A program made the translations under genes and the position numbers. A DNA stretch of 64,000 nucleotides, from NCBI RefSeq assembly GCF_023208195.1, contig NZ_CP060034.1, forward strand, positions 1,798,001 to 1,862,000, in the 5' to 3' direction. Positions 1-64,000 of the stretch are shown here, one piece after another. This stretch comes from Nocardioides sp. InS609-2. GTDB lineage: Bacteria; Actinomycetota; Actinomycetes; Propionibacteriales; Nocardioidaceae. The notes below the pieces were generated by a model that saw only the letters and a list, made by a program, of their open reading frames with translations, was not told where the DNA came from and made no database searches. Position 1 is the first letter of the stretch, and every line of letters begins with the position of its first letter.

Positions 1-29
1 CGCAGGACCTCCCGGCCGGGGAACCTGCG
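1..29. terminator. Possible hairpin terminator downstream of the GNAT gene
   Basis: CGCAGG at 1-6 can pair with CCTGCG at 24-29, and the interior contains a self-complementary CCCGGCCGGG. It lies 12 bases past the stop of the minus-strand acetyltransferase gene. It may also serve a gene beyond the window edge. No T-run is seen. Confidence 0.35.
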
Positions 30-41
30 GACTGTCCGGCA

Positions 42-1067
42 TCAGGGCTGGGTCAGCCGCTTCTGGAACTCCGCCAGCCGGGCCACCGGCTCGAACCCGA
101 GCCGCTCGTTGACGCCGATCATGTGCGCGTTGACCTCGGCGTTGAAGGTGGTCAGCCGGGTGATGTCGGGCCGCTCGCGCTGCAGCAGCAACAGGTTCGC
201 GACCTTGACCGCCAGTCCGAGGCGGTGGCCGCGGTCGGCGCGGCGTACGAGCGTGCCCCACTGGTAGGCGCGACCGGGCTCGTGGATCGTGGTGACGAGA
301 TCGGAGTAGGCGACGACCTCGCCGGCCGCGTCGAGCGCGACGGTGTTGTAGCGGGTGCGGCCCTGGCGCGCCACGCTCGTTTCGCCCTCACGGAGCGCAT
401 CCAGGTCGACCACCTCGGGCTCGCGTTCGAGCTCTCCCAGCGGGGCCTCGGTCATCAGGCTGGAGGAGAGCGTCATCCAGCTCAGTGCGATGTCTTGGGG
501 GATGTCGCCGACCCAGGAGCGCAGCTGGTACGACGCGTGGTGCGGGGTCGCCTCAGCCGCCAGCTGGGCCAGCAGGGCGTCGGACACCGGCAGGTCGAGC
601 TCGCGCTCGACGTCGCTGAGACCGAAGCGGTAGTCGTGCCGTTGCGCGAACTCGACTGCGGGCACGCCGTCGCCAGCGCTGCCCGCGGCGTACGGGAAGG
701 TGGCCTCGGAGTCGAGGCGGGACCGACCGTGGCTGCGGGCCACGTCCTCGAGAACCTCCAGCATCGCGCTGCCGTGGCCGCGTCGCCGCGCCTCCGGCAG
801 CGTGTGCACCTCGACGGCGGCGGAGTCGAGGTTGTCCATCAGCGACGTGGCGACGGAGCCGGACACGACGACTTCGCCGTCCGCCAGTCCGACGTAGCCC
901 GCCGACCAGCGTCGTCGGTTCGGCTCCATCGTGACCCTCAGCTCGGGCAGCGTCCAGCAGGTGTGGAACCGGCCGACCTCGTGCTCGCTCGCGGCAAGGT
1001 ACGTCGCGTGCCACTGGGCGAAGAGCTCTTCGTCGGCGAGCGCGACCGCACGGATCTCGAGACTCAT
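42..1067 (-). CDS. Tandem GNAT-family N-acetyltransferase
   Basis: The 341-residue product has two GNAT folds in tandem, like MshD-type double acetyltransferases. The first half has the acetyl-CoA loop region LPEARRRGHGSAML, and the second has DRGHRLGLAVK followed by a typical C-terminal NERLGF. The substrate cannot be told from sequence. The start is taken as the ATG at 1065-1067 (MSLEIRAV), because it overlaps the stop of the upstream ABC-F gene as ATGA and GNAT homology begins there; an in-frame start ten codons earlier lies inside the ABC-F gene. The overlap implies translational coupling with the ATPase, so the two probably act together, perhaps in drug or stress tolerance (inference). 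Confidence 0.85.
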   Translation of the reverse strand: MSLEIRAVALADEELFAQWHATYLAASEHEVGRFHTCWTLPELRVTMEPNRRRWSAGYVGLADGEVVVSGSVATSLMDNLDSAAVEVHTLPEARRRGHGSAMLEVLEDVARSHGRSRLDSEATFPYAAGSAGDGVPAVEFAQRHDYRFGLSDVERELDLPVSDALLAQLAAEATPHHASYQLRSWVGDIPQDIALSWMTLSSSLMTEAPLGELEREPEVVDLDALREGETSVARQGRTRYNTVALDAAGEVVAYSDLVTTIHEPGRAYQWGTLVRRADRGHRLGLAVKVANLLLLQRERPDITRLTTFNAEVNAHMIGVNERLGFEPVARLAEFQKRLTQP

Positions 1068-2755
1068 CGCGCCCGCTCCACGCGGCCCTCGTCCCACACG
1101 GGGCCGTCGGACTCGTAGACCGCGCCGTCGCCGCCGTACACCAGGAAGCGGTCGAAGGAGCGCGCGAACCAGCGGTCGTGGGTGACCGCGAGGACGGTGC
1201 CGTCGAACGCGGCCAGGCCGACCTCGAGGGCCTCGGCACTCTGTACGTCGAGGTTGTCGGTGGGCTCGTCGAGCAGCAGCAGGGTCGCGCCGGAGAGCTC
1301 CAGCAGCAGGATCTGGAAGCGTGCCTGCTGGCCGCCCGACAGCGACTCGAAGTTCTGCTCCCCCGCGTGCGCGAGCTCGTAGCGGTCGAGAACGCGGGCA
1401 GCCTGCTCGCGGCCCATGCCGTTGCGCCCATCTGCAGAGCCGTCGCCACGATGAAGTACGTCGAGCAGCGTGCGGCCGCGCAGCTCGGGATGCTCGTGGG
1501 TCTGCACGAACCAGCCGGGGCGCACGCGCGCGCCGAGCTTGGCCTTGCCGGTGTGGTCGACCGGCTTGATGGCCACCTCACCGACGGGCTGGTGCTCGAT
1601 GTCGGGGTCGCTGCCACCGGCTGCCAGCAGCCGCAGGAAGTGCGACTTGCCGGAGCCGTTGGAGCCGAGCACGGCGACCCGCTCGCCGTACCAGACCTCA
1701 AGGTCGAACGGCTTCATCAGTCCGCTCAGCTCGAGGTCGGTGCAGACGACGGCGCGCTTGCCGGTGCGGCCGCCCTTGAGGCGCATCTTGACCTGCTGCT
1801 CGCGCGGCTGCTCCGTGGGCGGACCGGCCTCCTCGAACTTGCGGAGGCGCGTCTGGGCGGCCTGGTAGCGGCTGGCCAGACCGTCGTTGTAGGCGGCCTT
1901 CTGCTTGTACATCAGCACCAGCGCCTTGAGTTTGGACAGCTCCTCGTCCCAGCGTCTGCGCAGCTCCTCGAAGCGCAGGAACCGCTCCTCCCTCGCCTGG
2001 TGGTAGGTCGCGAAGCTGGCGGGGTGGGTCCACACCAGGTTGCCGGCGCTGCCGAGCTCGACGGTGACGATGCGGGTCGCGGTGTTGGCGAGCAGCTCGC
2101 GGTCGTGGCTGATGAAAAGGATCGTCTTGGCCGACTCGCGGATCCGCTCCTCCAGCCAGATCTTGCCGGGCACGTCGAGGTAGTTGTCGGGCTCGTCGAG
2201 CAGCAGCACCTGGTCGGGTCCGCGCAGGAGGTACTCGAGCACGAGTCGCTTCTGCTCACCGCCCGAGAGGGTGCGCAGGCCGCGGTACTTCGCTCGGTCG
2301 TACGGCACACCCAGGGCGGCCGTCGTACACACGTCCCACACGACCTCGATGTCGTAGCCGCCCGCGTCGGCGAAGTCGGAGAGTGCCGCGGCGTAGCGCA
2401 TCTGCGACTTCTCGTCGTCGTGCTCCATGAGGCGCAGCTCGCAGGCGTCTACCTCCTCGGCAGCCTTGCGTACGGCGGGCGGCGCCACCGAGAGCAGCAG
2501 GTCGGCGACGGTCTCGTCGGCACCCCCGTGTCCCACGAACTGCCGCATCACGCCCAACCCGCCGCTCCGGGTGACCGCCCCGGCGTGCGGCACGAGGTCG
2601 CCGGTGATGATCCGGAGCAAGGTGGTCTTGCCGGCGCCGTTGGCCCCGACCAGCGCGACCTTGGCTCCGTCACCGACGCGGAAGCTGACGTCGTCGAGCA
2701 GCACCCGTCCATCTGGCAGCTCGTAACGCACTCCGGCAACATCCACGTGACCCAC
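1064..2755 (-). CDS. ABC-F family ATPase (ribosome-associated type)
   Basis: The 563-residue protein has two ABC ATPase domains and no membrane segment, which defines the ABC-F class. Domain 1 has Walker A GANGAGKTT, signature LSGGEQKRL and Walker B LLLDEPDNYLD. Domain 2 has GSNGSGKSH, LSGGQQARF and LLLLDEPTDNLD. ABC-F proteins bind the ribosomal E site to regulate translation or displace antibiotics; which of these applies here is not visible. Walker B of domain 1 has DNY where the family usually has TNH. Its stop overlaps the GNAT start, and a split-barrel oxidoreductase gene lies 44 bases upstream on the same strand, so a three-gene operon is likely. Confidence 0.92.
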   Translation of the reverse strand: MGHVDVAGVRYELPDGRVLLDDVSFRVGDGAKVALVGANGAGKTTLLRIITGDLVPHAGAVTRSGGLGVMRQFVGHGGADETVADLLLSVAPPAVRKAAEEVDACELRLMEHDDEKSQMRYAAALSDFADAGGYDIEVVWDVCTTAALGVPYDRAKYRGLRTLSGGEQKRLVLEYLLRGPDQVLLLDEPDNYLDVPGKIWLEERIRESAKTILFISHDRELLANTATRIVTVELGSAGNLVWTHPASFATYHQAREERFLRFEELRRRWDEELSKLKALVLMYKQKAAYNDGLASRYQAAQTRLRKFEEAGPPTEQPREQQVKMRLKGGRTGKRAVVCTDLELSGLMKPFDLEVWYGERVAVLGSNGSGKSHFLRLLAAGGSDPDIEHQPVGEVAIKPVDHTGKAKLGARVRPGWFVQTHEHPELRGRTLLDVLHRGDGSADGRNGMGREQAARVLDRYELAHAGEQNFESLSGGQQARFQILLLELSGATLLLLDEPTDNLDVQSAEALEVGLAAFDGTVLAVTHDRWFARSFDRFLVYGGDGAVYESDGPVWDEGRVERAR

Positions 2756-2799
2756 GAGCGACGATTGTCCGGCATGGACGCACCGGCCGCATCCCGATA

Positions 2800-3213
2800 T
2801 CAGGCGGTGTCGTCGATGCCCGGCCAGCCGGCGCCCAGCACCCGGTCGACGTCGATGACGAGCACCACTCGGCGCGGGTTCACGCGCGGGCTGCGGTAGC
2901 GCTCGGCGTACCGCTGCACGGCGTCGGCCACGGACTCAGGGTCGTCGAGCACGCGCACCGGCCCCTCGAGCGTCAGCCAGCGACGACCGTCGACCTGGCT
3001 GACCGCCGCCCGACCGCCGCGTCTGGCATTGCCGGCCTTGACCGACTCCCCGTCGGTGATGACGCGGGCGACGTGCACGTCGTCGTCCCAGGTGAAGCCG
3101 ACAGGTACGGCATGCGGTGAACCGTCCGCGCGCTGGGTGACCAGCGTGGCCAGGTGCCGCTCGCGCAGCATCTGCAGCACCCCGGGTGGGAGCCGGTCGG
3201 GTCGGGGAGCCAT
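2800..3213 (-). CDS. Pyridoxamine 5'-phosphate oxidase-like (PPOX/F420-type) protein
   Basis: This is a small 137-residue split-barrel protein. The pattern HLATLVTQRADGSPHAVPV followed by a lysine-bearing GESVKAGNARR and WLTLEGPVRV is typical of actinobacterial F420- or FMN-binding PPOX-class proteins. These reduce or bind small cofactors and metabolites; the substrate is unknown. The ATG at 3211-3213 (MAPRPD) is preferred over an upstream in-frame start that adds twelve unconserved residues. It probably heads the operon with the ABC-F and GNAT genes and is divergent from the acyl-CoA dehydrogenase pair. Confidence 0.8.
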   Translation of the reverse strand: MAPRPDRLPPGVLQMLRERHLATLVTQRADGSPHAVPVGFTWDDDVHVARVITDGESVKAGNARRGGRAAVSQVDGRRWLTLEGPVRVLDDPESVADAVQRYAERYRSPRVNPRRVVLVIDVDRVLGAGWPGIDDTA

Positions 3214-3321
3214 GCGGCGATCGTCGCACGAGGTTTGGGCGGGGGGCACATGCCGTTCTCACCGCCCACGGGCCATGATGAGCAGGAGAACTACCGACGG
3301 GTCACAAGAGAGGCGGGGCAC

Positions 3322-4476
<1,155 letters not shown>

Positions 4477-4486
4477 AGGGACTGAC

Positions 4487-5626
4487 ATGGACTTCACCTA
4501 CGACGACGAGCAGGTCGCGCTGCGCGATGCCGTCAAGGGCCTGGTCGGCAAGGCGTACGCCGACTTCGAGACCCGCCGCAACGCGGTAGCCGAGGACCCC
4601 GGCTTCGACGAGACGCTCTGGAGCCGGATGGCCGAGATGGGCCTGCTGGGCCTGCCGTTCGCCGAGGCCGACGGCGGCGTCGGCGCCGGACCGGTCGAGA
4701 TCGGCATCGTGTGCCGCGAGCTCGGCCGGGTCGTCGCGCCCGAGCCCTACCTCGCTTCCGTGGTGCTGGCCGGCGGGCTCGTGGCTGCTTGCGGCACCCC
4801 CGAGCAGCGTTGGCCGGTGCTGGGCGCCCTGTCCGCCGGCGACAGCGTGCTTGCCTTCGCCCACGACGAGCCGGGTCGCCGCTGGGGACCCACAGCGACT
4901 GCTGTCAGCGCGATTGACAGCGATGGCTCATGGACGCTGAGCGGCGTCAAGGAGCCGGTGCTCCACGGCGCGCATGCCGACGTACTCGTCGTGAGCGCTG
5001 CGCTGCCCGACGGCGGCACCGGCCTGTTCCTGGTGTCCGGTGACGACGCCGAGCGCACCGGCTACGCGGCGTACGACGGCACCCGGGCCGCCCGCATCAG
5101 CTTCGACGGCACGACCGCGACTCCGCTGGGCGCGGCCGGGCAGGACGTCACCGCGAGCATCGCGACCGTGCAGGACATCACCCGCGTGATGGCGGCCAAC
5201 CAGGCGCTGGGCGCGATGCAGACCGCGCTCTCCAACACGACCGACTACCTGAAGAGCCGCAAGCAGTTCGGCGTCACGCTCAACACGTTCCAGGCGCTGA
5301 CGTTCAGGGCGGCCGACATGTACGTCTCGCAGGAGCTCACCCACAGCATGGTCGAGTGGGCCACGATGGTGGTCGCCCAAGGTGACGCCGAGGCACTCGC
5401 CGACGCCGCGTCGCGAGTGGCCTTGCAGGTCAGCCGCTCGGGACGGCACATCGGCCAGGAGGCGATCCAGCTGCACGGTGGCATCGGCATGACCGCGGAG
5501 TACGCCGTCGGCACCTACGTCGCGCACCTGACGATGCTGGACCACCTGTTCGGGGATGGTGGGTTCCAGCTGTCTCGCCTCGCCGCTTCGGTGACCGAGC
5601 ACGGGGCGCTCGACCCGCTGGCGTGA
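4487..5626 (+). CDS. Acyl-CoA dehydrogenase (second of a pair)
   Basis: The 379-residue protein starts MDFTYDDEQVALRD at an ATG preceded by GAAGGG. It carries the ACAD domains and the C-terminal QLHGGIGMTAEYAVGTY segment. It is shorter in the FAD-loop region than its neighbour and also lacks a YEGT-type base. Its ten-base spacing from the preceding dehydrogenase suggests one mRNA and a mixed alpha2-beta2 enzyme, as known for several actinobacterial steroid or branched acyl-CoA dehydrogenases (inference). Confidence 0.9.
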   Translation: MDFTYDDEQVALRDAVKGLVGKAYADFETRRNAVAEDPGFDETLWSRMAEMGLLGLPFAEADGGVGAGPVEIGIVCRELGRVVAPEPYLASVVLAGGLVAACGTPEQRWPVLGALSAGDSVLAFAHDEPGRRWGPTATAVSAIDSDGSWTLSGVKEPVLHGAHADVLVVSAALPDGGTGLFLVSGDDAERTGYAAYDGTRAARISFDGTTATPLGAAGQDVTASIATVQDITRVMAANQALGAMQTALSNTTDYLKSRKQFGVTLNTFQALTFRAADMYVSQELTHSMVEWATMVVAQGDAEALADAASRVALQVSRSGRHIGQEAIQLHGGIGMTAEYAVGTYVAHLTMLDHLFGDGGFQLSRLAASVTEHGALDPLA

Positions 5627-5648
5627 ATCCCCGCCGAGGGCCCTTGGT

Positions 5649-5711
5649 TTCGAGGCTCGCTGCGGTGCGAGCGTGCGAGCCTCGAAGGGACGAGCCTCGA
5701 AGCCGAGGCTC
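5649..5711. terminator. Two consecutive perfect hairpins between convergent genes
   Basis: TTCGAGGCTCGC (5649-5660) pairs perfectly with GCGAGCCTCGAA (5675-5686). GAGCCTCG (5692-5699) pairs with CGAGGCTC (5704-5711). They sit between the dehydrogenase stop (5626) and the stop of the convergent minus-strand gene (5715), so they can act as a bidirectional terminator. The sequence resembles an interspersed TTCGAG-rich repeat family of Nocardioides-like genomes. Confidence 0.65.
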
Positions 5712-5714
5712 CCA

Positions 5715-6689
5715 CTACGGCATCTGGGTGAGCTCGCGGATGACGCCGGTGAGCTCGTGGGCGACACCGGACAGGAACACGCCGTTGCGCTCCTCGCACG
5801 GGTCATCGGTGCGCAGGGTGGCGAGGTAGCCGCCGTCCTGGAGGATCACGGTCGGGTCCGAGGCAGGTCCGTCGCAGGAGGCGTCGAACTCCAGCGTCGG
5901 CGCCGACGCGATCTCGTCGAGCAGCTGCTCCGACTCACTGGGCGGCAGCAGCTTGCTGGACTCGAGCTCGTCGGCATCGCTGTAGCGGCACAGCGAGATG
6001 TCCTTGCCACCCTTGCCGCCGCCCGCCTCGGCCTGGCCCAGGTCCTGCGGGCACCCGTTGGCATCCGGGCCCTCCAGCAACGCGATGGATTCATAGATCG
6101 CCATCGCGGCGTCCTCGTCCGGGGCCACCACCTGCACCATCGTGCCGCCGACCACCTTGAAGCCGGACCACGCGCCAGCGGGGTAGTCGACCCCGTCAGC
6201 GACTTCGCTCGGGACAGCCTCGTCGCTCTGCATCGTGCTCGAGCGGGCGTCGACGAACTGCACGCCGTAGCTGCTCGCCGGGCCGCTGCAGGCGATCGCC
6301 GGGGCGATCGTCGTCGGGCGCTGCACGACCGGCTGCGGGCTGTCCCCGTTGCCGGACGCGCACCACGCCGACAGGGAGCCGTAGCCCCAGTCGGCAGGCA
6401 CCTGGACAGTTGCATCGCGCCACGACTCGGTCCGCATGACGGGCCCGGCCGGCGGGTCGACGGACGGGTCGGTCGCGACGGTGGCGCCGTCGCCTCCGCC
6501 GTCACCGGCGACCTGGATGCCCACCGGCACCGCCACCACGGCCAGGGCTGCGGCGGCCGCCGCGATCGTCGTACGACGTCGCCGGCGGAGCCGGGACCGC
6601 GCACCCTGTGCCAGGCCGGTGGCACCGCCTGCACTGTCGGCCGCACGCCGAAGACTCTCTGACAGCCTGCGCTCGAACTCGTCACTCAT
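5715..6689 (-). CDS. Probable membrane anti-sigma factor / sigma-linked membrane protein
   Basis: The 324-residue protein has a short cytoplasmic N-terminus (MSDEFERRLSESLRRAA) and basic residues, then one membrane segment near residues 40-58 (AAAAAALAVVAVPVGIQVA). A long extracytoplasmic region of unknown fold follows, with a Gly/Lys-rich linker. The ATG at 6687-6689 overlaps the end of the sigma-factor gene by eight bases. This arrangement (SigE-family ECF gene followed by a DEFERRL-type membrane protein) is the usual setting of a regulatory partner. No zinc-binding HxxxCxxC anti-sigma motif is seen, so the anti-sigma role is inferred from context. Confidence 0.7.
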   Translation of the reverse strand: MSDEFERRLSESLRRAADSAGGATGLAQGARSRLRRRRRTTIAAAAAALAVVAVPVGIQVAGDGGGDGATVATDPSVDPPAGPVMRTESWRDATVQVPADWGYGSLSAWCASGNGDSPQPVVQRPTTIAPAIACSGPASSYGVQFVDARSSTMQSDEAVPSEVADGVDYPAGAWSGFKVVGGTMVQVVAPDEDAAMAIYESIALLEGPDANGCPQDLGQAEAGGGKGGKDISLCRYSDADELESSKLLPPSESEQLLDEIASAPTLEFDASCDGPASDPTVILQDGGYLATLRTDDPCEERNGVFLSGVAHELTGVIRELTQMP

Positions 6690-7212
6690 CGTCTGCTCCA
6701 AACTCGTCGCCCAGTTGTTGGCGGAGGGTGGCGATGCCGCGGGAGACCCGCGACCGCACACTGCCCTCGCGTACGCCGGTCAGGTCGGCGATCTCGGCGT
6801 ACTCCAGGTCTTCGTAGAAGCGCAGCACCACCGCGGTGCGCTGGTCCTTCGGCAGCGCGATGCATGCCTGCCAGAGGCGGTCACGCTCCTCGGGTGCCAC
6901 CGGTTCGGTGACGGCGGTGTCGCGCACGGTCTCGACCGGCGTCTCGCGGCGGCGGAACTTGCGCCACCAGGAGACGTGCGCGTTGACCACCATCCGTCGT
7001 ACGTAGGCGTCCGGGTCGGACACCCCACTGATCCGCGACCAGCGCGCGAGGGCCCGCGACAGGGCGTCCTGTACGACGTCCTCCGCGTCGGCGCGGTTGC
7101 CGGTGAGCACGAAGCCCAGCCGCATCAGCGCCGGCCCGCGGGCCGCGACCCAGCTGTCGAAGTCGAGGTCGGTGCCGCCCGTTGCCCCGAGAGGCGTTGC
7201 GGGGTCAGTCAC
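6682..7212 (-). CDS. ECF (SigE-family) RNA polymerase sigma factor
   Basis: This is a small sigma-70 protein with region 2 (RLGFVLTGNRADAEDVVQ, then SDPDAYVRRMVVNAHVSWWR) and region 4 (LPKDQRTAVVLRFYEDLEY and the HTH around AEIADLTGVREGSVRSR). It directs RNA polymerase to a regulon that cannot be identified here. The start is placed at GTG 7210-7212 (VTDPATPLG), because AAAGGAAG lies six bases upstream as a good ribosome binding site. An ATG at 7248 would add twelve residues without such a site. It is co-transcribed with the overlapping membrane protein, its likely regulator. Confidence 0.88.
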   Translation of the reverse strand: MTDPATPLGATGGTDLDFDSWVAARGPALMRLGFVLTGNRADAEDVVQDALSRALARWSRISGVSDPDAYVRRMVVNAHVSWWRKFRRRETPVETVRDTAVTEPVAPEERDRLWQACIALPKDQRTAVVLRFYEDLEYAEIADLTGVREGSVRSRVSRGIATLRQQLGDEFGADDE

Positions 7213-7300
7213 TGGCTTCCTTTTCGTCCCGGGGATGACCGCTTCCATGACCTACCAACGCCACGGGGGCCGCTCGTGTTGCAAGCCATGCTCGCAGCCG

Positions 7301-7312
7301 TAGGGTGACGCC
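7301..7312 (+). promoter_or_regulatory. -10 box placing transcription start at the GTG codon
   Basis: TAGGGT (7301-7306) fits the actinobacterial TANNNT -10 pattern and is followed by six bases (GACGCC) and then the GTG start at 7313. No Shine-Dalgarno sequence is present, so a leaderless mRNA is likely. The same TAGGGT-N6-GTG arrangement occurs before truA. Confidence 0.5.
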
Positions 7313-8404
7313 GTGGTGACCGCTCTGCTGGACACGGCCGAGCGCGTCTGGCCAGTCCTGCTCTTCCTCGTCCTGATTCAGGTGGTCGCCGACCTCTGCG
7401 ACGACGCCGGGTTGTTCGACGTCAGTGCCCACGTTGCCGCCCGCATCTCCGGCGGCAGCCGGCTCACCCTCTTCCTGCTGTTCAGCGCGATGGCCACGCT
7501 CTGCACGTGGCTGCTCAGCATCGACACGACCGCCGTGCTGCTCGCGCCGATCGGACTCGCGCTCGCGGCCGAGCTCGGCATCAGCGCGCTGCCGTTCGCG
7601 TTCGCGTCGATCTGGCTGGCCAACGCCGCCTCGCTGCTGCTGCCCGTCTCCAACCTCACCAACCTGCTCGCCCAGGAGCGCCTCGGACTCGACGCCCACG
7701 AGTTCCTGCGCGCAACGTGGGTGCCCCAGTTCGCAATCCTGGTGGTGGTGATGGCCGTGCTGCTCGTCCGGCACCGGCGCGCGATCACGGGCTCGTACGT
7801 CGTGCCGCGCACGCTGCCGCCGTACGACCCGGTGCTGCTGTGGACTGCCGCCGTTGTCGTCGCCCTGATCGGCCCCGCGGTGGTTGTCGGGACACCGGCG
7901 TGGGTCGTCGCGCTGGGGGCGGGCGTCGTACTCACCATCGCCTTCTCCGTACGACGCCCGCAGCAGGTCGCGCCCGGCCGACTGCTGCGCCTGGTGCCGT
8001 GGGGGGTGCTGCTCTTCGCGATCGCACTCTTCGCCGTCGTCGACATCGTGGTCGTCGAGGGTGCGCCGCTGCTGGAGAGCCTGTTCGGCACCGGCTCCTC
8101 GCTCGGCGACCTGAGCCGACTGGCCGGCGTCTCGGCGGTGTCGGCCAACGCGATCAACAACCTGCCGGCCTACCTGGTCGCCGAGCCCTTCGCTGACTCC
8201 CTCGTGCGCGTGGTCGTAGTGCTCGTCGCGGTCAACGTCGGCCCGATGCTGCTCGCATGGGGCTCGCTCGCCAACCTGCTGTGGCTGCGCGCCTGCCGGG
8301 CCCGCGGGCTCGAGATCTCGCTGGTGCGCTTCGGGCTCGAGGGTCTGCTCGTGGTGCCGTTCGCCCTCGCGGCCGGCGTGCTCGCGGCCTACGTCACCGG
8401 TTGA
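7313..8404 (+). CDS. SLC13/ArsB-NhaD-like membrane permease
   Basis: The 363-residue protein has about ten hydrophobic segments over its whole length and conserved helix-breaking loops (SIDTTAVLLAP, LPVSNLTNLLA, SANAINNLPAYL) typical of the ion transporter superfamily that includes ArsB, NhaD and SLC13 carriers. The transported ion or dicarboxylate cannot be told. No ArsR or arsenate reductase gene is adjacent, so an arsenite role is not supported. It starts at GTG 7313, with GTG 7316 as an alternative. It is divergent from the sigma-factor gene. Confidence 0.82.
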   Translation: MVTALLDTAERVWPVLLFLVLIQVVADLCDDAGLFDVSAHVAARISGGSRLTLFLLFSAMATLCTWLLSIDTTAVLLAPIGLALAAELGISALPFAFASIWLANAASLLLPVSNLTNLLAQERLGLDAHEFLRATWVPQFAILVVVMAVLLVRHRRAITGSYVVPRTLPPYDPVLLWTAAVVVALIGPAVVVGTPAWVVALGAGVVLTIAFSVRRPQQVAPGRLLRLVPWGVLLFAIALFAVVDIVVVEGAPLLESLFGTGSSLGDLSRLAGVSAVSANAINNLPAYLVAEPFADSLVRVVVVLVAVNVGPMLLAWGSLANLLWLRACRARGLEISLVRFGLEGLLVVPFALAAGVLAAYVTG

Positions 8405-8514
8405 ATTGCGCGTCCATACCTGTTGAGTCGCGCCTATGCACCCCGTGAGTTGCGCCTCCCGCACAGCTTGGCTGCATTCGGCGCAACTCGACGGGCACGC
8501 GAGCGCAACTCAAC
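8401..8514. repeat. Nested GAGTTGCGC repeat array between convergent genes
   Basis: Three forward variants of GAGTTGCGC lie at 8401-8412, 8423-8434 and 8445-8456, and two inverted copies at 8480-8492 and 8501-8514. GAGTTGCGCC (8447-8456) pairs perfectly with GGCGCAACTC (8480-8489), and the outer copies can pair around it. The array fills the whole gap between the permease stop and the aldo/keto reductase stop. It may terminate transcription in both directions, and it looks like a dispersed intergenic repeat. Confidence 0.7.
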
Positions 8515-8523
8515 GAAGAACGG

Positions 8524-9549
<1,026 letters not shown>

Positions 9550-9566
9550 GACCGAACCGTACGGGC

Positions 9567-10358
9567 TCAGACGAGGGTGACGTCGACCCCGGCGTCGCGC
9601 AGCTGCGCGACGACCGTCTCGTCGGCCGACGAGTCGGTGACGAGCGCCTGGATCTGGTCGATGCCGCAGATGCGGGCCAGCGTCACCTTGCCGAGCTTGT
9701 CGGCGGCCGCCACGACAGTGACCTTCTGCGCCTTGCCGACCATCTCGGAGTTGATGCCCGACTCACCCAGGTGGCTGCAGCTCGCGCCCTCGTGGGCGGT
9801 CAGCCCGTCGACGCCGAGGAAGAGCTGGTCGACGAGCAGGTCGGCCAGCACCCGGCTGGCAAACGGGCCGTGCAGCTCGTAGGACTCGGGCCGCGCGACG
9901 CCACCGATGACGACGGTGCGGATGCTCGGCCGCAGCACCATCTCGCTCGCGATGTTGAGGGCGTTGGTGACGATGGTGACCGCGTCGAACCCGCTCTGTA
10001 GGTCGACGCGAGACGCGAGGTGGCGGGCCACTGCGCTGGTGGTGGTGCCACCGTTGAACGCGATCACCGAGCGCGGCTCGACGCGCAGGGCCGCCTCGCG
10101 CGCGATTCGCTCGCGCGGGTCGTCGGTCGTGATGCGGTAGCGCGCCGGCAGGTCGTAGGCGACCGACGTGGCGACCACACCGCCATGGGTGCGCGTCGCG
10201 AGCTGCTGGCGCGCGAGCTCGGTGAAGTCGCGTCGTACGGTCGCGGCGGAGACGCCCAGCAGCTCGGAGGCTTCTGCCACCGACAGCCGCTGGTGGGCCG
10301 CGAGCGCGTCGAGCAGCATCCGCCAGCGGGTGGCCTGGTCGGCGGCGATCTCGCTCAT
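9567..10358 (-). CDS. DeoR-family sugar-phosphate-responsive repressor
   Basis: The 263-residue protein has an N-terminal winged HTH (LSVAEASELLGVSAATVRRD, then LATRTHGGVV) and a DeoR C-terminal sensor domain with IAFNGGTTTSAVARHL and FLGVDGLTAHEGASC. Members of this family bind phosphorylated sugars and release DNA. Its start overlaps the DUF5107 gene stop as ATGA. It is the natural candidate regulator of both divergent operons at 8.5-21.7 kb, in the role AgaR plays in GalNAc regulons (inference). Confidence 0.9.
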   Translation of the reverse strand: MSEIAADQATRWRMLLDALAAHQRLSVAEASELLGVSAATVRRDFTELARQQLATRTHGGVVATSVAYDLPARYRITTDDPRERIAREAALRVEPRSVIAFNGGTTTSAVARHLASRVDLQSGFDAVTIVTNALNIASEMVLRPSIRTVVIGGVARPESYELHGPFASRVLADLLVDQLFLGVDGLTAHEGASCSHLGESGINSEMVGKAQKVTVVAAADKLGKVTLARICGIDQIQALVTDSSADETVVAQLRDAGVDVTLV

Positions 10359-12301
10359 GGGCGTGCCCCGTCGTCATGCATTCGAAAGTCCAATCGTTGC
10401 GGAAGCGGCAGGCCCGGGTGGAGCCGGACCCACAGGTCGCCGAGATCGAGCGCGCCTTCGGCAAGGTCGGGCACCTCGACATCATCCATGATGAGGCGGG
10501 CCTCGTCGGCACGATCGGCATCGGTGAGAGCCACGGCTTCCAGCAGGCGCGTCCGCCCGTGCCGACGTACGGCGTCCGGCAGGGTTTCGATGACCTGCAG
10601 GGCGTGGTCGGGACGACCGCAGCAGATGAGCAGCGTCAGCTGCTCCGTCGCCAACCCGCGCGAGTCGGGATCGAGACTGCGTGCCCGCGCGTAGTGCGCG
10701 ACAGCCGAGTCGACGTCGTCGGCGAGCAGGGCGAGTCCGCGCTCGGCGACGGCGGACGGCCGGGCCGCGAGACTCGCCTCGTAGCCAGCCCGCGCCGCGG
10801 CCAGATCACCGCGCAGCTGGTGGTTGACCGCCAGCGCCAGGTCACGCCACCAATGCGCGGGTGCCTGCCGGAGAAGGTCGAACCAGAGGTCGGACACCGG
10901 AGGCACCGGCAGCCGGTCGGCCCCGGCATCCAGCGAGGTCCCGCGCAACACGGCCAGTGCGACCGCGCTGGCGTCATCGACCTCGGGGAAGGTCAGTGCC
11001 GGGGCGCCGGGACAGGCGTCGAGGCCGCGCAGCCCGAGCTCCGCGTGCCCCCAGCCCGAGCCTGTGCACACGAGTGCGTCGACAGACAGGTCGGCGATCT
11101 CGCGCCGCCACTGGTCGTGCACGTCCTCGAGCTCGGGGATGCGCACGGCAGCAGCCGCGCGGCCGCTCGCCGCGGCGTACTCGCCTGCGACGTCAGATGG
11201 GGCTAGATCGACGGCGCCGAACGCCTCGGTCCAGGACACCTCGGCGCGGCCGGCGAGAGGTGTGTGTTCGAGCTGGGTGGGCAGCACGCCGGCCTGGATC
11301 TCGGCGTAGGCGGAGTCGAGGCCCGAGAGCCACTCCTGCCAACGTGCGCCGCCAGGACCGGAGCCCCAGAGGAAGAGCTTGCGGCCGTTCAGCGCGGCAG
11401 TGGACGTCTGTGCAAAGCCGCGCCCATCGGACTCGACCGCGACGATCACCCGGCTCTCCTGCTCTGCCACCTCGAAGAAGTAGTCGGCCGCCATCGCACT
11501 GGCCCCGGGCCGGCTGATGTCGACGGCAGTCGAGTCGGGGTGCGGCACGTCGACCCGGCGCAGCTCGCCGGAGTAGTCGGTGCGCCAGGCGTGCGTGGCC
11601 GGGCAGAGCACGCGGGTCTCCGACGTCTCGGGCACCGCGATGTTGGTCCAGTAGTAGAGCGGCTTGGGCTCGGGGTCGGGGTTGACCACGCGCGTCGACG
11701 CGATCAGCCGGTCGCCGCGCAGCCACAGGTCGACCTGCAGCACGAGGTCGCGGGTGCGCTCCCACTCCCAGAGCCGGATCACGTCGCCGCACTCCCCCGC
11801 GGCGCCCGGCAGTACGGCCGCATGCATCGGCCGCGACGAGAGACTGGTGTGGCCGGTCGAGCCGAGGTTCCACTCGATGCCGCCGGCGAACCACGCGTCG
11901 GTCAGCCCGAAGTTGGCGAAGCGCAGCACCGGGTTGACGTGCAGCAGCTCGCGGCCCCGCGCCTCGTCGTACAGGGACCAGACCCGGCCCCCGAGCGTCG
12001 GCAGCACGGTGGCCGTCATCAGCCCGTTCGCCAGCTCCAGGGCGGGCAGCTCGACGCGCTCGTCGTGGCGCGCGTAGTCGCTCTGGAGGGCATAGGGCAG
12101 CGGCGACCCGAGCCGTCCGTAGGCGACGCGTTCGGCCATCCCCGCCGGCGCATCCGGTCCGACCTCGACCGGTGAGAGCGCCCGCAGCGGCCTGAACGCC
12201 GGCAGCGTGCTCTCGGGTCCGGGCAGGGATCCCGTCACGCGAAGCCTGGTGCTGCGCGCGCGGCCGTACGCCGTCGACGGAGCGGGCGCGGGGACACTCA
12301 C
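10355..12301 (-). CDS. DUF5107 domain protein with C-terminal TPR repeats
   Basis: The 648-residue protein, GTG start, overlaps the preceding ATPase gene by four bases. Residues about 60-350 form the DUF5107 region related to the galactose mutarotase-like beta sandwich (ATVLPTLGGRVWSLYDEARG, GGIEWNLGSTGH, YYWTNIAVPE). The C-terminal third (about 460-620) consists of helical TPR-like repeats (NHQLRGDLAAARAGYEASLA, AVAHYARARSLDPDS). No signal peptide is seen. Such proteins sit beside sugar ABC transporters in actinobacteria and probably bind or process an intracellular carbohydrate; the reaction is unknown. Confidence 0.85.
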   Translation of the reverse strand: MSVPAPAPSTAYGRARSTRLRVTGSLPGPESTLPAFRPLRALSPVEVGPDAPAGMAERVAYGRLGSPLPYALQSDYARHDERVELPALELANGLMTATVLPTLGGRVWSLYDEARGRELLHVNPVLRFANFGLTDAWFAGGIEWNLGSTGHTSLSSRPMHAAVLPGAAGECGDVIRLWEWERTRDLVLQVDLWLRGDRLIASTRVVNPDPEPKPLYYWTNIAVPETSETRVLCPATHAWRTDYSGELRRVDVPHPDSTAVDISRPGASAMAADYFFEVAEQESRVIVAVESDGRGFAQTSTAALNGRKLFLWGSGPGGARWQEWLSGLDSAYAEIQAGVLPTQLEHTPLAGRAEVSWTEAFGAVDLAPSDVAGEYAAASGRAAAAVRIPELEDVHDQWRREIADLSVDALVCTGSGWGHAELGLRGLDACPGAPALTFPEVDDASAVALAVLRGTSLDAGADRLPVPPVSDLWFDLLRQAPAHWWRDLALAVNHQLRGDLAAARAGYEASLAARPSAVAERGLALLADDVDSAVAHYARARSLDPDSRGLATEQLTLLICCGRPDHALQVIETLPDAVRRHGRTRLLEAVALTDADRADEARLIMDDVEVPDLAEGALDLGDLWVRLHPGLPLPQRLDFRMHDDGARP

Positions 12302-13398
12302 CCCAGACGCTCGCCGGTCAGTGTCGAGAACATGTGGACCTTGTCGTCGACCGGGCGCAGCACGATGCTGTCGCCGACCTGCGGGCCGGGGCCGCCAGCC
12401 ACGCGTGCGGTCAGCACGGTCGGGCCGGGACCACCGGACTCGGGGTCGACGGTGGTGAAGTCGCCCGAGCAGTAGAGGTAGCGATCGCTCCCGAGCTCCT
12501 CGATGACGTCGACGACGCAGGGGATGCCGTCGTTGCCCGACGAGACCAGCATGCCTTCGGGCCGTACGCCGACAACGACTTCGGGACCCGTGCCCGCCAC
12601 CTGCGAGGCCGTCAGCGGCACCGAGTGGCCGCCCACGACCGCACGACCGTCGGCGACCGGAGACAAGAAGAGGTTCATGCCGGGCGAGCCGATGAAGCCT
12701 GCGACGAAGATGTTGGTCGGCTGGTTGAACAGTGCGTCGGGGGTGTCGACCTGTTGCAGCACGCCGTCCTTGAGTACGGCGACGCGGTCGCCCATCGTCA
12801 TCGCCTCGACCTGGTCGTGGGTGACGTAGACCGTCGTGACGCCCAGCTTGCGCTGCAGCGCGGCGATCTGGCTGCGGGTCTGCACCCGCAGCTTCGCGTC
12901 GAGGTTGGACAGCGGCTCGTCCATCAGGAACACCCGAGGCTCGCGCACGATCGCGCGACCCATCGCGACGCGCTGGCGCTGGCCACCGCTCAGCTTGGCC
13001 GGCTTGCGGTCGAGGTACGGAGTGAGGTTGAGCGACTCGGCCGCGGCGGCCACGCGTCGTTCGATCTCGTCCTTGGACATCTTGGCGATCTGGAGGTGGA
13101 ACCCGATGTTCTGCCCGACGGTCATGTGCGGGTAGAGCGCGTAGTTTTGGAAGACCATCGCCAGGTCGCGCTTGGACGGCGCCAGGTCGGTCACGTTGTC
13201 GTCGCCGATCCAGACCTGCCCGTCGTCGATGCCCTCGAGGCCGGCGAGCATGCGCAGGGTCGTGGACTTGCCACAGCCCGAGGGGCCGACCAGCACGAGG
13301 AACTCGCCGTCGGTGATGTCCAGGTCGAGCGCGTCGACGGCTGGCCGGTCAGAGCCGGGGTAGAACCGGGTGGCGCCCTTGAAGCTGACGGTTGCCAT
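12298..13398 (-). CDS. Sugar ABC transporter ATPase (UgpC/MsiK type)
   Basis: The 366-residue ATPase has Walker A GPSGCGKSTT, Q-loop MVFQNYALYPHM, signature LSGGQRQRVAMGRA, Walker B VFLMDEPLSNLDAKLR and the switch His in VYVTHDQ. The C-terminal 130 residues form the TOBE/OB regulatory domain found in MalK, UgpC and MsmK. It powers the adjacent binding-protein-dependent sugar importer. It lies ten bases downstream of the second permease gene and overlaps the DUF5107 gene by GTGA. Confidence 0.93.
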   Translation of the reverse strand: MATVSFKGATRFYPGSDRPAVDALDLDITDGEFLVLVGPSGCGKSTTLRMLAGLEGIDDGQVWIGDDNVTDLAPSKRDLAMVFQNYALYPHMTVGQNIGFHLQIAKMSKDEIERRVAAAAESLNLTPYLDRKPAKLSGGQRQRVAMGRAIVREPRVFLMDEPLSNLDAKLRVQTRSQIAALQRKLGVTTVYVTHDQVEAMTMGDRVAVLKDGVLQQVDTPDALFNQPTNIFVAGFIGSPGMNLFLSPVADGRAVVGGHSVPLTASQVAGTGPEVVVGVRPEGMLVSSGNDGIPCVVDVIEELGSDRYLYCSGDFTTVDPESGGPGPTVLTARVAGGPGPQVGDSIVLRPVDDKVHMFSTLTGERLG

Positions 13399-13407
13399 GG
13401 GTGATTC

Positions 13408-14343
13408 CTACTTTCCGGAGCCGAGGGTCAGGCCCTCGATGATGCGGCGGGCAAGGAGCAGGTAGAGCACGAACATCGGCAGCACGACCAGGCCGACGCC
13501 GGCCATCAGGCCGCCGTAGTCGGAGTTGTACTGCATGGTCTGGTAGAAGGTGAACAGCGCGCGGGACATCGTGAACTGGGTGTCGTCACGCAGGAGCACG
13601 ACCGCCAGCAGGGTCTCGTTCCAGAGCCCGATCGCGTTGAGGATGACCGCGGTGATGATGCCGCCGCGGGCCAGCGGGAGCATCACGGTGAGGAACGTGC
13701 GGGCCGGGCTGAGCCCGTCGACGGCGGCCGCCTCCTCGAGCTCGTCGGGCAGCGACCCGAAGAAGCCGGTGAGCAGGAAGATCGTGAACGGCAGCGACAG
13801 CGCGACGTACACGATCGTCAGGCCCCACAGGCTGTCGGCGATGCCGAGCTTCGACATCGCCACGAACATCGGGATCACGATCGTCTGGAACGGCACCCCG
13901 ATGCCGATGACGAAGAACGTCGTCATCGCGGCGGAGCCGCGGGTGCCGAAGCGACTCAGGGCGTACGCCGCGGGTGAACCGACAACGATCAGCAGCGCGC
14001 ACGACACCCCCACCACCAGGATCGTGTTGACGAAGGCCGAGCCGAAGTCGGAGGTCACCCACGCGGTGGCCCAGTTGCGGAAGGGCCGGCCGACCGCGAA
14101 GAGGTCGTGGGGCAGGCCGAACGGCGACCCGAAGATCTCGCGCGGGGTCTTGAACGTCGACACCAGCAGCCAGTACAGGATGAAGATGTTGAAAGCTGTG
14201 AAGACCCAGATCGCGGCGGTGCCGACGACGCGGAGCACGCTGAGGCCCTCGGTGCCGGGCGCGGCCTTCGGACGCCGAGGACCCTTGCGGGGCATGGCCG
14301 CGCGGGCCGTGACGATGGCCGTCGAGGCGGCAGGTTGCGTCAT
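13408..14343 (-). CDS. Carbohydrate ABC transporter permease (MalG-like)
   Basis: The 311-residue protein has six predicted membrane helices and the cytoplasmic EAA loop EEAAAVDGLSPARTFLTVML that docks the ATPase. The start is set at the ATG 14341-14343 (MTQPAAST), because GGGAGAAG lies just upstream. Another ATG at 14358 overlaps the stop of the first permease (TGATG) and would add five residues. It forms the importer with the neighbouring permease and binding protein. Confidence 0.9.
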   Translation of the reverse strand: MTQPAASTAIVTARAAMPRKGPRRPKAAPGTEGLSVLRVVGTAAIWVFTAFNIFILYWLLVSTFKTPREIFGSPFGLPHDLFAVGRPFRNWATAWVTSDFGSAFVNTILVVGVSCALLIVVGSPAAYALSRFGTRGSAAMTTFFVIGIGVPFQTIVIPMFVAMSKLGIADSLWGLTIVYVALSLPFTIFLLTGFFGSLPDELEEAAAVDGLSPARTFLTVMLPLARGGIITAVILNAIGLWNETLLAVVLLRDDTQFTMSRALFTFYQTMQYNSDYGGLMAGVGLVVLPMFVLYLLLARRIIEGLTLGSGK

Positions 14344-14357
14344 GTCTTCTCCCGACA

Positions 14358-15329
14358 TCAGAACTGCACCGTCTCGCGCCGCATGAACCGGCGCAGGAGG
14401 AGCACGAAAAGGCTCACCAGCAGGATCATCACGACCGCGACGGCGCACGCGACGCCGTACTGCGGGGTGCCACGGCCGCCGAACGTGCGGTCGAAGACCA
14501 TGACTCCGAGCGTCCAGGTCTTCACCGGCGGCGAGTAGGTGCCCGGTCCAGCCAGCACCCAGACCAGCTCGAAGATCTTGACCGCGGAGATGGTCCAGAG
14601 CACGCCGGCGATGCCGACGACGTCCCAGGTGAGCGGCAGCGTGATGCTGCGGAACTTCTGCCAGGCGGTGGCGCCCGCGATGGCGGCGTCCTCGTAGAGG
14701 TAGGTGGGCACCCGGTCGATCGCCGCCATGATGATGGTGATGTAGAAGCCGGCCGACGACCAGACGATGCCGGCCATCGCGATGTAGGTGACGTTGTCGG
14801 AGCTGAGGAACTTGAAGTAATCGATGCCGAACATGCCGAGCATGTTGTTGGCCAGGCCGTCGGGCGAGCGGAACACGAAGCCGAAGTACATGCCGAGCGC
14901 CAGCGGCGCGACGATGTTGGGGAAGAACAGGATCGCCCGGATGAACTTGTTGGCACGCATGTCGCGCAGCACCATCGCGAAGAGGAACGCCAGCACGAAC
15001 GTGCCGACGCCCCCCACCACGATGTAGATCAGCGTGTTGACGAACGACCGGGCGAAGGCGCCGTCGGGGAACGACGACGCGAGCTCGGTGTAGTTGGCGA
15101 CCCCGTTGGGCTTGGGCGTGTCACCGGCACCGCTCCAGCTGGTGAAGCTGAGCACCACCGTCGCGATCGTCGGCAACACCAGGAAGGCCACGTAGAGCAC
15201 CAGGCTGGGCACCACGAACGGCGCGAAGATCCGGCGCTTGCCGCGGGCGAAGGCGCCCGGGTCGGAGTCGGCGCGGGTTGAGCCCGACACCGACTCCGAC
15301 ACGCGAGCGGTCGTGATTGTCGTCGACAT
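14358..15329 (-). CDS. Carbohydrate ABC transporter permease (MalF-like)
   Basis: The 323-residue permease has six membrane segments, beginning with FAPFVVPSLVLYVAFLVLP after a 35-residue cytoplasmic tail. The EAA loop reads YEDAAIAGATAWQKFRSITL. It is the first of two permeases of the sugar importer, 18 bases after the binding-protein gene. The family transports mono- or oligosaccharides; the neighbours suggest an amino sugar. Confidence 0.92.
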   Translation of the reverse strand: MSTTITTARVSESVSGSTRADSDPGAFARGKRRIFAPFVVPSLVLYVAFLVLPTIATVVLSFTSWSGAGDTPKPNGVANYTELASSFPDGAFARSFVNTLIYIVVGGVGTFVLAFLFAMVLRDMRANKFIRAILFFPNIVAPLALGMYFGFVFRSPDGLANNMLGMFGIDYFKFLSSDNVTYIAMAGIVWSSAGFYITIIMAAIDRVPTYLYEDAAIAGATAWQKFRSITLPLTWDVVGIAGVLWTISAVKIFELVWVLAGPGTYSPPVKTWTLGVMVFDRTFGGRGTPQYGVACAVAVVMILLVSLFVLLLRRFMRRETVQF

Positions 15330-15347
15330 GACTGGAATTGGATCCGA

Positions 15348-16745
15348 TCAGGAGTTGAACGACTTGGTCTGCGCAGCCATCTGCTTGACGAAGTCCTCGG
15401 CGGTGATCTCACCCTTCAGGAGCTGGTTGTTGAGCGGGTAGAAGACTTCCTTGGTCCAGTCGGGCGCCTGGCCGTCGACCGCGTCCATGAACACGGCCGG
15501 CTCGGCCTCGGGGTCCTCGAGGGCCTGCTTGACGCCGTCGAGCGACGGAGGAGCGTCGACGTCGCTGCGCGGCACCAGGTTGAGCGCCTCGCTTGCGATC
15601 GGCTCGATGTTCTCCTTGTTGAGCGCGTAGGCAATGAGCGCCTTTGTGGCGTCGGCGTTCTTGGCCTTGGCGGTCACGCCGAAGCCGATCGGCATCTGCT
15701 CGACCGTCGGGTGCGTGGCGCCGTCGGCCAGCGGCATCGGGAACGACGCGAACTCCACGTCGGCGCCGGCACCACCGGCCTGCTTCTTGATGTACTCGCC
15801 GGCTTCGGAGGTGATCCACGAGCCGACGTAGAGGTAGGCAGCGTCACCGTCGGCCCAGCGGTTCTGGACGTTGGGGAACTTGCTCGCGTCCCAGCCGTCG
15901 ATCAAGTAGTCACCCTTGCCGAGGCGCTCGACCAGCTTGGCGGCCTCGAGGAAGCCGGCGTCGTCGGTCCAGGAGGCACCCGTCTTGTCCTGCGCGGCGG
16001 CCAGCAGCCCACCGGAGCCGACGTACTGCTCGGCCCAGCGGCTGAAGAAGTAGGCGTTGTAGAAGTCGATGTCGCCGTCCTGCGAGACCGCGGCCGTGCC
16101 GTCCTCCTTCGCCTTGTCGAACAGGGCGAAGAGCTCGTCGGTGGTCTCGGGCGCCTTGAAGTCCTCGACCGTGCCGGTCTGGTACCACCAGGCGTTGCTG
16201 AGCATCTCGTACGGCACCAGCATCTGGCCGCCGTCGGTGAGCTTGTTCTCGGGGAACTCGAAGTAGTTGGCCGGCATCACGTCGGCGACGGTGCTGTCAC
16301 CCTCGCTGACCTTCATGTCCATCACGTCGGAGACGTCCTGGAGGCCACCGGGACCGGCGACCGCGGCCTGGACCTGGCTGATGTCCTGGTCGATCAGGTC
16401 GGGCACGTCGTCGGTGTTGAGCGACGGGGCGACGTTCTGGGTCAGCACGGTGCGGCCGAACCACTGGGCGTCGACCTCGACACCGGTCTGCTCGGTGAAG
16501 CAGTCGAACGTCTTCTGCAGGACCTCCTGCTGGGGCTCGCCCTTGGTCCACATCGACCAGTAGACGATCTTGCCGTTGCCCTCGGCGGGCTTCTCAGCGA
16601 TGGCCGGGCAGTCGCGGCTGGCGCTGCTCGACTCGGTGTCGGTCTGCTGACCACACGCGGCCAGGGTGATCGAGAGGGCGCCGACCGCGGTGACCGCGAT
16701 GCCTGCCCGGTAGCCGCGACGCATGACTCGGGTGATGTCCACCAT
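15348..16745 (-). CDS. Sugar ABC transporter substrate-binding lipoprotein
   Basis: The 465-residue protein has a lipoprotein signal: basic MRRGYR, a hydrophobic stretch and the lipobox LAACG, giving lipidated Cys near residue 31. The mature part matches family 1 extracellular sugar-binding proteins (YWSMWTKGEPQQ, PYEMLSNAWWYQ, FASFPMPLADG). It captures the sugar outside the membrane for the two permeases that follow. The ATG at 16745 has GGAGAAG upstream. It is the first gene of the minus-strand operon. Confidence 0.93.
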   Translation of the reverse strand: MVDITRVMRRGYRAGIAVTAVGALSITLAACGQQTDTESSSASRDCPAIAEKPAEGNGKIVYWSMWTKGEPQQEVLQKTFDCFTEQTGVEVDAQWFGRTVLTQNVAPSLNTDDVPDLIDQDISQVQAAVAGPGGLQDVSDVMDMKVSEGDSTVADVMPANYFEFPENKLTDGGQMLVPYEMLSNAWWYQTGTVEDFKAPETTDELFALFDKAKEDGTAAVSQDGDIDFYNAYFFSRWAEQYVGSGGLLAAAQDKTGASWTDDAGFLEAAKLVERLGKGDYLIDGWDASKFPNVQNRWADGDAAYLYVGSWITSEAGEYIKKQAGGAGADVEFASFPMPLADGATHPTVEQMPIGFGVTAKAKNADATKALIAYALNKENIEPIASEALNLVPRSDVDAPPSLDGVKQALEDPEAEPAVFMDAVDGQAPDWTKEVFYPLNNQLLKGEITAEDFVKQMAAQTKSFNS

Positions 16746-16800
16746 GGTGCTCTTCTCCGCTCTCGCGCCCGGTCCCGTGGGGTAGACCCGTGCGCAGTTG

Positions 16801-16842
16801 TGATGAAATTCGTCATAACTCAGCAGTCAGCGCGCCCTGACT
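16801..16842. promoter_or_regulatory. Two dyad symmetries in the divergent control region
   Basis: TGATGAAATTCGTCA (16801-16815) is an odd-length dyad with one mismatch. AGTCAG (16825-16830) pairs with CTGACT (16837-16842). Both lie between the importer operon (start 16745) and the catabolic operon (start 16953), where operators are expected. The binding protein is unknown; the DeoR product is a candidate. Confidence 0.35.
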
Positions 16843-16845
16843 CAG

Positions 16846-16861
16846 GATGATCCAGATCACA
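16846..16861. promoter_or_regulatory. Possible CRP/GlxR-type site
   Basis: Read on the minus strand this is TGTGATCTGGATCATC: one perfect TGTGA half-site and a weaker TCATC half-site (3 of 5 bases of TCACA) with the normal six-base spacing. It lies about 100 bases upstream of the binding-protein gene, so cAMP-dependent carbon control of the importer is plausible. Confidence 0.35.
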
Positions 16862-16905
16862 CAAACGGCTCGAACACCCGTCAGCGTGATCGTGCTTGAC
16901 CGATA

Positions 16906-16945
16906 TGTCAAGAGTCTTGACAAGTACGATCACAACTCTCACGAT
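16906..16945 (+). promoter_or_regulatory. Operator palindrome overlapping the -35 of the catabolic operon
   Basis: TGTCAAGAGTCTTGACA (16906-16922) is a perfect 17-base palindrome with one central base. Its right arm contains the -35 hexamer TTGACA (16917-16922). CACGAT at 16940-16945, 17 bases further on, can be the -10. Transcription would then start at about 16952-16953, the GTG codon. A bound repressor would block the polymerase. Confidence 0.6.
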
Positions 16946-16952
16946 TGAACCC

Positions 16953-17885
16953 GTGAGCATCGTGACCGACACCTCCGCCCGCCAGTCCTCGCCGATGGCC
17001 GCCGAGACGGCGACCCAGCCCGACAACTGGCTCGACGCCCCCGATCTCGCGCTGGCCCACGCGGCGCTGCTGCCCGAGCCGGGTGAGCGCGTCGCCGTTG
17101 TCGGCTGCGGCACCTCCCTCTACGTCGCCCGTGCGTACGCCGCGCTGCGCGAGTCCCTCGGCCAGGGCGAGACCGACGCCATGCCGGGCGGCGACCCGTT
17201 GCTCGGTCGCGACTACGACCGGGTGATCGGCATCAGCCGCTCCGGCACCACCACCGAGGTCCTGCGCGCCCTTGAGGGCGTCAAGGACCGCGCGAAGGTC
17301 ACCGTCATCACCGGTGACATGAGCACCCCGATCGTCGAGCTCGGCGACGTGATCGACATGTCGGCGTACGACGAGCAAGCGGTCGTGCAGACCCGCATCG
17401 CCACCACGACGCTCGCGCTCTTCCGGGCTCACCTGGGCCAGGACCTCACGGCGGCGGTGGCCGACGCGCGCGCCGTACTCGCGCTGACCGACGACGAGCT
17501 CACCAGCACCCACCTGGCCGAGGCGCGCGCGGCCGACCAGATCACCTTCGTCGGCATGGGCTGGACGTTCGGCCTGGCCGAGGAGGCCGCGCTCAAGCTC
17601 AAGGAGTCCACCCAGTCGTGGACCGAGTCCTACTACATGACCGAGTACCGCCACGGCCCCATCTCGATCGCGGCCCCTGGCCGCGTGGTGTGGGCGCTCG
17701 GCCCGCTGGTGCCCGACTTCGCGCGTGACCTCGAGGTCACCGGCGCCCACCTGATCAGCAGCGACCGCGACGCGATGGCCGACATCGTGATGGTGCACCG
17801 GCTGTGCCTGCTCCGGGCGGCCGACCGCGGGCTGGACGCCGGGGCACCCCGCAACCTGACCCGATCCATCATCCTTGACTCGTGA
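16953..17885 (+). CDS. SIS-domain sugar isomerase/deaminase (AgaS-like)
   Basis: The 310-residue protein has two SIS phosphosugar-binding domains: VVGCGTSLYVARAY and GISRSGTTTEVLRAL in the first, VGMGWTFGLAEEAALKLKE and the TEYRHGP motif in the second. AgaS proteins of this type convert galactosamine 6-phosphate to tagatose 6-phosphate and ammonia. GlmS-like isomerases lacking the glutaminase domain look similar. The GTG at 16953 is chosen because a TTGACA promoter places the 5' end there; the in-frame ATG at 16896 lies upstream of that promoter and overlaps the operator. It is the first gene of a five-gene operon. Confidence 0.82.
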   Translation: MSIVTDTSARQSSPMAAETATQPDNWLDAPDLALAHAALLPEPGERVAVVGCGTSLYVARAYAALRESLGQGETDAMPGGDPLLGRDYDRVIGISRSGTTTEVLRALEGVKDRAKVTVITGDMSTPIVELGDVIDMSAYDEQAVVQTRIATTTLALFRAHLGQDLTAAVADARAVLALTDDELTSTHLAEARAADQITFVGMGWTFGLAEEAALKLKESTQSWTESYYMTEYRHGPISIAAPGRVVWALGPLVPDFARDLEVTGAHLISSDRDAMADIVMVHRLCLLRAADRGLDAGAPRNLTRSIILDS

Positions 17886-18802
17886 ACCCCACCCACGCCG
17901 GCGACCTCGTGATCGCGATCGATGTCGGCGGCACCAGCATCAAGGGCGAGCTCGTCGACGCTGACGGGCTCGTCCTTACTCGCGTCCGGCAGCCGACGCC
18001 CAAGGGCGACAAGACACTCGGCGCCATCGCGGAGGTCGGCGATGCCCTGCTGACGCACGTCGCCGGCCTCGACGCCGACGTGGTCGGTTCCGGTGTCGTG
18101 GTGCCCGGGCTGGTCGACGCGGCGCAGGGCATCGCGACGTACTCCTCCAACATCGGCTGGCGCGACCTCGTCATGGCCGCCCCGCTCTCCGAGCGGTGGG
18201 GCACGCCTGTGCGGCTCGCGAACGACGTGGCCTCCGCAGCGGTCGCCGAGATGCGCCAGGGCGCCGGGCGCGGAGAGACCTACGTCGGCTTCGTCGTGAT
18301 CGGCACCGGCATCGCCGCGGCCCTGGTCGTCGACGGCAGGCTCGTCACAGGTGCGCACGGTGAGGTCACCGAGATCGGGCACGTGCCGGTCCGGCCCGGC
18401 AACCCATGCGCGTGCGGTGCCGACGGCTGCCTCGAGACGGTTGCGTCCGCGTCGTCGATCGCCCGTCTGTACGCCGCCCGCTCGGGTGTCGCCGTGACCG
18501 GCGCTGCCGACGTGGTGGCCCGCCTCGACTCCGATCCGGTGGCCCGTGAGGTCTGGCAGGAGGCGATCGAGGCGCTGGCCGACGCGATCTCCCTGCTGGC
18601 ACTGGTCGCCAACCCGGCCCTGGTCGTCATCGGCGGCGGGCTCGGGGTGGCCGGTGACGACCTGGTCGCTCCCCTGACTGCCGCAGTGCGTGCCCGCACC
18701 CGCGTCGTCGAGCCGCCGCACATCACGGTCGCCGAGCTCGGCGACCGCGGCGGCGTGGTCGGCGCCGCACTGCTCGCCCGCGAACCCTGGGCGACGTCGT
18801 GA
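17882..18802 (+). CDS. ROK-family sugar kinase (N-acetylhexosamine kinase candidate)
   Basis: The 306-residue protein has the ATP-binding DVGGTSIKGELVD at the N-terminus, the zinc-binding ROK motif as GNPCACGADGCLE and a catalytic Asp in LANDVASAAVAE. No N-terminal DNA-binding domain is present, so it is an enzyme and not a ROK repressor. The GTG start overlaps the SIS gene stop (GTGA). Between an AgaS-like enzyme and a deacetylase, its likely substrate is N-acetylgalactosamine or N-acetylglucosamine brought in by the ABC importer (inference). Confidence 0.87.
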   Translation: MNPTHAGDLVIAIDVGGTSIKGELVDADGLVLTRVRQPTPKGDKTLGAIAEVGDALLTHVAGLDADVVGSGVVVPGLVDAAQGIATYSSNIGWRDLVMAAPLSERWGTPVRLANDVASAAVAEMRQGAGRGETYVGFVVIGTGIAAALVVDGRLVTGAHGEVTEIGHVPVRPGNPCACGADGCLETVASASSIARLYAARSGVAVTGAADVVARLDSDPVAREVWQEAIEALADAISLLALVANPALVVIGGGLGVAGDDLVAPLTAAVRARTRVVEPPHITVAELGDRGGVVGAALLAREPWATS

Positions 18803-19947
18803 AGCGGGCGACGGTCCTCGGCGGCCGGCTGGTGCTGCTCGACGAGGTCATCGACGACGGCGTCCTCGAGATCGTCGGCGGACGGTTCGGTTACGTCGGA
18901 CCGACGAGCGGCTGGTCCGGCGCCGCCCCCACGCAGGTCGGCACCATCGCCCCCGGGTTCATCGACATCCACTGCCACGGGGGTGGCGGCAGCTCCGTCA
19001 CCGCTGGCGTGCGTGCCGACATCGACGAGGTCGCCCGTCACCACCTCCGCCACGGCACCACCACCATGCTGGCCAGCCTCGTCACCGCCGAGCCCGACGA
19101 CATCACTGCCGGCGTCGCGGCGATCGCCGAGGTCGCGGCAAGCGGGTCGTCCATCATCGGCAGCCACCTCGAGGGCCCGTTCCTGGGCCATGGCCACTGC
19201 GGCGCACACGAGCCCTCGCTGCTGCTTGCACCCGACCGGCAGCTGGTGCAGGGCTGGCTCTCGGCCGGCCGCGGCACCGTCCGGATGGTGACGATCGCTC
19301 CGGAGCTCGACGGGGCCGACGCCGTCTCCCGGCTCATCGCCGAGCACGGCGCCCTGGTGGCGATCGGGCACACCGATGCCGACGTGGCCACGTTCGGTCG
19401 CGCGCTCGCCACGTCGTCGGTCTCGCTGGTCACCCACCTCTTCAACGGCATGGCGCCCATGCACCACCGGGCGCCCGGCCCGGTCGCCGCAAGCCTGGCC
19501 GCGCTGGCCCGCGGCGGCACCCATGTCGAGCTCATCGCCGATGGCATCCACCTCACCGACGAGACGGTGGCCCTTGTCTTCGACCTCGACACCCACAACC
19601 GCGTCGTCCTGGTCAGCGATGCGATGACGGCGGCCGGGATGCCCGACGGCTCCTACAAGCTCGGTCCGCTGGAGGTCCGGGTCACCGACGGTGTCGCCCG
19701 CACGATCACCGAGCCGGCGTCCATCGCCGGCTCGACGGCACGGCTGGCCGACGTCGTACGCCGGTGCATCCTCCAGGCGGGCATCGACCCGGCCCGCGCG
19801 ATCCGCGCTGCCTCGGCCACCCCGGCCCGGCTGCTCCGGCTGGCCGACCGCGGCCGGCTGGCCACCGGGCTGCGCGCCGACCTGGTCATCCTCGACGACA
19901 GCTGGACCGTGACCGGCGTGCTGCGCGGTGGGGAGCGGGTCCGGTGA
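18799..19947 (+). CDS. nagA: N-acetylhexosamine-6-phosphate deacetylase (NagA/AgaA)
   Basis: The 382-residue amidohydrolase has the metal and active-site motifs of NagA: FIDIHCHGGGGSS, the metal Glu in HLEGPFLGHGHCGAH, the His in AIGHTDAD, HLFNGMAPMHHRAPG and the catalytic Asp in LVSDAMTAAGMPDG. It removes acetate from N-acetylglucosamine or N-acetylgalactosamine 6-phosphate. The GTG start overlaps the kinase stop by four bases. In this operon the galactosamine version (AgaA role) fits best, because the next genes encode a tagatose-type kinase and aldolase. Confidence 0.92.
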   Translation: MKRATVLGGRLVLLDEVIDDGVLEIVGGRFGYVGPTSGWSGAAPTQVGTIAPGFIDIHCHGGGGSSVTAGVRADIDEVARHHLRHGTTTMLASLVTAEPDDITAGVAAIAEVAASGSSIIGSHLEGPFLGHGHCGAHEPSLLLAPDRQLVQGWLSAGRGTVRMVTIAPELDGADAVSRLIAEHGALVAIGHTDADVATFGRALATSSVSLVTHLFNGMAPMHHRAPGPVAASLAALARGGTHVELIADGIHLTDETVALVFDLDTHNRVVLVSDAMTAAGMPDGSYKLGPLEVRVTDGVARTITEPASIAGSTARLADVVRRCILQAGIDPARAIRAASATPARLLRLADRGRLATGLRADLVILDDSWTVTGVLRGGERVR

Positions 19948-20864
19948 TCGTCACGGTCACCGCCAACCCGGCGTACGACGTCACCTACGAGCTGCCTTCT
20001 CTGACTCCCGGCGACGTGCACCGCGTAGAGACCGTGCACCAGCGGCCCGGCGGCAAGGGTGTCAACGTCGCCGCCGTGCTGACCCAGCTCGGCGAGCCCG
20101 TCATTGCCACCGGTCTGTCGTCGGTTGCGTTCGCCGCCGACCTGGCCGCGCTCGGCGTCAACGAGAGCTTCGTGACCGCGCTGCCGCACGTGCGTCGTAC
20201 CCTCGCCGTGGTCGAGCCCGGTCGCACCACCTCGCTCTGGGAACCCGGCGCGGCCGTCCCCGAAGGCGCTGGCGCCCGGTTGCGCGCGCACGTCGACACA
20301 CTGCTGGTCGGCGCGACCTGCCTGGTGCTGTCGGGCAGCCTGCCGCCCGGCCTGCCGCCGACCACGTACGCCGACCTCGCAACCAGGGCGGTACGCCGCG
20401 GCGTACCCGTGCTGGTCGACACGTCCGGCCCTGCGCTGCTCGCCGCCGCACAGGTGCCGGGCGTGGTGCTGATGCCCAACGTGGACGAGCTGGCCGAGTT
20501 GTCCGGCGGCTCTGCTGACCTGGTTGCTGCCTCGCGGCGGCTCGTCGACTCCGGCGTCGGTGCGGTCATCGCGACGCGTGGTGCCGAGGGGCTGGTGGTC
20601 ACCACCATCGCCGGGTCGTGGGCAGCTGTGCCTCCGGAGCCCGTGGCCGGCAACCCGACCGGAGCGGGTGACGCCGCAGCCGCCGCGGTGGCGCGCGGCC
20701 TCGCCACCGGCACCCCTCCCGAAGACCTCGCCGCCGACGCCGTCGTGGTGTCCGCCGCAGCCGTCGCCTCGCCGGTCGCCGGCGCGGTCGACGAACACCT
20801 GATGCGCGCCTGGCAGGGCCGCGTCGTCGTCACTCCCCTGGTTCCGATCACCGAGAGGGCCTGA
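19944..20864 (+). CDS. PfkB-family hexose kinase (tagatose-6-phosphate / 1-phosphofructokinase type)
   Basis: The 306-residue kinase starts at GTG 19944 (VIVTVTANPAYDVTYEL), overlapping the nagA stop by GTGA. It has the family motifs RPGGKGVNVAAVLTQLG, SGSLPPGLP, MPNVDELAEL and the nucleotide/catalytic loop NPTGAGDAA. This subfamily (FruK/LacC) adds a second phosphate to fructose 1-phosphate or tagatose 6-phosphate. Placed after an AgaS-like enzyme and before a class II aldolase, tagatose 6-phosphate is the likely substrate. No fructose PTS gene is present to support FruK. The reading frame runs open far upstream, but that part is antisense noise inside nagA and the ROK gene. Confidence 0.87.
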   Translation: MIVTVTANPAYDVTYELPSLTPGDVHRVETVHQRPGGKGVNVAAVLTQLGEPVIATGLSSVAFAADLAALGVNESFVTALPHVRRTLAVVEPGRTTSLWEPGAAVPEGAGARLRAHVDTLLVGATCLVLSGSLPPGLPPTTYADLATRAVRRGVPVLVDTSGPALLAAAQVPGVVLMPNVDELAELSGGSADLVAASRRLVDSGVGAVIATRGAEGLVVTTIAGSWAAVPPEPVAGNPTGAGDAAAAAVARGLATGTPPEDLAADAVVVSAAAVASPVAGAVDEHLMRAWQGRVVVTPLVPITERA

Positions 20865-20865
20865 G

Positions 20866-21693
20866 ATGCCGCTCGTCCGCATGTCCGACATCGCCAAGGC
20901 CGCCGTGGCCGACGGGTGCGCGCTGGGCGCGTTCAACGTCATCCAGATCGAGCACGCCGAGGCGATCGTCGCCGGCGCCGAGGCGGCAGGCCGGCCGGTG
21001 ATCGTGCAGATCTCCGAGAACACGGTGGCCTACCACGGCTCGCTCGCTCCCATCGCCCGCGCTGCGCTGGCGATCGCGGAGGAGTCGGCCGCCGAGGTCG
21101 TCGTACACCTCGACCACGCCACCCGTCCCGACCTGGTCCGTCAGGCGATCGACCTGGGCATCGGTTCGCTGATGTACGACGCCTCTGCGCTGGACCACGC
21201 GGCCAACGTGTCCACGACGACCGCGATCGCGGCCGAGGCGCACAGCGCCGGCGTCTGGGTCGAGGCCGAGCTGGGCGAGATCGGTGGCAAGGACGGCGTC
21301 CACGCTCCGGGGGTGCGTACCGATCCCGCCGACGCAGCGGCGTACGTCGCGACGACCGGCGTCGACGCGCTTGCCGTCGCCGTCGGCTCGAGCCACGCCA
21401 TGCTCACCCGCGACGCCGTGCTCGACGACGAACTGATCGCCGCCATCGCTGCCGCGACACCGGTGCCGCTGGTGCTGCACGGCTCGTCGGGCGTGCCTGA
21501 CGAGGGGCTCCGCAGCGCCGTGCGGCACGGCATGCGCAAGGTCAACATCGCCACCCATCTCAATGTGGTGATGGCGTCAGCTGTGCGGGCCGCGCTGGCC
21601 GACGAGTCGCTGGTCGACCCACGCAAGTACCTCGGCCCCGGCCGATCCGCCGTCGCGCGCGAGGTCGAGCGGTTGCTGCGGCTCCTCGCCTGA
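20866..21693 (+). CDS. Class II ketose-bisphosphate aldolase (GatY/KbaY type)
   Basis: The 275-residue zinc aldolase has VVHLDHATRPD (catalytic Asp and zinc His), IGSLMYDAS, the Glu/Gly loop AELGEIGGKD, HGSSGVPDE with a zinc His and the phosphate-binding KVNIATHLN. It would split tagatose 1,6-bisphosphate (or fructose 1,6-bisphosphate) into dihydroxyacetone phosphate and glyceraldehyde 3-phosphate. Its start is one base after the PfkB stop. It is the last step of the proposed amino-sugar route and the last gene of the operon. Confidence 0.9.
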   Translation: MPLVRMSDIAKAAVADGCALGAFNVIQIEHAEAIVAGAEAAGRPVIVQISENTVAYHGSLAPIARAALAIAEESAAEVVVHLDHATRPDLVRQAIDLGIGSLMYDASALDHAANVSTTTAIAAEAHSAGVWVEAELGEIGGKDGVHAPGVRTDPADAAAYVATTGVDALAVAVGSSHAMLTRDAVLDDELIAAIAAATPVPLVLHGSSGVPDEGLRSAVRHGMRKVNIATHLNVVMASAVRAALADESLVDPRKYLGPGRSAVAREVERLLRLLA

Positions 21694-21710
21694 GCCCCGC
21701 CGGTTTGGGC

Positions 21711-21774
21711 GGGTAGTCCGGGGCAAATCACACCTCCCCAGGCTCTCGCAGGTACATTTTGCCCCGGACTACCC
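21711..21774. repeat. Perfect 17-bp inverted repeat with a 30-base loop
   Basis: GGGTAGTCCGGGGCAAA (21711-21727) and TTTGCCCCGGACTACCC (21758-21774) are exact inverted copies. The element sits 18 bases after the aldolase stop and directly before a broken leuS fragment. It could be a terminator or a small mobile or palindromic repeat. The loop is long for a simple terminator and there is no T-tract. No second copy was seen in the window. Confidence 0.75.
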
Positions 21775-21789
21775 CGGACCCGGCCGTGC

Positions 21790-22047
21790 GCGAGGCCGTC
21801 GATGCGTCACGCCTGGGTCACCAGCCGACCGTCGCCCGCGCCGGATGGTCGGTCGTCGACGAGGCGCTGGTGGTCGAGGACTCGGTCACTGCCGTCGTCC
21901 AGATCCAGGGCAAGGTCCGGGGCCCCCTGCGGTGTGGCCCGACATCTCCAAGGCCGACCTGGAGGCCGCCGCGAGGGCAGACGGGCAGTGGTTCGGGCGA
22001 TGGACGGCATGAGGATCCGGAAGGTGATTGTTCGAGCGCCGGAGCAA
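21790..22047 (+). pseudogene. leuS: Decayed 3' fragment of a leucyl-tRNA synthetase gene
   Basis: Three plus-strand frames read in turn give the C-terminal end of LeuRS. The first gives [20 protein letters not shown] and [18 protein letters not shown] (about 21810-21930). After a frameshift comes [17 protein letters not shown] (about 21935-21985). After a second shift comes [20 protein letters not shown] (about 21985-22045). These match in order the well-known end of LeuRS, including the VIVRAP signature. The final LVN residues, the stop and the whole catalytic body are absent. The rest of the 363-base gap holds only the inverted repeat; no intact gene is present. Confidence 0.8.
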
Positions 22048-22056
22048 TGGACTACC

Positions 22057-23235
22057 TCAGCTGCGGGTCTGGCCTGCTGCGAAGTAGGCAAGGACCTCCG
22101 GGCGCAACGGAGGCACTTCTACGGCGCCGCCTCCAGTCCGCAGCGAGAGGGTCCCACTGACCCCGGCCGCGACGGAGTTGCGCGCTGCGACCGGTGAGGT
22201 CATGGTGTCGCCGCCCGCAATGGCGAACCGGACGAACTCGTCGATCAGCATCGGGTCCGCGCCGCCGTGGCCACCCTCGGCTGCCGGGACGGGGATGATC
22301 TCGTCCGCAACCTCGCGATAGCTGTCGGAGCGGGTGTTCCACAGCTTGACGACAGCGTCGGTGTCGTCACCGAAGTTCTCGAGCCGTCCCTCGGTGCCGA
22401 TGACCGTGTAGTTGCGCCAGTAGTCGGGTGTGAAGTGGCACTGCTGGTAGGACGCGAGGACGCCGTTGTCGAGGACCATGTTGGCCATGGAGATGTCTTC
22501 GATGTCCAGGACGGGCGACATCTCCTTCTGCGCGGTCGGGGGCCAGTTGTCGGTGGAGTACCAGTCCCACATCCGACGGTCGCTGTTGTCCCGACGGTCG
22601 GCGATGTCGCCGTACACGCTGAGCGATCCCACAGCGGCCACGCGGATCGAGTAGCCACCGGCCAGCCAGTGGATGACGTCGATGTCATGGGCACCCTTCT
22701 GGAGCAACATGCCAGTCGTCTTGCTCCGATCGGCGTGCCAGTCCTTGAAGTAGAAGTCGCCACCGGTCGAGACGAAGTGGCGGCACCACACCGCTTTGAC
22801 CTCGCCGATCCGGCCAGCTTCGATCGCGTTTCGCATCGCCGTGATCACGGGCATGTGCCGCATGTTGTGGCCGATGTAGAGCCGGGTGCCGGTGCGGTAG
22901 GCAGCCTCGAGGATCGCGTCGGCGTCCTCGATCGTGGTCGCCATCGGCTTCTCGAGGAAGGTGGCGACCCCCGCCTCGAGGCAGCGGACCGCGTGCTCGG
23001 CGTGGAGGTGGTCCGGGGTGAGGACGAGCACGGCGTCCAGGTCGATCTTGAGCAGGTCGTCGAAGTCGGAGACGACCTCGACCTCGTTGCCGAGCATGGT
23101 GACGGCATCCTGCCGGCCGCGCTCGTCGATGTCGCAGACAGCGACGACGCGGCGGCCCTCGCCGGGCTGGTGTGCGACGGCTGCGAGGCTGGATCGCAGC
23201 CCGAAGCCGACGATCCCGATACGGGCATCAGTCAT
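22057..23235 (-). CDS. Gfo/Idh/MocA-family NAD(P)-dependent oxidoreductase
   Basis: The 392-residue protein has an N-terminal Rossmann domain ([14 protein letters not shown]) and the family motif [14 protein letters not shown], whose Lys takes part in catalysis. A C-terminal sheet domain contains [14 protein letters not shown] with the conserved Asp/His pair. Members oxidise or reduce cyclic sugars, inositols and sugar acids. It is the last gene of the ROK-importer operon, 45 bases after the binding-protein gene, so it probably acts on the imported compound. The exact substrate is unknown. Confidence 0.88.
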
Positions 23236-23280
23236 GTGTACGTTCCTTCGGTGGTGAGTCGGAGACGATCGTGAACAAGG

Positions 23281-24873
23281 TCAGCAGGTGACGTTGCTGC
23301 GGTAGATCTGCATGTCGCCGCCGGCGCTCGCCGGGTCGACGCAGTCCTTGTGGGCGATGTACATGACCTGGTAGTAGAGCGGCTGGAGCACCTGGTCAGC
23401 GAGGATCGCGTCCTCGGCGGCCTGCCAGTGCGGGGTCGCCTCCTCCGGACTCTTGGCGGCCCAGGCTGCGGCGACCTCCTTGGTGGCCGTCGGGTTGGCG
23501 TACTTCAGGTGGTAGTTGGCGTCGACCAGGATCGAGGCGACCCATTCGGAGGCGGAGGGGAAGGATGAGCCCCACAGCTGGATGGTCGGACCCTCGAGCT
23601 CGTAGTTGTTGATCTGCTCGCCGAGGGCGTTGCCCGCAACCGGGCGGGGCTCGACGTCGAGACCGATCTTCCTGGCCTCGTTGGAGATCGCCAGGGCCGT
23701 CGAGGCGTCCGTCGTGTTGGCCGCGTCGTAGGTCAGTGGGATCGACCCGGTGAAGCCCGCCTGCTCAATCAGGCTCTTGGCCTTCTCCGGGTCGTATGTG
23801 CAGGTCTCGCAGGCGTCTTCGCGGTAGGCAGCGACGGAGTCCGGCATCAGCGAGCGCGCACCCAGGCTCGACCCGAGGAAGAGTTTCTCAGCGATCGCGT
23901 TGCGGTCGACGATCATCGAGAAGGCCTCGCGGACCTCCTGGGGGAAGGTGTCGTCGAGATAGGTCGGCCAGGAGATGTAGGTCTCGAGGGTGTTGCTCGC
24001 GATGGCGGTCAGACCCTCCTCGCCGAGGGAGTTCTTGCCCTGCGCGACCAGGCCCGGCGGCAGGCTGCGCAGGATGTCGACGTTGCCGGCCACGACGTCC
24101 TGGTAGGCGGTGTTGGCGTCGCGGTAGACCTTGAAGGTGATCTTCTCGGCCGCGCCCTCGGGCACCCAGCCCTGGTAGTTGGGGTCCAGCTCCTCGATGG
24201 CCTCGACCTGGGGGTCGAGCTTGGTAAGCGTGTAGGGGCCGTTGCCGATGGGCAACTTGTCGTAGGCGATCGGGTCGGCGAACCCGGACTCGGGCATCGG
24301 GCAGTAGGGCAGGGTGGAGAGCAGGTAGGGGACGTCGTTGTAGGGCTTGTTCATGGTGAGGGTGAACATCGTGTCGTCGACCAGCTCGAGCCCCGAGAGG
24401 GTCTTGCCCTTGGGCTTGCTGCCATCGCTGGGATTGAGGTCGTCGTACCCCTCGATGTCGATGAAGGCGTAGTTGCCGGCCATGGCGTTGGAGCCGAGGG
24501 CGGAGAAGTTGAACGAGTCGACCCAGGTCTTCGCGGTGATGGGCGTGCCGTCGGAGAAGGTGCGGTCGGGCTGGATCTTGACCGTCCAGGTGCGTTGGTC
24601 GGTGCTCTCCACGCTCTCGGCCGCGCGCATGAAGATGGTGCCGTCCTCCTTGATCCCCGTGAGCGGCTCGCACAGGCCCATGCCGATCTGGCTGCCGGGG
24701 TTCTGCGGGCCGGTGATGCGCTCGATCTGCCCCGAAGAGCTGATCTGGACCGCCGAGATGGCCCTGTTCCTGCCTGCGTCGGGCGAGTCACTGGAGCCGC
24801 CGTCGAGGCTGCAACCGGACAGCGCCAGCGTCGCCGTCGCGGTCAACGCGAGGAGTTGGGTGGACTTCTTCAT
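23281..24873 (-). CDS. ABC transporter substrate-binding lipoprotein (family 5, DppA/OppA type)
   Basis: The 530-residue protein starts at ATG 24871-24873 (MKKSTQLL) with GAGGAA upstream. A lipoprotein signal ends at the lipobox ALSGCS (Cys near residue 22). The mature chain has family-5 features: GLCEPLTGI, FSDGTPITAKTWVDSFNF, LPIGNGPYTL, YDPEKAKSLIEQAGF. Proteins of this fold bind peptides, nickel or oligosaccharides. The ROK regulator and Gfo/Idh neighbours point to a sugar-type ligand. The in-frame extension upstream to 25137 overlaps the dppF-like gene and is not coding. Confidence 0.9.
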   Translation of the reverse strand: MKKSTQLLALTATATLALSGCSLDGGSSDSPDAGRNRAISAVQISSSGQIERITGPQNPGSQIGMGLCEPLTGIKEDGTIFMRAAESVESTDQRTWTVKIQPDRTFSDGTPITAKTWVDSFNFSALGSNAMAGNYAFIDIEGYDDLNPSDGSKPKGKTLSGLELVDDTMFTLTMNKPYNDVPYLLSTLPYCPMPESGFADPIAYDKLPIGNGPYTLTKLDPQVEAIEELDPNYQGWVPEGAAEKITFKVYRDANTAYQDVVAGNVDILRSLPPGLVAQGKNSLGEEGLTAIASNTLETYISWPTYLDDTFPQEVREAFSMIVDRNAIAEKLFLGSSLGARSLMPDSVAAYREDACETCTYDPEKAKSLIEQAGFTGSIPLTYDAANTTDASTALAISNEARKIGLDVEPRPVAGNALGEQINNYELEGPTIQLWGSSFPSASEWVASILVDANYHLKYANPTATKEVAAAWAAKSPEEATPHWQAAEDAILADQVLQPLYYQVMYIAHKDCVDPASAGGDMQIYRSNVTC

Positions 24874-24949
24874 GGGGGTCGTTCCTCTTCGATGTGGTGG
24901 TGGGGGTCGGTGTGGTGGCCCGGGGTGGGCCGGTGATGGTGCGGTGGAG

Positions 24950-25957
24950 TCAGGCGTTCTCGAAGGGGAGACCGACCTGGGACCTGCTGACCTCTTCGGC
25001 CAGCAGGCATCGAGCACTGTTCCCCGCCGACAGGAGCACCGGCTCGGGGACGGTCGTGGCGCAGTCGGGCCGCGCCGTGTAGCACCGCGTGTGGAAGGGG
25101 CAGCCGGGCGGTGGGTCGATCGGCGAGGGCGGATCACCCTCGAGCACGACCCGGTCGATGCGCTGGCCGGGCGGGAGCTTCTTCGGGATCGCCGAGAGCA
25201 GGGCCCGGGTGTAGGGGTGTCCGGAGTGGGAGTAGACCGCGTGGCACGGGCCCTCCTCGACGACCTTGCCGAGGTACATCGTCACGATCCGGTCCGAGAC
25301 GTGCTGGACGACGTCGAGGTCGTGGGCGATGAAGAGGATCGCGAGCCCGTGGGTCTCTTTGAGTCGTCCGAGGAGGTTGAGCACCTGCGCGCGCACCGAG
25401 ATGTCGAGCGCTGAGACGGGCTCGTCGCAGACGAGCAGCTTGGGGTCGACCGCCAGCGCCCGGGCGATGCCGATCCGCTGCAGCTGGCCGCCCGAGAACT
25501 CGTGGGGGTAGCGCTCGGCGTGACGCGGGTCGAGACCCACCTCGCCGAGCAGCTCCTCCACGCGGGCCGGGACCTGTGCGGAGCGGAGCAGATGGTGGGT
25601 GTGGATCCCCTCGGCGATCGAGTCGCCGACGGTGCGCCGCGGGTCGAGCGAGGCGTGCGGGTCCTGAAAGATCAGCTGGACGTTGCGGTGGAATGCCTTG
25701 CGCTCGGCCCGCGAGAGCGTGGCTAGATCGCGGCCCTCGAAGGCCACGCTGCCCTCGGACGGGTCCTCGAGGCCGACCATCATCCGGGCGAGCGTGGACT
25801 TGCCGCAGCCGGACTCGCCGACCAGGCCGACTGTCTCGCCCGCGACGATCTTGAGGGTCACGCCGTCCACGGCTCGCACGAGTCCGCTGGCGCGGTGGAA
25901 CGTCGATCCCTTCGGCTTGTAGGTCTGCCGGACGTCATCGAGCGAGAGCAGCGTCAT
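24950..25957 (-). CDS. ABC transporter ATPase (DppF/OppF type)
   Basis: The 335-residue ATPase has Walker [12 protein letters not shown], signature [15 protein letters not shown], Walker [13 protein letters not shown] and switch FIAHDLDV. The C-terminal oligopeptide/dipeptide extension has its Cys cluster ([15 protein letters not shown]), which in this family can hold an iron-sulfur cluster. Its start lies 23 bases inside the end of the DppD-type gene. It pairs with that ATPase to drive the two permeases. Confidence 0.92.
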
Positions 25958-26993
25958 GGGAGACCACCTCCTCCCAGTGGTGACAGGCGGCCGTGCGGCC
26001 GGGGGCGACGTGCCGCAGGGCGGGTGCCTCCACGCGACAGATGTCGGTTACGAACTCGCAGCGAGGGCTGAACGAGCAGCCCAGCGGCCGCGCGTCGAGC
26101 TGCGGGGGCAGGCCCGGGATCGTCGGCAGCTCGTGGCCCTTGTGCTCCGGACCGGGGATCGAGCCGAGCAGTCCGCGGGAGTACGGGTGGGCGGGCCGTT
26201 CCATCAGCTCGGCCATGGGGGCGAGCTCGGCGAGACCGCCGGCATACATGACCAGGGCCTGCTCGGCGATCTGGCCGGCGACCCCGAGGTCGTGGGTGAT
26301 CAGCATCAGTGCCATGCCGCGGTCGGCCTGGAGCTCGCCGAGGAGATCGAGGATCTGCGCCTGGACGGTGACGTCGAGGGCGGTGGTCGGCTCGTCGGCG
26401 ATGAGCAGCTGCGGGTCGAGCGCGAGCGCCATCGCGATCATCACCCGCTGCCGCATGCCGCCGGAGAACTGGAAGGGGTAGTCCTTGGCCCGGTTCGCCG
26501 CATCGGGGATGCGTACGGCGCGCAGCATGTCGACGGCTGCGGTCATCGCGTCGCGGTTGCTTGCACCACGGTGGATCTTGTAGAGCTCGGCGACCTGCTT
26601 GGCCACAGGGACGACCGGGTTGAGCGAGGTCAAGGAGTCCTGAAAGACCATCGAGATGCGCGCGCCCTGGACCGTGCGGAACTTCTTGCGCGGCAAGGAG
26701 AGGAGGTCGACCCCCTCGAGGAGGATCTCGCCCTGCGTGACCCGGGCGGGCGGGCGCGGGAGGATGCCCATGATCGCCTTCGCCGTGACGCTCTTGCCGG
26801 AGCCGGACTCGCCGAGCACGGCCAGGGTCTTGCCCGGGCCGATGGTGAAGGAGAGGTCGTCGATCGCGGTGAATGCGCCCTGGCGGGTGCGGAACTCGAC
26901 GCCGAGGTTGCGTACCTCGAGCAGGGTCGGTCCGCCCGCGGGGGCGGGCTCGCGCCGGGCGGTGGTCGCGGTGGCGGTCCGCAGCGGGGACAT
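25935..26993 (-). CDS. ABC transporter ATPase (DppD/OppD type)
   Basis: The 352-residue ATPase starts at ATG 26991-26993 (MSPLRTAT), overlapping the permease stop as TGATG. It has Walker [12 protein letters not shown], signature [15 protein letters not shown], Walker [13 protein letters not shown], switch LITHDLGV and the C-terminal Cys cluster [15 protein letters not shown]. It works with the DppF-like partner. Upstream in-frame sequence lies within the permease gene and was excluded. Confidence 0.92.
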
Positions 26994-27916
26994 CAACGGC
27001 TCCTGGGGTCGAGGGCGTCGCGCAGGCTCTCGCCGAGGACGACGAAGGCGAGCGTGGTTAGCGCGAGCATGGACGCGGGAAAGAGCATCAAGTGCGGCGC
27101 GACCTGCCAGTTGCCGTCGGTGCTGGCGGCGGCTATCTGCAGGCCCCATGAGAAGGCGGGGAGCCTGATGCCCACACCGAGGATGGAGAAGCCGGCCTCG
27201 GCCGTCATCCCGGCGCCCACGCTGAGGGTCGTCATCACGATGAGCGGGGTGATCGCGTTGGGCAGCACGTGCCGCCACAAGATGCGCAGGTTGCCGACGC
27301 CGAGGACCCGGGCCGCCTGGACGTACTCCAGCTGCTTGACCTGGAGCACCTGGCCGCGCAGGTAGCGCATCGTGCCGGCCCAGCTGAAGAGCACCAGCAC
27401 CATGACGATCGTCCAGACGGAGCGGGACTGGAACTGGTAGAGGATCACCAGACTGGCGATGGCGACGGGTACGCCGAGGATGATGTCGGCCAGCCGGGAC
27501 ACCACCGTGTCGACGAGGCCGCCGAAGTAGCCGGCCAGCGAGCCGGCCACCAGGGCGATGACGAAGGTGAGCAGGGCGACCAGGACACCCACCTCGAGCG
27601 AGGTGCGGGCACCGTGCACGACGTTGCTGAAGTAGTCACACCCCTGCATGTCATAGCCGAAGGGGTGGCCCCCTCTCGGTCCGAGACGCGAGTCGGCGAG
27701 GCTGCAGTCGCGCGGGTCGATCCGGGTGACGAGCTGGGGAACGACGGCCATGAGGCCGACAACAGTGATGATGAGCAGCGCCAGGAGGGTGAACGGCTGA
27801 CGCCAGATCTGGCTGAGCCCGTCGGCGACGAGGCCGCGGCGGGCGCTGACACGCGGCGACGTGGTCGGGACGGCGACGCCTTGGGTGGTGAGCTCGGACT
27901 CGTCGATGTCAGGCAT
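26993..27916 (-). CDS. ABC transporter permease (DppC/OppC type)
   Basis: The 307-residue permease has a cytoplasmic N-terminus, a first helix (FTLLALLIITVVGLMAVVPQ), an extracytoplasmic loop with DCSLADSRLGPRGGHPFGYD and five further helices. The EAA-type loop reads YVQAARVLGVGNLRILWRHV. DppC-family features are clear. Its start overlaps the end of the DppB-type gene by eight bases. Confidence 0.92.
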   Translation of the reverse strand: MPDIDESELTTQGVAVPTTSPRVSARRGLVADGLSQIWRQPFTLLALLIITVVGLMAVVPQLVTRIDPRDCSLADSRLGPRGGHPFGYDMQGCDYFSNVVHGARTSLEVGVLVALLTFVIALVAGSLAGYFGGLVDTVVSRLADIILGVPVAIASLVILYQFQSRSVWTIVMVLVLFSWAGTMRYLRGQVLQVKQLEYVQAARVLGVGNLRILWRHVLPNAITPLIVMTTLSVGAGMTAEAGFSILGVGIRLPAFSWGLQIAAASTDGNWQVAPHLMLFPASMLALTTLAFVVLGESLRDALDPRSR

Positions 27917-28835
27917 GGCGGACCCTCGGGTCGATGATCGGGTAGAGCAGGTCGACGGCGAGCGCGGCGACCAGGTAGAAGAGCAGGAGGAAGACCGAGA
28001 CGCCGACCACGACCGGTCCCTGCTGGGCGCCGATGGCGGTGGACAGCGTCCCGCCGAGGCCGGGCAGGTTGAAGATCGTCTCGATCAGTACCGAGCCGCC
28101 GAGCAGGCTGGCAAGGCTCAGGCCGAGATAGGTGACCACGGGCAGGGACGCGTTGCGAAGGGCGTGCCGCCAGATGACGCGGCTCGGTGAGGCGCCCTTG
28201 GCCCGAGCGGTGACGATGTAGCCCGAGCGCAGCACGTCGACCAGGCTGGTACGAGTCAACCGGGCGAGCGGTGAAGCCGTCTCGAGCGCGAGCACGAGCG
28301 CCGGCATGATGAAGGCGATCGGGTAGCCCAGCCTCGGTCCGGAGATCGGGAACAGGCCGAGCTTGATGCCGACGAAGTACTGCGCGAAGTAGGCGATGAG
28401 GAACCCCGGCACCGCGAGAAAGAAGATCGTGAAGACCAGGTTGATCTTGTCCGGCAACCCACCCTTCCGCAGTCCGGCCCAGGCCCCCAGCGACAAGCCG
28501 ATGACCAGCTTGAGGATGAAGGCTGTGAGGGCCAGCGCGATCGTGTAGGGCAGCGCCGTGCGGATGAGGGTCGAGACGGAGTTGTTGTTGAAGTCCCGCC
28601 CGAAGTCGCCGTGCAGCACGTTCCCGAGGTACTTGACGTACTGAACGAAGAACGGGTCGTCGAGGTTGTACTGGTCCCGGATGGCCGCGATGCTCGCGGG
28701 CGACAGCCGCTTGTCGCCGGCGAGTGACAGGACCGGGTCTCCGGGAACGAGGAAGACCAGCAGGTAGACGAGGAACGTCGACCCGATGACCGTGGGGATC
28801 ATGAACAGGATCCGCTTGGCGGCGTATCTGAGCAT
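27909..28835 (-). CDS. ABC transporter permease (DppB/OppB type)
   Basis: The 308-residue permease begins MLRYAAKRILFMIPTVIGST, the standard DppB first helix, and includes the loop FVQYVKYLGNVLHGDFGRD. The ATPase-docking segment reads YIVTARAKGASPSRVIWRHA. Its start shares one base with the stop of the ROK regulator gene (TGATG), which ties regulator and transporter into one message. Confidence 0.92.
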   Translation of the reverse strand: MLRYAAKRILFMIPTVIGSTFLVYLLVFLVPGDPVLSLAGDKRLSPASIAAIRDQYNLDDPFFVQYVKYLGNVLHGDFGRDFNNNSVSTLIRTALPYTIALALTAFILKLVIGLSLGAWAGLRKGGLPDKINLVFTIFFLAVPGFLIAYFAQYFVGIKLGLFPISGPRLGYPIAFIMPALVLALETASPLARLTRTSLVDVLRSGYIVTARAKGASPSRVIWRHALRNASLPVVTYLGLSLASLLGGSVLIETIFNLPGLGGTLSTAIGAQQGPVVVGVSVFLLLFYLVAALAVDLLYPIIDPRVRHA

Positions 28836-30004
28836 CAGACGAGCCTCCCGGGAGCTTGTCCCTCGAGATCGAGCTCCGGAGGAACAACGCCTGCGGTGCC
28901 GTAGATCTGCTGTGAGAAGTCCGCGAACGCCTGGAGGGTGGCGCCGACTGCCACGGCGCGACCGGCGAGCTCGCTGCCAGTGATCAGGACGTCCAGGTCG
29001 ACGCCGTCGCTGAAGTCGTTGACGAGCGGGGTGAGGACGGGCGAGATGAGATCCGCGTGCCGGCTCAAGGGCCCACCGAGCACGACGACGTCAGGGTCGA
29101 CAGTGAGGACGAGGGCAGCGACAGCCGGGGTCATGGCTGCGCTGATGCGGCCGAGGGCCTCGCGCCCCACGGGGTCTGCCGGGTGGGTGTGCAGGCGCTC
29201 GAGGGCGTCGTCGACCGGAGGCATGGCGATCGCGAGGTCGCCCCGGGGAATGTCGATGTCGGAGAAGGAGTGCAGCAGGCCGACCTCCCCGGCACGGTTG
29301 TGGCGCCCCCTGAGGACCTCGCCGTGGATCGTCACGCGCGCGGACACGTGGTGCCAGGTCTGGACGTAGACCCCGACCCGAGATTGGGCCAGAGCGCCGA
29401 GCCGAGACTCGGCGAGCGCGGCGAGGCTGAGGTCGTTGTCGAGCGTCAGCGGCACGCCGAGCGCGGCCCGCAACGCATCGGTGACGTTGATTCCCACCCA
29501 CGGCGCGACCAGCGGGGAAGTGAGGGCCGTGCCGTCGGGCTGGACCAGGCCGGCCATCCCGACCCCCACGGCCCGCAGCAGTGACCAGTCCAGCCCGGCC
29601 TCCCGCATCGTCTCGTACAGCGCGGTGCGGACGAGCTCAGGCTCGGGGGCCGCCGAGCGGGGGCTCGGGTGCTGGCCAGAGCTGGCGGCGACCCGGCGGC
29701 CTGCCAGGTCGGTGACGACGACCTCGACCGACGGCCCGACGATGTCAAGACCAGCGACAAGCCCGCGGTCGGCTCGAAAGCGGGAGAGTCGTGCCGGTCG
29801 GCCACCGCCGTGCGGCTGGACGGGGTGGTCGGCGTGCTCGACGACTCCGCCGTCGGCCAGCTGGGCCAGCACGGCCTCGACGGTGGGGCGCGAGAGCCCC
29901 GTGTCGCTCGCTATGTCGGAGACGGTCGCCTCGCCGAGGCCACGGATGGCGGCCAGGCACATGGCCAGCGAGCTCGACGTGGGCACGTGGCGCGGGCTGG
30001 TCAC
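28835..30004 (-). CDS. ROK-family transcriptional regulator
   Basis: The 389-residue protein has an N-terminal winged HTH (ATVSDIASDTGLSRPTVEAV) followed by a ROK sugar-kinase-like domain (VAGLDIVGPSVEVVVTDLAG, VGVGMAGLV, NRAGEVGLL). The usual ROK zinc motif (CxCGxxGCLE) is absent, so it is more likely a pure sensor than a kinase. The GTG start at 30004 has GGGAGA nine bases upstream. As the first gene of the operon it probably represses its own transcription in the absence of a sugar ligand, with the dyad at 30033-30056 as candidate operator. Confidence 0.87.
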   Translation of the reverse strand: MTSPRHVPTSSSLAMCLAAIRGLGEATVSDIASDTGLSRPTVEAVLAQLADGGVVEHADHPVQPHGGGRPARLSRFRADRGLVAGLDIVGPSVEVVVTDLAGRRVAASSGQHPSPRSAAPEPELVRTALYETMREAGLDWSLLRAVGVGMAGLVQPDGTALTSPLVAPWVGINVTDALRAALGVPLTLDNDLSLAALAESRLGALAQSRVGVYVQTWHHVSARVTIHGEVLRGRHNRAGEVGLLHSFSDIDIPRGDLAIAMPPVDDALERLHTHPADPVGREALGRISAAMTPAVAALVLTVDPDVVVLGGPLSRHADLISPVLTPLVNDFSDGVDLDVLITGSELAGRAVAVGATLQAFADFSQQIYGTAGVVPPELDLEGQAPGRLV

Positions 30005-30032
30005 CGACGCGTCTCCCTTGCTTGGTGGCGAC

Positions 30033-30056
30033 AGTTACGAAAGAGGATTCATAACT
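30033..30056. promoter_or_regulatory. Candidate operator upstream of the ROK/importer operon
   Basis: AGTTACGAA (30033-30041) and TTCATAACT (30048-30056) form an inverted repeat with one mismatch and a six-base spacer, 29 bases upstream of the GTG start. A smaller dyad GGTT-TCGG-AACC follows at 30058-30069. The rest of the 273-base gap up to the methyltransferase stop shows nothing recognisable. Confidence 0.5.
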
Positions 30057-30277
30057 GGTTTCGGAACCAAGGTGGGCGACACACTGCCCGTGGGTCAACA
30101 GCCCTTCCGGCATGTGAGATGGGTCACGCGTCCTACCGACACTGTCCCGAGGTGCGGCGACGGCCCGGCGAGCAGCGCCCATACAAGGTCCGACCCACTG
30201 GTGCGGGTCCCTTCTCTGCCGGGTCGCAGGGTCGAGCTCGCCACCCGGCCGCCGAGCCAGCACCGCACCGAGCTCCC

Positions 30278-30907
30278 CTACGCGCGCCGCGACTCCAGCA
30301 CCCGGAACCCCTTGGCGCTGGCCAGCCGCGTGGTCGGGTAACCCTGCTCCCCCAGCCAGCGCTGCAGCGAGTCACCGCCCAGGTTCTTGCCGACCACCAT
30401 CACCGCGCGCCCGTCCGGCTTCAGCCGCGGCAGCCACGTCAGCAACAGCTCGTGCAAGGCGGCCTTGCCGATCCGAATCGGCGGGTTCGACCAGATCTCG
30501 TCGAAGGTCACCGAGTCCGGCAGGTAGCCCGGAGTGCACGCGATGAAGCGGTCCTCCAGCTTCAGCGCGGCGCCGTTCTCGTTGGCCAGCAGTACGGCAC
30601 GCTCGTTGACGTCGATGCCCGTCACACCAGTGGTCCCGGCCTCGACGCCACGCGCCCGCCAGGCAGCGGCGATGCCCAGCCCGATGACGCCGTACCCGCA
30701 GCCAAGGTCGAGCACGTGTCCCGGCTCGGGCGGCGCGGTCTCGCGCAGCAGTACGGCGGTGCCGATGTCGAGGTGGCCGCGGCTGTAGACACCCGACCCG
30801 CTGGTCAGGTCGAGGCGCTGGCCCCACACCTCGCACGAGAACGGCTCTCGCCGGAAGGGCACCGAGGGGTCGGCGGAGAAGTAGTGGTCCTGCTCTTCGT
30901 CCGTCAT
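30278..30907 (-). CDS. Class I SAM-dependent methyltransferase (RsmC/small methyltransferase type)
   Basis: The 209-residue protein has the SAM-binding motif VLDLGCGYGVIGLGI, acidic GIDVNERAV and the IWSNPPIRIG motif (NPPI) that marks N-methyltransferases acting on exocyclic amines. It corresponds to the catalytic half of RsmC, which methylates guanine in 16S rRNA; Escherichia coli RsmC has an extra N-terminal domain absent here. The ATG at 30907 overlaps the truA stop (ATGA) and has GAGGAG upstream. The coupling to a tRNA-modifying enzyme supports an RNA substrate. Confidence 0.85.
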   Translation of the reverse strand: MTDEEQDHYFSADPSVPFRREPFSCEVWGQRLDLTSGSGVYSRGHLDIGTAVLLRETAPPEPGHVLDLGCGYGVIGLGIAAAWRARGVEAGTTGVTGIDVNERAVLLANENGAALKLEDRFIACTPGYLPDSVTFDEIWSNPPIRIGKAALHELLLTWLPRLKPDGRAVMVVGKNLGGDSLQRWLGEQGYPTTRLASAKGFRVLESRRA

Positions 30908-31734
30908 GACAGTCTCCTCTTCGTGCGCGTGCGCTCCGCCTGCGCGGCAAGCTCGGCGTCGTCGGGGTAGCCGACCTCCTCGAGCGTCAGCCCGCGTGCG
31001 CGCGCCACCGTCATCTCCGGGTCGCGGCGCGCGCCGTTCATGATCTCGACCGCCCAGCTGGCGGGCTGACGGCCGTCGCCGATCGCGAGCAGGCAGCCGA
31101 CCATCGACCGCACCATGCTGTGGCAGAAGGCGTCGGCACGCACGGTGGCCACCGCGACGCCGTACTCGTCGCGCACCCACGACAGGTCGAGCAACGTGCG
31201 GACCGTGGTCGCGCCTTCGCGCCGGCGGCAGAACGACGCGAAGTCGCGCAGGCCGACCAGCTCGGCCGAGGCCTTGTTCATCGCGTCGAGGTCGAGGGCC
31301 CGCTGCCAGACGAGCACGTGGTGGCGGCTCAGCGGGTCGACGCTGTTGGGATCGTCGACCACCCGGTAGGAGTAGCGCCGCCACATCGCCGAGAAGCGCG
31401 CGTCGAAGCCCTCGGCGGCCTCGGCCACCCGGTGCACACGCAGGTCGGTTGGCAGGATGCCGTTGAGCCGGCGCAGCAACGCCGCGTCGGGTGCCTCGGT
31501 CGACCGGCCGACCGAGCCGGCCAGCACGTCGGCGTCCAGGTCGAAGTGCACGACCTGTCCGCGCGCGTGCACGCCGGTGTCGGTGCGGCCGGCGCAGACG
31601 ACGCGCGCCTTCGGCAGCCGGAGCGCGGTCGCGAGCGCCTCCTCGAGCAGACCCTGGACCGTGCGCAGTCCGGGCTGGATGGCCCAGCCGTTGAAATCGG
31701 TGCCGTCGTAGGCAAGGTCGATCCGGATGCGCAC
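30904..31734 (-). CDS. truA: tRNA pseudouridine synthase A
   Basis: The 276-residue enzyme makes pseudouridine at tRNA positions 38-40. It has RIDLAYDGTDFNGWAIQPG at the N-terminus and the catalytic Asp in CAGRTDTGVHARGQVVHF. The RFSAMWRRYSYRV and HSMVRSMVGCLLAIG segments follow. In most actinobacteria truA follows rplQ directly; here a 5-kb plus-strand gene group lies between them. The GTG start is preceded by TAGGGT-N6, so the mRNA is probably leaderless. Confidence 0.95.
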   Translation of the reverse strand: MRIRIDLAYDGTDFNGWAIQPGLRTVQGLLEEALATALRLPKARVVCAGRTDTGVHARGQVVHFDLDADVLAGSVGRSTEAPDAALLRRLNGILPTDLRVHRVAEAAEGFDARFSAMWRRYSYRVVDDPNSVDPLSRHHVLVWQRALDLDAMNKASAELVGLRDFASFCRRREGATTVRTLLDLSWVRDEYGVAVATVRADAFCHSMVRSMVGCLLAIGDGRQPASWAVEIMNGARRDPEMTVARARGLTLEEVGYPDDAELAAQAERTRTKRRLS

Positions 31735-31737
31735 GGC

Positions 31738-31772
31738 GCCACCCTATTGCGGCTTCGTTCTAGGCTTGTCGG
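31738..31772. promoter_or_regulatory. Compact divergent promoter pair for truA and the FAD oxidoreductase
   Basis: On the minus strand TAGGGT (31741-31746) lies six bases before the truA GTG at 31734. On the plus strand TAGGCT (31761-31766) lies six bases before the GTG at 31773. Only 38 bases separate the two start codons and neither has a Shine-Dalgarno sequence, so both messages appear leaderless and each -35 region must overlap the opposite promoter. Confidence 0.55.
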
Positions 31773-33431
31773 GTGCCCGATCCGTCAATCGTCCTGGTGT
31801 CCGAGACCCACGCCGAGCAGCTGCTCGACTCCTTCGACCGCTACGCCCGCGAGTATGACCTCCGCGTCGCACGTTCGTGCGGCGAGGCGCTCGAGCTGAC
31901 GGAGGGGATCCGTGCGGGCGGCGGCACCGTCGCCCTGTTCGTCTCGGACTCCCGCCTGCCCGATGCGCAGATCCTCCAGGCTTTTGGGCTGTGGCGTGCC
32001 GTGGTGCCGACCGCGCGCCGGATGATCGCGGCCCACTTCGACCACTTCATCGCCGACGCTCCAGGGTTGCGAGCCGGCATGGCCAAGGGCAAGTACGACG
32101 CCTATCTGCTGATGCCGCGCGGCACCCGTGACGAGGAGTTCCACAACGCCGTCACCGACCTTCTCTCCGACTGGGGGTCGACGGTCGCCGATCCCGAGGT
32201 CGTCTCGGTCAAGATCGTGTCGCCGGTGCGCGACGCCCTGACGATGGCGATCCGCGACTACCTCGACCGGATGGGCATGGCGAGCCGGGTCTACGAGCCG
32301 GACAGCGACGGCGGCAAGTACGTCCGCGCGATGTTCTCGCCCGACGCGACGTACCCCCTCGTCTACGCCCACAACCGGAACCCGGTGCAACCGACCTCGG
32401 TGCGGGACGTCGCGGCCTCCGTCTTCGGCGTCCCCGAGGACTTCGTGGTCGAGGACGTCGTCGATGTCGCCGTGGTCGGCGGCGGGCCGGCCGGGCTGGC
32501 CGCTGCCGTGTACGCCGCGTCCGAGGGCCTGTCGGTCGTGGTGGTCGAGGCGGAGGCGATCGGTGGACAGGCCGGCACCAGCTCGATGATCCGCAACTAT
32601 CTCGGCTTTCCGCGCGGCATCTCCGGCATGCGGCTGGCCCAGCGCGCCCGTAACCAGGCTCTGCGCTTCGGCACCCAGTTCTTCACCGGCTGGGAGGTCA
32701 CGTCGCTGGAGCCAGGAGGCGACGACAAGCCGCACGTGCTGCGCTCCGACGGCGGCGAGGTCCGGGCCCGGGCCGTCGTGATCTCCACCGGCGTCGCCTA
32801 CCGCAAGCTCGGCGTCGACAGCGTCGAGGACCTGACGGGCAACGGGGTCTACTACGGCAGCGCGATGACCGCGGCCCGCGAGATGGAGGGGTACGACGTG
32901 GTGGTCGTGGGCGGCGGCAACTCCGCCGGCCAGGCCGCCATCCACCTCTCGAGGTACGCCCGGTCGGTGACGATCATGGTCCGCCGGCCCGACCTGGCAT
33001 CGACCATGTCGCAGTACCTGGTCAGCGAGATCGACCACAACCCGGCCATCTCGGTGCAGCCGTGCGCGGAGATCGCCGAAGGCGGTGGCGACGGCCGCCT
33101 TCAGTGGCTCGACGTACGCGACACGACGACCGGCGAGGTCAGCCGGCGCTCCGCCGAAGGCCTGTTCCTCCTGCTCGGCGCCGAGCCGCACTGCGACTGG
33201 CTGCCGGACTCCGTGGCCCGCGACGACCGCGGCTTCGTGCTGACTGGCCGCGACGTGCCAAAGGCCGACTGGACCGACGGGCTGCCCCCCGACAACCTGG
33301 CCACCACGGTGCCCGGCGTCTTCGCGGCCAGCGACATCAGGTCGGGCTCGATGAAGCGCGTCGCCTCGGCCAGCGGCGAGGGCGCGAGCGTCGTACCGCT
33401 CGTCCACACGTTCCTGACCCTCGGCGAGTAG
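31773..33431 (+). CDS. Receiver domain fused to a thioredoxin-reductase-like flavoprotein lacking CxxC
   Basis: The 552-residue protein has three parts. Residues 1-135 look like a response-regulator receiver (LFVSDSRLPDAQI holds the likely phospho-Asp). About 145-225 is a linking alpha/beta segment. The rest is a TrxB-like FAD/NADPH module: VAVVGGGPAGLAAAVYA (FAD), GGQAGTSSMIRNYLGFP, VVVVGGGNSAGQAAIHL (NADPH) and PGVFAASDIR at the end. Where TrxB has CATC the sequence reads YYGSAMTAA, so the redox cysteines are gone. It therefore cannot reduce thioredoxin in the usual way and may reduce another acceptor (inference). The GTG start is probably leaderless. Confidence 0.85.
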   Translation: MPDPSIVLVSETHAEQLLDSFDRYAREYDLRVARSCGEALELTEGIRAGGGTVALFVSDSRLPDAQILQAFGLWRAVVPTARRMIAAHFDHFIADAPGLRAGMAKGKYDAYLLMPRGTRDEEFHNAVTDLLSDWGSTVADPEVVSVKIVSPVRDALTMAIRDYLDRMGMASRVYEPDSDGGKYVRAMFSPDATYPLVYAHNRNPVQPTSVRDVAASVFGVPEDFVVEDVVDVAVVGGGPAGLAAAVYAASEGLSVVVVEAEAIGGQAGTSSMIRNYLGFPRGISGMRLAQRARNQALRFGTQFFTGWEVTSLEPGGDDKPHVLRSDGGEVRARAVVISTGVAYRKLGVDSVEDLTGNGVYYGSAMTAAREMEGYDVVVVGGGNSAGQAAIHLSRYARSVTIMVRRPDLASTMSQYLVSEIDHNPAISVQPCAEIAEGGGDGRLQWLDVRDTTTGEVSRRSAEGLFLLLGAEPHCDWLPDSVARDDRGFVLTGRDVPKADWTDGLPPDNLATTVPGVFAASDIRSGSMKRVASASGEGASVVPLVHTFLTLGE

Positions 33432-33451
33432 GACTCGCGAACCTTATGCAA

Positions 33452-33510
33452 TCAATTGGTTGACAAAGAACTCCGCGCCGTTCTACGGTTGTATTCAACC
33501 AATCAGTTGA
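33452..33510 (+). promoter_or_regulatory. ArsR-type promoter with two operator dyads
   Basis: TTGACA (33460-33465) and TACGGT (33484-33489) form a promoter with an 18-base spacer. Two dyads flank it: TCAATTGGTTGA (33452-33463), overlapping the -35, and TCAACCAATCAGTTGA (33495-33510), near the transcription start. They share ATTGGTTGA in opposite orientation. This is typical autorepression by the ArsR gene that starts at 33523. Confidence 0.7.
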
Positions 33511-33522
33511 TGAAGGTTACTC

Positions 33523-33894
33523 ATGACCGCCGACCAGCTCTCCCGCGTCTTCGCCGCTCTCGCTGACCCGACCCGGCGCGACATCGTCGCCCGCCTCACC
33601 GAGGCCGACGCATGTGTCGGCGACCTGGCCGCGCCGTACGACGTCAGCGTCCAGGCGGTCTCCAAGCACCTCAAGGTGCTGGAGGAGGCGGGCCTGGTCA
33701 GTCGGAGCCGGGAGGCCCAGCGCCGACCAGTGCACCTGGAAGCAGAGGTGTTCGACCTGATGACGAAATGGATCGAGCGCTACCGCCGGCAGGCCGAGGA
33801 GCGCTACCAGCGACTCGACGCCGTGCTGGCGAAGCTCACCGAGGAGCAGGACCCCGACAAGCAGCAGACAACCCAGGAAGGATCAGCATCATGA
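33523..33894 (+). CDS. ArsR-family transcriptional repressor
   Basis: The 123-residue winged-helix protein has LSRVFAALADPTRRDIVARL, the recognition helix region YDVSVQAVSKHLKVLEEAGL and the wing VSRSREAQRRPVHLE. No metal-binding ELCVCDL motif is present; ACVGDLAAPY occupies that place. It belongs to the metal-independent group usually encoded beside SRPBCC proteins. Its stop overlaps the next start as ATGA. The adjacent dyads suggest it controls its own three-gene operon. Confidence 0.92.
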   Translation: MTADQLSRVFAALADPTRRDIVARLTEADACVGDLAAPYDVSVQAVSKHLKVLEEAGLVSRSREAQRRPVHLEAEVFDLMTKWIERYRRQAEERYQRLDAVLAKLTEEQDPDKQQTTQEGSAS

Positions 33895-34379
33895 CCACCA
33901 CCGCCAACCGCGAGGCCACGATCGAGGCCGTCAAGGACGTCCCGATGATCACGATCACTCGCGACTTCCGCAGCACGCCAGAGCAGCTGTTCCGGGCGCA
34001 TACCGACCCCGAGATCTACAAGCAGTGGGTGGGGCCCAACGACGTCCCCACCGAGATCGACTACTGGGACGCCCGCACCGGCGGCAGCTGGCGCTTCGTC
34101 AGCACCAGCGACGGACTGGAGCACGGTTTCCATGGGTGCTTCCACGAAGTCAGCACCGAGCGCATCGTCCAGACGTTCACCTGGGAGGGCATGCCCGAGG
34201 GCGTCTCGCTCGAGACGCTGACCTTCGAGGACCTCGGTGACGGCCGCACCCGGCTGCACGCCCAGTCCCTCGTCGACTCCTTCGAGAGCCGCGACGCCTG
34301 GCTGTCCTCCGGCATGGAGATCGGCGTCAACGACGGCTACGCCAAGCTCGACCAGATGCTGGCCGATGCTGCCGTCTGA
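33891..34379 (+). CDS. SRPBCC/AHSA1-domain protein
   Basis: The 162-residue START-like protein has ITITRDFRSTPEQLFRAHTD, YKQWVGPNDV, RTGGSWRFV and a C-terminal helix (GMEIGVNDGYAKLDQMLAD), all typical of the AHSA1 branch of the Bet v1-like fold. It probably binds a hydrophobic ligand; no enzyme activity can be named. It starts at the ATG overlapping the ArsR stop. The ArsR-SRPBCC pairing is common in actinobacteria. Confidence 0.9.
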   Translation: MTTTANREATIEAVKDVPMITITRDFRSTPEQLFRAHTDPEIYKQWVGPNDVPTEIDYWDARTGGSWRFVSTSDGLEHGFHGCFHEVSTERIVQTFTWEGMPEGVSLETLTFEDLGDGRTRLHAQSLVDSFESRDAWLSSGMEIGVNDGYAKLDQMLADAAV

Positions 34380-34938
34380 TCCCGCCGCCCGCCACCGCGC
34401 GGTCGCCGGCGCCTTCACCGACCTGGTCACAGCGACCCGGTCGTGGGAGGGGCCTGCGCCCGTTGCCGGCTGGGTCGCGCGCGACGTCGTCGGTCACCTC
34501 GTCGAGTGGCTCCCCGCGTTCCTCGCGGGCGGAGCCGCGATCGAGCTGCCCACCGGCCCGCCGGTCGGTGAGGACCCGGTCGGCGCCTGGCAGACGGCGT
34601 ACGACGCTGTGCAGGCGCTGCTCGACGACCCCGCCACCGCGGGCCGGACACTGAGCAACCCGCACATCGGCGACATCCCGCTCGACGTGGCCATCGACCG
34701 GTTCTACACCTCCGACGTGTTCATGCACGCCTGGGACCTCGCCGCCGCCACCGGTCAGCTGCACGAGCTCGACGCCGACACCTGTGCCGAGATGCTCGCC
34801 GGCATGGAGCCGATGGAGGAGGTCATGCGTGGCTCGGGTCAGTACGGCCCCCGGGTGCCGGTACCCGACGATGCCTCGGCCCAGGACCGGCTGCTCGGCT
34901 TCATCGGGCGTGACCCGTCGTGGGCGACGCGGGCCTGA
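34366..34938 (+). CDS. DinB-like / mycothiol-dependent maleylpyruvate isomerase N-terminal type protein
   Basis: The 190-residue helical protein has the metal-site histidines of the TIGR03086-type DinB superfamily: VARDVVGHLVEWLPAF and SDVFMHAWDLAAATGQ. Such proteins often use mycothiol or bind zinc; the substrate is unknown. The start at ATG 34366 (MLPSDPAARHRAV) overlaps the SRPBCC gene by 14 bases. It ends four bases from the stop of the convergent kinase gene, and no terminator is visible between them. Confidence 0.82.
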   Translation: MLPSDPAARHRAVAGAFTDLVTATRSWEGPAPVAGWVARDVVGHLVEWLPAFLAGGAAIELPTGPPVGEDPVGAWQTAYDAVQALLDDPATAGRTLSNPHIGDIPLDVAIDRFYTSDVFMHAWDLAAATGQLHELDADTCAEMLAGMEPMEEVMRGSGQYGPRVPVPDDASAQDRLLGFIGRDPSWATRA

Positions 34939-34942
34939 GTCG

Positions 34943-35869
34943 TCAGCCCAGCTCTCGGGCGTACGGCGGGTTGGCGCCGGCCCGCGACACCGTGATCGCG
35001 GCCGCGTGGGCGGCCCGCGCCAGCACGTCACGGACCTCGTCGGCGCCCAGGGCCGTGAGAGCGCCACGGGCAGCGGTCCCGACACAGCCGCGAGTGGCCA
35101 GCGCGTCGACCATCGCAGCACCGAACGTGTCACCCGCACCGATCGTGTCGACGACCGGGCCTGCCTGCGCGGCGATCTCGACGGAGACGCCTCCGCCGTA
35201 CCAACCGGCGCCGTCTCCGCCACGCGTCACCACGACGGCAGCCGGGCCGAGTGTCAGCAGATGCGCCACGGCCGCCTGCTCGTCCAGGTCGCCGTACAGA
35301 CCCTCGAGGTCCTCGTCGGACGCCTTCACCACGTCGCTCAGCGCCACCATCGCCTCGACAGCCGCCACCACCGCGGGACCGGTGCCGGTGATCGCCGGCC
35401 GCAGGTTCACGTCGTAGGCCACCAGGGCGCGGTCGCGGTAGCGGTGCACCACCGCCAGCACGTGGTCCGCCCCGGGCTCCCGGGTCGGCGCCAGAGAGCT
35501 GACCTGCACCACGACCGGCGCCGGCAGGTCCTCGCGGAGCGGGTGCAGCTGCCAGGCGATGTCGAACGTGTACGTCGCCACTCCCCCGTCGTCGAGCTCC
35601 GCGACCGCGGCCGACGTGCGCTCGAGCGAGAGCGGCTCGACCGCCCAGCGGATGCCTTCGGTGTGCAGGTGCGACCGGATCCGACGGCCCCGGTCGTCGG
35701 CACCGAGCGCCGACGCGAACCAGACCGACCGGCCCAGCCTGGCCAGCGCGACGGCCGCGTTGGCGGCGCTGCCTCCGACATGCTCGACCGGCTCCTGGCC
35801 GGGCGCATGTACGACGTCGATCAGGCTCTCACCGATGACCAGGAACGCGTCGTCCTGCAGGGGTTCCAA
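34943..35869 (-). CDS. PfkB-family carbohydrate kinase (fructokinase-like)
   Basis: The 308-residue ribokinase-fold enzyme has FLVIGESLIDVVHAPG, the substrate motif HVGGSAANAAVALARLG and the catalytic loop VDTIGAGDTFGAAMV with the base Asp. It phosphorylates a sugar, most like fructokinase. The start is set at TTG 35867-35869 because AGAGGA lies five bases upstream and homology begins shortly after; an in-frame ATG at 35917 would add sixteen unconserved residues. No sugar transporter is adjacent, so the substrate is open. Confidence 0.85.
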   Translation of the reverse strand: MEPLQDDAFLVIGESLIDVVHAPGQEPVEHVGGSAANAAVALARLGRSVWFASALGADDRGRRIRSHLHTEGIRWAVEPLSLERTSAAVAELDDGGVATYTFDIAWQLHPLREDLPAPVVVQVSSLAPTREPGADHVLAVVHRYRDRALVAYDVNLRPAITGTGPAVVAAVEAMVALSDVVKASDEDLEGLYGDLDEQAAVAHLLTLGPAAVVVTRGGDGAGWYGGGVSVEIAAQAGPVVDTIGAGDTFGAAMVDALATRGCVGTAARGALTALGADEVRDVLARAAHAAAITVSRAGANPPYARELG

Positions 35870-35948
35870 GATGGTCCTCTTCTCGCGCCCGGGGTGGCCA
35901 CTGGATCCTAGCCACACCCCTCATCGGCCAAGAGGGGCTGCAGGCATC

Positions 35949-36323
35949 ATGGTGCCCATGGACGCCGACCACTTCTCCCGGCCCGACCCGACGTCGGACG
36001 TCGCGCCCTACGAGCAGCTGCGCACCCAGATCGCCGGCCGCGCCGCGAGCGGGATGCTGGCCCCCGGCACCCGGTTGCCGACGGTGCGTGCGCTCGCAGA
36101 CGACCTCGGCCTGGCTGTCAACACCGTGGCCAAGGTCTACCGCGCGCTCGAGGCCGACCGCGTGATCGTCACCCAGGGCCGGCGCGGCACGTTCGTGGCG
36201 TCGTCGGCCGCGGCCTCGTCCACCGCCGCCGACACAGCCGCAGCGTCGTACGTCGCCACCTGCCGCCGCCTCGGGCTGACCGTGTCGGAGGCAACCCGGC
36301 TCGTCGAGCAGCGCTGGACCTGA
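35949..36323 (+). CDS. Small GntR-family (YtrA-like) regulator
   Basis: The 124-residue protein has the GntR winged HTH (PYEQLRTQIAGRAASGML, LPTVRALADDLGLAVNTVAK, VIVTQGRRGTFVA) and only a short helical tail, as in the YtrA subfamily. The start may also be the ATG at 35958 (MDADHF). It is divergent from the PfkB gene and could regulate it, although YtrA-type regulators usually control ABC exporters, none of which is adjacent. The gene ends nine bases before a strong terminator hairpin. Confidence 0.87.
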   Translation: MVPMDADHFSRPDPTSDVAPYEQLRTQIAGRAASGMLAPGTRLPTVRALADDLGLAVNTVAKVYRALEADRVIVTQGRRGTFVASSAAASSTAADTAAASYVATCRRLGLTVSEATRLVEQRWT

Positions 36324-36331
36324 CACATGCA

Positions 36332-36368
36332 ACGAGGGCCCGACATCTTGTGGATGTCGGGCCCTCGT
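36332..36368. terminator. Strong bidirectional terminator
   Basis: A perfect 16-bp stem, ACGAGGGCCCGACATC (36332-36347) with GATGTCGGGCCCTCGT (36353-36368), has a five-base loop TTGTG. It separates the plus-strand GntR gene from the end of the minus-strand rplQ gene, so it ends transcription of both. Confidence 0.85.
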
Positions 36369-36387
36369 GATGCAGGTCAGGCGTGGG

Positions 36388-37128
36388 CTACTCGCCGGCG
36401 CGGGTGAACCCAGCAGCCTCGGCGGACGCGACGGTGTCAAACCACACCTCGGCGACCGTCTGGTCGTACCACTGGCCGTCGGGCTCGTGGAACTTCATCG
36501 AGTCCTCGTTGCCCTTGACCGGGAAGCCCTCGGGCGCCACAGCGGCGTCCTCGAGCGGGACGTGCGAGCCGGCGTACTTGCCCTCGAAACCACCCTCGGT
36601 CTCCTCGAACACCTCGGCGTCGGCGCCTTCGACGTCAACGAACGGCGCGATGCCGGCGTCCTCGGCCTTGGCCTCGACCGGGTCGCTGGCGACCTCGTCC
36701 TCAGCGGCAGGAGCCGGGGTGCTCGCGGCAGCCTTGGTCGTCTTCTTCGACGACGCAGCCTTTGGCGAGTAGGCCTCGGTCACCAGCTCGATCACGGCCA
36801 TCGGCGCGTTGTCGCCCTTGCGGGGACCGATCTTCGTGATCCGGGTGTAGCCACCCGGACGCTCGGCGAAGGTCGGCGCGATGTCGACGAAGAGGGTGTG
36901 CACGACCGACTTGTCGCGGATGGTCTTGAGGACCTCGCGCCGGTTGTGCAGGTCGCCCTTCTTGGCCTTGGTGATCAGCTTCTCAGCGTGCGGGCGCAGC
37001 ACCCGTGCCTTGGCCTCGGTGGTGGTGATGCGGCCGTGCTCGAACAGCGCCGTCGCCAGGTTCGCGAGGATCAGGCGCTGGTGGGCCGGGCTACCGCCGA
37101 GGCGCTTGCCCTTCTTGGGAGTAGGCAT
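36388..37128 (-). CDS. rplQ: 50S ribosomal protein L17 with long C-terminal extension
   Basis: L17 lines the exit tunnel area of the large subunit. Residues 1-118 are ordinary L17 ([46 protein letters not shown]). The protein is 246 residues, about twice the usual length. A Lys/Ala then acidic linker (about 119-190) is followed by a compact tail of about 46 residues with [18 protein letters not shown] and [20 protein letters not shown]. That tail matches a small actinobacterial domain that I recall as the sunset domain. It is the last gene of the alpha operon. Confidence 0.95.
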
Positions 37129-37173
37129 GTGGTTCTCTCATTTCTCCCGGGCCGTGTCAGGTACCCGGATAGA

Positions 37174-37192
37174 CGACCGGCTGGGCCGGTCG
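37174..37192. terminator. Hairpin between rpoA and rplQ
   Basis: CGACCGGC (37174-37181) and GCCGGTCG (37185-37192) form a perfect 8-bp stem with a three-base loop in the unusually long 150-base rpoA-rplQ gap. It may attenuate transcription or stabilise the rpoA mRNA end. Confidence 0.4.
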
Positions 37193-37241
37193 ATTTCGGT
37201 CAATTGAGTTGATGCTGTCGCGAGCTTGCGAGCGTCGTTCT

Positions 37242-37279
37242 CGGTGGTCGAGTAGCGAGCTCGCGTGCGTATCGAGACC
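37242..37279. repeat. Interspersed TCGAG-type intergenic repeat
   Basis: The segment begins CGGTGGTCGAGTAGCGAGC and ends TATCGAGACC, abutting the rpoA stop codon. This is the form of a GGTxGTCGAG...TCGAGACC repeat common between genes in Nocardioides-like genomes (from memory). Related sequences occur at 5649-5711 and 56624-56686. Confidence 0.5.
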
Positions 37280-38295
37280 TAGTACTGCTCGTCCTCGACG
37301 AACGCGTCGTCGTCGTCATCGCCGTACGCCGCGAGAGCGGCCTGCGGGTCGAAGCCGGGCGCGCTGTCCTTGAGGGACAGGCCCATCTCGACCAGCTTGG
37401 CCTTGACCTCGTCGATCGACTTCGCACCGAAGTTGCGGATGTCGAGCAGGTCCTGCTCCGAGCGCGAGATGAGCTCACCCACGGTGTGGATGCCCTCGCG
37501 CTTGAGGCAGTTGTAGGACCGGACGGTCAGCTGCAGCTCCTCGACCGGCAGGGCGAGGTCGGCAGCGAGCTGCTCGTCGACGGGCGACGGGCCGATGTCG
37601 ATGCCCTCGGCCTCGACGTTGAGCTCACGGGCCAGACCGAACAGCTCGACCAGGGTCTTGCCGGCCGAGGCGATCGCGTCACGGGGACGGATCGACGGCT
37701 TGGTCTCGACGTCGATGACGAGCTTGTCGAAGTCGGTGCGCTGCTCGACTCGGGTGGCCTCGACCTTGTAGGTCACCTTGAGGACCGGGCTGTAGATCGA
37801 GTCGACCGGCATCCGGCCGATCTCGTTGTCCAAACCCTTGTTCTGGACGGCGGAGACGTAGCCGCGGCCACGCTCGACGACCAGCTCCATCTCGAGCTTG
37901 CCCGAGTCGGAGAGGGTGGCGATCTTCAGGTCGGGGTTGTGGACCTCGACACCGGCGGGCGGCGCGATGTCGGCGGCGGTGACGTCACCGGCACCCGACT
38001 TGCGCAGGTACATCGTGACGGGCTCGTCGTGCTCGGAGGAGACGACCAGACCCTTCAGGTTGAGGATGATCTCGGTGACGTCCTGGGTGACACCCTCGAC
38101 GGTCGAGAACTCGTGGAGGACGGAGTCGACCTTGATGCTCGTGACCGAGGCACCGGGGATCGACGACAGGAGCGTACGACGCAGCGAGTTGCCCAGGGTG
38201 TAGCCGAAGCCAGGCTCCAGGGGCTCGATCACGAAGCGTGAGCGGAACTCGTCGACGGACTCTTCCGACAGCGTGGGGCGCTGAGCGATAAGCAC
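37279..38295 (-). CDS. rpoA: DNA-directed RNA polymerase alpha subunit
   Basis: The 338-residue alpha subunit has an N-terminal assembly domain ([30 protein letters not shown]) and a C-terminal DNA- and activator-binding domain ([35 protein letters not shown]). An acidic tail ends [13 protein letters not shown]. It dimerises and nucleates polymerase assembly. It starts at GTG 38295. The gene keeps its normal place after rpsD. Confidence 0.98.
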
Positions 38296-38309
38296 TGATA
38301 TTTCCTTCC

Positions 38310-38337
38310 CGGGCCCACCCGCTATTTGACGGGCCCG
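38310..38337. promoter_or_regulatory. Hairpin in the rpsD-rpoA gap
   Basis: CGGGCCC (38310-38316) can pair with GGGCCCG (38331-38337) around a 14-base loop, within the 121-base gap just before rpoA. It may be an attenuator or processing site in the alpha operon; S4 feedback control of this operon is known in other bacteria. Confidence 0.35.
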
Positions 38338-38416
38338 AACTGCGGTGATGGAGAAGGGAGTGAGTCGGGGTTCCGGCTGCCCGCCGAGGTGACGACGGGC
38401 AACCGGACCACCGGTT

Positions 38417-39025
38417 TTACTTCTTGGAGTAGTACTCGACGATCAGCTGTTCGGTGACCGGCATGTCGATCTGCGCGCGGACCGGGACCTGGTGCACGAG
38501 GATGCGCATCCGGGTCGGAATGGCCTCGAGCCAGGCCGGGACGTGGCGCTCGCCGTGGGTCTCGCGAGCCACGATGAACGGCGTCATCTCGAGCGACTTC
38601 TCCCGGACGTCGATGACGTCGTGGGCGCTCACCTGGAACGAGGGGATGTCGACCTTGCGGCCGTTCACCATGAAGTGGCCGTGTACGACGAGCTGACGGG
38701 CGTGGCGACGCGTGCGGGCGAAGCCGGCACGGTAGACCACGTTGTCGAGGCGGCACTCGAGCATCTGGAGCAGGTTGTCACCGGTCTTGCCGGATCGACG
38801 CGATGCCTCGACGTAGTACTTGTGGAACTGGCGCTCGAGGATGCCGTAGGAGAAGCGGGCCTTCTGCTTCTCGCGCAGCTGGAGCAGGTACTCGCTCTCC
38901 TTGATGCGTCCGCGGCCGTGCTGGCCGGGGGGGTAGGGGCGACGCTCGTAAGCCTGGTCGCCTCCCACGAGGTCGACACCGAGACGGCGCGACTTCTTGG
39001 TCATGGGGCCGGTGTAACGGGCCAT
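38417..39025 (-). CDS. rpsD: 30S ribosomal protein S4 (zinc-free form)
   Basis: The 202-residue S4 starts at ATG 39023-39025 ([16 protein letters not shown]). It has [26 protein letters not shown] and the S4 RNA-binding domain ([36 protein letters not shown]). The N-terminal CxxC zinc knuckle of some S4 proteins is absent, as is common in actinobacteria. S4 initiates assembly of the small-subunit body and often represses its own operon. Confidence 0.97.
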
Positions 39026-39059
39026 GTTCAGTCTCTCCTTGGGTCTCTGGCTGTCGGGA

Positions 39060-39455
39060 TCAGACGCGGCGGCGCTTGGGCGGCCGGCATCCGTTGTGGG
39101 GCACGGGAGTGACGTCCTGGATGGTGCCGACCTCGAGGCCGATGGCACCAAGCGAACGAATCGCCGTCTCGCGGCCCGAACCGGGGCCCTTCACGAAGAC
39201 GTCGATCTTCTTCATCCCGTGCTCCTGCGCCCGACGACCAGCAGCCTCGGCTGCCATCTGCGCGGCGAACGGCGTGGACTTGCGCGAGCCCTTGAAGCCG
39301 ACGGTGCCGGCGGAGGCCCAGGCGATGACCGCACCGGTGGGGTCGGTGATCGTGACGATCGTGTTGTTGAACGTGCTCTTGATGTGGGCTTCGCCCTGAG
39401 CGACGTTCTTCTTCTCCTTGCGGCGCACCTTGCTGGCGCGGCTCTTGGGAGGCAT
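39060..39455 (-). CDS. rpsK: 30S ribosomal protein S11
   Basis: The 131-residue protein has [40 protein letters not shown] and the C-terminal [18 protein letters not shown]. It sits on the small-subunit platform. It lies between rpsM and rpsD as usual. Confidence 0.98.
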
Positions 39456-39520
39456 TCAGTAACTCCTGGAGGTAGCTGGTCGGGGAGAGTTCGAGGAAGC
39501 AGGCAGGTGGCGCGTGTGCG

Positions 39521-39895
39521 TCACTTGGCCTTCTTCTTGCCGGCGACAGTGCGCTTGGGACCCTTGCGGGTACGGGCGTTGGTCTTGGTGCGCTGACCGC
39601 GGACCGGCAGGCCCATGCGGTGGCGGCGACCCTGGTAGCTGCCGATCTCGATCTTGCGGCGGATGTCTGCCTGGACCTCGCGACGGAGGTCACCCTCGAT
39701 CTTGAAGTTCGCTTCGATCTCATCGCGGAGCTTGACCAGCTCTTCGTCGCCCAACGTGTGGACGCGCGCGTTCGGGTCGACCCCGGTTGCGGCGAGGAGC
39801 TGCTGGGAGCGGGTACGGCCGATGCCGTAGATGTAGGTGAGTGCGATCTCGATGCGCTTGTCGCGCGGGAGGTCAACACCAACGAGGCGAGCCAT
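39521..39895 (-). CDS. rpsM: 30S ribosomal protein S13
   Basis: The 124-residue protein starts at ATG 39893-39895 ([17 protein letters not shown]); the in-frame sequence upstream is leader. It has [36 protein letters not shown] and a basic tail ending KKKAK. S13 contacts P-site tRNA and the large subunit. Confidence 0.98.
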
Positions 39896-40054
39896 GTGGC
39901 GATTCCTTGTCTGTTTGCACGGTGGTTTCGGTTCGTGTCGCGTCCCATACCGCCTCGGTTGGGCCCCGGCCACTGCTCCGGAGGTGATTCAGTCCTGGAT
40001 GTTCAAGACCTAGCGATCACGTTTAGTTGTTCTTCAGTTGTGCGGTGCTACTGC

Positions 40055-40168
40055 TTAACCCTGGCGCTGCTTGTGTCGCGGGTTCTCACAGATGACCATG
40101 ACGCGGCCGTGACGACGAATGACCTTGCACTTGTCGCACATCGGCTTGACGCTGGGGTTGACCTTCAC
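40055..40168 (-). CDS. rpmJ: 50S ribosomal protein L36 (zinc-binding form)
   Basis: A 37-residue reading frame, GTG start at 40166-40168, reads [20 protein letters not shown] and ends in [11 protein letters not shown]. Three Cys and one His form the zinc site, so this is the zinc-dependent paralogue. It lies between infA and rpsM, its standard place. An AGGAGGGC-type sequence upstream of the GTG (GGGCCCTCCTC on the plus strand) gives ribosome binding. Confidence 0.95.
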
Positions 40169-40199
40169 GAGGAGGGCCCTTTCTTCATCGGGTGGCTGG

Positions 40200-40421
40200 T
40201 TACTTGTAGCGGTAGACGATGCGACCCCGTGTGAGGTCGTACGGCGACAGCTCCACCACCACGCGGTCCTCAGGGAGGATCCGGATGTAGTGCTGGCGCA
40301 TCTTGCCGCTGATGTGGGCGAGCACCTTGTGTCCGTTGGTCAGCTCGACCCGGAACATGGCGTTGGGAAGGGCCTCCACTACGGTGCCCTCGATCTCGAT
40401 CACGCCTTCTTTCTTCGGCAT
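40200..40421 (-). CDS. infA: Translation initiation factor IF-1
   Basis: The 73-residue OB-fold protein reads [20 protein letters not shown] and ends [14 protein letters not shown], the usual IF-1 length. It blocks the A site during initiation. The ATG at 40419-40421 is preferred on homology; a GTG three codons earlier is possible. It is the first gene of the alpha operon here, because map lies 15 kb away. Confidence 0.96.
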
Positions 40422-40465
40422 GTCCTCCACAATCTGTTGATTCGCGTATCTACCGTCTTCGTGCG

Positions 40466-40585
40466 CCAGCGGATGGATCCGCTGGGTGGCCCGGGAACCT
40501 CCGGTCGCAGGCGACCGGTGGACCTCGTGCAGCGCTGGGGGTGTCTCACCTGGACACGCGCACGACTAGCTCTCACGAGCTGGTC
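40466..40585 (-). promoter_or_regulatory. Structured infA leader with several hairpins
   Basis: Within the 281-base gap before infA, perfect stems form at 40466-40474/40477-40485 (9 bp) and 40501-40508/40511-40518 (8 bp). A weaker stem lies at 40541-40545/40553-40557, and 40564-40572/40577-40585 pairs with one G-U. The tgpA-like gene ends at 40703 on the same strand, so some stems may terminate read-through and others may belong to the infA mRNA leader. Confidence 0.5.
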
Positions 40586-40647
40586 GATTGGTGATCCTGG
40601 CAGCCGCGAGGCACCACGAAACGCAACCCACGTTGGGCCGACACGCC

Positions 40648-40653
40648 AGTTTA
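40648..40653 (-). promoter_or_regulatory. Candidate -10 box for the infA operon
   Basis: The minus strand reads TAAACT here, fitting TANNNT, in a locally A/T-richer patch of the gap. Transcription would start near 40641, giving a leader of about 220 bases. No convincing -35 is seen. Confidence 0.4.
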
Positions 40654-40702
40654 GGCGGAGGCTGGGAGAAATCCCTAATCGCGCTGGGCCCCCCACCACG
40701 GG

Positions 40703-43039
40703 TCAGCGACGCAGGAACCCTGGCCTGAACGTGGTGATGTTGACCGCGGCAAACCAGCGGGTACGCCGGCCCACCGTGCGCGACATCGCGCGGCGCTCCT
40801 TGTCGATGCGCGCCCAGTAGGACTCGGCGCTCTCGGCCGCGGGCACCTCCGGCCCCCAGACCGAGCTGTCGGCCTCCCGGGCCAGGGCGGCGGCCCGCTT
40901 GGACGTGATCGAGCCGGACTGCTCGCGGCGGGTCACGGTGCTCGTGAGCGGCACCTGCTGACCGAGGTCGAGGGCGTGGTCGACCAGCTCGCGCCAGGCG
41001 CCGACGAACCGCGTGGATACCGCAGCGGCGGAGCGGCGACGGCGCCGGCGGAGCACCTTGGCGGCAATGATGGAGCCGAGGCACAACGCGATGACCAGCA
41101 GCGGGATGCCGACATAGATCACCACGGTGGCCACCCACGCGGGCAGCCCGTCGCCCTCTGCCTGCAACTTGTCGGACGGCTTGTTGGCCATCTTGGCCCG
41201 CAGGTCGGAGTCGGACTGCTCACCGAGGTCCGACGGCGGCGGGATCGGCGCCGGCGGGGGCACGACCGTGCCGCTGAGCGGCTCCTGGGTCTGGGGCTGC
41301 TGCTCCGAAGGCGGCCGGTCGGACATGAACGCCTCGGTCGGCAGGGTGCGCCACGAACCGTCGGCGAGCCGCAGCTCGACCCAGGCCGAGACGTCCTCGC
41401 CGGTCACGACGCCGCCCGCGGGTACGACAGCACCCATGACCACCCGGGCCGGGACCCCGATCTTGTTGGCCATCAGCGCCATCGTCGCGGCGTACTGCTC
41501 GTCGTTGCCGACCATGACCTCGGCGTTGACGAAGCCGTCGGAGAGCCGCTGGATGCCGTGTCCGGGGTAGTAGGTGCGCTCGGACTTCTTGACTCCGTCG
41601 GAGTAGCGGCCCTCGGTCTTGAGGTGATCGGCCACCGCGAACACCCGCTCCATGGGTGTGTTCGCCTCCTCGGTCCACTTGGAGGCCGGGCCGTCGAGGA
41701 AACCGGTGCCGTCGGCGGGCACGCCGGTCTGGCTCGAGGGCGCATCAGCGGCGGTGACGGCCTCGTCAGGAGCCACGGCAGTGAAGGAGTAGCGGTCGCC
41801 GGGGTGCAGCCCGGACGGTACGACGGCAGTCGAGGTCGCGAGGTTGTAGCGGAACGACTCGCCCTTGACGCCCGGCTCGCCGCTCTCGAACTCCATCGAC
41901 TGGAGCGCGCCGATCACGGGCAGCCAGACGCCGCGGTAGCCCTCACCGAGGGTCACCGTGGCCTTGACCGCGTCTCCGGAGACCTGGTTGTCGATGACCG
42001 ACGAGACCCGCTGGAAGGAGTCCTCGGCCTCGCCGGGCAGGGCGTCGTTGGACGCCCCCCACACCATGCCGTCGTAGCTGTCGAGCGTCGCGAACCGCAC
42101 CCGGCTGCCGTTGGGGGCACCGGTGACGCGGAACAGCTCCTTCTCGAAGACGTTGGTCGGCCGTTCCTCGCGTGCCGTCGCGGGCAGCTCTACGTAGTTG
42201 CGGAACGACGCCAGCAGCGAGGGGTAGCGGCCGATGTCGAACGGCGGCTCGACGTAGGAGCGCAGCACGGTGCGGTCGGTGTCGGCGCCCATCGCCGCGT
42301 TGGCCACGGGCAGGGCGAGCACGGCTGCAGCGCCCAGCAGTGCGACGCCGGCGACGCTGCGCCCGATGCCGCGGCTGCCGCCCCGGACGGCCGCGCTCTC
42401 GCGGCGGCCACGGAGCGCCAGCCAGCCGAGCGCCAGGGCTGCGAAGCCCACGCCCTGCAGCCACAGCGACTGCGGGTGTCGGACGCCGAGCCCGATGACG
42501 ACGACGAGCGCGAGAGCGCAGGCCAGCACGGGCAGCAGGGCGGTGAGCCACGAGCGCCTGGTCTGGAGGTGCACCAGCTGGGCACCGATGAAGCCCGACA
42601 CCAGGCCGAGCGTCCACGGCAGCACCAGCAGCGGCCCGGTGCCGTCGACCGGGGGCAGCGTGGTGAGCATGTCCTTCCAGCCGAACAACAGCTGGTCGGT
42701 CAGCTCGCCGAGCGTGCGTCCACCCGGGACGTACGCCGTGTCGCCGATCGAGCGCAGGCACAGCGGGCCCCCGAACAGGAAGAACACGACGACCAGCGTG
42801 AGCACCGCCGCCACCACGGGCCAGCGCAGCGCGCGGAAGAGCGCGGAGATCGCGACAGCGAGGACGGTGCCGACGATGCCGACGACGAGGTAGCCCTGGC
42901 CGGTGAACGACGAGGCGAAGCCACTCAGGGCCAAAGAGGTAAGGGCCACCACGAACACGAGGTCGAGGAGGCGTGGGACGCCGGGCCAGTCGGCGCGCGC
43001 CCGCCGCCGGGTCTGGGTCTGGGTGTCGAGGCTCGTCAT
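40703..43039 (-). CDS. TgpA-like membrane protein with a degenerate transglutaminase domain
   Basis: The 778-residue protein has about six membrane segments in residues 20-250, an extracytoplasmic region with the transglutaminase-like core (about 470-575), a Pro-rich linker, one more membrane helix (about 635-660) and a basic cytoplasmic tail. The core aligns well (NDEQYAATMALMANKIGVPA, then SAWVELRLADGSW and LPTEAF). All three catalytic residues are changed: the Cys position is Asp513, the His position Ser551 and the Asp position Leu566. It is therefore probably a binding domain and not an enzyme. Its start overlaps the DUF58 gene by ATGA. Confidence 0.85.
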   Translation of the reverse strand: MTSLDTQTQTRRRARADWPGVPRLLDLVFVVALTSLALSGFASSFTGQGYLVVGIVGTVLAVAISALFRALRWPVVAAVLTLVVVFFLFGGPLCLRSIGDTAYVPGGRTLGELTDQLLFGWKDMLTTLPPVDGTGPLLVLPWTLGLVSGFIGAQLVHLQTRRSWLTALLPVLACALALVVVIGLGVRHPQSLWLQGVGFAALALGWLALRGRRESAAVRGGSRGIGRSVAGVALLGAAAVLALPVANAAMGADTDRTVLRSYVEPPFDIGRYPSLLASFRNYVELPATAREERPTNVFEKELFRVTGAPNGSRVRFATLDSYDGMVWGASNDALPGEAEDSFQRVSSVIDNQVSGDAVKATVTLGEGYRGVWLPVIGALQSMEFESGEPGVKGESFRYNLATSTAVVPSGLHPGDRYSFTAVAPDEAVTAADAPSSQTGVPADGTGFLDGPASKWTEEANTPMERVFAVADHLKTEGRYSDGVKKSERTYYPGHGIQRLSDGFVNAEVMVGNDEQYAATMALMANKIGVPARVVMGAVVPAGGVVTGEDVSAWVELRLADGSWRTLPTEAFMSDRPPSEQQPQTQEPLSGTVVPPPAPIPPPSDLGEQSDSDLRAKMANKPSDKLQAEGDGLPAWVATVVIYVGIPLLVIALCLGSIIAAKVLRRRRRRSAAAVSTRFVGAWRELVDHALDLGQQVPLTSTVTRREQSGSITSKRAAALAREADSSVWGPEVPAAESAESYWARIDKERRAMSRTVGRRTRWFAAVNITTFRPGFLRR

Positions 43040-44223
43040 CGCACGCTCCAGCGCAGCAGCCCGGCCAGGTCGTCCTTGGCGGCCAGGTGCAGGACCGGGA
43101 GTCCGCCGGCCTCGCTCACCCGGCTGCGGCCGGCGGGGTCGATCAGGATGGCGAAGCGGCGTACTTCGGGCGGGAAGGCCGCCGACGCGCGCTGCACGTC
43201 GCGGAACTCGCAGCCCGGGCCGGTGATGAAGAAGCAGAGACTGGTGTCGGGCGCGACGGAGACGGCACGTCGCCCGGTGTTGACCAGCCCAACGTTTCCG
43301 AAGTCGGCCCGGCAGACCGAGTCGAGCGCCAGGTGACCGTCGGCGCCGGACGACGCCTGCTTGCCGCAGACGAACGAGACCTCGAAGTCGTCCAAGATCG
43401 CGCGTACGGCGATCGACGCGGCCACGGCCATAGCCATCTCGAAGTCGTCGGGATCGGGCCAGGCCGACAGCTGGTCCTCGACGACCAGCGTCGCGTGGCT
43501 GCGACGCGTGTCGAGGTACTGCCGGACGAGCAGCGCCGACTCACCGGTCGAGGCCATCACCTTGGCCGACGAGCGCCAGTGGATGTGGCGCAGGTCGTCG
43601 CCGGGGGCGTACTCGCGCAGGGCATGGAAGGCCAGGTCGCTCTGCGAGATCGCGTCGGTGGAGACGCCCTCGAGGTCGCGCAGGAGGCCGGCTCCCAGGG
43701 ACTCCAGGGGCAGCAGCGGCGGCCGCACGAGCACCTCGCGGACCGGCGTCCAGGTCACGTCACGGGAGAAGATGCCGAGTGGGTCACCGCGCCGCGTGAT
43801 CGCCGGGCCGACGGGAATGACCCCGCGACGCTCGGTGCGGATGGTGAACGTCTCTTCGTTGCCGGCCCCGGGTGCCAGCGAGCCGATGCCGTAGCGGTGC
43901 ACGGCCGAGCCGACCGGCACCTCGAGCGTGGTGGGCAGCAGTCGTCGCCCGGCGGTGTTGGTCACCAGCACGCTCGCCGCGGCGGACTCCCCCGCCATTA
44001 CTCGCTCCGGCTCGAGGCCGAGGTCGACACGCACGTTGGTGCGGCCCAGCAGGAACGGTGCGGCGAGCACGAGCAGGAGCAGGCAGGCCGCGGCGATCAC
44101 GCCCAGCTCGCGCCAGTGCGCCGTCTGGGCGACCAAGGCTGCGCCCACGCCGATCCCGAGGATCACCCAGCCCACAGGCTTGACGATCCCCAGGATCTGG
44201 TCGAGAGGCTTGGTGTCGGCCAT
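43036..44223 (-). CDS. DUF58-domain protein
   Basis: The 395-residue protein has two N-terminal membrane segments (about 14-60) and then the DUF58 region with the signature REYAPGDDLRHIHWRSSAKV. A vWA-like C-terminal part follows (THATLVVEDQLSA-like segment, LCFFITGPG). DUF58 proteins are regularly encoded with MoxR ATPases and transglutaminase-like proteins and are thought to be substrates or partners of the MoxR chaperone. It lies ten bases after the moxR gene and overlaps the TgpA-like gene. Confidence 0.9.
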   Translation of the reverse strand: MADTKPLDQILGIVKPVGWVILGIGVGAALVAQTAHWRELGVIAAACLLLLVLAAPFLLGRTNVRVDLGLEPERVMAGESAAASVLVTNTAGRRLLPTTLEVPVGSAVHRYGIGSLAPGAGNEETFTIRTERRGVIPVGPAITRRGDPLGIFSRDVTWTPVREVLVRPPLLPLESLGAGLLRDLEGVSTDAISQSDLAFHALREYAPGDDLRHIHWRSSAKVMASTGESALLVRQYLDTRRSHATLVVEDQLSAWPDPDDFEMAMAVAASIAVRAILDDFEVSFVCGKQASSGADGHLALDSVCRADFGNVGLVNTGRRAVSVAPDTSLCFFITGPGCEFRDVQRASAAFPPEVRRFAILIDPAGRSRVSEAGGLPVLHLAAKDDLAGLLRWSVR

Positions 44224-44233
44224 GGGCGTGGTC

Positions 44234-45202
44234 TCAGGCCACCCGGTCGGTCGGCGGGGATACGGCGTCGAGCAGCCGGCTGATCACGGTCTCGACGGTG
44301 ACGCCGCTGAACTGCGCCTCGGCGTCGAGCAGCACGCGGTGGCACAGCACGGGCTCGGCGAGCTCCTTGATGTCGTCGGGCACGACGTGGTCGCGGCCGT
44401 CGGCGGCCGCCCACGTCTTGGCCACCCGGATGAAGGCCAGACCACCACGGGGCGACAGGCCGAGCTTGACGTGCGGCTGACGGCGAGACTCCTCGGCCAG
44501 CTCGGCGACGTACCCGATGACGGCCGGGTCCACGTAGACCTGGTCGGCCAGGCCGCTCATCTGTGCGATCGTCTCGGCGGTGATGACCGGCGTGACCAGC
44601 GAGGCGCGGTCGCGAACGGCTGCGTTGACGAGCAGCTCGATGGTGGCCGCGCGGTCGGGGTAGCCCATCGACGCCTTCATCAGGAACCGGTCGAGCTGCG
44701 CCTCGGGAAGGCGGTAGGTGCCGGCCTGCTCGATGGGATTCTGGGTCGCGATGACCAGGAACGGGCGGCCGACGGAGTGGGCGACGCCGTCGATGGTGAC
44801 CCGGCTCTCCTCCATCACCTCGAGCAGCGCCGACTGGGTCTTGGGCGAGGCCCGGTTGATCTCGTCGGCCAGCACGATCGTGTGGAAGATCGGACCGGGA
44901 TGGAACTCGAACGTGCCCTTGTGCTGGTCATAGACGGTCACGCCGGTGACGTCGGAGGGCAGCAGGTCGGGCGTGAACTGGATGCGGGCATGGCTGCCCT
45001 GGACGGTGTTGGCGAGCGCTCGCGCCAGCATCGTCTTGCCCGTGCCGGGGAAGTCCTCGAGCAGGATGTGGCCCTCGGAGAGCAAGCAGGTCAGGGCGAG
45101 GCGTACGACGTGGCGCTTGCCGAGGACGGCCTTCTCCATGTTGTCGGTCAGCTGGTCGAAGGTCTCCTTGAACCAGTCGGCCTGCTCGTGCGAGATCGTC
45201 AT
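44234..45202 (-). CDS. MoxR-family AAA+ ATPase
   Basis: The 322-residue protein has Walker A DFPGTGKTMLARALA, Walker B VLADEINRASPKTQ, sensor 1 FLVIATQNPIEQAG and a C-terminal lid with LGLSPRGGLAFIRVAK. MoxR ATPases act as chaperones that mature or activate partner proteins, often with vWA/DUF58 partners. The set MoxR-DUF58-TgpA downstream of the giant surface-protein gene suggests it matures that protein or its anchoring complex (inference). Confidence 0.93.
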   Translation of the reverse strand: MTISHEQADWFKETFDQLTDNMEKAVLGKRHVVRLALTCLLSEGHILLEDFPGTGKTMLARALANTVQGSHARIQFTPDLLPSDVTGVTVYDQHKGTFEFHPGPIFHTIVLADEINRASPKTQSALLEVMEESRVTIDGVAHSVGRPFLVIATQNPIEQAGTYRLPEAQLDRFLMKASMGYPDRAATIELLVNAAVRDRASLVTPVITAETIAQMSGLADQVYVDPAVIGYVAELAEESRRQPHVKLGLSPRGGLAFIRVAKTWAAADGRDHVVPDDIKELAEPVLCHRVLLDAEAQFSGVTVETVISRLLDAVSPPTDRVA

Positions 45203-45242
45203 GGTGTGTCTTTCTGCCGGTGGGTTGGACGGAAGTCGAGCG

Positions 45243-48200
45243 TTACCACGCGATCTCCACGCTTCTGCCGGACTGCTGTGCGGACCCGCATTCAGCCCAC
45301 ACGGTTGGGCCGAGCGGCAGCGTGCCCGTGCCGTAGTAGTAGTAGGTCCCTGATGAATAGTTGGCTACGGGGTCGACCGCGAACTGGAAGTCTGGGCGAC
45401 CCGTGCGGTGGATCTTGCACGCGTACCTCTCCACGAACCCGCTCACCGCGACGTTGATGAAGGCGCAGTTGGCCTCGGTGCACGGCGCGAACGGCTCTGC
45501 GCCCGTGCCCCCAGGTGGCATGCAGGCTGGAGGCCGGTTGGGATCGTTCTGGTCGGTGCCGTCGCGGCAGGTGCCGCCTTTCGACACCGAAACGGTCACC
45601 GGCGGCGGATCGTTGGACGTGGCCACCGCACTGCGCACCACTTCCCCACGACCAAGCGGGTTGTCGTCGGAGATCTTTACGAAGATGTCGGTCTGCTCAC
45701 CGTACTTGTCGGTCTCGTAGGTCGGCGTGGTGAAGTTGAAGGCTCCTGGACCGGCCGGGCGGAACTCGCGCACCGGCTGCTTCTTGCTCTGATACTGCAC
45801 CAGGACCGAGTCGCCGTTGCTGGTGCCCGAGATGCTCCAGCTGATCGACTTTCCGCTGACGTTCGGCGTGATGGAGAAGATGTGCCGCTCGGCGATCGGA
45901 CCGTAGGCCTGCACCTGTTGGAGTTCACTGTCGGTGCACCCGCCACGACTGAAGTTCTCGTTGCACACGCGCAGCGCGACGCTGAAGCTCCGCTCGTTGG
46001 TGGGCACGTCGATGAGCTCCGACTGGGCCCCGACAGCACCGTTGCGGGCCGGGCGCGCAACGCCGTCGACCAGCACCGTGACGTTGCTCTGCGCACCCCG
46101 GGAGTCCGGCACGACGTAGTTCAGCTGCGCCTGGTTGTCGCGACCGGTGGCCGACCAGTTCCACGCGGCCCAGTTGGCCGGCTTGCCGATCGCCTCGAAG
46201 CGAACGGGCGCGCTCGCGGGCGACTGGTTGCCCGGCGCGTTGTAGGCGATGACGGTGTAGTTCACGGCGCTTCCGTCGTACGGCACGTTGCGGTGCAGAC
46301 ACGTCGCCACCTCGATCCGCACGCAGCCCGGGATCGCCGTCGCGACCCCGTCGTCGACCCGGGCGAACGCGGTGTACGTCGTCGGCCCGGGGCCCTCGGG
46401 AAGCGTCGCCGCCCAGTCCAGGGCCACGGTCGTGAGATCCCTGCCCAGCTGCTGGTCGACGGCCCGCAGGGACGTCGGTGTGAGCGGCGTGCCGAGAGAC
46501 TGGAACGGCGCCGACTCACGGATGTCGGAGAGCCCGGCCTTGTTGCGCGAGTAGATCTTGAACGTGTAGGTCCGGTTGTTGTCCAGACCTGTGAGGTCGA
46601 GCGAGGTCAGCGTTCCGGGCACGGTCTGCGTGGGGAGGCCCTGCGCGGTGATGGTGTAGCTCTCGATCGCAGAACCGGACGGGTTGGCGGCACCCCACGA
46701 GATCTTCATGGTGTTCGGTCCCCGGCTCACCTGCGTGATGGACGGCACCCGGCCGGGCTTGGTGGTGGCCACCGCAGTCAGCGAGCGGTCGCTGAAGCCG
46801 GAGAGCCCGACCCGGTTGTGCGCTGCCACCTGGAACGCGTAGCTCTTGCCGACCTGCCCCACCTTCACCGCTCCGGAGTTGGTCCGGAACCGCTGCGTCA
46901 CGCCGGACTTGATCTCCTTGATGAGGTAGTAGTCGATCGGCGACCCGTTGGCCTCCGACGGCGCCCACGACAGGTTGATCCGCTTGCTCTCCAGGTCGCC
47001 GACCCGGATCGGCCGGCCGGGGACACTCGGGGTGTCCAGCACATCGAGGGAGATGGTGCCGTCGACAGTGCGCTCCGGCGCGGGGTTCTCGTCGGCGACG
47101 TCGGTCATGCTCACGCTGAACTCCGCGTGGCCGATCACCCCGTTGGGCGCCGTGAGCGTGACCTTCGTGCCGTCGGCCGACGCCGTGACACCGACTCCCG
47201 ACGAGCGGGACACCTCGATGACGCGGGGCTCGGGACTGGCGACCCCGGCCGAGAACCGGGACGCCAGATCGATGGTGCGCGACGAGCCTGGCTTGAGGTC
47301 GGGCACGCTGATCGGGAGGAGCGACGGTGAGGGCGCTTGCTCGACCCTGATCTGCAGCGTGTCGGGCTCGCTGTCGCCCGCGGTGATCGTGATGGCGCCC
47401 TCACTGCCGGACAGGGCCGAGCCGCTCGCCGTGACCTCGAGCGTGTCGGTGCCGGAACCGGTCAGCGTCACACCCGTGACCTGGGGGTCCCAGGCAGCCT
47501 CGTAGGTGAGGCCGGCAACCGCTGCGGGGTCCTGGGTCCAGACGTTGCAGACCGAGGCGACGTCGATCTCGATGGCATCGACCTGGTTGACCGCCACAGG
47601 CACATCGGGGCAGTGCAGCTCGGGCCGGTCGGTGCCGATCTGGACCGGGATCGACAAGATGGTCCGCCGGACGTCCTTGCCGGTCGTCGGAGCGACCTCG
47701 ACGAGCAGGGCGCCCGGGCCGGTGTAGTCGCCGCGCGACGTGAGATCGACCGCGAGGTCGCCGTTGTAGCGGGCATCCAACGCCACCGGAGGCGAGGCCC
47801 AGACCCGGTTGCGACCCGTGATGGCCAGGGGCGCACCGGTCGGGTTGACGATGTAGTCCTCGAGCGTCACCCGGAGGGACTTGGCGGAGTCGATCTTGAT
47901 CGGGGCGTCGTCACGGACGTACGGCCTGCTGGTGCCGGTGGGCGGCACGTAGACCGACGCTGTGGCCGAGCCGCCGTCGGCGTCCTCGACCCGGAACGGG
48001 ATCACGCGGGGCTCGGGCCCACGCGTCACCGTGACACTGGCGCCCTCGAACGTCGCGATCGCGGGGTCTGCGAACACCTCGACCAGACGCAGGTCGGTGC
48101 GCGAGCCGTCGGGGTCGTAGGCACCGCTCAGCTCGTTGGGGCCGGCGAGCACATCGACCGTGACCTGGTCGCTGTCGGTGGTGCGCCCGTAGGCGTCGTA

Positions 48201-51200
48201 CACGACCGGCGGGTTGTTGTAGTCCTCGATCGGCGTGAGTGTCACCGTGCTCGTCGACGTGGCCAGCCCGTTGTCGAGTCGGTAGACCACCTCGATGACG
48301 TCGTCCTTGACCGTGCCGGGCGCCTTGATCGAGATCGGGCCGATCTCGGACTCGAGCTCGACCCCGGCCGGCGCGTCGACCAGCTCGACCTTGATCCGGT
48401 CGGTCGTCCCGATCTGGTCGTTGGCGATCACGTCGACATGGGCGGTACGGCCGGGCTCGATCATCATCTGGTCGGGCACGGCCACGGGCGGCTGCGGGGT
48501 GCCCACCGGCACCACGGCGACCCGCACGGTGCCCGTCGCCTCGGCACCCAACGTGTCGACCACGGTGTAGGTGAACTCCTCGGAGCCCACACCCCGCGGG
48601 TAGGCCTGGAACTCCAGCGAGTTCGCACCGAACGAGACCACGCGACCGAGCGTGGGTGCGGAGGCGATGCCCGTCACGGTGACCGGGTCGCCGTCGGGGT
48701 CGACGCCGAAGCCGGGCACCTTGAGCTTGACGGTGTCGCCGGAGACGACGCGGCCTTCGAGGACAGGGGGCTCCGGCGCGGTGTTGGGTGACTTTGCCGG
48801 CACGACCACGACGGTCAGCCGGCCCTGTGCGGTCTCGCCTGCAGAGTTCTCGGCGACGTACAGCACGTCGAAACTGTCTCGCTCCTTGATGTCGGGCGGG
48901 GCGATGTAGCGGACCATCCGGCCGGCGATGAACGCCCTGCCGACGTCGCCCTTGACATCGATCGGCGCCCGGACTCGCAGCTCACCCGAGCCGAGCTCGG
49001 TCGCGTCGTCGGTGAGGCTCAGCTGGTCACCCGAGGGGCTGTAGTCGTTGTCGAGCACCGGCGTCACCACGGCGGACCCGGCCCGGACGATGACCCGGTC
49101 GGACGCGGTGACCGGCGTGTTGTCCTCGGGCTGCGGACGCTGGCTGACGAGGACCTCGCCGCGCGCGGTCCGGTTGCCGTTGCTGACCGTGTAGCGAACC
49201 AGCTGGGGGTTCGGCAACAGACGGCCCTGGCGCGGGGCGATGCGCAGCCACCGGCCGTCGATGACCGAGACGTCGATCTGGCTCTTCTCCTGGGCGGCGG
49301 CGTTCTGCACGACCAGGATCCCGCCGGCCGGGTCGACGTCGTTGGCGAGTACGTCGACCGTGCCGGCCGCCTGGCCGTAGATCGTCAGCGTGTCGGGCAT
49401 CGCCACCGGATCGAGGGCGTTCTTCGGGGCCGGCCGGACGTCGACGCGAATCTTGCCGGGGGCGGTGGGGGCACTGCCGTAGGCGGCGTCGTAGTCGACG
49501 AAGTAGGTGCCCGCCTTGTCTGACAGGAACCGGATGGTGCCGGCGTTGAGGTCGGTGCGGATGCGTGCGGAGCCCTGGTCGGGGATCTTGCCGCCGATGG
49601 TGAGGTCGGCGTTCGGCGTGGCCGGGTCGGAGCCCGGCATGTCGTTGGCCAGCGGCCGGATAGTGATCGGCTTGCCGACCTCACCGCTGACCACGTCGGG
49701 GTTGGCCGTCGGCTGGACCGGGGTCGTGTTGAACTTGTCCTGGACGGCGAAGTTGATCGCCTTGGTCGTCGCCGGACCGACGCCGTCGGTGACGGCGTAC
49801 TCCACCCGGACGTTGGCGGCCTCGGGCGGAGCGGTGAAGCGCACGCGTCCCGTCGCGGTGGTGCGTGCGGTGGCCGCGGTGTCGCCGGCGCCGGCGCCGA
49901 CGACGGTGGCCGACTCGAGCAGGAGCGAGTCGGAGTCCACGTTGTCGCGCCAGTCGGAGAGCAGGGGCACCTCGAGGGAACCCCCGGCGGGCACCACCCA
50001 GGGCTTGGACTCGTAGCCCTCGCGCAGCGTGGGCTGGGCGTTCTCGCCGGAAGACCGTACGGCGACACTCACCGTCGCATGGGCGGACTGGGTACGGCCG
50101 TCGTCGATGTAGTACTCGAAGGACGTCGAGCCCTTGGCGTCGTCGGGCACGCGCAGCTGCAGTGTCTGGCCGTCGGGACTGATGGTGACCGATGCGCCGG
50201 GCATGCTCGGCGCGTCGACGGCGCGGATCGCCAGCAGCCGACCCTCGGGCGCCGAGTCGTTGTCGAGCGGATGGAGGACACTCGTGCGGCCGGGCCGGGC
50301 ACCGAAGTCATCGGGCTTGGCCTTGGGCGGACGACGATCGGCGTTGTTCTGGTTCTCGTCGTCCTTGTCCTTGTCCTTGATCTGCTTCTTCGAGGTGAAA
50401 GCCTGCCAGTTGTCGATCTTGAGCGGCTTGTCGGCGTCGATGTCCCAGATGGATCCGGTGCTGCGGTCGTTGAGCAGGATCTCGCCGCGGTTGACGCGGA
50501 AGACGAGGTTGCTCGCCTCGCCTCCCAGGCTCTGCGGCGTGGGCGCGCCGCTTCCGCAGGCGACGGCCACCGAGCCGAGACCGCCCGACCACGCGCCGTA
50601 CTCACAGGCGCCGAGGCGAACCGGAGCAGCGGGCTGGCCGCTCTGTCCCTCGACCACGGTCGTCGTCTCGCCGGTCGCGAGGCCGACCGAGAGCAGGGCA
50701 CCTGGCGTGCCGACGAGTACGTCGTCGGCGGACGGGCCGGACTGCTGCAGGACTCCCGTGTCGGGAAGAGTGGTGCTGCCGCCGCCGATGACCGCGAGCT
50801 GGCCGGACGCCGCGTCGAGGGTGACGGCCTTCTCACCGACCGCTGTCATGGCCGTGGGGGCGCCCGCGGCCTCGGGCAGCGCCTTCTTAGTTGGCTCGGT
50901 GAAACCCGACGCCGCGCCGGAGGTCGACGGGCGGATGGTGACCAGGGTGCCCTTGTCGGACGAGGTGACCAGGATCGTGCCGGACTCGGTGACTGCCATC
51001 GCCGCGCCCTTGCCGGCCTTGACGAGGGGATCGGCAGAAGGGTCGATGCCCCCCACGAGCGGCTTGCCGGTCTGCGGGTCGAAACGCGTCGCCCAGACCT
51101 CGCCGGTGCCCGGGTCGACATTGGCGAGCGTGCCCCCGCGCATCTGCACCTGGCCACCCGACGGGATCGATGCGGTGGTTTCCGAGAGGGTCAGCCCGGC

Positions 51201-51515
51201 CGTCTCGATCGCGTAGGCGCGACCCGCACGCAGGTTCAGGCCGACGACACCGGCGCCGTCCTGGACGATGTCGAGGTCGGTGTCCTGCTCGGCGAAGATG
51301 GCGCCATCGAGCTGGCCGATGGGCTTGTTGACGCGACCGAAGTAGCCGCGTTCGGAGGTCGTGACCCAGATGCCACCGTCATTGAGATCGGTGCGGTGGG
51401 AGCGGTAGCCCTCGGCGGAGACGGCGTAGACGACAATGGCTCCCGCCGCGATCGCCAGGGCAGCATTGGTCGCGATGGCTGCCCGATGCCGCCTCATGAA
51501 CCCCCGCAGGCGCAC
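45243..51515 (-). CDS. Giant surface protein with Ig-like/cadherin-like and fibronectin type III repeats
   Basis: The 2090-residue protein has a basic N-terminus and one membrane anchor (about 12-32, AAIATNAALAIAAGAIVVYA). Residues 40-365 look like a beta-propeller-type repeat region. A charged linker (KDKDKDDENQNN, near 382) follows, then at least six Ig-like/cadherin-like repeats with signatures such as VLDNDYSPSGDQLSL and DPDGDPVTVTG (about 400-1490). Three FN3 domains follow (about 1495-1790, for example RINLSWAPSEANGSPIDYY). The C-terminal 300 residues have several Cys and no sortase motif. GTG start at 51515 has AGGGGG upstream; ATG 51497 is an alternative. It heads the operon with moxR, DUF58 and TgpA-like genes. 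Confidence 0.87.
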   Translation of the reverse strand: MRLRGFMRRHRAAIATNAALAIAAGAIVVYAVSAEGYRSHRTDLNDGGIWVTTSERGYFGRVNKPIGQLDGAIFAEQDTDLDIVQDGAGVVGLNLRAGRAYAIETAGLTLSETTASIPSGGQVQMRGGTLANVDPGTGEVWATRFDPQTGKPLVGGIDPSADPLVKAGKGAAMAVTESGTILVTSSDKGTLVTIRPSTSGAASGFTEPTKKALPEAAGAPTAMTAVGEKAVTLDAASGQLAVIGGGSTTLPDTGVLQQSGPSADDVLVGTPGALLSVGLATGETTTVVEGQSGQPAAPVRLGACEYGAWSGGLGSVAVACGSGAPTPQSLGGEASNLVFRVNRGEILLNDRSTGSIWDIDADKPLKIDNWQAFTSKKQIKDKDKDDENQNNADRRPPKAKPDDFGARPGRTSVLHPLDNDSAPEGRLLAIRAVDAPSMPGASVTISPDGQTLQLRVPDDAKGSTSFEYYIDDGRTQSAHATVSVAVRSSGENAQPTLREGYESKPWVVPAGGSLEVPLLSDWRDNVDSDSLLLESATVVGAGAGDTAATARTTATGRVRFTAPPEAANVRVEYAVTDGVGPATTKAINFAVQDKFNTTPVQPTANPDVVSGEVGKPITIRPLANDMPGSDPATPNADLTIGGKIPDQGSARIRTDLNAGTIRFLSDKAGTYFVDYDAAYGSAPTAPGKIRVDVRPAPKNALDPVAMPDTLTIYGQAAGTVDVLANDVDPAGGILVVQNAAAQEKSQIDVSVIDGRWLRIAPRQGRLLPNPQLVRYTVSNGNRTARGEVLVSQRPQPEDNTPVTASDRVIVRAGSAVVTPVLDNDYSPSGDQLSLTDDATELGSGELRVRAPIDVKGDVGRAFIAGRMVRYIAPPDIKERDSFDVLYVAENSAGETAQGRLTVVVVPAKSPNTAPEPPVLEGRVVSGDTVKLKVPGFGVDPDGDPVTVTGIASAPTLGRVVSFGANSLEFQAYPRGVGSEEFTYTVVDTLGAEATGTVRVAVVPVGTPQPPVAVPDQMMIEPGRTAHVDVIANDQIGTTDRIKVELVDAPAGVELESEIGPISIKAPGTVKDDVIEVVYRLDNGLATSTSTVTLTPIEDYNNPPVVYDAYGRTTDSDQVTVDVLAGPNELSGAYDPDGSRTDLRLVEVFADPAIATFEGASVTVTRGPEPRVIPFRVEDADGGSATASVYVPPTGTSRPYVRDDAPIKIDSAKSLRVTLEDYIVNPTGAPLAITGRNRVWASPPVALDARYNGDLAVDLTSRGDYTGPGALLVEVAPTTGKDVRRTILSIPVQIGTDRPELHCPDVPVAVNQVDAIEIDVASVCNVWTQDPAAVAGLTYEAAWDPQVTGVTLTGSGTDTLEVTASGSALSGSEGAITITAGDSEPDTLQIRVEQAPSPSLLPISVPDLKPGSSRTIDLASRFSAGVASPEPRVIEVSRSSGVGVTASADGTKVTLTAPNGVIGHAEFSVSMTDVADENPAPERTVDGTISLDVLDTPSVPGRPIRVGDLESKRINLSWAPSEANGSPIDYYLIKEIKSGVTQRFRTNSGAVKVGQVGKSYAFQVAAHNRVGLSGFSDRSLTAVATTKPGRVPSITQVSRGPNTMKISWGAANPSGSAIESYTITAQGLPTQTVPGTLTSLDLTGLDNNRTYTFKIYSRNKAGLSDIRESAPFQSLGTPLTPTSLRAVDQQLGRDLTTVALDWAATLPEGPGPTTYTAFARVDDGVATAIPGCVRIEVATCLHRNVPYDGSAVNYTVIAYNAPGNQSPASAPVRFEAIGKPANWAAWNWSATGRDNQAQLNYVVPDSRGAQSNVTVLVDGVARPARNGAVGAQSELIDVPTNERSFSVALRVCNENFSRGGCTDSELQQVQAYGPIAERHIFSITPNVSGKSISWSISGTSNGDSVLVQYQSKKQPVREFRPAGPGAFNFTTPTYETDKYGEQTDIFVKISDDNPLGRGEVVRSAVATSNDPPPVTVSVSKGGTCRDGTDQNDPNRPPACMPPGGTGAEPFAPCTEANCAFINVAVSGFVERYACKIHRTGRPDFQFAVDPVANYSSGTYYYYGTGTLPLGPTVWAECGSAQQSGRSVEIAW

Positions 51516-51687
51516 CTGCTACCCCCTGAATCGCTACAACTCTCGCCCGAGCGTAAGCAGTCGACGAACTACGAACAAGTTCCCGGGATCGTGTTCCGTA
51601 CTCCGGTCGCCGCTTCCACACTATTGTCGGTGCACCGGCACAATGTCGGGGGGCTTTGCAAATGTCTGGCCGGAACGAGGGGGCAGC
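51516..51687. promoter_or_regulatory. Divergent control region between the giant gene and the FHA gene
   Basis: This 172-base gap must hold promoters for both directions. On the plus strand TATTGT (51622-51627) fits a -10 box, giving a leader of about 50 bases to the FHA start. No clear operator is seen. Confidence 0.4.
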
Positions 51688-53010
51688 GTGGTCGTGGAGA
51701 CCCGGTACGCCGCGGGTGGCGGCGTGCTCCTCGGTGCCGGCGAACACTGGCTGCTCATGACCGACCCCGGTGACGAGCAGGTCCTCGAGCGGCTGTGGTC
51801 CGCGCTCGGGGACGGCCCGCGTGCGGCCGAGGAGGTGCTCGGCATCGTCGAGACCGCCTTCGGCGGTGAGCCCCCGGCACTGGTGCTCATCGACCTCACC
51901 CCGGGCACCGGCCAGACCGTCTCGCTCGGCAGCGGCCGGGTCCACGTCGAGGGCACCGCCCGGCTCATCTCCCTGGGTGGCGAAGGCATCCGCGCATCGG
52001 GGCCGTCGACCGAGCCGCTGCGCCGGTTCATCGGCGGCGTCGTCGCCGCCCAGCGGGCCGAGATCCGCCCGCTCCGACCCAAGGTCGTCAGCGCCGGCAC
52101 CGGCACTCCCGCCAGCAACGCGCCCGCGCCGGTCGCGGGCATGATCGACGGCATCCCGCAGGCGATCCTGGAAGCTCGCGGGCCCGAAGGTGCGCCGGCG
52201 CCGCGGCCCCGACGACTGCGTCCGGTGCTCACCGCCGAATCCGGTCCCCGTGACACCAGCGAGCCCGACCCCCTTTTCAACGAGCGCATCGTCGGCGCCT
52301 CCGCCGAGGTCACCGAGAGCCGGCCCGACGACCACGCCAATGCCCCGGCACCCGCCGTCACCGCGTCGTACGACGACCAGACGGCCGCCGTACCCGCACA
52401 CAGCGGCGAGCCCGTGGGCACGACCGGATCGGCCGGTACGACCGGCACCCGCCCGGCCGGCTCTCCCGTCGAGGAGCACGACCACGACGGTTCGACCGTG
52501 TACCGCTCCGGCGGGCCTGAGCACCTCGCCTCCTCGACCGGCGAGACCGTGCAGGCGGTGTGGTGCCCGGACGGCCACATGACTCCACCCGACTCACCGC
52601 TGTGCCGGGTCTGCCGCAAGCAGGTCGCGCCCCAGGCGGCCCAGCGGGTGTCCCGGCCGACCCTGGGTGGCCTGCGCCTGCCGACGGGTGAGGTCGTGCC
52701 GCTCGACCGCGGCGTCGTGCTCGGCCGGCGCCCCGCGCCGGTCCCCGGCAGCGGCGACTGGCCGCACCTGGTGCACCTCTCGGCCGAGCACACCTATGTC
52801 TCCCGCCTGCACGTGCAGATCGAGCTCGACGGATGGCTCGTCATCGCCCGCGACCTCGGGTCGCGCGGCGGGACCACCCGGAAGGTGCCCGGGCGGCCAC
52901 CGGAGAAGATGGTCCCCGACGAGTCCTATGTCATCGAGCCCGGCCACGCGCTGGACCTCGCCGATGTCTACGAGGTCCGCTACGAAGTCGGGCCAGAGGT
53001 CACTTTGTGA
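51688..53010 (+). CDS. FHA-domain protein with a zinc-ribbon-like segment
   Basis: The 440-residue protein starts at GTG 51688 (VVVETRYAAGGG) with GAGGGGG five bases upstream; an in-frame ATG at 51643 is possible. Residues 1-140 form an uncharacterised alpha/beta region and about 150-280 are low complexity. WCPDGHMTPPDSPLCRVC is a four-ligand zinc-ribbon candidate, and the last 115 residues form an FHA domain (LGRRPAP, VSRLHVQIEL, DLGSRGGT). FHA domains bind phosphothreonine. The usual Asn of the SxNGT loop is Gly here. Next to a Ser/Thr kinase gene 25 bases on, it is the likely phosphoprotein reader. Confidence 0.87.
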   Translation: MVVETRYAAGGGVLLGAGEHWLLMTDPGDEQVLERLWSALGDGPRAAEEVLGIVETAFGGEPPALVLIDLTPGTGQTVSLGSGRVHVEGTARLISLGGEGIRASGPSTEPLRRFIGGVVAAQRAEIRPLRPKVVSAGTGTPASNAPAPVAGMIDGIPQAILEARGPEGAPAPRPRRLRPVLTAESGPRDTSEPDPLFNERIVGASAEVTESRPDDHANAPAPAVTASYDDQTAAVPAHSGEPVGTTGSAGTTGTRPAGSPVEEHDHDGSTVYRSGGPEHLASSTGETVQAVWCPDGHMTPPDSPLCRVCRKQVAPQAAQRVSRPTLGGLRLPTGEVVPLDRGVVLGRRPAPVPGSGDWPHLVHLSAEHTYVSRLHVQIELDGWLVIARDLGSRGGTTRKVPGRPPEKMVPDESYVIEPGHALDLADVYEVRYEVGPEVTL

Positions 53011-53035
53011 GTGACCTGCACCTTGGGGAGAAGTC

Positions 53036-54418
53036 ATGAGCGCGCCCGTCATTCCGGGATACACGTTTGTCGAGCATCTCGGCAGCGGCGGATTCGCCGA
53101 CGTGTTCCTCTACGAGCAGGACTGGCCGCGCCAGCGGGTGGCCGTCAAGGTCGTGCGCCCCGACGTACCCCTCGACGACCGCGAGAAGGGGCTGTTCGCG
53201 GCCGAGGCCAACGCCATGGCCCGGCTCGCCGACCACCCCTACATCGTCTCGGTGATCACGGCCGGCATCACCCACGACTCGGGGCGACCGTTCCTGGTCA
53301 TGCGCTACTGCCCCCCGCCCGACCTCGGGGTGCGAGTGCGGTCCAACCCGATGGCGCCCATCGACGCGCTGAGCACCGGCATCAAGCTCGCCAGCGCCAT
53401 CGAGACCGCCCACCGCTCGGGCATCCTGCACCGCGACATCAAGCCGAGCAACGTGCTGGTCACGACCTACCACGAGCCCGCGCTCACCGACTTCGGCATC
53501 GCCGGCCACATCCACGACGTCGCCGGCGAGAGCGACGTCCGGATCTCCTACCCGTGGTCGCCGCCAGAGATGCTCGACGGTCGCTCCAACGGCACGGTGC
53601 ACTCCGACGTCTACTCGCTCGGCGCGACGATCTGGCACCTGCTGGTCGGCCGCTCGCCGTTCTCGATCCCCAACGGCGACAACTCCACGCGCGCCCTGTC
53701 GGCGCGCATCCTGCACGCCACTCCCCCGGCGACCCAGCGTCCCGACGTACCCCCGGCCCTCGACCGGCTTCTGCAGCAGTGCCTGGCCAAGAACCCCGCC
53801 CACCGGCCGCAGACCGCCCTCGAGCTGGCCCGCTCGTTGCAGCGCATCGAGTCCGACGCCGGCTTCCCACGCACGGCGGTCGCCGTCGAGGGAGACCGGT
53901 CGGACGCCGCTGTCGCAGCCCCGAGGCCCGAGACCGACGACGACCACACGGTGATGAAGGCGGTCACCGTCATCTCGGCGTCGGGTCCGCGCACCGTGGC
54001 GCCGGCAGCCCAACGCGCCGAGGACGAGAAGCAGTCCCGCGGCAGCATCGTGTGGGCGGTCGTGGCCGCGGTGGCCGTGGTGGCGATCATCGGCGGACTC
54101 ATGCTCAAAGGCGATGGCGGCAACGACGAGCCCGACCCCGGGCCGACCTCGCCGACCACTCCCCTCGACATCCTGCCGTCCGCCGTCGACCAGCCGCCCA
54201 CCCTCACGGCCGAGCGCACTGCGCGCGGCGTGCGCTTCCGCTGGACCGCCCAGGACATCCAGCCGGGCGACCAGTGGGTGTGGCAGCGCCTCGACACCGA
54301 GGAGACCCGGCGTACGACCAAGCAGTCAGCGATCATCCGGGCCGACGCCGACGTGTGCCTCGAGGTCCGCCTCCAGCGCGGCGGCGAGGACTCGCCGCTG
54401 GCTCAGGCCTGCGGCTGA
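53036..54418 (+). CDS. Transmembrane Ser/Thr protein kinase with an FN3-like outer tail
   Basis: The 460-residue protein has a Hanks-type kinase domain (about 8-275): LGSGGFADVFLY (P-loop), VAVKVVRPD (Lys), ILHRDIKPSNVL (catalytic Asp), LTDFGIAGH (metal Asp) and SPPEMLDG. An acidic juxtamembrane region and one membrane helix (about 342-361, IVWAVVAAVAVVAIIGGLML) follow. The last 95 residues, outside the cell, resemble one FN3 domain (LTAERTARGVRFRWTAQD). There are no PASTA repeats. The ATG has GGGGAG upstream. It likely signals through the FHA protein and may sense the FN3-bearing giant protein. Confidence 0.9.
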   Translation: MSAPVIPGYTFVEHLGSGGFADVFLYEQDWPRQRVAVKVVRPDVPLDDREKGLFAAEANAMARLADHPYIVSVITAGITHDSGRPFLVMRYCPPPDLGVRVRSNPMAPIDALSTGIKLASAIETAHRSGILHRDIKPSNVLVTTYHEPALTDFGIAGHIHDVAGESDVRISYPWSPPEMLDGRSNGTVHSDVYSLGATIWHLLVGRSPFSIPNGDNSTRALSARILHATPPATQRPDVPPALDRLLQQCLAKNPAHRPQTALELARSLQRIESDAGFPRTAVAVEGDRSDAAVAAPRPETDDDHTVMKAVTVISASGPRTVAPAAQRAEDEKQSRGSIVWAVVAAVAVVAIIGGLMLKGDGGNDEPDPGPTSPTTPLDILPSAVDQPPTLTAERTARGVRFRWTAQDIQPGDQWVWQRLDTEETRRTTKQSAIIRADADVCLEVRLQRGGEDSPLAQACG

Positions 54419-54475
54419 GGCTGCTCGCCGCGGCGCGGGGACGCCGAGGCAGTCGATCCGGATGGACTGCTCAGG

Positions 54476-55534
54476 TCAGTCGTCTTCCCAGTCGCGACGC
54501 GGGCCGGTCGCGGCGTCCTGCTCGGCGTCGGTCATCTTGCTGGACGCCCACAGGCTGACGACAGCCGTGACGGCGAGCGTGCCGATGATGATCACGAGCG
54601 AGAGCCAGATCGGGATGTCAGGCGCCCACGAGATGTGCTCGCCACCGTTGATGAACGGGAGCTCGTTCTCGTGCATCGCGTGCAGGATCAGCTTGACGCC
54701 GATGAAGCCGAGCAGGACCGCCAGGCCGTACGACAGGTAGATCAGGCGCTGCAACAGCCCACCGATGAGGAAGTAGAGCTGTCGCAGGCCCATCAGCGCG
54801 AAGATGTTGGCGGTGAACACCAGGTAGGGGTCGCGGGTGAGCCCGTAGATCGCCGGGATCGAGTCGAGGGCAAACAGCAGGTCGGTGGTGCCGAGCGTCA
54901 GCACGACGAGGAACATCGGCGTGATGAGGCGCTTGCCGTTCTCGGTGGTGAAGAGCTTGGTCCCGTTCCACTCCTTGGTGGCCGGCAGGTGATTCTCGGC
55001 GAACTTCACGAGGCGGTTCTCCTCGTACTCGTCCTCGTCCTCGCCGCCCTCCTTCGCGAGCTTCCAGGCCGTGTAGACCAAGAAGAGCCCGAAGATGTAG
55101 AACACCCAGCTGAACTGGTTGATCGCCGCAGCGCCGACCACGATGAAGATCGCGCGCATGACCAGGGCCAGCACGATGCCGATCATCAGCGCCGTCTGCT
55201 GGAGCTTCCGGGGTACGGCGAAGCTGTTCATGATGATGATGAAGATGAACAGGTTGTCGATCGAGAGGGAGTACTCGGTCAGCCAGCCGGCGAAGAACTC
55301 GGGGCCCGGGCTGGGCGAGTTCTCGTGCGGCGAGGCGAACAGCCAGAGGCAGACACCGAACACGACGGCCAGGCCGATGAAGAAGGCCAGGTGCCTGCTC
55401 ACCTCCGGCATCGTCGGCTCGTGCGGGCGGCGGGCGATGATCAGCAGGTCGACCAGCAACAGACCCAGGGTCACGACGATCGTGATGAGCCAGACAGTGG
55501 GTGAGGCGACCGAGCCTTCGACGATGGAACTCAC
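54476..55534 (-). CDS. TerC/Alx-family membrane protein (probable manganese exporter)
   Basis: The 352-residue protein has about nine membrane helices and the two TerC acidic signatures, TEYSLSIDNLFIFIIIMNS and TTDLLFALDSIPAIYGL. TerC-family proteins move Mn2+ out or supply it to exported enzymes. It starts at GTG 55532-55534 (VSSIVEGSVASP), with GGAGGAG 12 bases upstream. A yybP-ykoY-type riboswitch lies directly upstream, which strongly supports a manganese function. It converges with the kinase gene; only 57 bases separate their ends. Confidence 0.92.
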   Translation of the reverse strand: MSSIVEGSVASPTVWLITIVVTLGLLLVDLLIIARRPHEPTMPEVSRHLAFFIGLAVVFGVCLWLFASPHENSPSPGPEFFAGWLTEYSLSIDNLFIFIIIMNSFAVPRKLQQTALMIGIVLALVMRAIFIVVGAAAINQFSWVFYIFGLFLVYTAWKLAKEGGEDEDEYEENRLVKFAENHLPATKEWNGTKLFTTENGKRLITPMFLVVLTLGTTDLLFALDSIPAIYGLTRDPYLVFTANIFALMGLRQLYFLIGGLLQRLIYLSYGLAVLLGFIGVKLILHAMHENELPFINGGEHISWAPDIPIWLSLVIIIGTLAVTAVVSLWASSKMTDAEQDAATGPRRDWEDD

Positions 55535-55546
55535 GTGGGAGCTTCT

Positions 55547-55712
55547 CCTCCGGAGTGGACAGGTGCCGGTACGCGGGGGCGCGGACCGGTGCATGCTCCG
55601 GAGGTCTCTTCCGCTCGATCACGATGCTTCGTGCGAGCCAATGGCACCGGGTACGGACCAACCGGCCCGCGCCGTACTGACGACACCATCGCGACGGGAA
55701 TACTCCCCTCCT
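55547..55712 (-). promoter_or_regulatory. yybP-ykoY manganese riboswitch with Shine-Dalgarno sequestering arm
   Basis: Minus-strand RNA from 55712 begins AGGAGGGGAGTATTCCC and ends the aptamer with GAGCGGAAGAGACCTCCGG near 55599. GGAGG pairs with CCTCC as the P1 stem. The GGGGAGTA and AAGA(G)ACCTC ends are the hallmark loops of the yybP-ykoY class. CCTCCGGAG (55604-55596) is also exactly complementary to CTCCGGAGG (55555-55547), which contains the ribosome binding site of the TerC gene, so P1 formation on Mn2+ binding would free the site. Confidence 0.8.
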
Positions 55713-55776
55713 GATGGGCCCATGCTCTCACGCGACGAGTGGCTCGTGCGAACTCGCCCGCTCCCGGTCGAACGGG

Positions 55777-56595
55777 TCAGCGTCCACCGAACGGGACGCC
55801 GAGCTCCTTGAGCCGCTGCTCGCCGCCATCGAGGGCGGTGAGCACCCAGGCACCGCGCGGGGTCATCGTGAAGGTGTTCTCGGAGTGGGCCGACAACGAG
55901 CCGTCGATGGTGACGACGGTCCAGTCGTCCTCGAGGACCTCGGTGTCGGGCCGGCCGAGGGTGATCATCGGCTCGACCGCGAGGGCCAGGCCCTCGACGA
56001 TGCGGGGGCCACGACCGGGGCGGCCGTAGTTGGGCACGTTGGGTGGCTGGTGCATCTCGGAGCCGATGCCGTGTCCGACGTAGTCCTCGAGGATCCCGAA
56101 CTCGCCGGCGCTGCGGACGTACTGCTCGATGGCGTGCGAGATGTCGGTGACGCGCCCGCCGAGACGCGCGGCAGCGATGCCACGCCACATCGACTCCTCG
56201 GTGACCTGCATCAGCTTGACGGCTGCCGCGCTCACCTCGCCGACCGGCACCGTGACCGCCGCGTCGCCGTGCCAGCCGTTGACGATGGCGCCGCAGTCGA
56301 TCGAGATGACGTCGCCCTCGACCAGTGCCCGGTCACCGGGGATGCCGTGGACGACCTCGTCGTTGACCGAGGCGCAGATGGACCCGCTGAAGCCGTGATA
56401 GCCGAGGAACGACGGCGTGCCCCCGCCGGAGCGGATGGCGTCGTCGGCGATGGCGTCGAGCTCACCGGTCGTGACGCCCGCCCTCACCGAGGACCGCAGG
56501 AGCTCCAGGGTGGAGCCGACCAGCAGACCGGCGACGCGCATGGCGTCGATCTGGTCGGGCGTCTTGATCTCGATGCCGCGGTCGCGCAGTCCCAT
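55777..56595 (-). CDS. map: Methionine aminopeptidase, type I
   Basis: The 272-residue metalloprotease removes initiator Met. The ligands are visible: two Asp in SIDCGAIVNGWHGDAAVT, His in YVGHGIGSEMHQPPN, Glu in LAVEPMITLG and Glu near SLSAHSENTF. It starts at ATG 56593-56595 (MGLRDRGIEIKTPDQ) with GGAGAGGG upstream. It follows adk as in the canonical spc operon, but infA does not follow it here. Confidence 0.96.
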   Translation of the reverse strand: MGLRDRGIEIKTPDQIDAMRVAGLLVGSTLELLRSSVRAGVTTGELDAIADDAIRSGGGTPSFLGYHGFSGSICASVNDEVVHGIPGDRALVEGDVISIDCGAIVNGWHGDAAVTVPVGEVSAAAVKLMQVTEESMWRGIAAARLGGRVTDISHAIEQYVRSAGEFGILEDYVGHGIGSEMHQPPNVPNYGRPGRGPRIVEGLALAVEPMITLGRPDTEVLEDDWTVVTIDGSLSAHSENTFTMTPRGAWVLTALDGGEQRLKELGVPFGGR

Positions 56596-56623
56596 CAGAT
56601 CCCTCTCCCCAGAACACTCACTG

Positions 56624-56686
56624 GTGTTTCGAGACGGCTCCCGCACCCGCTCGCTTCGCTCGCGTGTACGCCGGGCCTCCTCAACC
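56624..56686. repeat. Interspersed TTCGAGAC-type intergenic repeat
   Basis: Read on the minus strand it runs from GGTTGAGGAGGCCCGGCG to GCCGTCTCGAAACAC, with GAGCGAAGCGAGCG in the middle. This is the form of a widespread intergenic repeat of Nocardioides-like genomes (from memory). It lies between map and adk in an otherwise compact operon. Confidence 0.55.
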
Positions 56687-56731
56687 TTCTCGCCTCTCGC
56701 GCGTCCCTCACAGGCTCGGTCCGCACGGGCG

Positions 56732-57307
56732 TTAACTCTGTGGAACGACGTCCAGCGCTTCGAAGATGCGCTGGGTGACCTGGTCGACCTCGCCCATGCC
56801 GTCGAGCTCGATGAGGAGACCCCGGTCGCGGTAGACGCCGATGAGCGGCTCGGTCTGCTCGGTGTAGAGCTCCTGACGACGACGGATGACGTCCTCGGTG
56901 TCGTCGGCGCGGCCCTCGAGCTCAGCGCGCTGCAGGAGCCGCTGCACGATCTCGTCCTCGTCGACGGTGAGCACCACGACGGCGTCGAGGGCGTGACCGG
57001 TGAACTTGATCATCCCGTCGAGCTCTTCGACCTGGGCCAGCGTGCGCGGGTAGCCGTCGAGCATGAAGCCGGGGTCGGCGTCGGGCTCGTCGATCCGGTT
57101 GCGGACCATCTGGTTGGTGACCTCGTCGGGAACGTACTCGCCGGCGTCCATGAAGTGCTCTGCCTTGACACCGAGCTCGGTCCCGGCAGAAACATTGGCA
57201 CGGAAGATGTCGCCGGTGGAGATCGCGGGGATGCCGAAGTGGTCGGCGATGAACTTGGCCTGAGTGCCCTTCCCGGCTCCCGGCGGGCCCATGATGATGA
57301 GTCTCAT
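56732..57307 (-). CDS. adk: Adenylate kinase (short-lid form)
   Basis: The 191-residue enzyme converts ATP + AMP to 2 ADP. It has the P-loop [19 protein letters not shown], the AMP site [20 protein letters not shown] and a short lid region without the zinc-finger insertion. The ATG directly follows the secY stop codon (TAAATG), so it is translated with secY. Confidence 0.97.
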
Positions 57308-58603
57308 TTAACGCAGGAACCCTTCGTAGTTGCGCTGCTGGAGCTGACTCTCGATCTGCTTCACCGTGTCGAGTGCGACGCCCACCATGATCAGGATGGA
57401 GGTGCCGCCGAACGGGAAGTTCTGGGTTGCCCCGATCATCGCGAACGCGACGAGCGGGATCAACGAGATGAGACCGAGGTAGAGCGCGCCCGGGAAGGTG
57501 ATCCTGGACAAGACATAGGACAGGTAGTCCTCGGTCGGCTTGCCCGCGCGGATGCCGGGAATGAAGCCGCCGTACTTCTTCATGTTGTCGGCCACTTCTT
57601 CGGGGTTGAAGGTGATCGACACGTAGAAGTAGGTGAAGAAGATGATCAACGCGAAGTAGGTCGCCATGTAGAGCGGGTGGTCGCCACCCACGAGGTAGCG
57701 GTTGACGAACGTGAGCACCGGGTTGGTGGAGGTCTGGTTGAACTGCACGGCCATCGCCGGCAGGTAGAGCAGCGACGACGCGAAGATGACCGGGATGATG
57801 CCGGCCTGGTTGACCTTGAGCGGGATGTACGTCGAGCTGCCGCCGAACATCTTGCGGCCGACCATCCGCCGGGCGTACTGGACCGGGATGCGACGCTGGG
57901 CCTGCTCGATGAAGATGACGCCGGCGATGATGACCAGGCCGATGACCAAGACGATGCCGAACACCCACCAGCCGTTGGTCTGCTGGACGCTCCACAGAGC
58001 CTGCGGGAAGGTCGCGACGACCTGGGTGAAGATGAGGATCGACATGCCGTTGCCGATGCCGCGGTCGGTGACGAGCTCGCCGAGCCACATGATGACGGCG
58101 GTGCCTGCGGTCATGGTGATGACCATGATCAGGAACGTGGAGGTGCTGTTGCTGTGCAGGAGATCCACGTTGCAGCCCTGGAGCAGTCGTCCCGAGCGCG
58201 CCAACGCCACGATGCCGGTCGCCTGGAGGAGGGCGAGGCCCAGGGTGAGGTAACGGGTGTACTGGGTGATCTTGGTCTGCCCCGACTGGCCCTCCTTCTT
58301 CAGCGCTTCGAGCCGCGGGATGACCACGACGAGCAGCTGCAGGATGATGCTGGCGGTGATGTAGGGCATGATCCCGAGCGCGAAGATCGTCAGCTGGAGC
58401 AGTGCTCCGCCCGAGAACATGTTGACCAGGCTGTAGAGCCCGGAGTTCTCGACGTCGCTGAGGCACGACTGCACGTTGGCCACGTTGACTCCGGGCGCGG
58501 GCACCTGCGAGCCGAGCCGGAACACCGTGATGATCAGCAGCACGAACAGCAGCTTGCGCCGCAGGTCCGGCGTGCGGAAAGCGTTGGCAAACGCGCCTAG
58601 CAC
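57308..58603 (-). CDS. secY: Preprotein translocase subunit SecY
   Basis: The 431-residue channel subunit has ten membrane helices and begins with FANAFRTPDLRRKLLFVLLI. Conserved features include the plug/TM2 region GGALLQLTIFALGIMPYITA and the cytoplasmic loop arginine in RRIPVQYARRMVG. It starts at GTG 58603 with AGAGGA upstream. It is separated from rplO by 206 bases carrying hairpins and a likely promoter, so it can be expressed apart from the ribosomal genes. Confidence 0.97.
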   Translation of the reverse strand: MLGAFANAFRTPDLRRKLLFVLLIITVFRLGSQVPAPGVNVANVQSCLSDVENSGLYSLVNMFSGGALLQLTIFALGIMPYITASIILQLLVVVIPRLEALKKEGQSGQTKITQYTRYLTLGLALLQATGIVALARSGRLLQGCNVDLLHSNSTSTFLIMVITMTAGTAVIMWLGELVTDRGIGNGMSILIFTQVVATFPQALWSVQQTNGWWVFGIVLVIGLVIIAGVIFIEQAQRRIPVQYARRMVGRKMFGGSSTYIPLKVNQAGIIPVIFASSLLYLPAMAVQFNQTSTNPVLTFVNRYLVGGDHPLYMATYFALIIFFTYFYVSITFNPEEVADNMKKYGGFIPGIRAGKPTEDYLSYVLSRITFPGALYLGLISLIPLVAFAMIGATQNFPFGGTSILIMVGVALDTVKQIESQLQQRNYEGFLR

Positions 58604-58705
58604 TGGATCCTCTTTCTCATTGGGTCAGTGGTCTTGCCGAGCACAACCACCGGTAGGTCCATCGGCACGACTCGTCGTCGACGAGTTGGCGTCAGGGCCC
58701 GGGGA

Positions 58706-58711
58706 AGCCTA
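58706..58711 (-). promoter_or_regulatory. Candidate -10 box for secY-adk-map
   Basis: The minus strand reads TAGGCT, the same -10 form seen before the oxidoreductase at 31773. Transcription would start near 58699, giving a leader of about 95 bases to the secY GTG. It lies downstream of the rplO hairpin. Confidence 0.4.
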
Positions 58712-58743
58712 ACAGGAAGCCCCGCACCGCCAGACATGCAGTA

Positions 58744-58785
58744 CGGGGTCCGACCTGCCGCGTTCACACGGCAGGACGAACCCCG
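58744..58785 (-). terminator. Large hairpin between rplO and secY with an alternative partner
   Basis: CGGGGTCCGACCTGCCG (58744-58760) pairs with CGGCAGGACGAACCCCG (58769-58785), 17 bp with two mismatches, just after the rplO stop. The same strand has a second CCCCGCAC near 58722 that could instead pair with GTACGGGG (58741-58748). Either a terminator or a two-state attenuator is possible. Confidence 0.55.
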
Positions 58786-58809
58786 CACCTACGTCGGTAC
58801 GACGATGCC

Positions 58810-59250
58810 TCAGGCAACCGTCGCAGTGCCGCCGGCGGCCTCGATCTTGTCCTTCGCAGAGCCGGAGAACGCGTTGACGCTCACCTGGACCGCAACGGAG
58901 ATCTCGCCCTGGCCGAGCACCTTGACGGGGTGGCCCTTGCGGACGGCGCCCTTGGCGACCAGCGTGTCGACGGTGACGTCGCCACCGTCGGGGAACAGCT
59001 CGCCGAGCTTGTCGAGGTTGACGACCTGGAACTCCACCTTGAACGGGTTCCGGAAGCCCTTGAGCTTCGGGAGACGCATGTGCAGTGGAGTCTGACCGCC
59101 CTCGAAGGTGGCCGGGACCTGGTAGCGGGCACTGGTGCCCTTGGTGCCGCGGCCGGCAGTCTTGCCCTTGGAGCCCTCACCACGACCGACGCGGGTCTTG
59201 GCAGTCTTGGCGCCGGGCGCCGGGCGCAGGTGGTGCAGCTTGAGCGTCAT
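58810..59250 (-). CDS. rplO: 50S ribosomal protein L15
   Basis: The 146-residue protein begins [20 protein letters not shown] and has the Gly-rich [16 protein letters not shown] and [17 protein letters not shown] motifs. It is a late-assembly protein of the large subunit. It is one base downstream of rpmD and is the last ribosomal gene before the secY gap. Confidence 0.98.
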
Positions 59251-59251
59251 G

Positions 59252-59434
59252 TCAGCTCACTTCCTCGACCGACACCAGGTGACGGACGGTGTGGACCATG
59301 CCGCGGATCTCCGGGCGGTCCTCCTTGACGACGACGTCACCAATCCGCTTGAGACCGAGAGTGCGCAGGGTCTCGCGCTGGTTGGCCTTGCAGCCGATCG
59401 TTGACTTCTTCTGCTGGACCTTCAGCTGTGCCAT
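59252..59434 (-). CDS. rpmD: 50S ribosomal protein L30
   Basis: The 60-residue protein reads [20 protein letters not shown] and then [17 protein letters not shown], the usual L30 core. The ATG at 59432-59434 shares one base with the rpsE stop (TGATG). Confidence 0.97.
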
Positions 59435-60045
59435 CAGGCCGACACCTCCGCCGCCTGCTCGGCACGCGCCCGCAGGATCGCGGCCGGGGTGACCTGCTCG
59501 ACGGTGAGGCCACGACGTGCGGCGACCTGCTCGGGCTCTTCCAGCATCTTCAACGCCGCCACGGTCGCGTGGACGATGTTGATCTGGTTGGAGGAACCGA
59601 GCGACTTGCTCAGGATGTCGTGGATGCCGGCGCACTCGAGAACTGCACGCACCGGACCGCCCGCGATCACGCCGGTACCGGGCGCAGCCGGGCGCAGCAT
59701 GACCACGCCTGCGGCCTTCTCACCCTGGACCGGGTGCGGGATCGTGCCCTGGATGCGGGGAACCTTGAAGAATGCCTTCTTCGCTTCCTCGACACCCTTG
59801 GCGATCGCCGCGGGGACTTCCTTGGCCTTGCCGTAACCGACGCCGACCATGCCGTCGCCGTCGCCGACGATCACGAGGGCGGTGAAGCTGAAGCGACGAC
59901 CACCCTTGACGACCTTGGCGACACGGTTGATGGCTACGACTCGCTCGATGTAGGCAGACTTTTCAGCTCCGCCGCCACGACGGTCGTCGCGCTGACGACG
60001 GTCGCCCGAGCCACCGCTGCGCTGTCCGCGCTGGGCTCCGCTCAT
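59434..60045 (-). CDS. rpsE: 30S ribosomal protein S5
   Basis: The 203-residue protein starts at ATG 60043-60045 ([15 protein letters not shown]). An Arg/Gly-rich N-terminal extension precedes the core ([57 protein letters not shown]). S5 contributes to decoding fidelity; spectinomycin resistance maps to the KGGRRF region, which is unaltered here. Confidence 0.97.
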
Positions 60046-60094
60046 GAGATGTGCTCCATATCTAAGTTCTCTCTCTTGCCGCGTTGACTTGCGA

Positions 60095-60478
60095 TCAGAA
60101 CGCCAGTCCGCCCTCACGGGCGGCGTCAGCGAGGGCCGCAATGCGGCCGTGGTACTTGTTGCCGGCGCGGTCGAAGACCACGTCCTCGACTCCTGCAGCC
60201 TTGGCGCGCTCGGCGAGCAGCTCGCCGACCTTCTTCGCCTTGGCAGTCTTGTCGCCCTCAGTGGAGCGCACGTCGGCCTCCATGGTCGAGGCGTAGGCAA
60301 GCGTCTGACCGACGAGGTCGTCCACGACCTGTACGGAGATGTGCCTGGCCGACCGGGTGACGACCACGCGCGGGCGCTCGGTCGTTCCGGAGATCTTCTT
60401 GCGGCCACGCATCTGGCGACGAAGGCGCGACTTGGTGCGCGCCGACGTGTGCTTGTTGTTTGACAGGGAGATAGCCAT
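60095..60478 (-). CDS. rplR: 50S ribosomal protein L18
   Basis: The 127-residue protein binds 5S rRNA with L5. It has [32 protein letters not shown] and the C-terminal [20 protein letters not shown]. It directly follows rplF. Confidence 0.98.
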
Positions 60479-60480
60479 GG

Positions 60481-61023
60481 TTACTTACCGGCCTTTCCGA
60501 CCTTGCGGCGGATGTGTTCGCCGGAGTAGCGCACACCCTTGCCCTTGTAGGGCTCAGGCTTGCGCAGCTTGCGGATCTTGGCGGCCACCTCACCGACAAG
60601 CTGCTTGTCGATGCCGACGACGCCGAGCTTGGTCGGGCCGTCGACGGTGAAGGTGATGCCTTCGGGTGCGTCGAACGTGATCGAGTGCGAGTAGCCGAGC
60701 TGGAACTCCAGCTGCGTCGGGCCCTTGGGGAGGACCCGGTAACCCACACCGACGATTTCGAGCTTCTTCTCGTACCCCTCGGTCACGCCCACCACCATGT
60801 TGTTGATCAGGGTGCGGGTCAGTCCGTGGAGCGAGCGGCTGATGCGGTTGTCGTCGGGGCGCTTGACCTCGAGGACGCCGTCATCACCCTTGTCTACGGT
60901 GATCGGGGCTGCGACGGAGTGCGCGAGCGTGCCCTTGGGACCCTTGACGGTCACCAGGGAGTTGTCGATCTGCACGTCCACCGCGGCCGGGACCGTGATC
61001 GGGAGCTTGCCGATTCGCGACAT
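60481..61023 (-). CDS. rplF: 50S ribosomal protein L6
   Basis: The 180-residue protein begins [20 protein letters not shown] and has [32 protein letters not shown] and the C-terminal [20 protein letters not shown]. It lies near the factor-binding site of the large subunit. Confidence 0.98.
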
Positions 61024-61050
61024 GTTCTTCTCTCCTTCTCTGGTCTCGGA

Positions 61051-61458
61051 TTACCAGACGTAGGCGAGGACTTCCCCACCCACGCCCTTCTTGTTTGCCT
61101 GGCGGTCGGTCAGCAGTCCCTGGCTCGTCGAGATGATCGCGACGCCCAGTCCGCCGAGCACCTTCGGGAGACCCGTGTGCTTGGCGTAGACCCGGAGGCC
61201 GGGCTTGCTGATGCGGCGAACGCCTGCAATGGAGCGCTCTCGGTTGCGGCCGTACTTGAGGGTGATGCTGAGCTTCTTGCCCACTTCGCCCTCTGCCGGC
61301 TCGGCGACGTCGTAGGAGGCGATGTAGCCCTCCTGCTGGAGGATCTCCGCGACGCCTTCCTTGAGCTTGCTGTACGGCATCGACACATCGTCGTGGAACG
61401 CCTGGTTGGCGTTGCGCAGACGCGTGAGCATGTCTGCGATCGGGTCAGTCATCGTCAT
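61051..61458 (-). CDS. rpsH: 30S ribosomal protein S8
   Basis: The 135-residue protein begins [20 protein letters not shown] and ends [20 protein letters not shown] plus VLAYVW, the standard S8 signature. S8 binds 16S rRNA helix 21 and represses the spc operon in Escherichia coli. A second ATG two codons on is less likely. Confidence 0.98.
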
Positions 61459-61530
61459 GGTGTGGCCGTTTCTCTCTTCTGTGGTTTCCCGCCCGGGGGC
61501 GAGACCTTCAGCGGTTGTGGTGGTGAATGA

Positions 61531-61716
61531 TCACCACGAGGACTTGGTGACGCCGGGCAGCTCGCCGCGGTGAGCCATCTCGCGCAGGCAGATACGGCAC
61601 AGGCCGAACTTGCGGTAGACAGCCTTGGGACGGCCGCAGCGCTGGCAGCGGGTGTAGCCGCGCACAGCGAACTTCGGCTTGCGGGCGGCCTTGACCCTGA
61701 GTGCAGTCTTCGCCAT
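61531..61716 (-). CDS. rpsZ: 30S ribosomal protein S14, type Z (zinc-binding)
   Basis: The 61-residue short S14 has a four-cysteine zinc site ([20 protein letters not shown], then [13 protein letters not shown]). It is the zinc-dependent paralogue; actinobacteria often carry a zinc-free long form elsewhere for zinc starvation. It lies two bases... downstream of rplE in the spc operon order. Confidence 0.97.
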
Positions 61717-61717
61717 G

Positions 61718-62278
61718 TCAGTTCTCCTTGAACGGGAAGCCGAGCTGCTTGAGCAGCGCGCGGCCCTCGTCGTCGTTGGTGGCGGTGGTCACGATGGTGA
61801 TGTCCATGCCACGCGACCGGTCGATCCTGTCCTGGTCGATCTCGTGGAACATGACCTGCTCGGTCAGACCGAACGTGTAGTTGCCGCGGCCGTCGAACTG
61901 CTTGGGCGAGAGCCCGCGGAAGTCGCGGATACGCGGCAGGGCGAGCGAGAGCAGGCGGTCGAGGAACTCCCACATGCGGTCGCCGCGCAGCGTGACGTGA
62001 GCGCCGATCGGCATGCCCTCACGCAGCTTGAACTGCGCGATGGACTTGCGGGCCTTCGTGACGAACGGCTTCTGGCCGGTGATCGCGGTGAGGTCCTTGA
62101 TGGCACCCTCGATCAGCTTCGAGTCGCGAGCAGCCTCGCCGACACCCATGTTGACCACGATCTTGGTCAGGCCGGGCACCTGCATGACGTTCTTGATCTC
62201 GAACTCAGACTGCAGCGCGGGGATGATCTCCTCGCGGTAGCGGGCCTTGAGTCGGGGAGCGGTAGTGGTCTCAGCCAT
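61718..62278 (-). CDS. rplE: 50S ribosomal protein L5
   Basis: The 186-residue 5S rRNA-binding protein starts at ATG 62276-62278 ([17 protein letters not shown]). It has [39 protein letters not shown] and [19 protein letters not shown]. The in-frame sequence upstream of this start lies inside rplX. Confidence 0.98.
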
Positions 62279-62279
62279 C

Positions 62280-62666
62280 TCAGATGTCCTTCCCGGACTT
62301 GCGCGAGATCCGGACACTGCGCTGGGCGGTGTACTCGGACCCGTCAGGGCGGCGCTTGGTGACCTCGTCGCGGCGGAAGCCGATGCGGGTGACGCCGTCA
62401 CCCTCGACCAGCATCACGTTGGAGACGTGGATCGGGGCCTCGGCGGTGATGATGCCGCCGGTGGTGCCGGCGCGACCGCCCTGGTTCTGGACCTTGGTGT
62501 GCCGCTTGATGCGGTTGACACCCTCGACGAGGACCCGCTGCTCCTCACGAAGCACCTGGATAACCTTGCCTTCGGCGCCCTTGTCCTTGCCGGCGATGAC
62601 CTTGACGGTGTCGCCCTTCTTGATGCTCACAGAGTTCTTCTTCGGCTTGCTCTGGTGGTTACTCAT
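62280..62666 (-). CDS. rplX: 50S ribosomal protein L24
   Basis: The 128-residue KOW-domain protein starts at ATG 62664-62666, with GGAGGT six bases upstream, and shares one base with the rplN stop. It has [20 protein letters not shown] and [19 protein letters not shown]24 starts assembly of the large subunit. It is longer than the common form of about 104 residues because of N- and C-terminal extensions. Confidence 0.97.
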
Positions 62667-63034
62667 CACAGCACCTCCGGGGCCAAAGAGATGATCTTCA
62701 TGAACTTCTTCTCGCGCAGCTCGCGGCCGACCGGGCCGAAGATGCGGGTGCCTCGCGGCTCGCCATCGCTCTTGAGGATGACGGCAGCGTTCTCGTCGAA
62801 GCGGATGTAGGAGCCGTCTGGACGACGACGCTCCTTGACCGTTCGCACGATGACCGCCTTGACGACGTCACCCTTCTTCACGTTGCCACCGGGGATCGCG
62901 TCCTTCACGGTGGCGACGATCGTGTCGCCGATGCCGGCGTAGCGACGACCAGAGCCACCGAGAACACGGATGCAAAGGATCTCCTTCGCACCGGTGTTGT
63001 CGGCGACCTTGAGTCGCGACTCCTGCTGGATCAT
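62666..63034 (-). CDS. rplN: 50S ribosomal protein L14
   Basis: The 122-residue protein begins [20 protein letters not shown] and has [20 protein letters not shown] and the C-terminal [11 protein letters not shown], all standard for L14. It forms part of the subunit interface. Confidence 0.98.
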
Positions 63035-63125
63035 TGGTTTCTCCTGGTTGTCGAGCTGGTTCTCGCCGCCCTCCCGGGCGGACGAGCCTTGCCGAACTTG
63101 TTATGGAAATCGTGGGGCCGGGCGG

Positions 63126-63145
63126 CCAGGGGTTCACACCCCTGG
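63126..63145. terminator. Hairpin directly after rpsQ
   Basis: CCAGGGG (63126-63132) and CCCCTGG (63139-63145) form a perfect 7-bp stem with a six-base loop, one base beyond the rpsQ stop codon. Located inside the S10-spc cluster, it more likely tunes read-through into rplN than ends the operon. Confidence 0.5.
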
Positions 63146-63146
63146 A

Positions 63147-63425
63147 TCACTTGGCCTTCTCGAGGACCTCGATGACGCGCCAGCGCTTCGTTGCGGACAG
63201 GGGACGGGTCTCCATGATCCGGACCCGGTCGCCGATGCCGCACTCGTTAGTCTCGTCGTGCGCCTTCAGCTTGGACGTACGCCGCATGACCTTGCCGTAG
63301 AGCGCGTGCTTGACGCGGTCCTCGACGGTCACGACGATCGTCTTGTCCATCTTGTCGCTGACGACGAGACCCTCGCGGACCTTGCGCGCCTTGCGCTGCT
63401 CGACCTTCTCGGTGCCGTCGCTCAT
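63147..63425 (-). CDS. rpsQ: 30S ribosomal protein S17
   Basis: The 92-residue OB-fold protein has [40 protein letters not shown] and [20 protein letters not shown]. Its start overlaps the rpmC stop as ATGA. It binds 16S rRNA early in assembly. Confidence 0.98.
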
Positions 63426-63670
63426 GCGGACGCCTCTTCCTTGTTGCTCGCACCCGGGGTGGACCTGATGCCGAGCTCGCGCTCACGCACCACGGTGTAG
63501 ATCCGGGCAATGTCCTTCTTGACCGTGCGGAGGCGGCCGTGGCTCTCCAGCTGGCCGGTGGCCGCCTGGAACCGCAGGTTGAACAGCTCCTCCTTGGCCT
63601 CGCGCAGCTTGGCCTCGAGGTCGGAAGCGTTCATGTCATCGAGCTCGAATGCGCTCAACTTGTCGCTCAT
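63422..63670 (-). CDS. rpmC: 50S ribosomal protein L29
   Basis: The 82-residue helical protein has [20 protein letters not shown] and [19 protein letters not shown], the normal L29 core, with a short C-terminal tail. It shares one base with the rplP stop (TGATG). Confidence 0.97.
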
Positions 63671-64000
63671 CAGAATTCACCAGCCTCGCGGGAGATGAAC
63701 CGGCACTTCAGGGGCAGCTTGTGCATCGCGCGGCGCATGGCCTCGCGAGCGGTCACCTCGTCCACACCGGAAAGTTCGAACATGACGCGGCCGGGCTTAA
63801 CGTTCGCCACCCACCACTCGGGTGAACCCTTACCGGAACCCATGCGGGTCTCGGCAGGCTTCTTGGTCAGCGGCCGGTCCGGGTAGATGTTGATCCAGAC
63901 CTTTCCGCCTCGCTTGATGTGGCGGGTCATGGCGATACGTGCCGACTCGATCTGTCGGTTGGTCACGTAGGAGCCTTCGAGCGCCTGGATACCGAAGTCG
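63670..64000 (-). CDS. rplP: 50S ribosomal protein L16 (N-terminus beyond the window)
   Basis: The open frame runs off the right edge. The visible part reads [20 protein letters not shown], then [40 protein letters not shown] and a C-terminal [16 protein letters not shown]. About 110 residues are present of the usual 138-140. L16 organises the A-site region of the large subunit. An internal Met at 63966 is not the true start, since homology continues past it. Confidence 0.97.

Follow-up and report, generated by a model that had tools for sequence, protein, structure and literature searches.

The stretch of DNA analysed here, referred to as the window, is a 64-kb part of the genome of Nocardioides sp. 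InS609-2, which is assembled as one contig of 4,524,052 bp. Between map and infA, Pfam and NCBIfam models identify a TerC protein, a kinase, an FHA-domain protein, a giant protein of 2090 aa, a MoxR ATPase, a DUF58 protein, and a TgpA-like protein (Table 1). The gap measures 15,355 bp, from the end of map at 55777 to the ATG start of infA at 40421, which bears out the 15.3 kb noted in an earlier reading of these letters (the sequence-only reading). We found that infA lies 281 bp downstream of tgpA with both genes on the minus strand, and that the kinase and FHA genes, on the plus strand, diverge from the other four genes of the set on the minus strand. No consensus sigma-70 promoter was found in the divergent intergenic region, promoter and terminator matches were no richer than in shuffled sequence, and no PP2C gene was found in the insert.

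Table 1. Coordinates in the window of the set, its parts, and its flanking genes
Feature	Position	Strand	Basis
infA, first alpha-side gene (flank)	40200..40421	-	93-100% identity in genus relatives
Polytopic TgpA-like membrane protein carrying a pseudo-transglutaminase domain	40703..43039	-	Transglut_core 49.2 bits
Dead active-site loop GNDEQYA, Asp at the catalytic Cys site	41489..41509	-	profile alignment
DUF58 protein with two N-terminal hydrophobic segments	43036..44223	-	Pfam 19.3 bits (cut-off 23.4)
MoxR-family AAA+ ATPase	44234..45202	-	AAA_3 209.3 bits, AAA_lid_2 82.7 bits
Giant surface protein, 2090 aa, B. longum FN3 homologue	45243..51515	-	Pfam, TM scan, blastp
Eight-bladed beta-propeller of the giant, residues ~41-374	50394..51395	-	missed by Pfam
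Divergent intergenic region, giant gene (-) / FHA-kinase pair (+)	51516..51687	.	ORF layout
FHA-domain protein, FHA C-terminal, Cys/His cluster just upstream of the domain	51688..53010	+	homologue signature
Transmembrane Ser/Thr kinase, Pkb2 homologue	53036..54418	+	Pfam Pkinase 137.5 bits
Kinase ectodomain, ~104 residues, two invariant Cys	54104..54415	+	alignment of 26 ectodomains
TerC/Alx membrane protein, slot resident outside the set	54476..55594	-	TIGR03718 376.2 bits
map, type I methionyl aminopeptidase, last spc-side gene (flank)	55777..56646	-	TIGR00500 267.9 bits

The slot between map and infA

A MoxR at least 80% identical to that of the window is present in 7 of the 15 other genus genomes sampled. 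In five of these seven, map lies 9-11 kb from the MoxR gene on the same contig and strand, and four of the five loci (L009-L012) carry the set between map and infA; at the fifth (L013) map is present and infA is absent from the 2.4 kb fetched past tgpA. The remaining two genomes (G014 and G007) have map on a separate contig from MoxR. Among the 32 closest named Nocardioides loci, infA is found at most 10 kb downstream of tgpA in 31 and at most 500 bp downstream in 25. Since other members of the genus have the set at this site too, and the chromosome is a single contig, we ruled out an assembly artefact, and the comparison of gene order proposed by the sequence-only reading places the set at the same position in those relatives. 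The set is nonetheless dispensable, because MoxR of this type is absent at E 1e-105 from 6 of 16 genus genomes.

The sequence-only reading had contrasted the separation of map from infA with the canonical gene order. A gap of 1 kb or more divides the two genes at 15 of the 18 loci compared within the same taxonomic order; the split is ordinary in the order and is not caused by the set. TerC, which had been counted with the other genes, was rejected as a member since it is carried by 6 of 18 map-infA intervals that lack the set, and it is better described as a resident of the slot; the kinase, FHA protein, giant, MoxR, DUF58 protein, and TgpA-like protein were retained. A TerC gene also adjoins one distant cluster elsewhere (L202). 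We likewise rejected a mobile element or insertion scar, as there is no tRNA in the 64-kb window, no long near-identical repeat was found at the insert boundaries, composition does not shift clearly across the insert, and positions 38000-60000 have no Rfam match.

Features of the encoded proteins

The giant contains Big_9, cadherin-like, and fn3 domains by Pfam and is laid out as an N-terminal TM anchor (residues 14-32), a beta-propeller, Big/cadherin-like repeats, FN3 domain(s), and a Cys-containing C-terminus. Its N-terminal eight-bladed beta-propeller was previously unannotated. The catalytic motifs of the kinase (LGSGGF, VAVKV, HRDIKPSN, and DFGI) are intact in a motif scan, and hydropathy places a single TM region at residues 338-356. 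Across 26 aligned kinase ectodomains F45, C85, V88, and C103 are invariant, and the ectodomains of bifidobacterial kinases align with those of other clusters, to which they are homologous. The sequence-only reading had the kinase and the giant sharing FN3-type domains, and this found no sequence support. No Pfam family matched the window kinase ectodomain, fn3 was found in 1 of the 26 ectodomains (at 0.051), and an hhalign profile comparison gave a shared kinase-giant FN3 domain a probability of 3.7%; the PDB profile matches of the ectodomain, with E values of 0.06-0.6, were partly FN3-type receptors and partly immunoglobulin.

The motifs G-R, S-x-x-H, and S-x-x-G-T form the signature of FHA phosphothreonine readers, and they are invariant in all 12 aligned homologues of the FHA protein, from which its start codon was also picked. 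The FHA model scores 17.4 bits on the window protein, under the Pfam cut-off of 20.7, and a homologue (L025) clears this cut-off at 26.1. The AAA_3 core and AAA_lid_2 together place the window MoxR in the MoxR AAA+ family. DUF58 proteins are vWA-like, and vWA partners carry a metal-binding DxSxS site; the window protein retains the DUF58 signature and is missing the DxSxS motif.

TgpA sits in the membrane and exposes a transglutaminase-like domain on the outside. The window protein shares this architecture, scores 27.9 bits for TgpA_N, slightly below the cut-off of 30, and matches PDB 6g49 by profile (E 3.8e-08); we take 6g49 and 6g4h to be TgpA of Pseudomonas aeruginosa. It differs from that protein in that the catalytic Cys is replaced, as is the His in the window. 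The Asp of the dead loop stands in the column that, going by the family motif, is presumably the Cys column of transglutaminases. None of 137 scored rows in the profile alignment has Cys at this nucleophile column (80 loci fetched by two peptide patterns and 57 rows not selected for that residue), including the 8 bifidobacterial rows; two further bifidobacterial loci (L176 and L179) are short fragments and were unscored. Because one of the two patterns requires Asp at the site, the lack of Cys in the 80 fetched rows does not count as evidence; 58 rows are independent of the patterns, and 57 of them had a letter at the column. The catalytic His survives in 49 of the 137 rows overall, but neither the window nor any of the 8 bifidobacterial rows has it. 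Since no scored copy has the catalytic Cys, the TgpA-like protein is judged to be a pseudoenzyme, and tgm should be re-annotated from enzyme to pseudoenzyme.

Relation to the PFNA operon and distribution of the set

The sequence-only reading knew of no characterised function for the full set. The PFNA operon of Bifidobacterium, for which there is published biochemistry, has been described as pkb2-fn3-aaa-atp-duf58-tgm with optional prpC, hypothetical gene, and fha, and published reports present it as restricted to bifidobacteria and cytokine-sensing. Our sequence comparisons indicate that the window set is homologous to this operon, and strongly so. The five PFNA core genes have homologues side by side in the window, with the FHA gene between kinase and giant. 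The linear order kinase, giant, MoxR, DUF58, TgpA matches the published one and was found at all 10 loci fetched from the bifidobacterial family; this family was identified from L175, whose giant is identical to one of B. scaligerum, with the other nine loci tied to it by family membership only, and its genomes were found within the order of G352. The window MoxR is 51-57% identical to its counterparts in 12 of 12 bifidobacterial-family genomes, all pre-chosen as MoxR-matched; another genome of the family, G818, has no MoxR match at E 1e-96. By blastp the window giant is collinear with B. longum FN3 (P0122) at 27% identity over 1704 columns (E 1.2e-92; residues 44-1680 against 59-1686). P0122 has 1994 aa, as published, and carries every one of the 13 residues published for B. 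longum FN3 once the fragment numbering is converted. In both systems the giant has about 2000 aa, one N-terminal TM region, and, around residues 1500-1670, FN3 domain(s), and the transglutaminase is a pseudoenzyme.

The window set also differs from the PFNA operon. Its insert lacks PP2C and is located between map and infA, its FHA gene adjoins the kinase gene, and the dead Cys site is Asp in the window but Ser in bifidobacteria. The FN3-1 site of the window giant reads GLSGFS and lacks WSxxS, the motif found there in 10 of 11 bifidobacterial giants and in 46 of 104 non-bifidobacterial ones, some of which read WSDWS or WSEWS. Transcription in one direction is a PFNA trait that the window set does not share, although single-direction clusters are present in other actinobacteria (e.g., L025). 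Since the kinase and FHA genes lie on the strand opposite the other four, we regard the set as a homologous variant and not as a strict PFNA operon.

Of 297 genomes from the order of G352, 178 have a MoxR of the set type (E 1e-96), as do 32 of 296 genomes of the class (E 1e-105); these counts are based on MoxR alone, and their loosest matches are possibly generic MoxR. The giant is present in at least 16 of 396 genomes of the phylum, a lower bound from an N-terminal profile. Nocardioides, Lentzea, Kutzneria, Actinokineospora, Terrabacter, Knoellia, and Microbacterium are among the carriers of homologous clusters, and the titles of some records describe soil, root, or leaf isolates.

The sequence-only reading had proposed that the genes form a coherent surface-protein set under phospho-signalling, its TgpA being degenerate, for which co-occurrence was to be checked. 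MoxR, DUF58, and TgpA adjoin the giant on the same strand in 14 of 17 giants examined out of 22 found with the N-terminal profile, and this sequence evidence supports the proposal; in three of the 14 (L197-L199) the giant-like frame is weak and shorter, at 786-994 aa. The giants without the full arrangement are L196, which stands alone, L195, without MoxR, and L169, with the triad on the opposite strand. PP2C lies beside many clusters, and kinase, FHA, and PP2C are not all present at every locus. Such MoxR-DUF58-transglutaminase triads are named MoxR Proper (Snider and Houry; Wong and Houry; both cited by PMC6803598), and the window has the same three neighbouring genes in identical order but adds the kinase, FHA protein, and giant. 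Giant-free MoxR-DUF58-TgpA triads exist in Nocardioides, one of them in the window genome at 2.66 Mb (L016), and therefore the triad can serve another role.

In a tree of MoxR and DUF58 the bifidobacterial rows group as a single clade within the remaining giant-bearing clusters, and forcing this clade outside them was rejected (AU p 0.016, in a test chosen after the first tree). Giant-free genus triads (L016, L017, L020, and L096) nest within the giant-bearing tree. The first tree held 76 hand-picked loci, with L192 dropped for an internal stop, and did not keep its four outgroup rows together; the second, with 65 loci after removal of 11 near-duplicate rows, kept them together with support of 97. 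Clusters related to PFNA are found across Actinomycetota in these comparisons, with the bifidobacterial ones nested among them.

Proposed working of the set

We propose, with a probability of roughly 60%, that the set is a phospho-regulated machine in which MoxR, DUF58, and the pseudo-transglutaminase assemble or anchor a giant envelope fibre. The kinase would sense envelope state by way of its small two-Cys ectodomain. It may then phosphorylate MoxR, as a review reports for Pkb2 of B. longum (PMC8430577), and the FHA protein would bind phosphothreonine and bring in partners. From what is known of the families, the MoxR ring and the membrane-anchored DUF58 protein could form an ATP-driven remodeller. 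The TgpA-like protein, having lost its catalytic residues, would be a membrane scaffold and no cysteine enzyme, with its external dead transglutaminase domain binding or orienting the giant. The giant has a single N-terminal TM region, propeller, predicted Ig-like stalk, FN3 domains, and tip; the preceding steps would assemble, expose, or anchor it as a fibre of the envelope that serves adhesion or contact between cells. This offers a testable model for the MoxR-DUF58-TgpA triad with the giant as its candidate client.

A broader view, on which we are evenly divided, is that PFNA-type clusters are ancient, actinobacteria-wide builders of a giant propeller-Ig-FN3 fibre, with the dead transglutaminase as a dedicated membrane receptor and a kinase-controlled MoxR-DUF58 motor, and that the bifidobacterial cluster split off late among them, its cytokine binding being secondary or incidental.

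We questioned whether the set might instead be a sensor or stress module, in which the giant is an envelope mechanosensor feeding the kinase and the triad is an output acting on other membrane complexes. The intact kinase motifs, conserved ectodomain, FHA reader, neighbouring PP2C genes, and giant-free triads would all fit, yet we find this reading doubtful, as the window kinase and FHA genes lie on the strand opposite the giant, and the evolutionary distances point elsewhere. Inter-locus distances (50 loci, Nocardioides L049-L080 excluded) correlate for all ten protein pairs, partly through shared ancestry; the best pair is TgpA-giant (r 0.946), which speaks for the proposed fibre machine, and the worst is giant-kinase (r 0.584).

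Host communication, with the giant binding cytokines via FN3 WSxxS and the kinase sensing host ligands, is how PFNA has been promoted, with therapeutic claims; published experiments report that FN3 fragments from B. longum and B. bifidum bind cytokines in vitro and that TNF-alpha induces the PFNA genes (PMC12607495, PMC10688814). We consider this quite improbable as the function of the set, since homologous clusters are found in many non-bifidobacterial actinobacteria, some titled as soil, root, or leaf isolates, and WSxxS is present in 46 of the 104 giants outside bifidobacteria and lacking from that of the window. It is improbable that the giant originally served to sense host immune signals. 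Because many other actinobacteria have homologous clusters whose kinase ectodomain is also homologous, and in many of them WSxxS is present as well, we would look for the basic role of the system in the bacterial envelope.

There is little to favour a MoxR-centred conflict system of anti-phage or toxin type, resembling the MoxR-vWA-beta-propeller ternary systems (PMC7159879). Both comprise a MoxR, a DUF58 protein, and a propeller, and the window MoxR matches bpMoxR (PF20030) at 35.4 bits, above the cut-off of 27, but AAA_3 fits it far better at 209.3 bits. The DUF58 protein lacks DxSxS, the propeller follows a TM anchor inside a giant predicted to be exported and is thus predicted to be extracellular, kinase and FHA regulators are added, and no effector-like gene was recognised within the insert. 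That an active transglutaminase of the TgpA type cross-links the giant, as part of a cell-wall enzyme system, is scarcely credible given the loss of Cys from the nucleophile column in all 137 rows, which argues against a cysteine enzyme, and of His in the window and the bifidobacterial rows, even though the domain scores 49.2 bits for Transglut_core and 6g49, its relative in the PDB, bears the name protein-glutamine gamma-glutamyltransferase.

Homology to the bifidobacterial PFNA operon

Our data indicate that the set in the window represents no new kind of system: it is a described one in divergent form. PFNA (pkb2-fn3-MoxR-duf58-tgm, plus prpC/fha) was reported in 71 of 86, later 77 of 99, Bifidobacterium species and is described as 'found only in bifidobacteria'. 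The B. longum kinase Pkb2 is reported to phosphorylate MoxR (PMC8430577), and fragments of the giant protein FN3 to bind TNF-alpha (PMC12607495, PMC10688814). At the level of sequence, the gene set of the window, its homology to PFNA and its spread are evident. Residues 44-1680 of the window giant align to residues 59-1686 of P0122, a 1994-aa protein with 26,303 member sequences (26.8% identity, E 1.2e-92). After conversion of the fragment numbering used in the literature, which has its stated start at 1494, 13/13 published residues of B. longum FN3 are present in P0122. MoxR is 51-57% identical in 12/12 genomes of the bifidobacterial family, picked because an earlier MoxR search had matched them. 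Kinase, giant, MoxR, DUF58 and TgpA follow the published order at all ten fetched loci of this family, five of which have a PP2C match; the giant of one (L175) is identical to a B. scaligerum protein and the other nine are called bifidobacterial by family code. Furthermore, the kinase ectodomains of both groups align, with F, C, V and C invariant over 26 sequences. PFNA is transcribed in a single direction, whereas the window set is divergent; we therefore regard it as homologous to PFNA and not, strictly speaking, as a PFNA operon. The set contradicts the published PFNA distribution and weakens the published function.

At L177, which belongs to a bifidobacterial-family genome assembled as a single contig, giant and MoxR share one open frame of 2187 aa (7313-13876, minus strand), either a fusion or a sequence error. 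The catalytic-loop HRD string is missing from the kinases of L175, L176 and L177; Pkb2 is reported active.

The map-infA interval

Features between secY and infA in the window
Feature	Coordinates	Strand	Remark
secY, adk, map	map end 55777	-	run in that order
TerC	54476-55594	-	after map
Ser/Thr kinase	53036-54418	+	
FHA protein	51688-53010	+	
Giant, 2090 aa	45243-51515	-	divergent from FHA/kinase pair
MoxR	44234-45202	-	
DUF58	43036-44223	-	
TgpA-like protein	40703-43039	-	
infA	ATG at 40421	-	after TgpA-like gene

The window covers bases 1,798,001-1,862,000 of a genome that is a single contig of 4,524,052 bp; map and infA lie 15,355 bp apart in it with the set inside, in agreement with the 15.3 kb given by the sequence-only reading. 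That reading also had the module splitting two ribosomal operons here; the location stands, and the split itself proves ordinary. For comparison we examined 20 map regions (L029-L048) from genomes of the order that lack the set or have it elsewhere. Both map and infA fell within the fetched stretch in 18, with gaps of approximately 0.14 to 6.7 kb (1 kb or more in 15 cases) and with TerC inside the gap in six. The slot is thus variable and TerC one of its usual tenants, so we do not count TerC as part of the set. At L202 (G363:C1), in another family, a TerC homologue (52% identical; 1129-2076, plus strand) adjoins a PP2C-FHA-kinase-giant cluster, and TerC may have a looser link to such clusters.

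The map-infA address of the set is conserved in genus relatives. Among 15 other genus members sampled, seven have a closely related MoxR, and five of these carry the set in this slot (with both flanks visible in four and map alone in the other one). Of the 32 closest named Nocardioides loci, 31 have infA downstream of tgpA. Neither map nor infA was found beside clusters of other families in fetched sets of 15 and 20 loci.

Spread and phylogeny of giant-bearing clusters

MoxR of this type occurs in 178 of 297 genomes of the order of genome G352 at E 1e-96, where some generic MoxR may pass, and in 32 of 296 genomes of the class at 1e-105. Within the phylum, a giant N-terminal profile matched at least 16 of 396 genomes, 7 of the 16 outside the class, a lower bound with five candidates scored per genome. 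Giant matches were present in 12 of 15 loci fetched for their MoxR (two of them weak) and in 19 of 20 loci of a second set. The sequence-only reading had proposed a search for the same gene set elsewhere, and we found MoxR, DUF58 and TgpA adjoining, on the same strand, 14 of 17 giant genes examined from the 22 that the profile search found. Three of the 14 (L197-L199) are weak giant-like frames of 786-994 aa; the remaining giants lack MoxR (L195), stand alone (L196) or have the triad on the opposite strand (L169). Giant and triad co-occur in Kutzneria, Lentzea, Actinokineospora, Saccharothrix, Knoellia, Terrabacter, Marihabitans, Agreia, Microbacterium and Catenulispora, among others. In the literature searched, which covers subscription journals thinly, no published account of the whole set outside Bifidobacterium was found; the mycobacterial moxR operon is likened to PFNA in one paper (PMC12067865).

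Gene order varies outside Bifidobacterium: in two Knoellia loci (L095, L109) the giant is found downstream of tgpA and not upstream of MoxR. L019 carries tandem giants (7141-13350 and 13432-19650, minus strand) upstream of one MoxR triad. Three genomes of family f11 (G320, G363, G651) have three such MoxR genes apiece, each 4-6 kb from the N-terminal match of a giant in G320 and G363.

On our trees, bifidobacterial clusters nest within giant-bearing clusters of other actinobacteria. They form one clade there when 76 hand-picked rows of MoxR+DUF58 are analysed, and their clade has support 100 in a 65-row IQ-TREE (quick search). A tree placing bifidobacteria outside all others was rejected (AU p 0.016, in a test formulated after the first tree had been inspected). 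The giant-free triads of the genus, including one in the window genome at 2.66 Mb, also nest in the giant-bearing tree, a pattern suggesting that duplication was followed by loss of the giant. This second triad (L016, G000:C1:2658000-2677900; MoxR at 5789-6793) has two more kinases approximately 9 kb off, and its TgpA also lacks the Cys.

Proteins of the set and a proposed mechanism

The window TgpA-like protein reads VGNDEQYA and SAWVEL where we take the transglutaminase motifs G-x-C-x-x-[FY]-A and H-A-W to fall. The PDB 6g49 alignment, as printed, includes the His stretch and starts just past the Cys. None of 138 aligned TgpA-like rows (one a gap) has Cys at the nucleophile column. Since 80 of these came from one retrieval in which one of two patterns demanded Asp, only the other 58 count. 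Their 57 letters are Asp (35), Ser (10), Glu (6), Ala (3) and His, Gly and Gln (1 each); 17 of the counted rows retain the His at its own position. In each of the eight bifidobacterial rows scored, Ser takes the place of the Cys and the His is absent. To judge from these residues, the 'transglutaminase' of the set is catalytically dead, in agreement with the earlier description of a degenerate protein. The literature labels it a transglutaminase or presumed cysteine protease (PMC8430577, PMC6803598).

We hypothesize that MoxR-DUF58 would act as a motor and that the TgpA-like protein would serve as scaffold or receptor; its client would be the giant, which has a predicted TM anchor and propeller, and the kinase would act as gatekeeper. 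TgpA and giant show the closest correlation among protein pairs, which is compatible with a scaffold/client scheme and short of proof. Directly before its FHA domain, the FHA protein carries a C-P-x-G-H ... C-x-x-C cluster, conserved in most of 12 aligned homologues, that resembles a small zinc ribbon.
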